Source: a virus
DNA length: 21,040 nucleotides
Strand: one strand, 5' to 3'
IMG/VR virus record: IMGVR_UViG_3300045902_000229
Coordinates: 1-21,040 of that record
Position numbers and translations under genes: made by a program. Below the pieces are notes generated by a model. The model ran no database searches. It saw only the letters and a list, made by a program, of their open reading frames with translations, and was not told the origin of the DNA. Shown here in pieces: positions 1 through 21,040 of this stretch. The stretch's first letter is position 1, and each line of letters opens with the position of its first letter.

Positions 1-101
1 TTGATATAATTAATATTAGTTCTTATGCAACAAGCAATGATATAGCACAAGGCTATGATATAGCAGATCTGCTATTAAAAGGAATTTCAATAAAAATCTA
101 A
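1..101 (+). CDS. 3' end of an unidentified rightward gene (partial)
   Basis: Reading frame 3 is open from the window edge to a TAA at 99-101. It gives 32 residues ending LLLKGISIKI, with a mixed composition (Asp, Ser, Ala, Gly, Tyr) that looks like a real protein end and not like AT-rich noise. The stop codon overlaps the TAG of the leftward fibre gene (98-100), so the two genes converge with no intergenic DNA. The fragment is too short to assign a function. It could be a tail, host-interaction or lysis gene lying beyond the late operon, but that is a guess from position only. Confidence 0.5.
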   Translation, partial: DIINISSYATSNDIAQGYDIADLLLKGISIKI

Positions 102-1498
102 AAATTATCTCCTGAAACATAATTGTAAGAATAAACTACGTCAGATGCTTGCCAGCTGATAAGCTGATTACCGAAGCAATTAACTATCTTGTTATTGCCT
201 ATACTGTTAATTGAAACATCTGCATATAGACCGCTATTGATTAGCTTACTGCTTTTTATTCCAATAAGATCAGCCGTTCTGAACACACAATTATTAACCC
301 ATAGCCTTTCAAGGTTATGAGAATTAACAGTTGATACATTTTCATTGAAGTTAAGATTGCTTATCTTACTTGTTATTATAGTCTCAGTGCTTGCACTTCT
401 TGTTAATGCACCGATGATATTAACGAAGCCGCTGCCGATTAAATTAATCCAGTCAGGCAATTCAATATCTTCGTTATAAGTATTATCATAAGAGCCCTGT
501 ATAATAAGATTCCACCAATTAGTTTGCGAAAGAGGAGGGCTAACTAATTGCAGGCCTCCAATTGCGTCGTTAATTGATTTATAAAACTTTCTTGCCACGT
601 TCTCAGTAAACCGCTTATCTACTATTGCTGTGTTCGATTGTTCGCTGAACGTTGAACCGATTGGCAGAAAATTATCTACAACCCATCGTTTCCAGACATA
701 GTCGTTATCTGATGGATTACCAGTAATATATTTGCTTGAAGAAGTCTTAATCTTCAGATTTTCAGCCTCGATATCAGAATTTAAAAAATCAAACAACATT
801 TTGTTAGTTGATTGATAGCCTGCTTTTAGACCTTCAATACCTCCGTTAGGAGGATTTGAGTTTTGCTTAATTATAAATTTTGCAGAAGTAACAGGATTAT
901 TACCTACATCAATAATAATGTTATTGAATGTTTTTTGTCCTGTAATAGTTTGGTTGCTTGATATTGTAACATAATCAGTTGACACTCCTTGCACATAACG
1001 ACTATCAGCATAATGTCTATGTATTAATGACCTATCATTCATCAGCGGAGCAATTGCATTCAAGTCTACACTTGCGTCATACTGCACTTGATTGAATATA
1101 GTATCACCTTGTCTATCAACTCGGTTATCAACATAAGCTCTTGAAGGCGGGTAATCGTCTTGACCATCGAATTGATTGCTATTGCGGTAAATTGAGAATG
1201 TCTCAGCCTTCGTTATCCAAGCCGAGCCGTTATAGTATTGAACTTTCAAATTTAAATGGCCTTGATAGTCAGCCCCGCCCGCTGTAAACGTTATTTCAGG
1301 AATTTGAAAATTCCAAAACTGATATAACCCATTACCAACTTCTTCCCAATTATCATAAGGAACAACTGCACCTGTATCAGCCCGAATAAACCTTATTGTT
1401 GCGTTATTTAAACCTGTAATAGGTTCAAACTTTCCTGAAACTACTTGTGCAAACGTTATTGCAAGTTTTTTAACTCCAATGTTAAAATCTTCAGCCAT
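98..1498 (-). CDS. Tail fibre / baseplate-appendage protein with beta-helix-like C-terminus
   Basis: This 466-residue protein is the last gene of the leftward late operon. Residues 1-105 are beta-rich and resemble the virion-attaching N-terminal domain of phage baseplate upper or fibre proteins. Residues 157-170 contain a His/Tyr/Asp-rich HRHYADSRYV segment, and residues 176-193 carry the TITGQKTF motif common in phage fibres and collar proteins. From about residue 320 the sequence is Asn/Ile/Ser-rich with short repeated strands (SKISNLNF, NNCVF, NSIGNNKIVNC), as in pectate-lyase-like right-handed beta-helices. The start has a good Shine-Dalgarno (AAGGAG, about 8 nt upstream). The likely role is host-surface recognition at the tail tip; the receptor cannot be deduced. 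No intramolecular chaperone or obvious enzyme motif is visible. Confidence 0.7.
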   Translation of the reverse strand: MAEDFNIGVKKLAITFAQVVSGKFEPITGLNNATIRFIRADTGAVVPYDNWEEVGNGLYQFWNFQIPEITFTAGGADYQGHLNLKVQYYNGSAWITKAETFSIYRNSNQFDGQDDYPPSRAYVDNRVDRQGDTIFNQVQYDASVDLNAIAPLMNDRSLIHRHYADSRYVQGVSTDYVTISSNQTITGQKTFNNIIIDVGNNPVTSAKFIIKQNSNPPNGGIEGLKAGYQSTNKMLFDFLNSDIEAENLKIKTSSSKYITGNPSDNDYVWKRWVVDNFLPIGSTFSEQSNTAIVDKRFTENVARKFYKSINDAIGGLQLVSPPLSQTNWWNLIIQGSYDNTYNEDIELPDWINLIGSGFVNIIGALTRSASTETIITSKISNLNFNENVSTVNSHNLERLWVNNCVFRTADLIGIKSSKLINSGLYADVSINSIGNNKIVNCFGNQLISWQASDVVYSYNYVSGDNF

Positions 1499-1517
1499 AT
1501 TATATTACTCCTTTTTA

Positions 1518-2012
1518 TTAAATTATTACAAACGCAAATTCGTCTGCAGAATAAACAGCAAACGGTATGTTGTCAATATTAATTATATTTAAATCATTTA
1601 GAATTTGTTTCGATGTAAATTCTAAAATTACTCCTTTATTAAGAAAATATTTCCCTTTTTGCGTTATTATGCCAATACTAATATTATCAGAACTAAATAC
1701 TACTTCATAATTACGTTGCGGTAAATCTATTCTTGGAGTAAAATTAATATTAAATCCTTGTCTTGCATATCGCAACACTTCCTGTATCTTTAATAAGTTA
1801 TCAATTGTAATCCATTCATTATAGTGTAATGTCCATTTTAATCGCCATCCGATTTCTTTTAAGATAATCGTATAATCAATCAACGTATGTGATATATTAA
1901 TCGGTATTGCAGTCTCAATTAAGCCTTCGGTATTTGTTAAGTCAAGAGTAATTTCTTGGATTAAATTGTTTTCCGAATATATTCTAAACTTTGGCTTTCC
2001 AACAGCATTCAT
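1518..2012 (-). CDS. Tail-tip/baseplate protein of unknown family
   Basis: This 164-residue protein is beta-rich, with no signal peptide or membrane segment. Its ATG overlaps the TGA of the preceding tail-tip gene by 4 bp (ATGA), which points to translational coupling, and no Shine-Dalgarno is seen. The middle (about residues 55-105) has a Trp/Tyr/Asn/Leu pattern, RLKWTLHYNEWITIDNLL, followed by LTP-like and Asp-Leu-Pro segments reminiscent of small baseplate subunits, but I cannot name a family. Its position between the tail hub candidate and the fibre suggests a structural connector for the fibre. Confidence 0.5.
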   Translation of the reverse strand: MNAVGKPKFRIYSENNLIQEITLDLTNTEGLIETAIPINISHTLIDYTIILKEIGWRLKWTLHYNEWITIDNLLKIQEVLRYARQGFNINFTPRIDLPQRNYEVVFSSDNISIGIITQKGKYFLNKGVILEFTSKQILNDLNIINIDNIPFAVYSADEFAFVII

Positions 2013-3658
2013 TTTCGTAATAGTTTTAATTTTGAAGTATTATTAATTAAATTGATTTCACTTTCTAAAATTGCAAATTCTGAGTTAGCAAAAAAATTAA
2101 TCTGTCTAAAGTCACCGTAATTATTATAGAACTTGCTCGCAGCATTATTTCTATAAATAACACCTTGCAACTCAATCTCAATCAATTGATTATCCATTGC
2201 ATTCAATATTCCTGCGAAATTATTTTTAAACGTCTGACTCTTAATATAATCGTTATATGTAGTCTGAATATAGTTAGTATTTAAACTATTTCGTTTAAAT
2301 AACATTGAACCTGCATTGCCTTGATATCCAATCGACCATTGTCCTAATGCATTACCGTCCCAAATGCCGTTCCATTTATTCGAGTTATTAACAAAACATT
2401 TCTGTTCGTGGTTGCCCGCATCAAGATATAGTATCTTATCGCTTTCAATTATTTTTCTTTCAGCACTTCGTTGTGACCAATTACTTGAGCCTGTATAATA
2501 AATTTCTGCCCAATCGAAGTTAGTCGCTGTCCCAGCATTCTCATATTGATATCTATTAGCATATGGAGCATATGGATATAGATTATAAGCACTTGTATTA
2601 TCAATAACATAGCTAAAGAAATTGCCTTCATTAATCGCAGGATATCTATCAGATATCATTGCGAATGTTATCCCTTGTGACTGATAACCAATCCCTGTCC
2701 TAATTAATCCTTCCTTAATGATTATGTAATCCGCTTCATAATCCACTAATGTATACAAGACATTATAATTAATAACATTATTCTTGAAGTCTATCTCATA
2801 TAGATCGCCTGTAAACTCAGAACGATTTTTTAAAATAAAAATATATTTATTTTCTGATTTTGAAACATAAAACTGCCAACCCATAGCATTGCAAATATGC
2901 TCTAATAATTTATAAATTGATTTATTATTAGTAGCTTCAAAGAATGTGTAGCCTGACTTGATAAACCAAAAATTTGTTACCCCTCCTTTTAAATAAAATT
3001 GCGGTATATTATTAACCTCCCAATCTTCAAGCGTTGGGCAGTCAATGTAGAACATATTTCCTAATAATTTTTTCAGAAAATTTTTAATTGTTAATGATAA
3101 AGATGCTTCTCTGTTAATGTAATTATGTTCCGAATAATACCAAGGAGTAATTAATCGTAATGGATTATTAATAAATATTTCGTCGTGCGAAGGAAGTAAT
3201 TTTTCGGAAAAATAATTTTTAAATTCTTTCTCTATTGACAATGCTTGTATTTTAATAATGTCGTTATTATGATTTGTCTCAATATTTTGTCTATTAAGCG
3301 AACCTAACCAGATTAATGTATCGTTATAATATACCTCAATTTCATAAATGCGTCTTTTGTTCTCATTTGTAGTATCATAAATATTAAAATAATCAATCAA
3401 TAGTCCATTATCTTTTATCCCACTTAACTCTAACATTAATGAACCTGCTTCGCCGACTAACGTTAATAGATTATCAATCTTATCGGTAATTGGTTTAGTA
3501 TATGTCAATTTATTTAATCCGCTGCCCTCTGGATTAACGATATAATTATATAAATTAATCGGTCTTCCGAACTCAATCCGATTTTTATTAAATAATGAAC
3601 GCTCCTTAATAGGGATGCCTTCATTAAATTTATATATTCTACTAATTACCTTGATCAT
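2009..3658 (-). CDS. Putative tail-tip / baseplate hub protein
   Basis: This 549-residue protein is encoded directly after the tape measure, overlapping it by 4 bp, which is where distal-tail or tail-associated hub proteins sit in siphoviruses. The first 150 residues hold beta-strand-rich sequence with a YEIEVYYNDTLIWLGSL segment and an IIKIQALSIEKEF segment, resembling the first domains of phage tail hub proteins that thread the tail tube end. The C-terminal part (from about 290) is Tyr/Asn/Ser-rich and could be a carbohydrate-facing domain. No lysozyme or peptidase motif is recognisable. The assignment rests mainly on gene order, with some support from sequence character. It could equally be a Dit-like protein with an added C-terminal domain. 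Confidence 0.55.
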   Translation of the reverse strand: MIKVISRIYKFNEGIPIKERSLFNKNRIEFGRPINLYNYIVNPEGSGLNKLTYTKPITDKIDNLLTLVGEAGSLMLELSGIKDNGLLIDYFNIYDTTNENKRRIYEIEVYYNDTLIWLGSLNRQNIETNHNNDIIKIQALSIEKEFKNYFSEKLLPSHDEIFINNPLRLITPWYYSEHNYINREASLSLTIKNFLKKLLGNMFYIDCPTLEDWEVNNIPQFYLKGGVTNFWFIKSGYTFFEATNNKSIYKLLEHICNAMGWQFYVSKSENKYIFILKNRSEFTGDLYEIDFKNNVINYNVLYTLVDYEADYIIIKEGLIRTGIGYQSQGITFAMISDRYPAINEGNFFSYVIDNTSAYNLYPYAPYANRYQYENAGTATNFDWAEIYYTGSSNWSQRSAERKIIESDKILYLDAGNHEQKCFVNNSNKWNGIWDGNALGQWSIGYQGNAGSMLFKRNSLNTNYIQTTYNDYIKSQTFKNNFAGILNAMDNQLIEIELQGVIYRNNAASKFYNNYGDFRQINFFANSEFAILESEINLINNTSKLKLLRK

Positions 3659-6351
3659 AATCGCCGAAATGATTTGTCATTATTATATTCCAACATTCCC
3701 ACTCGCATAAACTCAAGCATAGGGACATTAGCTTTTATATATATCGGCTGATTTATTACATATGGTTTAACAATCCCGCCAACTGAATATCTATTAGTCA
3801 ATGATTGCTGATTGTTGTTAATTGCTTGCAATAAAGGCAAGAATCTTCTTGTAGCATTCGCATTAACAACGTATTCGCCTGTTGATAGCATTGCAGGAAT
3901 ACTATCACTTACAGAAGTCCCAGCTCCTGTTACATAGCCGCCCCTTGCAAATCCTACGACTTTCAAGAAATCAACTATACTGCCTATAGTTTGAATACTT
4001 CTAATGATTGCTACAATACTTTCCATAATACTCGTTACTTTGTTAAACCCTGCTATCAATTGTCCTACGAATGTATGAGAACTGATATTTAACTCTTTCA
4101 TTATATTATCTACTTCATCGAATATATCTTTCGTGTTATTTAGAGCTTCGCGGCTTGCGTCTTCAATTATTTTTATTTTTTCTTCATCTGCTTCAGCGTA
4201 TTCAAATAATAATCTCTCTGCCATTCCCGAAGGTTTAATCGCAACAGGAGCACCCAAAGGTTCAACTCGTTCACGTAATGTTACGCCTGGAATATCCTCA
4301 AATGTCTTAGGTTGAAATAAACTAAATCCGAATTGTTTTAATTCTTCTTGAATATTTTTTATTGTTTGTAATAATTTAATTCTTTTTTCTATTGCTAAAT
4401 TTTCGCTGTCTTCTTTTTTTAAAATCGCAAGTTTCTGAAATAAAAATTCTTGATTAAGTTGTCCAAGTAATTTCTGTAACTCAATTTCGCTTGTTATTTT
4501 TTCAATTAATTCGCCTAAAATATCAACTTCTTCCTGCACTGATTTAACACGCGTGGAACCTGTTTTCTTTGATGATTCTAAAAATTTATCTTGTAGTTTT
4601 TTTAATTCTTCGGCTTCTTTACGTTCTTTAATACGATTTTGCAAAATCTCAACGCTTCTATCTGCTATTTCTTTGATTGGAGTCAGTCCTAATTCTTCAC
4701 TTGTCATAGTTGATATCTGAGTGCCTTCCCAGCCGAATAAGTCCCATTTTTCTTTTGTTTGTTTACTTGGCAAGAAAGTCTCCCAGCCTTCTTGCTTAAC
4801 TACATTAATTAATTCTTTAACTCCTATAACAATTGGAGTAATCATCGTGGCAACTGCTCCTAATGCTAATCCTACCTTACCTAATACAGGTAACAATGCT
4901 GTAAATGCCGCGGGGAATGCAATCTTAACCGATGCAATCACAGGAAGCAATGATGCTAATGCCGTTCCAATTCCGCCAATTGAAGCAATTGAAGACCTTG
5001 CTGATTCATCGCTTATACCTAATGCATCAATGAATTCTAATATTCCCTTAGCAACAATATTCCCGAATTCTAATCGTGTATTCTGTAATGCAGTTTGCAT
5101 TTGTCTTAGTCTATCTGCATTATCAAGCTGTTTCTTGTTAATAACATCAAGACTTCTCCCATATAACTCAATCATAGCCTTAGTCCTTAATCGTTGTTGT
5201 GTCTCGTCATCAAGTTTTCTAATCTGTTCTTCAGTCAGATTAGTCATCTCTTGAATCTTGTTATTGACAACAACGATATTAATACCCATTTGTTGCAGAC
5301 TTCTGCCAGCACCTGTCATTATGAATCGTTGAATAGCTTCTGTTGCATCATTGAACGTAATTCCAAGTCTATCACCTGCAACTTCTGCAATATCTAAGAA
5401 TTGCGCGGTCTGATTTGTATTGAAACCAAGCAACTTCATTCTGTTTGAATATTGAATTAACTGCTCATTATTCAGGCTGAACGCTGATGCTTTACCCAAT
5501 AATTCTAATTTATCGGTTGCTTTATCAATGCCTCCTTCAAGTTCAGCGAAGCTATTCAATAACACACCGAATTCAGCACCTTTCATTATTGTTGCACTTA
5601 TTGACCTTACAACCTCCCGCAGACCAGCCAGGATAACAGTTATATTCTGTCCATACTGCATAACCTTAGCTAATCCGCTTTGTGCCGTTGCGTTTATAGC
5701 AGATACAGTATCTATTCCTGATTGCTTGATTGTAGCACTTAACGCTTTCAATCTGTTAGCGTGTTGTGCTTCTACTCCAATTAGAGTTTTTAATTTATTT
5801 TCTAATTCAGCATATTGCGAAGTGTTCTGCTTGCCTTGTGAAGCTAACTTAGTTAATTCAGTAACAACACTTCTTATATCACCGCCTGTTTTTTGTAATA
5901 TTGATTGAATTTTTGAAAATTCAGCATTCTGCCTTGCATTAGTATTGATTAAGTCTTTTAATTTATTCTCTAATTCAGTAAATTGTGTAGTATTCTGCTT
6001 GCCTTGCGAAGATAGTTTAGATAATGAATTAACTACATTCTGTATCTCAGCATTAATTGCCGAACTGAATGCAGTTTTTAATGAAGCACTTAGTTTCTCT
6101 GTGAAACTTGGTAAGGTTCTGTATTCTTCACGCAACAACCTCATCTTCTCTTTATGCTGCGTTTCTAATTGTATCAGACTTCTTAATCGCTGTTCAAAAT
6201 GCTGATAATTTTTTGTATTCTCTTTTCCCGCATAACTTAAAGAAGTCAGAGCGTTCGAAATCGAACGAATTTCTTTTTGTAAATCTTTTAAAGGGTTTAA
6301 ATTGGCATTTAAAGTAATTTTTAACGCTTCAACTGTATCAGGGGCACCCAT
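3655..6351 (-). CDS. Tail tape measure protein
   Basis: At 898 residues this is the longest product in the window and the expected size for a tape measure, which sets tail length and is ejected with DNA. Residues 32-78, 103-153 and 160-210 are three related helical repeats with the core SQGKQNT followed by an ELENKLK-type segment, forming a coiled-coil N-terminus. A long Ala/Gly/Val/Ile-rich hydrophobic stretch spans about 453-515. Residues 800-840 contain the ARGGYVTG and LSTGEYVVNA motifs found near the C-terminus of many tape measures. It starts immediately after the VRR-NUC gene with no Shine-Dalgarno and overlaps the next tail gene by 4 bp. The spurious plus-strand ORFs opposite it reflect its composition. 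Confidence 0.93.
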   Translation of the reverse strand: MGAPDTVEALKITLNANLNPLKDLQKEIRSISNALTSLSYAGKENTKNYQHFEQRLRSLIQLETQHKEKMRLLREEYRTLPSFTEKLSASLKTAFSSAINAEIQNVVNSLSKLSSQGKQNTTQFTELENKLKDLINTNARQNAEFSKIQSILQKTGGDIRSVVTELTKLASQGKQNTSQYAELENKLKTLIGVEAQHANRLKALSATIKQSGIDTVSAINATAQSGLAKVMQYGQNITVILAGLREVVRSISATIMKGAEFGVLLNSFAELEGGIDKATDKLELLGKASAFSLNNEQLIQYSNRMKLLGFNTNQTAQFLDIAEVAGDRLGITFNDATEAIQRFIMTGAGRSLQQMGINIVVVNNKIQEMTNLTEEQIRKLDDETQQRLRTKAMIELYGRSLDVINKKQLDNADRLRQMQTALQNTRLEFGNIVAKGILEFIDALGISDESARSSIASIGGIGTALASLLPVIASVKIAFPAAFTALLPVLGKVGLALGAVATMITPIVIGVKELINVVKQEGWETFLPSKQTKEKWDLFGWEGTQISTMTSEELGLTPIKEIADRSVEILQNRIKERKEAEELKKLQDKFLESSKKTGSTRVKSVQEEVDILGELIEKITSEIELQKLLGQLNQEFLFQKLAILKKEDSENLAIEKRIKLLQTIKNIQEELKQFGFSLFQPKTFEDIPGVTLRERVEPLGAPVAIKPSGMAERLLFEYAEADEEKIKIIEDASREALNNTKDIFDEVDNIMKELNISSHTFVGQLIAGFNKVTSIMESIVAIIRSIQTIGSIVDFLKVVGFARGGYVTGAGTSVSDSIPAMLSTGEYVVNANATRRFLPLLQAINNNQQSLTNRYSVGGIVKPYVINQPIYIKANVPMLEFMRVGMLEYNNDKSFRRL

Positions 6352-6352
6352 T

Positions 6353-6691
6353 TTATTGTTTAGTTTTTAAGTTGTCAAAAAAATTTTTAAATTGTTCAAA
6401 CGATTTAACGATAATATAAATTCCACCTGATTTATTTACGTTTTGTTCAAAAACTTTTTGCCATTCACTTTGTTTGTCATAACCTTGTTTTATTTCAATT
6501 GCAATAAATAAGCCTTTATAGCAACAAATTAAATCAGATATACCTTTTTCATTATTGCGTCTATATACTTGTCTTACTGGATCAAACACCCCAATCGAAT
6601 TAACTCTAAAAGCATAACCGCCATTAAAACGGATATATTTTTTTATTGCTTGTGTAATTTCGTTTGTGTATGTTTTTTTTTGTCTATACAC
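6353..6691 (-). CDS. VRR-NUC domain nuclease
   Basis: This 112-residue protein matches the compact VRR-NUC (PD-(D/E)XK-like) fold: Glu11 in the first helix, then GISDLI (Asp53), then an IAIEIKQG strand with Glu66 and Lys68, and a WQKVFEQNVNKSGG segment (about 77-90) typical of the family's C-terminal helix. Members cleave structured or branched DNA and are common as stand-alone phage genes, usually near replication genes. Here the gene lies between the gp10-like protein and the tape measure, overlapping the former by 8 bp and starting with GTG. Its role in this position is unclear: resolution of branched DNA before packaging, or a homing-type insertion, are both possible. Confidence 0.85.
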   Translation of the reverse strand: MYRQKKTYTNEITQAIKKYIRFNGGYAFRVNSIGVFDPVRQVYRRNNEKGISDLICCYKGLFIAIEIKQGYDKQSEWQKVFEQNVNKSGGIYIIVKSFEQFKNFFDNLKTKQ

Positions 6692-7106
6692 GTTTAAAAA
6701 TTTTTAACTTCGTTAATGTATCTTTAATAAGTTTTCTATCTTTATCAGTGAGTTCAAAAAATTTTGTTCGTTTAATTCCTGAAACATAATGTCCTTTTGA
6801 AAAATATCTTTTACTGCCTTCTACCCAACTCAGAGCTTGTCTATTTACAGGTTCAATCCAATGTCTACGAGTTCCGTAATGCTGATAACTTGCAATTCGG
6901 TTAGCTTTATCTGTTCGAAAATAAATTTCATATCCGAATACAGTTTTTGTTTTTACAATTTGGTTTCGAGTATATCCTGTTTTTACAGGAGTGCGGTTTT
7001 TAATCTGCGTTTTAATTAACTCGGCTATCTTTGATATATGACTTTGAACTAACTCAGTATCGCTAATTTTAACACTAAACTTGTCAGGAAATTTAACTTC
7101 AAGCAT
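6684..7106 (-). CDS. HK97-gp10-like tail completion / head-tail connector protein
   Basis: This 140-residue protein carries the pattern RTPVKTGYTRNQ followed by YQHYGTRRHWIEP, an Ala/Leu/Trp segment, and SKGHYVSGIKRTKFF. That order (PVxTG, then a YGT...I.P.... block, then a His-Gly/Ile turn before a Phe-rich helix) is typical of the HK97 gp10 family, needed for completing head or tail joining. In HK97-like phages this gene usually precedes the major tail protein; here it follows the tail assembly chaperone. Its ATG lies inside the last codons of the frameshifted chaperone extension (8 bp overlap), linking their translation. Confidence 0.75.
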   Translation of the reverse strand: MLEVKFPDKFSVKISDTELVQSHISKIAELIKTQIKNRTPVKTGYTRNQIVKTKTVFGYEIYFRTDKANRIASYQHYGTRRHWIEPVNRQALSWVEGSKRYFSKGHYVSGIKRTKFFELTDKDRKLIKDTLTKLKIFKRV

Positions 7107-7871
7107 TTTTATTTAATTCTAATATTTCTTGTTCGCGTAATGCTTTTATATTTTCAAATATTAACATCCGCCAATAATCAATCTCATTTTTAGTCTTAAA
7201 CGCAAGATCGTAATCTATGTTATAATGCAGTGCGAGCTCGTGAGCCATAAACTGATATATGTATGTATCCGGAATATTATAAGAAGTATAATTACCTTTA
7301 AACGCAAACGAAAAGTCAGACTGTAACTTATTTACAATTGTCTTGCTGTAAAAATAATTGAAAAAAAATCTGTTATAACCTCTCTACAAAAGTTTAGAAT
7401 ATTTTCGCTTTCAAAATTAATCGGCTTAGATCCTTCAAGAATTTTATTAAACGATTTCTCAATTACAGCCCTTGAACTGATTAAGTCAAGCAACGCATAT
7501 GCTTTCATCTCTTGCTCGATATCGGCAATTTTTTTTAAATTTTGCTTAAAATATTCATTTTTTGCAGAAATTTTTTCTTCGATATCGTTCAAATGATTTT
7601 TTTTTTGCGTAACCTGAAGTTCGTCTATTGGATTGCCTTCTTCGTCAATTCTTGTTTCAAGAATTTTTTCAATTTGACTTTTCGCAATACTCAATTCATT
7701 CATTTCTTTTTCAAACATTCTTAACTCGTCGAGCTCAAGATGTTTTGTATATTCATATTCTTTACTCCTCAACTCTGCAAGTAACGGGACTGTCGCATTC
7801 AAGACCTCAAGAGTATTTCCTTTGAGTTTATATTCTTTATCGTCTAAGATATAAACTTTATTATTTTTCAT
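7099..7871 (-). CDS. Tail assembly chaperone, -1 frameshift fusion (gpGT-like)
   Basis: If ribosomes slip back one base at the T run (7361-7368), the product is 257 residues: 170 shared with the unshifted form plus 87 from the overlapping frame. That frame is open from 7383 to the TGA at 7099-7101 and encodes a convincing protein, including FSFAFKGNYTSYNIPDTY, then a MAHELALHYNIDYDLA stretch, then DYWRMLIFENIKALREQE. It has no plausible start of its own, so frameshifting is the natural explanation. It fills what would otherwise be a 225-bp gap before the gp10-like gene, with which it overlaps by 8 bp. Siphovirus tail chaperones are well known for making a low-level extended form this way. Confidence 0.85.
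7332..7871 (-). CDS. Tail assembly chaperone, unshifted form (gpG-like)
   Basis: This 179-residue, mostly helical and charged protein is encoded between the major tail protein and the tape measure, the conserved place for the gpG/gpGT chaperone pair. Residues about 50-125 look like a coiled coil. Near its end the coding strand has GAT TTT TTT TCA, an eight-T run allowing a -1 slip, and a second reading frame continues beyond. Without slippage translation ends at the TAA at 7332-7334. The start overlaps the preceding small gene by 11 bp. The role (holding tape measure and tail tube subunits during assembly) is inferred from position and the frameshift architecture; the sequence itself is not diagnostic. 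Confidence 0.75.
   Translation of the reverse strand: MKNNKVYILDDKEYKLKGNTLEVLNATVPLLAELRSKEYEYTKHLELDELRMFEKEMNELSIAKSQIEKILETRIDEEGNPIDELQVTQKKNHLNDIEEKISAKNEYFKQNLKKIADIEQEMKAYALLDLISSRAVIEKSFNKILEGSKPINFESENILNFCREVITDFFSIIFTARQL
7359..7370 (-). other. Programmed -1 frameshift slippery site
   Basis: On the coding strand the sequence is GATTTTTTTTCA. In the zero frame it reads GAT TTT TTT TCA; tandem slippage on T TTT TTT gives TTC AAT in the new frame. The site lies inside the 52-nt window (7383-7332) in which both frames are open. A weak 6-bp stem (TTTACA with TGTAAA, 7352-7347 and 7336-7331) lies about 10 nt downstream and may or may not act as a stimulator. Confidence 0.8.
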
Positions 7872-8019
7872 TTTTCTTTTTAACCTCTAACTTAATACCA
7901 GCTTTGATATATTCTTGTGCTTCTTGCTCGCTAAGTTCAACTTCTGAATTTGGCGGCAAGAATCCCTTCGAGCTTAAATACCAGCCTAATGGCTCTTTGA
8001 CAATATATATTGATTTCAT
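7861..8019 (-). CDS. Small protein with ELSEQ motif, between major tail protein and chaperone
   Basis: This 52-residue protein begins at the ATG at 8017-8019, chosen because a perfect AAGGAGG lies 5 nt upstream; longer upstream extensions would run into the major tail protein gene. It contains a GWYLSSKGFLPPNSEVELSE segment, then an acidic helix and a Lys-rich tail. The VELSEQEA motif matches the IELSEQRA motif of the 62-residue protein encoded just after the capsid, so the two may be paralogues. Small proteins of this style (a short beta barrel ending in ELSEEEA and a helix) are common in phage structural modules, but their function is poorly known. Confidence 0.7.
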   Translation of the reverse strand: MKSIYIVKEPLGWYLSSKGFLPPNSEVELSEQEAQEYIKAGIKLEVKKKNEK

Positions 8020-8024
8020 TTTAG

Positions 8025-8031
8025 CCTCCTT
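8025..8031 (-). promoter_or_regulatory. Strong ribosome binding site setting the start of the 52-residue gene
   Basis: AAGGAGG on the minus strand ends 5 nt before the ATG at 8019-8017 and overlaps the TAA stop of the major tail protein gene. It decides the start of the small gene against a longer upstream reading. Confidence 0.8.
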
Positions 8032-8575
8032 ATACATTAGTTTCAACAATACAAAATTCTGTATTGTTTGTAATAGTAACGCTTGTAGCCCTAATTGTGA
8101 TACCCCATAGTGACGCAAGAGTTGCTAATGCTCCGCTTGTAAATGTTACTGTTGCATTTGGAGCAATGTTATTAAACTTTCCTTTAACAGCATTGGCTGC
8201 GCCTGGAGTTTTCATTTCTTGCATTCTAACAGGATTGCCGATCGCAAAATATTCTTTATGTTTCCCTCCTGCAATTCCTTCATAATGATATAATAATGAA
8301 GGCGAATTCATTGAGAATGCAAGATAATCTCTTGTTGCCTTGTCACTGTCCATTACTGTCCATTCAACTGCTGGCTCTTGCGAGCTTTCGGAATATCTAA
8401 CAATATTGTCTTCGCTTCTGAATTTTGTTTCCGATACGTTTGTAGTCTTCGTAACTTCACTAACATTCGGAAACTTATAACCGTTTACCCCGCTAGTATA
8501 CGATGTTAGTAAAGCATACGCGGATGTTAATTCTGCTAATGCAAGAATATTACCGCCTTTATCGTGGATTGCCAT
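8030..8575 (-). CDS. Putative major tail (tube) protein
   Basis: This 181-residue protein begins after a good Shine-Dalgarno (AAAGGAG), as expected for an abundant product. It is soluble, beta-rich and Thr/Ser/Ala/Gly-rich, with a central EPAVEWTVMDSDKATRDYL segment, a common sort of sequence in tail tube subunits, and an alternating strand-rich end. It lies upstream of the chaperone, the gp10-like gene and the tape measure, matching the usual tail module order. No sequence motif proves the identity; the call rests on position, size and expression signal. Confidence 0.68.
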   Translation of the reverse strand: MAIHDKGGNILALAELTSAYALLTSYTSGVNGYKFPNVSEVTKTTNVSETKFRSEDNIVRYSESSQEPAVEWTVMDSDKATRDYLAFSMNSPSLLYHYEGIAGGKHKEYFAIGNPVRMQEMKTPGAANAVKGKFNNIAPNATVTFTSGALATLASLWGITIRATSVTITNNTEFCIVETNV

Positions 8576-8581
8576 TTGAAT

Positions 8582-8827
8582 TTACTCCTTTCTTGAAGTT
8601 TTTAATTCATTATAAATTTTTTCTAATTTATCATTTATTTTTTCTAGACCGTTTTCAAGCCTAGTTACTCTTTCTTTTAAATAATTGATTTCAATCATAT
8701 TTTCTTTTTTATCACTCTCAACTCTTGCGTCAAGCCTTGTGTAAGTTACAATAAACCCTATTAATATAATAGCTAATTGCAGAATTGATTTGAAATCCCA
8801 ATTATTCCAAAAATTTTTTGTGTCCAT
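8582..8827 (-). CDS. Small membrane-anchored coiled-coil protein
   Basis: This 81-residue protein has one hydrophobic segment at about 13-30 (LQLAIILIGFIVTY) followed by a charged helix (about 45-77) with heptad-like spacing of Leu/Ile, ending ELKTSRKE. Such single-pass plus coiled-coil peptides occur in phages as XhlA-like accessory lysis proteins or as spanin-like proteins, usually with the coiled coil first; here the membrane segment comes first. It sits between the glycosyltransferase and the major tail protein, with no Shine-Dalgarno and one base after the previous stop. It might anchor the neighbouring glycosyltransferase or act in lysis; neither can be decided. Confidence 0.6.
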   Translation of the reverse strand: MDTKNFWNNWDFKSILQLAIILIGFIVTYTRLDARVESDKKENMIEINYLKERVTRLENGLEKINDKLEKIYNELKTSRKE

Positions 8828-8828
8828 A

Positions 8829-9770
8829 TTAGTTAAGATTTATATTATTAATTAACACGTCAAAGTTTAATCTGCTTTCGCCATTATTTATTATTCTTAA
8901 TAAATCGTTTTTAACTTGTTCTGCCTTCTTTAACTCGTTTATCAGAATAAAATATTCTCTCAATAATAAATATGCCCTATATTGTTGCGAACAACTTTCG
9001 ATTGACAACTTCAACCAATCAATAGCATTAATATTGCCAAGATTGTAATCAATTTCAAATAATAAGTTAAACATCTCAGCCTTTTGTTCAGGAATTAGTT
9101 TATTTTTCAACAAACATAGTAATGCATAATGTTTTGCAAACTCGTAATTATTCAATGTGTTATAACAATATGCCATCTGTCCTAATATATACGGGTTATC
9201 AGGTTCCTCTTGCAATTGTATGTAATGCAGTTCAAGCAATTGTTTTACTTTCTTTTTAATTTGACTTATATTTTTTTCTTTATGTTTTAAAAAAAGGTTG
9301 TCATACTTGCAAACTTTTAAGTTTTTATCTTCAAACTCTAATTGTTCGTGAACTCTGAACTTGAATTGTAATCCGCAATTCTTGAACAATCTCGGCGTCC
9401 ATAACTCAGTTATTAGTTTTTTGTTTTCATAATTTTTTTGTTTTAAAAATATTACATCGTAGTCTAACAATATATCATCTATTGTCCCTCTTAATTGTTC
9501 GTCGGCGTCAATAATTAAGATATACTCTTGTGTTGCTTGTGATATCGAGTAGTTCCTTGCATTGGCGAAATGATTATCCCAGGCGTAATGATATAACTTA
9601 ACTACTAACTCAGGACTATCATTCTTAAAGCGTTCAACTTCTTGAATTGTATTATCCTCAGAACCAGTATCAACGAGAATAATCTCTGTTACGATATTTT
9701 TGACTGAGTTAAGGCTATCGTAGATATTATTTTGTTCATTCTTAACTATGTAACAGGCTGATATATTCAT
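8829..9770 (-). CDS. Family 2 glycosyltransferase with TPR-like C-terminus
   Basis: This 313-residue protein has a GT-A fold signature: ISACYIVKNEQNNI (residues 3-16) at the nucleotide-sugar binding strand, VDTGSEDNT (33-41), ANARNYSIS (69-77), and a DAD metal-binding motif at 88-90 followed by EQL. RLFKN and FRVHEQLEF (127-146) are typical of the 'glycosyltransferase plus TPR' group related to SunS and cell-surface sugar transferases. Residues about 175-290 form helical repeats resembling TPRs, which often hold a protein acceptor. There is no membrane segment. The start codon overlaps the QueC stop by one base (TAATG), so the two are co-translated. Likely roles are glycosylation of a virion protein or the host surface; sugar transfer onto modified DNA is a speculative alternative. 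Confidence 0.85.
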   Translation of the reverse strand: MNISACYIVKNEQNNIYDSLNSVKNIVTEIILVDTGSEDNTIQEVERFKNDSPELVVKLYHYAWDNHFANARNYSISQATQEYILIIDADEQLRGTIDDILLDYDVIFLKQKNYENKKLITELWTPRLFKNCGLQFKFRVHEQLEFEDKNLKVCKYDNLFLKHKEKNISQIKKKVKQLLELHYIQLQEEPDNPYILGQMAYCYNTLNNYEFAKHYALLCLLKNKLIPEQKAEMFNLLFEIDYNLGNINAIDWLKLSIESCSQQYRAYLLLREYFILINELKKAEQVKNDLLRIINNGESRLNFDVLINNINLN

Positions 9771-10432
9771 TATGTTTTATATTTTGTGTTATCATTTATT
9801 TTTGCCATACTAAATGCTTCCTTCCTAGCAACACAGGTTCCGCACTCTCCGCAATGCAGTAGTTTACCTTCATAACAACTATAAGAGATTAAACTTAAAT
9901 CATAAGGTAATTTTAATTTATTCCATTCGTTGATAATTTCATATTTCTGATAAGAAACAAACGGGACTATTAGTTTAACGCAGTTACTTGTGCCTTTTTC
10001 GATTGCCGAAAACATTGCTTTATTAAACGCTGTCCTGCAATCTGGATAGATAGCGTGGTCTCCTGAATGTGTGCCAATTAATATTTTTTTTAATCCTATG
10101 TTATCAGAAATGGCCGCCGCAATCGATAACATTACGCCATTGCGGAACGGAATAACTGTATCTCGCATTATGATATCCTGATAATGGCCTTTTGGTATAT
10201 TTTTGTTTTTATTTATCAACGCGGTTTTCATATTCTTAAACAAGAATGATATATCTATTACCTTATGTTTTATCATAAGTTTCTGGCAATTCATTCTAGC
10301 ATACTTTAATTCTTGTTTGTTATGCTTGCCCCCATAATAAAAACTTAACGCTAGTGCAATATCATTCTTATATTTATATAACATCACAGTGCTGTCTACC
10401 CCTCCGGAATATATTATACAACTATCTTTCAT
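9770..10432 (-). CDS. queC: QueC, 7-cyano-7-deazaguanine (preQ0) synthase
   Basis: This 220-residue protein has all the hallmarks of QueC, the ATP-dependent ligase that converts 7-carboxy-7-deazaguanine and ammonia to preQ0. The PP-loop SGGVDS is at residues 9-14, IPFRNG at 94-99 and GTHSGDHAIYPDCR at 120-133. Four cysteines form the zinc site (C186, C194, C197, C200, in SYSC and HCGECGTC). It appears intact. A strong AGGAGGGG Shine-Dalgarno precedes it, inside the end of the upstream gene. preQ0 feeds queuosine/archaeosine tRNA modification and, in several phages, 7-deazaguanine modification of genomic DNA through DpdA-type transglycosylases. No queD, queE, folE or dpdA lies in this window, so partners must be elsewhere in the phage or supplied by the host. 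Confidence 0.95.
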   Translation of the reverse strand: MKDSCIIYSGGVDSTVMLYKYKNDIALALSFYYGGKHNKQELKYARMNCQKLMIKHKVIDISFLFKNMKTALINKNKNIPKGHYQDIIMRDTVIPFRNGVMLSIAAAISDNIGLKKILIGTHSGDHAIYPDCRTAFNKAMFSAIEKGTSNCVKLIVPFVSYQKYEIINEWNKLKLPYDLSLISYSCYEGKLLHCGECGTCVARKEAFSMAKINDNTKYKT

Positions 10433-10434
10433 AT

Positions 10435-11979
10435 TTATGCCCCTCCTATTTGTGTTAGATAATTATAAACTAAATTATAAAAACTACTGTGTTCGCTTGC
10501 AGATAAGGAACTTCCAACAAATGCGAATGCGTATTGTTTGTTGCAGAAACGGTCAATCGTCCCATTGAAGTTTCTTGCACCGATTGTGAACGCAAATTCT
10601 CCTAACCCGCTTGAAGGAATTGACGCTGTTCCGATTGACACTCCATTGCGATATACCTTATATTGACTTGAACTATGTCTATCAATTGCAAACATACCGA
10701 TTGAATTTGAGTTAGCGTAGTTTGGAGTTGAACCGTTGTCGTTAATCGAAGTATATAACTGATTACTCCAACGGATATATAGCATTGAATAACGACTTGA
10801 TACAGTTGTCTCTGCACAACCCATATCAACACTGCTTGCAGTTTCGTTATAGTTTGTATTGCAATACAAACCGAAACTTGCAGAGTTCAATGAATAACTC
10901 AATTGATGTGCGGGGGCTGTCCCTGTTTTAAGATACATATTACTTCCGTTGCCTTTGTATCCTTTATTAATTGTGAATGTTATCGAATTAACAGGAATTA
11001 GATTAAATTTATTTCGTTTCAAATTCTTGCAAGCTTGCTGTTCAGTCTCTGCCGCCATTATCCATATACAATCTAACTTATCCCATATTCCTAATGATTT
11101 CAAATCAGTAATTAAACTATTCATTAATTCAATTCTTGATTGTGAAGGTTGCGGAGTTAAACCTTGCAACCAATATTGCAAGTCAGTATCGTAATTATTT
11201 TCATTAACAATAAAACTTCTGACTTCGCTGAACTGTGAGTTACCGGAAATATTCTTAGCCCTTACTCTCCAATAATATGTATTATTATTAATTAATGATA
11301 AGTCAAGCGGTATAGTATAGCTTGAAGTCCTTAAATTGTCTTGCGAAACAAATATATCTTGAAAGTCAATATCGTTAGCAATTTGAATTTCATAACATTC
11401 TGCATTCGCATTCCAATTAAATTCTTGCCGTAACTTACCTGAATTAAATAAGTTAGCAGGATATAATAATATTGGAACATCAGGCAAAGGCTGCTGTTCG
11501 GAATTAGTGCTTTCGTAATATTCAATCCTTGCAGTAATTAATATAGAGCCTGCGTTGCTCTCTATGTCAAAAGGTTGTATGTTCTCAATAATAAGGTTTG
11601 TAGCGTATTCGTTGTTTGTCCTGTCTTTAATCTTGTAATATTCAAAACAATGTTGTTTCCAAGAATGTAAAAATGCTTTTGCGTCGTGGATGACTTTCTC
11701 GTATAAGGCTAAAACTTCATTAACAAGGTTATTTTCGTTGCAAGTGAAATAAAATAAAAAATTAATTTCGCTTATGCATTTATGTAGTGAGTTATTTTCG
11801 TCGGCATTATCAATTGTCTCGCTTCCTAACCAATAACAAACGCAAGGCAGATTAATCCCTTGCGTTAAATCGCGATACCCGAGAATAAAGTTCCAATCAA
11901 AATTGTAACCGTTTGAGACTTTTAACTTTTGCAAGTCAATCTCAAGTTGTATAAAAATATTTTCTCGGAACGTAGACAA
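10435..11979 (-). CDS. Putative tail terminator with FnIII and LamG-like C-terminal domains
   Basis: This 514-residue protein appears to have three parts. Residues 1-155 (RENIFIQLEIDLQKLKV, later LPCVCYWLGSE, then alternating strands and helices ending ARIEYYE) resemble tail terminator or tail completion proteins. Residues about 168-258 form an FnIII-like domain: FNWNANAECYEIQIAND, then NNTYYWRVRAKNISG and a closing SFIV strand. Residues about 260-320 are a helical linker. Residues about 330-514 look like a concanavalin/LamG-type jelly roll (KGYKGNGSNMYLKT near its start, MFAIDRHSSSQYKVYRNG in the middle, a SLSASEHSSFYN helix at the end). It lies after the connector and before QueC. The tail domains may decorate the head-tail joint and bind surface sugars. 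The terminator call is from N-terminal character and gene order. Confidence 0.6.
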   Translation of the reverse strand: MSTFRENIFIQLEIDLQKLKVSNGYNFDWNFILGYRDLTQGINLPCVCYWLGSETIDNADENNSLHKCISEINFLFYFTCNENNLVNEVLALYEKVIHDAKAFLHSWKQHCFEYYKIKDRTNNEYATNLIIENIQPFDIESNAGSILITARIEYYESTNSEQQPLPDVPILLYPANLFNSGKLRQEFNWNANAECYEIQIANDIDFQDIFVSQDNLRTSSYTIPLDLSLINNNTYYWRVRAKNISGNSQFSEVRSFIVNENNYDTDLQYWLQGLTPQPSQSRIELMNSLITDLKSLGIWDKLDCIWIMAAETEQQACKNLKRNKFNLIPVNSITFTINKGYKGNGSNMYLKTGTAPAHQLSYSLNSASFGLYCNTNYNETASSVDMGCAETTVSSRYSMLYIRWSNQLYTSINDNGSTPNYANSNSIGMFAIDRHSSSQYKVYRNGVSIGTASIPSSGLGEFAFTIGARNFNGTIDRFCNKQYAFAFVGSSLSASEHSSFYNLVYNYLTQIGGA

Positions 11980-11982
11980 TTA

Positions 11983-12684
11983 TTATATGTTAAAATTACG
12001 ATAATGATTAAGTATTGAGTTATGTCTTTCGTTAATTAAACTTCTATCTTGTAACGCAAATGCTTTTGTAGCTTGTCCTCCAAAGTCTTTTTGTGTTAAT
12101 CCAAACCAACCTAGACTTTCGCTAGAATTATAAAAGTCAATTACTGCCTGTTCAACTGCCACTTGCTTTAAGTCGTTCGGTATTATTGATAAACCGCCAG
12201 TATAAATTATTTTATACGTTTTGCCAGCCTCTATTGAATAACCTTTTAACAAAGTAACATAATTTCCTAACACAGTTGAGTTTGCGGCGTTATCTGGATG
12301 TTCGAATATTGTGTCAAACACACCAGTATCCTCATCTAATAATTGAATATCACTAACAGCAGTTACAGGATATTCTTTTGTTGCAATCCTGTTTGTGTTT
12401 TCAATATAAATAAACTGTTCTGTATAATTGTCTAATACAATCTTTCTATTGCAGTAGTTCTGAATATAAGCAACTCCGTTTTGCAATGAATTATATAACT
12501 GCGAAACACGCCATTTGTTACTTGCCAAGTCTGCTGTGAATGCTGTTGATGTGTGTGAAACTATACATATATAAATTATTCCTCCGTATTGAATATAATT
12601 CTGGCCTGCATTGTATTGAATGCCTGTTTGCCAGTTTGGAACATCTTTTTTTAAATATGTAATTAACTCGTTAATTGTTATCAC
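11983..12684 (-). CDS. gp6-like head-tail connector with inserted carbohydrate-binding-like segment
   Basis: This 233-residue protein starts with GTG, overlapping the previous TGA by 4 bp. Its core resembles gp6-type connectors: MITINELITYLKK at the N-terminus, then LQNGVAYIQNYCNRKIV (about 67-83), a strand-rich middle (ATKEYPVTAVSDIQLLDED), YKIIYTGGLS, and a final helix where LKQVAVEQAVIDFY leads to a Trp/Gly-rich end. Between helix 1 and helix 2, residues 17-60 insert a stretch with W, YNAG, YGGIIYICIVSHTS and NKWRV. That spacing of aromatic residues is typical of the small CBM5/12-like chitin-binding fold used in phage fibres. The protein should close the portal and join head to tail; the insertion may expose a small binding module on the virion. 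Confidence 0.7.
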   Translation of the reverse strand: MITINELITYLKKDVPNWQTGIQYNAGQNYIQYGGIIYICIVSHTSTAFTADLASNKWRVSQLYNSLQNGVAYIQNYCNRKIVLDNYTEQFIYIENTNRIATKEYPVTAVSDIQLLDEDTGVFDTIFEHPDNAANSTVLGNYVTLLKGYSIEAGKTYKIIYTGGLSIIPNDLKQVAVEQAVIDFYNSSESLGWFGLTQKDFGGQATKAFALQDRSLINERHNSILNHYRNFNI

Positions 12685-12989
12685 AATTCTTTTAATAAAT
12701 TTTTTGCAATTTTTAAAATTGTTTCAAAAAATTTTTTAATTTCTTTCGGAAGGTATTCGGAAACTTCATTAAAAATTTTTTCCGTTTGCTCTATAAACTT
12801 TTCAATATCTGATTTAACTTCTTTATGACTTAATATCAATTCAAGTTTGCGTTTATGTTCATCACAGAGGTTAGTATATGTTCTAATCAATTCATACTTG
12901 TCTTGAACTTCATCGGATTGCGAAGACCAATATTCAATTGCTTCATTGCATTGATTAATTAGATATTGATACAATACCGCCCCGTTCAT
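12681..12989 (-). CDS. Small helical protein of unknown function in the head-tail module
   Basis: Starting from the ATG at 12987-12989 the product is 102 residues (MNGAVLYQYLINQCNEAIEY...). This start was chosen because AAGGAG lies 10 nt upstream; the longer reading from 13037 would overlap the upstream membrane-peptide gene out of frame. The protein is almost all helix: an N-terminal segment with LINQCNEAIEYWSSQSDEV, a central Lys/Glu-rich helix, and an amphipathic end rich in Lys, Phe, Ile and Leu. It overlaps the connector gene by 4 bp. No family is recognised. Its place between capsid and connector fits a head completion or scaffold-type role, but that is only context. Confidence 0.6.
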   Translation of the reverse strand: MNGAVLYQYLINQCNEAIEYWSSQSDEVQDKYELIRTYTNLCDEHKRKLELILSHKEVKSDIEKFIEQTEKIFNEVSEYLPKEIKKFFETILKIAKNLLKEL

Positions 12990-12996
12990 ATTATTT

Positions 12997-13176
12997 TTAC
13001 TCCTTCCTTGCTTTAATACCGATACCTGTTGTGTCATAATCTTTTGAAAGTAACGCTACTGTGCAGATTACAGCACCGATTATGACATCCTCCGGCAAGT
13101 CAAGTTGTGTGTATCTATTAATTAATATAGCAATATAACCAGCTAATGCAGCGATTGTTGTTTTATAATTTTTCAT
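12997..13176 (-). CDS. Two-pass small membrane peptide, holin-like
   Basis: This 59-residue reading frame fits exactly in the gap between its neighbours. The ATG is at 13174-13176 and the TAA at 12997-12999. It encodes a short Lys-bearing N-terminus, a hydrophobic segment TIAALAGYIAILI, a polar turn RYTQLDLPED, a second hydrophobic segment VIIGAVICTVALL, and a polar end SKDYDTTGIGIKARKE. The two-helix hairpin with a final KDxxxTG motif matches a common class of small phage proteins often labelled holin or hypothetical. It overlaps the 62-residue gene by 14 bp and contains the Shine-Dalgarno of the next gene. No endolysin is nearby, so a lysis role is unproven. Confidence 0.75.
   Translation of the reverse strand: MKNYKTTIAALAGYIAILINRYTQLDLPEDVIIGAVICTVALLSKDYDTTGIGIKARKE
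13000..13005 (-). promoter_or_regulatory. Ribosome binding site setting the start of the 102-residue gene
   Basis: AAGGAG on the minus strand lies 10 nt upstream of the ATG at 12989-12987, within the last codons of the membrane-peptide gene. It supports the shorter start. Confidence 0.7.
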
Positions 13177-13351
13177 AGTTTTTATTTTTTAACTTTGTAA
13201 TCATTTTATTTTTTAATTCTTTCGGAAATTGTTTCAACTCAATTAATCCTTCGAGTTGTTTAGCCCGTTGTTCGCTAAGTTCGATAACTGAACCTACGGT
13301 ATACAGTATACCGTTTTCTGTTATTTGTTTTATTACTTTATATTTTTTCAT
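13163..13351 (-). CDS. Small protein with ELSEQ motif, downstream of capsid
   Basis: This 62-residue protein starts KKYKVIKQITENGILYTVG, then VIELSEQRAKQLEGL and a Lys-rich tail. It resembles small SH3-like phage proteins found after the capsid gene, and shares the ELSEQ-A pattern with the 52-residue protein after the major tail gene. The ATG at 13349-13351 has an A/T-rich leader without Shine-Dalgarno. It overlaps the membrane-peptide gene by 14 bp. The function is unknown; a structural or decoration role is possible. Confidence 0.65.
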   Translation of the reverse strand: MKKYKVIKQITENGILYTVGSVIELSEQRAKQLEGLIELKQFPKELKNKMITKLKNKNYEKL

Positions 13352-13364
13352 AAACTTTAATTAA

Positions 13365-13416
13365 TTAAGGCAGGGAAAAGGAAAACAATGATAAAAAAAA
13401 GGAAACCCTGCCTTAA
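13365..13416 (-). terminator. Inverted repeat downstream of capsid (possible attenuator or processing site)
   Basis: A perfect 11-bp inverted repeat (TTAAGGCAGGG at 13365-13375, CCCTGCCTTAA at 13406-13416) encloses a 30-nt loop between the capsid stop and the next start. On the transcribed strand the loop is T-rich, but only TTAATTAAAG follows the stem, so it is not a textbook intrinsic terminator. A partial terminator or RNA-end stabiliser that raises capsid mRNA over downstream genes would fit. Confidence 0.5.
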
Positions 13417-13430
13417 ATTGACCTGTGTTA

Positions 13431-14603
13431 TTATGACGCAGGCAATTTTAACACTGAATACCCAGCAGTTAAACCTGCATTAAACGCAATCCTTTCAACT
13501 ACTCTGAATGCTGTTAAATCGTATTGAGCTAATGAAGTGCCATCTATAGTTGCCTCGGTTAAAACCTTAACAGTCAAGTCTTGTTTTGTTCCAATATAAG
13601 AATTCATAGTATTCCCGAACACTGCAATGATACTACCGCCTTCGGCAGCACTTGTTGGAGCGTTCTGAATTAACTTAACGGGATATCCCAATAAATTTCC
13701 CGGAGAACTCTCAGACATAGAAGCTTGGAATATTGGCATTCCATTGCTATCACTAATATTACGTATGACACTCATTATCGTAGGATGTAATAACCAGCTT
13801 GCGTTTGTTGCATAGTTTTGGTCAATGCCGTAAATTACGTCAAGCAGGTTCTTGTAAGTCAGTGTAGTAATACCTCCTGATAACGTAACAGTGTTCCCGA
13901 ACGTATGTGTATTACTGAATAACCCTGTAAACGGAGAGCCAGTCCCTTTGAACATTGCAATATCTTCTCCGATACCGAATATCTGAGCGAACTTCTTCAT
14001 TAGATATTCTCCTAATGATACATTAGCGTCGTCAAGTAATTCGTCTGATACTACTACAATTGCGGCAGCTTTTTTTGCTATCAAGTTTATTATATCGATT
14101 GTAGGTTTACTTGAAGTTTTTTCTGCCGCTTCGTCTAACCAATATAAGTTCGGGGCTGTTCCTTCTTTCGGTAGTTTTATAATATTACTTTTGCCCATCG
14201 GTATTTGTTGAAATACTTGCCTTGCTTGACCATAAGTAGGGATTAACCCTTCGATAGTTGCAACTGTTACTGCAGGAACAAGATAACCGCCATCACTTGC
14301 AACTCCTTCAACCATTGGACTTGCCGCCTTCTCGTTAATTTCTTTAATTGTTTTATAGTCATCGTGTCTAATCGCCTTTAGTAGTCTAACGAAATCATTA
14401 CTATCTTGTTTATTCTGTGTAACATTTATATTGCTATAATCTTTTGGTAAAGATCTTATAGCATTTTTAACAGCTTCTTTAACTTGTTCGTCAATACTTT
14501 TTTTATCTTGTAATTCAATTAACTCCTGAACTTCATCGTTTGTTAATGTTTCAGCATTTTTTTGTTTTAATTCGTTTAGTCGTTTTAATTCTTTGTCATT
14601 CAT
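13431..14603 (-). CDS. HK97-fold major capsid protein
   Basis: This 390-residue protein has a charged helical N-terminus (about 1-92; delta-domain-like), then SDGGYLVP at 103-110, the typical start of the mature HK97-type subunit. VVVSDELLDDANVSLGEYL and a following helix with IGEDIAMFKGTGSPFTGLF match the spine helix and P-domain of HK97-like capsids. Near the end there are YPVKLIQNAP-type and LTAFRVVERIAF-type strands. The protease is encoded just upstream, which fits cleavage of the N-terminal domain, probably around residues 93-102 (inference). It has no Shine-Dalgarno; its leader is TTTTTAAAAAAATG, an A-rich start fitting a host that depends little on Shine-Dalgarno. Confidence 0.93.
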   Translation of the reverse strand: MNDKELKRLNELKQKNAETLTNDEVQELIELQDKKSIDEQVKEAVKNAIRSLPKDYSNINVTQNKQDSNDFVRLLKAIRHDDYKTIKEINEKAASPMVEGVASDGGYLVPAVTVATIEGLIPTYGQARQVFQQIPMGKSNIIKLPKEGTAPNLYWLDEAAEKTSSKPTIDIINLIAKKAAAIVVVSDELLDDANVSLGEYLMKKFAQIFGIGEDIAMFKGTGSPFTGLFSNTHTFGNTVTLSGGITTLTYKNLLDVIYGIDQNYATNASWLLHPTIMSVIRNISDSNGMPIFQASMSESSPGNLLGYPVKLIQNAPTSAAEGGSIIAVFGNTMNSYIGTKQDLTVKVLTEATIDGTSLAQYDLTAFRVVERIAFNAGLTAGYSVLKLPAS

Positions 14604-14658
14604 TTTTTTAAAAAGTTTAAGTTTATAAAATAATAATAAGCTAATATCTCCATCGGCA

Positions 14659-15405
14659 CTAACGCCGACTGATATCTCCGCTTTTGATTTGTTTAATTAA
14701 TAATTTTTTTAACTTATTGTTTATATCAATCTGTTTTTCGAGTTCGGATTTTAAAATTCCAATTTCCTTTTCATATTCATCTTTTTTATTTGAATTTTTT
14801 AACTCTTTATAAACTTCTTCAATCGTTTTTTTAATTAATTTCAACTCGTCAAGTTGTTTTTGGAAATTGTTTTTTTCAATCTCAAAGTTCAAAATACTTT
14901 TGAGTTGTAAACTTTTTGAGTTTTCAAACATTATATTAACAGCGTTCGGATTAGCTGGGATTATCACACTTGAATACTCGTATAAGTTCCAACTATGATA
15001 TACTTTAACTCCGTCTTTGCGAACTTCAGGTTCTTGCTTCGGCAGCCAACCAACACTCCAAGAATTAATTAAACCAAGTCTGTTAAACTCCATTATGTCA
15101 TTCCCAAGTTCGGAATTAACGAATTGCGTTTTCGCTTTTACTCCTTCATTGGTTGCCTTACGCCATAATGACTTGCCGATTACAATATCAGAAGGTTTTG
15201 CAACGGTATCAAAAATTAAATTATTGCCTAAAGAGTGAGACCATAGAACAGCCTTGAATGTGCTATCGTCCATACCTTTCGGCATTAATACTTCGTTATA
15301 GCTATCAATATCCGGAGTTGATATCCAATGAACTAAAGTTCGTTCGTTTAAATTAAATTCTTTTTCTTCGGAATTGATTACTTTATAGTTCATTTTAGTT
15401 TTCAA
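14659..15405 (-). CDS. HK97-type prohead protease (S78) with C-terminal scaffold-like coiled coil
   Basis: This 248-residue protein has the prohead protease pattern: VLWSHSLG with His57, a loop LGLINSWSVGW with the expected catalytic Ser117, and a strand WNLYEYSSVIIPANPNA with Glu143. Residues about 165-245 are a long Lys/Glu/Leu coiled coil, absent from the shortest proteases, which may serve as an internal scaffold in the procapsid. No separate scaffold gene is visible between portal and capsid, which supports that idea. It overlaps the portal by 11 bp. It ends KSGDISRR; a small hairpin straddles its stop codon. Confidence 0.9.
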   Translation of the reverse strand: MKTKMNYKVINSEEKEFNLNERTLVHWISTPDIDSYNEVLMPKGMDDSTFKAVLWSHSLGNNLIFDTVAKPSDIVIGKSLWRKATNEGVKAKTQFVNSELGNDIMEFNRLGLINSWSVGWLPKQEPEVRKDGVKVYHSWNLYEYSSVIIPANPNAVNIMFENSKSLQLKSILNFEIEKNNFQKQLDELKLIKKTIEEVYKELKNSNKKDEYEKEIGILKSELEKQIDINNKLKKLLIKQIKSGDISRR

Positions 15406-16549
15406 TTAATTTTTTAATTTCATTTTCTAAACTAATTTCATTAATCGGTTCATATCCTTCGAGTTCTCTTACTTCATTAACAGTTAGCCAACCATTACGT
15501 AATCCGTTTTCATAATATTTTAAATTGAGTTCTATGTCTCTTGTAGCCATTGTATCGTGTTTAATATAATATTCGTCGCCGTTATCATATTCATAACATA
15601 TATTATTAGTTAATACTTCGTCAAAGTAATTTAGTATAGGGTCAATGACAGTAGTATAAAATACATATAACACAGTATCTGCATTGCCCCTCTGTATATT
15701 CTCGGACTGTCCTAACAACAACTTATTAACCTTAAATGCTGAACAGATCTCATCTCTATTCAATTGCCGTTCTTGTGTCATCTGCATATCTCTTAATGAG
15801 TAAGCCGTTGGAATTGGCTTTAGTCCTTGTTCGAATAAAGCAACCTGAAACGCATTCTCTGAGCCTCCATATCTATCTTTTAATTGCTGCAATGCTCTGT
15901 TAAAATTCTCGTTGCTCATTTTTTGTTCCGTCGTAAAAGTTGCTCCGAGAAAACCTCCTTGCTGATAAAATTTCTTGCGATATTCTAATTGCAGGGCTTC
16001 TACATCTTGAAGTGCCTTAATTCTGGATATTATAGGAGAGCCTTTAATATGATTGCTGTAGTCAATAGTTTTGAAATGAATTATATCCTTAGCAGGAAAC
16101 TTAATCATATCAACTCCTGTGTTGTATACATAATTATCAATCCTCTCAATACCGATAGGCTCAGTAGTAATTCTGTCAGGATGTAATTGATATAATCCAA
16201 CTAACTCGTCGTTATCGTTACGCAACTTCAATAAATATGAATTTCCATCAATTGCTAAATCTAAAGCCCAGCGATATTTAATTTCCCAAAACGTTTGGAA
16301 TATATTTGGAATTTTAAATAAATTATTTATCTTATGAATAACTTCCTTGTTATTCGAATATTTATAAACTCTAAACTTTGCCTTGGCAAACTGTATGCCC
16401 CATATATCAATACAAGCTCCGATATATCCTGTGTTAGCATCAGGCTTGAATGAAAGCAGCCAGTTATTAAAAATATTTTTAAACTGTCCGCTACTTAGCG
16501 GAATTGATTTTTTATTAAATTTAAAAATATTTTTAAAACTAAACTTCAT
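15395..16549 (-). CDS. Portal protein (HK97 family)
   Basis: This 384-residue protein forms the dodecameric ring through which DNA enters and leaves the head. Features seen include ACIDIWGIQFAKAKFRVY near the N-terminus, the helix and loop GGFLGATFTTEQ, KDRYGGSENAFQVALFEQGL followed by PIPTAYSLRDMQ, an ERQLNRDEICSAFKV segment leading to LLGQ, and NADTVLYVFYTTVIDPIL. These follow the usual order of the HK97 portal family. Its ATG overlaps the TGA of the preceding ParB-like gene (ATGA), so the two are coupled. Its length is normal for the family. Confidence 0.93.
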   Translation of the reverse strand: MKFSFKNIFKFNKKSIPLSSGQFKNIFNNWLLSFKPDANTGYIGACIDIWGIQFAKAKFRVYKYSNNKEVIHKINNLFKIPNIFQTFWEIKYRWALDLAIDGNSYLLKLRNDNDELVGLYQLHPDRITTEPIGIERIDNYVYNTGVDMIKFPAKDIIHFKTIDYSNHIKGSPIISRIKALQDVEALQLEYRKKFYQQGGFLGATFTTEQKMSNENFNRALQQLKDRYGGSENAFQVALFEQGLKPIPTAYSLRDMQMTQERQLNRDEICSAFKVNKLLLGQSENIQRGNADTVLYVFYTTVIDPILNYFDEVLTNNICYEYDNGDEYYIKHDTMATRDIELNLKYYENGLRNGWLTVNEVRELEGYEPINEISLENEIKKLIEN

Positions 16550-16749
16550 TTAATGTTTAATAAAAATTCTTCTCTGACTTCTTTTTCAAAGAAAATTCCT
16601 TTCAAGGCAATAGTTATCATTTCGCCGTTCTTTTTAAATTCCGTTAAACTTTTTTTTAACTTCCGATAACTTACTTCGGATATCTTGCGAGGGTTTTTGG
16701 AATTAATATTAAGTTGATTAACTTTCAGTTCTTTTATTTCTGTTTTCAT
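16546..16749 (-). CDS. Truncated ParB-like N-terminal domain, first gene of late operon
   Basis: This 67-residue protein begins IKELKVNQLNINSKNPRKIS, followed by YRKLKKSLTEF. That matches the start of phage ParB/Srx-type domains (a strand, an NPR motif at 19-21, then a KSLxEF helix). The rest of the domain, including the region that would carry the nucleotide-binding GNxR-type motif, is missing, and the C-terminus (EMITIALKGIFFEKEV...) does not continue the fold. I saw no continuation in the other two frames. Full-length ParB proteins, often with methyltransferases, are commonly found near terminase genes in phages. The promoter lies directly upstream and the stop is coupled to the portal start, so it may now work mainly as a leader for the late operon. 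Confidence 0.6.
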   Translation of the reverse strand: MKTEIKELKVNQLNINSKNPRKISEVSYRKLKKSLTEFKKNGEMITIALKGIFFEKEVREEFLLNIK

Positions 16750-16750
16750 A

Positions 16751-16817
16751 ACGCAAATATAACTAAAATTTTACCGTCTTGTCAATAGTTATGTTACAAG
16801 ATACGTTTAATTTGCGT
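16751..16817. promoter_or_regulatory. Nested inverted repeats over the late promoter (operator candidate)
   Basis: Two nested inverted repeats lie here. TCTTGT (16777-16782) and ACAAGA (16796-16801) flank the minus-strand TTG element. ACGCAAAT (16751-16758) and ATTTGCGT (16810-16817) bracket the whole promoter, one arm overlapping the TAnnTTTG box. Both would suit dimeric repressor or activator binding, but no regulator is identified. Confidence 0.4.
16754..16785 (-). promoter_or_regulatory. Late-operon promoter, Bacteroidota type, likely leaderless
   Basis: On the minus strand there is TTG (16785-16783), a 21-bp spacer, then TATATTTG (16761-16754), a full match to TAnnTTTG. Only 4 nt separate the motif from the ATG at 16749, so transcription would begin at or beside the start codon. 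It would drive the whole leftward structural operon. Confidence 0.65.
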
Positions 16818-16882
16818 TTATATCGCTTATAACACGTTTTTTTACGCCAAGTAGAGTAAAACTTCAAAATTGAGACAAACTC

Positions 16883-16913
16883 TTGTTATAAATCATTTAT
16901 TACATTATTTTTG
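16883..16913 (+). promoter_or_regulatory. Terminase promoter, Bacteroidota type, likely leaderless
   Basis: TTG (16883-16885), a 20-bp spacer and TATTTTTG (16906-16913) match the TTG/TAnnTTTG promoter. The ATG of the small terminase gene begins at 16917, 3 nt after the motif. This mirrors the divergent late promoter. Confidence 0.65.
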
Positions 16914-16916
16914 TGT

Positions 16917-17342
16917 ATGTATCTGGAAAAGTTTAGTCCTAAATTCATAAAAAAAATCAAAAAGCAGTTAAAACTATATATTGACGAATCACAATTACCG
17001 CGATTAACTGAATTTTGTCATTCGTTAGGAATTTCTAAACATAAATTAAAAGAATTAATTAAACTAGCTTCCACGGGAGATTTAAAATATCCGCAAGAAA
17101 CATATTCGGATATTGAAGACATTAAGGAACTAATTAAAATACTTAACGAAAAGTTTAGTGATGTAATTTTAGTAAGAGGTTTGTTTAATAAGTTTAATGC
17201 GAAGTTAGTTGAAAGAAATCTTGAACAGCTCGGAGAATTAACTCCAACTAAACAATTGATAGAAACCGAAAACAAAAATATTAATATTGATATAACGCAA
17301 CAGATAGTAGACGCGTTAGATAAAAAAATATTTGAGGATTAA
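16917..17342 (+). CDS. Terminase small subunit
   Basis: The product is 141 residues from the ATG at 16917. An upstream in-frame TTG at 16911 was rejected because it overlaps the promoter box. Residues about 27-50 (LPRLTEFCHSLGISKHKLKE) form a helix-turn-helix typical of small terminases that recognise packaging sites. Next comes a helical central part (DIEDIKELIKILNEKF), and the C-terminus NIDITQQIVDALDK may contact the large subunit. It is followed after 3 nt by the large subunit. The assignment rests on the HTH, size and the direct link to the ATPase gene. Confidence 0.8.
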   Translation: MYLEKFSPKFIKKIKKQLKLYIDESQLPRLTEFCHSLGISKHKLKELIKLASTGDLKYPQETYSDIEDIKELIKILNEKFSDVILVRGLFNKFNAKLVERNLEQLGELTPTKQLIETENKNINIDITQQIVDALDKKIFED

Positions 17343-17345
17343 AAA

Positions 17346-18545
17346 TTGAAGTTACTTCCCTACCAAAAAGAAATAATTAATAATAATCATAGATTATTGC
17401 AAGTTGTTAAGTCAAGACAAATAGGATTATCATTTGCGTTTGCTTATAGGGCACTTCGAAATTGTTTAAAATATAATACAGAACAAATAATATTATCTGC
17501 GTCATTTCGTCAGTCGTTAAGAGTAATGGGTTATATTGAATTGCTTCTAACGGTAATGCCGCGGGAATTAAAATTAATAACTGATAAACAGCAAGAAAAA
17601 AAATTTGCATTCAATAACAAATCAATCTACTGTCTACCGCAGAACTCATTAACTATTACAGGATTTTCCGGAGATATATTCTTAGACGAGTTCGCTTTAT
17701 ATAAAAAACCTGATTTAATTTATACTGCTGCCTTCCCTACGATTACTAGAGGATATTCATTATTATTGTGTTCAACTCCTTTAGGCAAGAATAATTTATT
17801 CTATGAAATATATACAAACAGAGATAAATATAAAGATTTTAATAGAAAAGTAATAACGATATATGACGCAATTAGACAAGGTTTAAAAATTGATTTAGAC
17901 TTATTAAAAAATAATATTGATAATGTCTCATTCGAACAAGAATATAATTGTTCGTTCGAAGAGGATAAAGATAGTTATTTCAGTTTATCTGAACTAAACG
18001 AATGTTTAATTGATTATGAGTTCAATTCTAAACCAATAAAATATTATATAGGAATTGATATCGGCAGAAAACACGATAAAACAGCTATTACAATTTTATC
18101 GGAAGAAAAAAATTTTTTTTATATAACTGACATAATAACCTTAGACAATGTTAATTTTTCTCAACAAAAGTCTGTAATAGAAAAATTAATTAATCAATAT
18201 GAACCGCACAAAGTCATAATCGATAAAACAGGAATTGGAATGCAGTTATGCGAAGAACTTGAGAATAGGTTTGGGTTTGTTCAAGGTATTATTATGAATA
18301 ATAAAATTAAAAATGATATAATAACATTCGGAAAAAAAATTATTGAAACAAAAAAATTAAAATTCGATAACGAAAAAATTATATACGAGTTATTATCAAT
18401 TAGAAAAAAGTTTCTCAACTCTACAATTATTTATTCAGCTAACCGCAATACCGAAGGTCATAGTGATATAGCATTCTCAATCCTTTATAGCATTTACGCT
18501 GTCAAACAAGAAGAGTTAACGGAAATTAAAATTGCGTTCGTTTGA
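17346..18545 (+). CDS. Terminase large subunit (ATPase and nuclease)
   Basis: This 399-residue DNA packaging motor appears complete. The ATPase has a variant Walker A KSRQIGLS (22-29), Walker B IFLDEFA with Asp114 and Glu115, and a coupling motif CSTPLG (142-147). The RNase H-like nuclease has three expected acidic residues: Asp238 in YIGIDIGRKHDKT, Asp293 in VIIDKTGIG and Asp374 in GHSDIAFSI. The start is TTG at 17346, 3 nt after the small subunit stop and without Shine-Dalgarno; the next in-frame ATG would remove the Walker A motif. It is transcribed away from the head and tail genes, separating packaging from the structural operon. Confidence 0.93.
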   Translation: MKLLPYQKEIINNNHRLLQVVKSRQIGLSFAFAYRALRNCLKYNTEQIILSASFRQSLRVMGYIELLLTVMPRELKLITDKQQEKKFAFNNKSIYCLPQNSLTITGFSGDIFLDEFALYKKPDLIYTAAFPTITRGYSLLLCSTPLGKNNLFYEIYTNRDKYKDFNRKVITIYDAIRQGLKIDLDLLKNNIDNVSFEQEYNCSFEEDKDSYFSLSELNECLIDYEFNSKPIKYYIGIDIGRKHDKTAITILSEEKNFFYITDIITLDNVNFSQQKSVIEKLINQYEPHKVIIDKTGIGMQLCEELENRFGFVQGIIMNNKIKNDIITFGKKIIETKKLKFDNEKIIYELLSIRKKFLNSTIIYSANRNTEGHSDIAFSILYSIYAVKQEELTEIKIAFV

Positions 18546-18562
18546 CTTGTATTGATAAATTC

Positions 18563-18717
18563 CATTATGTAAAAGTTATGTAAAATTGTTTTTTTAAAAT
18601 TACATAAAATAAGTTTATCAAAAAACAATTAATTAAACGCATTATGTAAAAGTTATGTAAAATTGTTTTTTTAAAATTACATAAAATAAGTTTATCAAAA
18701 AACAATTAATTAAACCC
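18563..18717. repeat. 77-bp tandem direct repeat with partial third copy
   Basis: Two copies with a 77-bp period (18564-18640 and 18641-18717) are identical for 76 bases, differing at 18639 versus 18716. A degenerate third copy begins at about 18718. Each full copy holds three octamers: TTATGTAA, TTATGTAA 11 bp later, and TTACATAA a further 24 bp on. The near identity suggests a recent duplication. Confidence 0.95.
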
Positions 18718-18765
18718 AATTATGTAAAATTATGTGAAAAATTCCTATATCTTTTTATATTATAA

Positions 18766-18796
<31 letters not shown>

Positions 18797-18862
18797 AAAA
18801 AAAATTACATAATTTATATAATTTTTTTGAAAAATAGAATAAAATTAAAAAAAATATCCGAA

Positions 18863-18910
18863 AAACCAATTTTACATAAAATTCAGTAATTAAAGATAAA
18901 ACATTGGTTT
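18863..18910. repeat. Inverted repeat AAACCAAT / ATTGGTTT
   Basis: AAACCAAT (18863-18870) and ATTGGTTT (18903-18910) are perfect 8-bp arms 32 bp apart, enclosing one TTACATAA octamer. They precede the densest octamer cluster (18916-18954). It could be a protein-binding pair or structure in the origin. Confidence 0.5.
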
Positions 18911-19151
18911 AAAAATTACATAAAGTTTTACATAAGTTTTACATAATTACATAACATTTGTATTAAGTCAATTAACTTAACGTTTATATATTAAAGCAAA
19001 TTATTCTTAACTCAATAAAGTAATCCATTAATATGTAATTTTTTTTCTTCGAACAAAATTATGTAAAATTAAAATTACATAATTTCATTCAATTTATCAA
19101 TTTTTACATTTTTAATTAACAAAACTAACTTTATTTTTTTGATAAAAAAAA

Positions 19152-19535
19152 ATGAAAAAATTAGACGAAAAAATAATTAAAGCTACATCTCTTGAGTTTT
19201 TCAACTTCGCAATGAATGAGTTTGAGTTAGATAAGCCTTATAACAAGAACGATATGTTTCAAAAGTTCGTTAATGTTTATAAAGGTATTAACAATTATAA
19301 TGAATTTAAAAAATATCTTTATAAATGGCAAGAGTTACATAAAGGATTAATACTTCGTTTCAACGACATTGTTTTTTCAAAACAAGAAAAAGAATTTTTA
19401 GGTAAAGATTATTTTAACAAATTTTATTTTACTACCCGCAAAGACTTGCCAGAAGTAACATCCATTGACCCTGACGGAACAAGATATTTTTTTAATAAAA
19501 AAGGAAAACTATTATTTAGTGAAAAGGACAATTAA
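19152..19535 (+). CDS. Small protein resembling the C-terminal domain of the adjacent helicase
   Basis: This 127-residue protein follows the octamer array with a poly-A leader before the ATG. Residues 14-78 (LEFFNFAMNEF..., YNKNDMFQKF, a helix EFKKYLYKWQEL, then NDIVFSK) align by eye with residues 393-463 of the helicase (ILFYEFAVEF..., YGKKEMYQKY, TFTRWLKLYADL, then NNIVFFK). The pattern is like the winged-helix domain that ends many phage primase-helicases. Residues 80-127 are a separate tail with FNKFYF and DGTRYFFNKKGK. It ends 1 nt before the helicase ATG. It may bind the nearby octamers as an initiator or repressor, or load the helicase; this is inference. Confidence 0.65.
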   Translation: MKKLDEKIIKATSLEFFNFAMNEFELDKPYNKNDMFQKFVNVYKGINNYNEFKKYLYKWQELHKGLILRFNDIVFSKQEKEFLGKDYFNKFYFTTRKDLPEVTSIDPDGTRYFFNKKGKLLFSEKDN

Positions 19536-19536
19536 A

Positions 19537-20940
19537 ATGGAAAAAACAATTATTAACTACAATCTTCCAATCTTTCATTCAAGATTTGAAAACAAAGCAA
19601 CTTTTAACATCGAAAGACTTAAGTTTGTTTTAGAACTTAATGGATTTAGGTCGCTTCATATTAATGAAGCTGACAAAGAACAAGACATTCGGTTTGTTCA
19701 TATCAATAAGAACAGGGCACAGATTGTTAATATCATATATATTCGTAACTTCATAACAAGGTATTTTGAACTAGCAAGAAACGGAGATACGTTTGATTTC
19801 GCTAATGCTTTCAATCAAAAATATAATAATGCAAAACTAAAAGAAATATGTCAGCAACTCAAACCAATAGAGTTAGATAAATTCCAACGCGATACACAAG
19901 ATAGTTTTTATTTTTATTTTAAAAATAATTACGTTAAAGTAACAGAGAACGACATTGAAATATTAAATTACGACAAATTAGATAAATATATCTGGCAGCG
20001 TCATTCATCAGGCAAGGACTTTAAAATTATTGAAGGAAAATCTGACTTTGAGACATTTCTCGAGAGGGCTGCTTTCAACAAAGAACAAACTGAATGTGCC
20101 ATTGGTTATTTACTTCACGAATATAAAAACCCTTCAATCCCTAAAGCCGTAGTAATATGTGATACAGGTAAGAATGAACGTAAAGGAGGTTGCGGAAAGT
20201 CGTTAATAGCTAAGTCTCTACGTAAGTTACGAAATCAAGTTGAAATACCAGGAGGTCGTTGTGATTTGAATGATAATTTTTTATTTCAGGACGTAGACTT
20301 AGACACTAGATTAATTCTGTTTGACGATATTAGAGATAATTTTGAGTTTGACAAACTATTCACAAGTATAACAGGTAACCTGCAAGTTAAACGTAAATAC
20401 TTAGGAAACCTAAATATTCCTTTTAAATACTCTCCTAAGTTTGTTATAACAACAAACCGTTTAATAAAAACATTAAATCAAATAAGTTATAAACGCAGAT
20501 TGTATGAAGTTTTATTAACGAATTATTATAACGAAAATCGAACTCCTTATCAAGAGTTAGGACGATTATTGTTTGACGATTGGGACGAAAACGATTGGAA
20601 TAAATATTATCTATATATATTCCGTTGCTGTCAGCAATATCTGAGATACGGTCTAATAGATATTGATAGTGAAGAGTTAAGGAATAAAAGGATTATAGAA
20701 GAGACAAATATTTTATTCTATGAGTTTGCAGTAGAATTTATTTCGTTTAATGAAGAATACGGAAAAAAAGAAATGTATCAAAAGTATATTGAAATAAAGG
20801 AACACGAGATTAAACGCAATACATTCACTCGTTGGCTTAAGCTTTACGCCGATTTAAACTCCGCCGAATATATTGAACGCAGGACTAGCAGTATTTCAGA
20901 AAACAATATAGTTTTTTTTAAAATTAAAAAGCCCGCCTAA
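19537..20940 (+). CDS. SF3-type replicative helicase (DUF5906 / NrS-1 polymerase-helicase-like)
   Basis: The chosen start is the ATG at 19537 (467 residues), 1 nt after the previous stop and with AGGA about 9 nt upstream; the longer frame from 19465 overlaps the upstream gene. Residues 203-330 hold the ATPase core: VVICDT, then Walker A GGCGKS (217-222), Walker B LILFDD (259-264), KFVITTN (301-307) and a basic KRR (319-321) likely serving as arginine finger. This arrangement fits SF3 helicases of phage primase-helicases. The N-terminal 150 residues show no recognised primase motifs, so primer synthesis may be elsewhere. The C-terminal 70 residues are a winged-helix-like domain shared with the upstream small protein. 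A hairpin terminator overlaps its stop. Confidence 0.85.
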   Translation: MEKTIINYNLPIFHSRFENKATFNIERLKFVLELNGFRSLHINEADKEQDIRFVHINKNRAQIVNIIYIRNFITRYFELARNGDTFDFANAFNQKYNNAKLKEICQQLKPIELDKFQRDTQDSFYFYFKNNYVKVTENDIEILNYDKLDKYIWQRHSSGKDFKIIEGKSDFETFLERAAFNKEQTECAIGYLLHEYKNPSIPKAVVICDTGKNERKGGCGKSLIAKSLRKLRNQVEIPGGRCDLNDNFLFQDVDLDTRLILFDDIRDNFEFDKLFTSITGNLQVKRKYLGNLNIPFKYSPKFVITTNRLIKTLNQISYKRRLYEVLLTNYYNENRTPYQELGRLLFDDWDENDWNKYYLYIFRCCQQYLRYGLIDIDSEELRNKRIIEETNILFYEFAVEFISFNEEYGKKEMYQKYIEIKEHEIKRNTFTRWLKLYADLNSAEYIERRTSSISENNIVFFKIKKPA

Positions 20941-20952
20941 ATAGCGGGCTTT
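20928..20952. terminator. Bidirectional rho-independent terminator
   Basis: AAAGCCCGC (20928-20936) and GCGGGCTTT (20944-20952) form a 9-bp stem with a 7-nt loop. The helicase TAA lies in the loop. On the minus strand the stem is followed by TTTTTAATTTT, a good terminator for the leftward HTH gene; on the plus strand the T-tail is short. It separates two converging transcription units. Confidence 0.85.
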
Positions 20953-20956
20953 ACGA

Positions 20957-21040
20957 TTATCTTTTCTTTTTAATCCTACTTCGTAAAAATTCAACTGCCT
21001 CTAACTTAAACATAACTCGTCTTCCTTTCTTTACTACCAG
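20957..21040 (-). CDS. 3' end of excisionase-like helix-turn-helix gene (partial)
   Basis: The minus-strand frame is open from the window edge to a TAA at 20957-20959 and gives 27 residues: LVVKKGRRVMFKLEAVEFLR then SRIKKKR. A KxGRRVxFxxxxVExFL ending is characteristic of the MerR/excisionase-type 'HTH_17' DNA-binding domain, in which the wing follows the recognition helix. Small proteins of this kind act as excisionases or transcription regulators in phages and mobile elements. The gene faces the helicase and uses the bidirectional terminator. The N-terminal helix-turn-helix lies outside the window. Confidence 0.75.
   Translation of the reverse strand: MVVKKGRRVMFKLEAVEFLRSRIKKKR

Follow-up and report, generated by a model that had tools for sequence, protein, structure and literature searches.

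In phages, FolE, QueD, QueE, QueC and DpdA together lead to DNA carrying dPreQ0 (Hutinet et al., PMC6884629), and 74 of 79 other viral relatives of the queC described here have one or more of dpdA, queD, queE and folE within 6 kb, usually abutting it. The order parB-dpdA-queC-queD-queE-folE recurs, both in Arthrobacter phage Sonali and in a gut contig where it lies beside terminase and portal genes. In 33 of 56 viral dpdA loci (e.g. L006, L009, L010 and L027), dpdA is immediately preceded by a ParB-like gene, whose product is possibly a DNA-binding partner of DpdA; ParBc proteins are also found near other DNA-modification genes (PMC12783734). Phage-encoded glycosyltransferases modify virions in mycobacteriophage Che8 and its relatives, according to work cited in PMC11256854.

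The window analysed here is a metagenome contig of 21,040 nt (IMG/VR record IMGVR_UViG_3300045902_000229) in which queC and a GT2 glycosyltransferase gene lie within a tail module, in the order head-tail adaptor, 514-aa protein, queC, GT2, 81-aa membrane protein and putative major tail protein (Table 1). As the original prediction stated, queC is intact and overlaps GT2 by one base, with a TAATG stop/start that has base 9770 in common. The pair was proposed to lie between a tail terminator candidate and the major tail protein, which is correct as to the region, although GT2 is separated from the putative major tail gene by the 81-aa gene, and the 514-aa protein is a putative tail terminator assigned solely from gene order. 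The gene for the latter has a TTG start and a C-terminal part with Ig/FN3-like and LamG-like regions (a domain reading made partly by eye), such that a putative tail-terminator gene is seemingly fused to these domains. Elsewhere in the module, the tape-measure gene contains an internal direct repeat (5780-5881 versus 5948-6049, 81%).

Table 1. Features of the window, with coordinates, strand and supporting evidence.
Feature	Coordinates	Strand	Evidence
Putative major tail (tube) protein	8030-8575	minus	BLASTP 3e-10 to L106:6984-7517
81-aa single-TM coiled-coil membrane protein, weakly holin-like	8582-8827	minus	weak holin PHROGs
GT2 glycosyltransferase, 313 aa, GT-A domain and C-terminal TPR-like helices	8829-9770	minus	PF00535 1.4e-16
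queC, 7-cyano-7-deazaguanine (preQ0) synthase, intact, 220 aa	9770-10432	minus	PF06508 6.6e-50; TIGR00364
Structural protein of 514 aa, immediately preceding queC	10435-11979	minus	PF24489 (weak); phrog_18498, phrog_26223
Head-tail adaptor	11983-12684
Portal; downstream of the lost cassette, the first gene to be intact	15395-16549	minus	TIGR01537 4.6e-38
Fusion scar ORF, ParB-like residues 1-40 in frame with the last 27 FolE residues	16546-16749	minus	comparison with L006/L003
Junction of the deletion: microhomology TTAAAAAGA (9 bp) within an imperfect direct repeat of 13/14 nt	16629-16637	minus	L006 longer by 2,491 bp here

The queC product scores 150.7 bits against TIGR00364, just above the cut-off of 150.3, keeps the ATP-PPase P-loop SGGxDS (here SGGVDS) and the zinc cysteines C186, C194, C197 and C200, and has two QueC crystal structures as its best PDB matches. 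By these features it is a genuine QueC. Two related defence proteins were considered and rejected, a QatC-type protein on a score of 23 bits against a QatC cut-off of 280, and a Cap9-type protein on a Cap9 match weaker than those to the true QueC structures; a PADLOC scan of the neighbouring genes also found no defence set. Close relatives of queC, GT2 and the MCP among viral contigs are restricted to near-identical siblings, and a scan of genome contigs with QueC gave no close relative.

The four partner genes were thought to be absent from view, and this is nearly right: a search of the window in six frames gave no match to DpdA, and an HMM scan for FolE, QueD and QueE recovered only the last 27 codons of folE (open frame 16549-16770, E = 1.2e-6). 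This remnant led to an explanation of why the partners are missing. When viral contigs were scanned with the window MCP, a sibling was identified, IMG/VR 3300045912_000210 (L003; the whole contig is L006), in which all four genes are present. The sibling matches window positions 11624-16642 with 99.96% identity over 5,019 bp, with one SNP (16382) and, at the junction, one gap of a single base (16638), and positions 16629-21040 with 100% identity over 4,412 bp, giving one SNP in 9.4 kb overall. At one place only, between parB and the portal gene, it is longer by 2,491 bp, corresponding to the rest of the ParB-like gene, dpdA, queD, queE and almost the whole of folE. This intact form gave rise to the window form by deletion, and not the reverse, because one end of parB and one end of folE survive in the window, fused. 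Given how often a ParB-like gene precedes dpdA, the deletion also broke a recurrent ParB-DpdA pair. We sought to extend the genome past its known ends, and no contig matched the left end of the window, while the other end matched only the sibling itself; the genome is incomplete, its known part amounting to about 22 kb, and a second dpdA could be located elsewhere.

A third contig, 3300044961_000047 (L002), has queC, GT2 and a junction that is base-for-base identical to that of the window, and the window contig and L002 are likely to be independent contigs. L002 starts exactly 127 bases from the point at which the two forms diverge, and the match of the window to the sibling continues for 4,285 bases further upstream. 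As JGI-type metaSPAdes assembly uses k up to 127 (PMC11584781), L002 starts at a branch k-mer, as is expected if both forms are in the sample, and the natural reading of this branch in the assembly graph is that the two forms co-exist there.

In the intact form, parB, dpdA, queD, queE and folE are on the same strand just upstream of the portal gene, and dpdA and queD abut with a 4-bp overlap. The 250-aa DpdA-type transglycosylase of the sibling matches phrog_887 (1.6e-23), its model has a pLDDT of 81, and a viral library gave fold matches to phage queuine/DpdA-type transferases, including that of Sonali (1e-7). Residues D36 (in DSGAF) and D183 (in SxDST) are invariant in 20 sequences, and the family aligns weakly with E. 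coli Tgt (hhalign E = 0.013) with both catalytic motifs in register; a fold search of the PDB returned general TIM-barrel matches only, with no TGT among the 50 best. QueD (PF01242, 5.7e-26), QueE (phrog_2076, 2.9e-33, with CxxxCxxC) and FolE (PF01227, 2.3e-45) all keep their conserved catalytic residues. The proposed link between queC and 7-deazaguanine DNA modification is thus borne out by the genes of the sibling, which together with queC provide the same minimal enzyme set as the described dPreQ0 system (PMC6884629). Unlike in that system, queC lies apart from the other genes, among tail genes, and the window form is without dpdA, queD, queE and most of folE. The cassette has the order seen in Sonali, with a ParB-like gene immediately before dpdA here as well, except that the usual site of queC between dpdA and queD is vacant and queC is found in the tail module. 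The intact form is predicted from these genes to make 7-cyano-7-deazaguanine (dPreQ0) DNA, and probably does so. The sibling contig reaches only to window position 11624, leaving 1.2 kb between its end and queC, and we therefore infer the presence of queC and the cassette in one intact genome from the 99.96% identical backbone and the 127-base branch of L002.

We favour the interpretation, at a probability of roughly 0.7, that the window phage is a recent deletion derivative of a phage with a complete preQ0 DNA-modification pathway, and that GT2 lies outside this pathway. The ancestor would have been a siphovirus-like phage with the full pathway, its queC about 6 kb downstream of the cassette and flanked by tail genes of the same series. 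FolE, QueD, QueE and QueC would convert GTP to preQ0, DpdA would swap guanine for preQ0 in replicated phage DNA, and the resulting dPreQ0 would shield the DNA from restriction. Deletion at the 9-bp microhomology then removed the cassette, leaving the ParB::FolE scar and a leftover queC that, alone, is unable to cause modification. Our verdict is that a known kind of DNA modification was split and then lost by recent deletion, and that the adjoining glycosyltransferase is unrelated.

The alternative that survives best, while still unlikely, is that the deletion form continues to be modified, with host enzymes or a co-infecting intact sibling supplying DpdA and precursors, and that queC is still used. 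Both forms appear to share a sample and queC is intact, as such a scheme would have it, but SNPs are nearly absent, in line with a deletion so young that queC has had no time to decay. It is slightly more doubtful that both forms are kept in one population, the deletion phages acting as cheats that are modified in trans by the DpdA and precursors of the intact sibling during co-infection, with queC useful to both. QueC is a housekeeping enzyme of the Q pathway in many bacteria, in keeping with a role for the phage gene in host tRNA queuosine or preQ0 supply and not in phage DNA, but dpdA and the other pathway genes are present in the sibling, and we consider such a role improbable.

The GT2 product has a DxD motif (D88/D90) and H141 that are invariant in 24 aligned sequences, and its closest PDB matches by sequence are GmaR (1.4e-17) and SunS (1.4e-10). 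A Foldseek search with its AlphaFold model (pLDDT 91) places SunS/ThuS best (SunS 3e-19, TM 0.70), with the next family at 4e-9. These nearest solved relatives, the glycocin S-glycosyltransferases SunS and ThuS and the flagellin glycosyltransferase GmaR, are all peptide or protein glycosyltransferases, and at the level of the fold GT2 has the GT-A domain, DxD and TPR-like C-terminal helices of this type; with the NCBIfam SunS equivalog it scores 45 bits, below the cut-off of 350. Unlike SunS, ThuS and GmaR, it sits in a phage tail module, and no bacteriocin or flagellin gene was recognised nearby. The same placement is seen in one relative only, L106 (IMGVR 3300043409_001130), which has no queC and carries two SunS-like GT2 genes with TPR parts (3897-4898 and 6001-6999) in its head-tail module. 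The second of these runs into the first bases of a gene (6984-7517; BLASTP 3e-10) homologous to that of the window's putative major tail protein, with a TMP homologue downstream; head or portal genes adjoin some GT2 genes elsewhere. The GT2 enzyme of the tail module therefore probably glycosylates proteins or peptides, as suggested by its modelled structure, and our best guess is that it is a soluble protein O/S-glycosyltransferase acting on a tail or other virion protein as putative acceptor. It resembles the Che8-type systems, as these are cited in PMC11256854, in its proposed role, that of a phage enzyme glycosylating virion proteins.

The original prediction raised a preQ0-based modification with a further sugar step, with two unrelated accessory genes as a fallback, and it is the fallback that now reads better. 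If queC and GT2 were a unit, QueC would make preQ0 and GT2 would add a sugar to the 7-deazaguanine base in DNA, and the co-directional genes, their overlap and the displacement of queC from its usual site are all consistent with this. However, conserved adjacency was looked for from both genes and found from neither: GT2 is adjacent to queC in none of the 79 other viral queC loci (any GT2 is present in 5 of these records, the nearest about 7 kb away), and no que gene is within 6 kb in any of 79 other viral GT2 loci. The fold nearest to peptide glycosyltransferases also argues against a unit, as does the chemistry, since preQ0 itself has no hydroxyl for O-glycosylation. A sugar-modified deazaguanine made via queC and GT2 was rejected on the lack of conserved adjacency from either side, the two genes forming a unit is highly improbable, and GT2 is probably an independent gene of the tail module, unrelated to DNA modification. 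Equally hard to credit is that the cassette is missing through an artefact of assembly or library and that the window phage really has dpdA through folE. A metagenome contig with repeat-like sequence at the junction might raise this suspicion, but a second contig shows the identical junction, and the exact repeat, at 9 bp, is much shorter than assembly k.

It is easy to mistake an orphan que gene in a phage contig for a new pathway or a metabolic gene, and the window provides a base-level case of an orphan queC arising through recent loss of a whole modification cassette in an otherwise near-identical phage. The cassette-bearing and cassette-less pair constitutes a natural knockout for the cost and benefit of DNA modification in the wild. 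With the SunS-like glycosyltransferase of the tail module separated from the modification pathway, virion protein glycosylation becomes its candidate role.

In single-gene trees of moderate support, FolE clusters with L027, as does QueE, QueD with L053 and QueC with L017, which suggests, with modest support, that queC was acquired separately and favours piecemeal assembly of the pathway over a single move. L017 (IMGVR 3300035698_006584, 5941-7738) itself carries an orphan viral queC, 51% identical to that of the window, with no folE, queD, queE or dpdA within 6 kb; it adjoins a gene for a 375-aa DUF5591 protein with an archaeosine-synthase-type domain (PF17884, 2.9e-7). In L015 (IMGVR 3300006751_001918, 6576-7337), a QueC-like P-loop domain is seemingly fused behind a membrane-type N-terminal part, and the fusion gene adjoins dpdA in a phage contig that also has folE, queD and queE.
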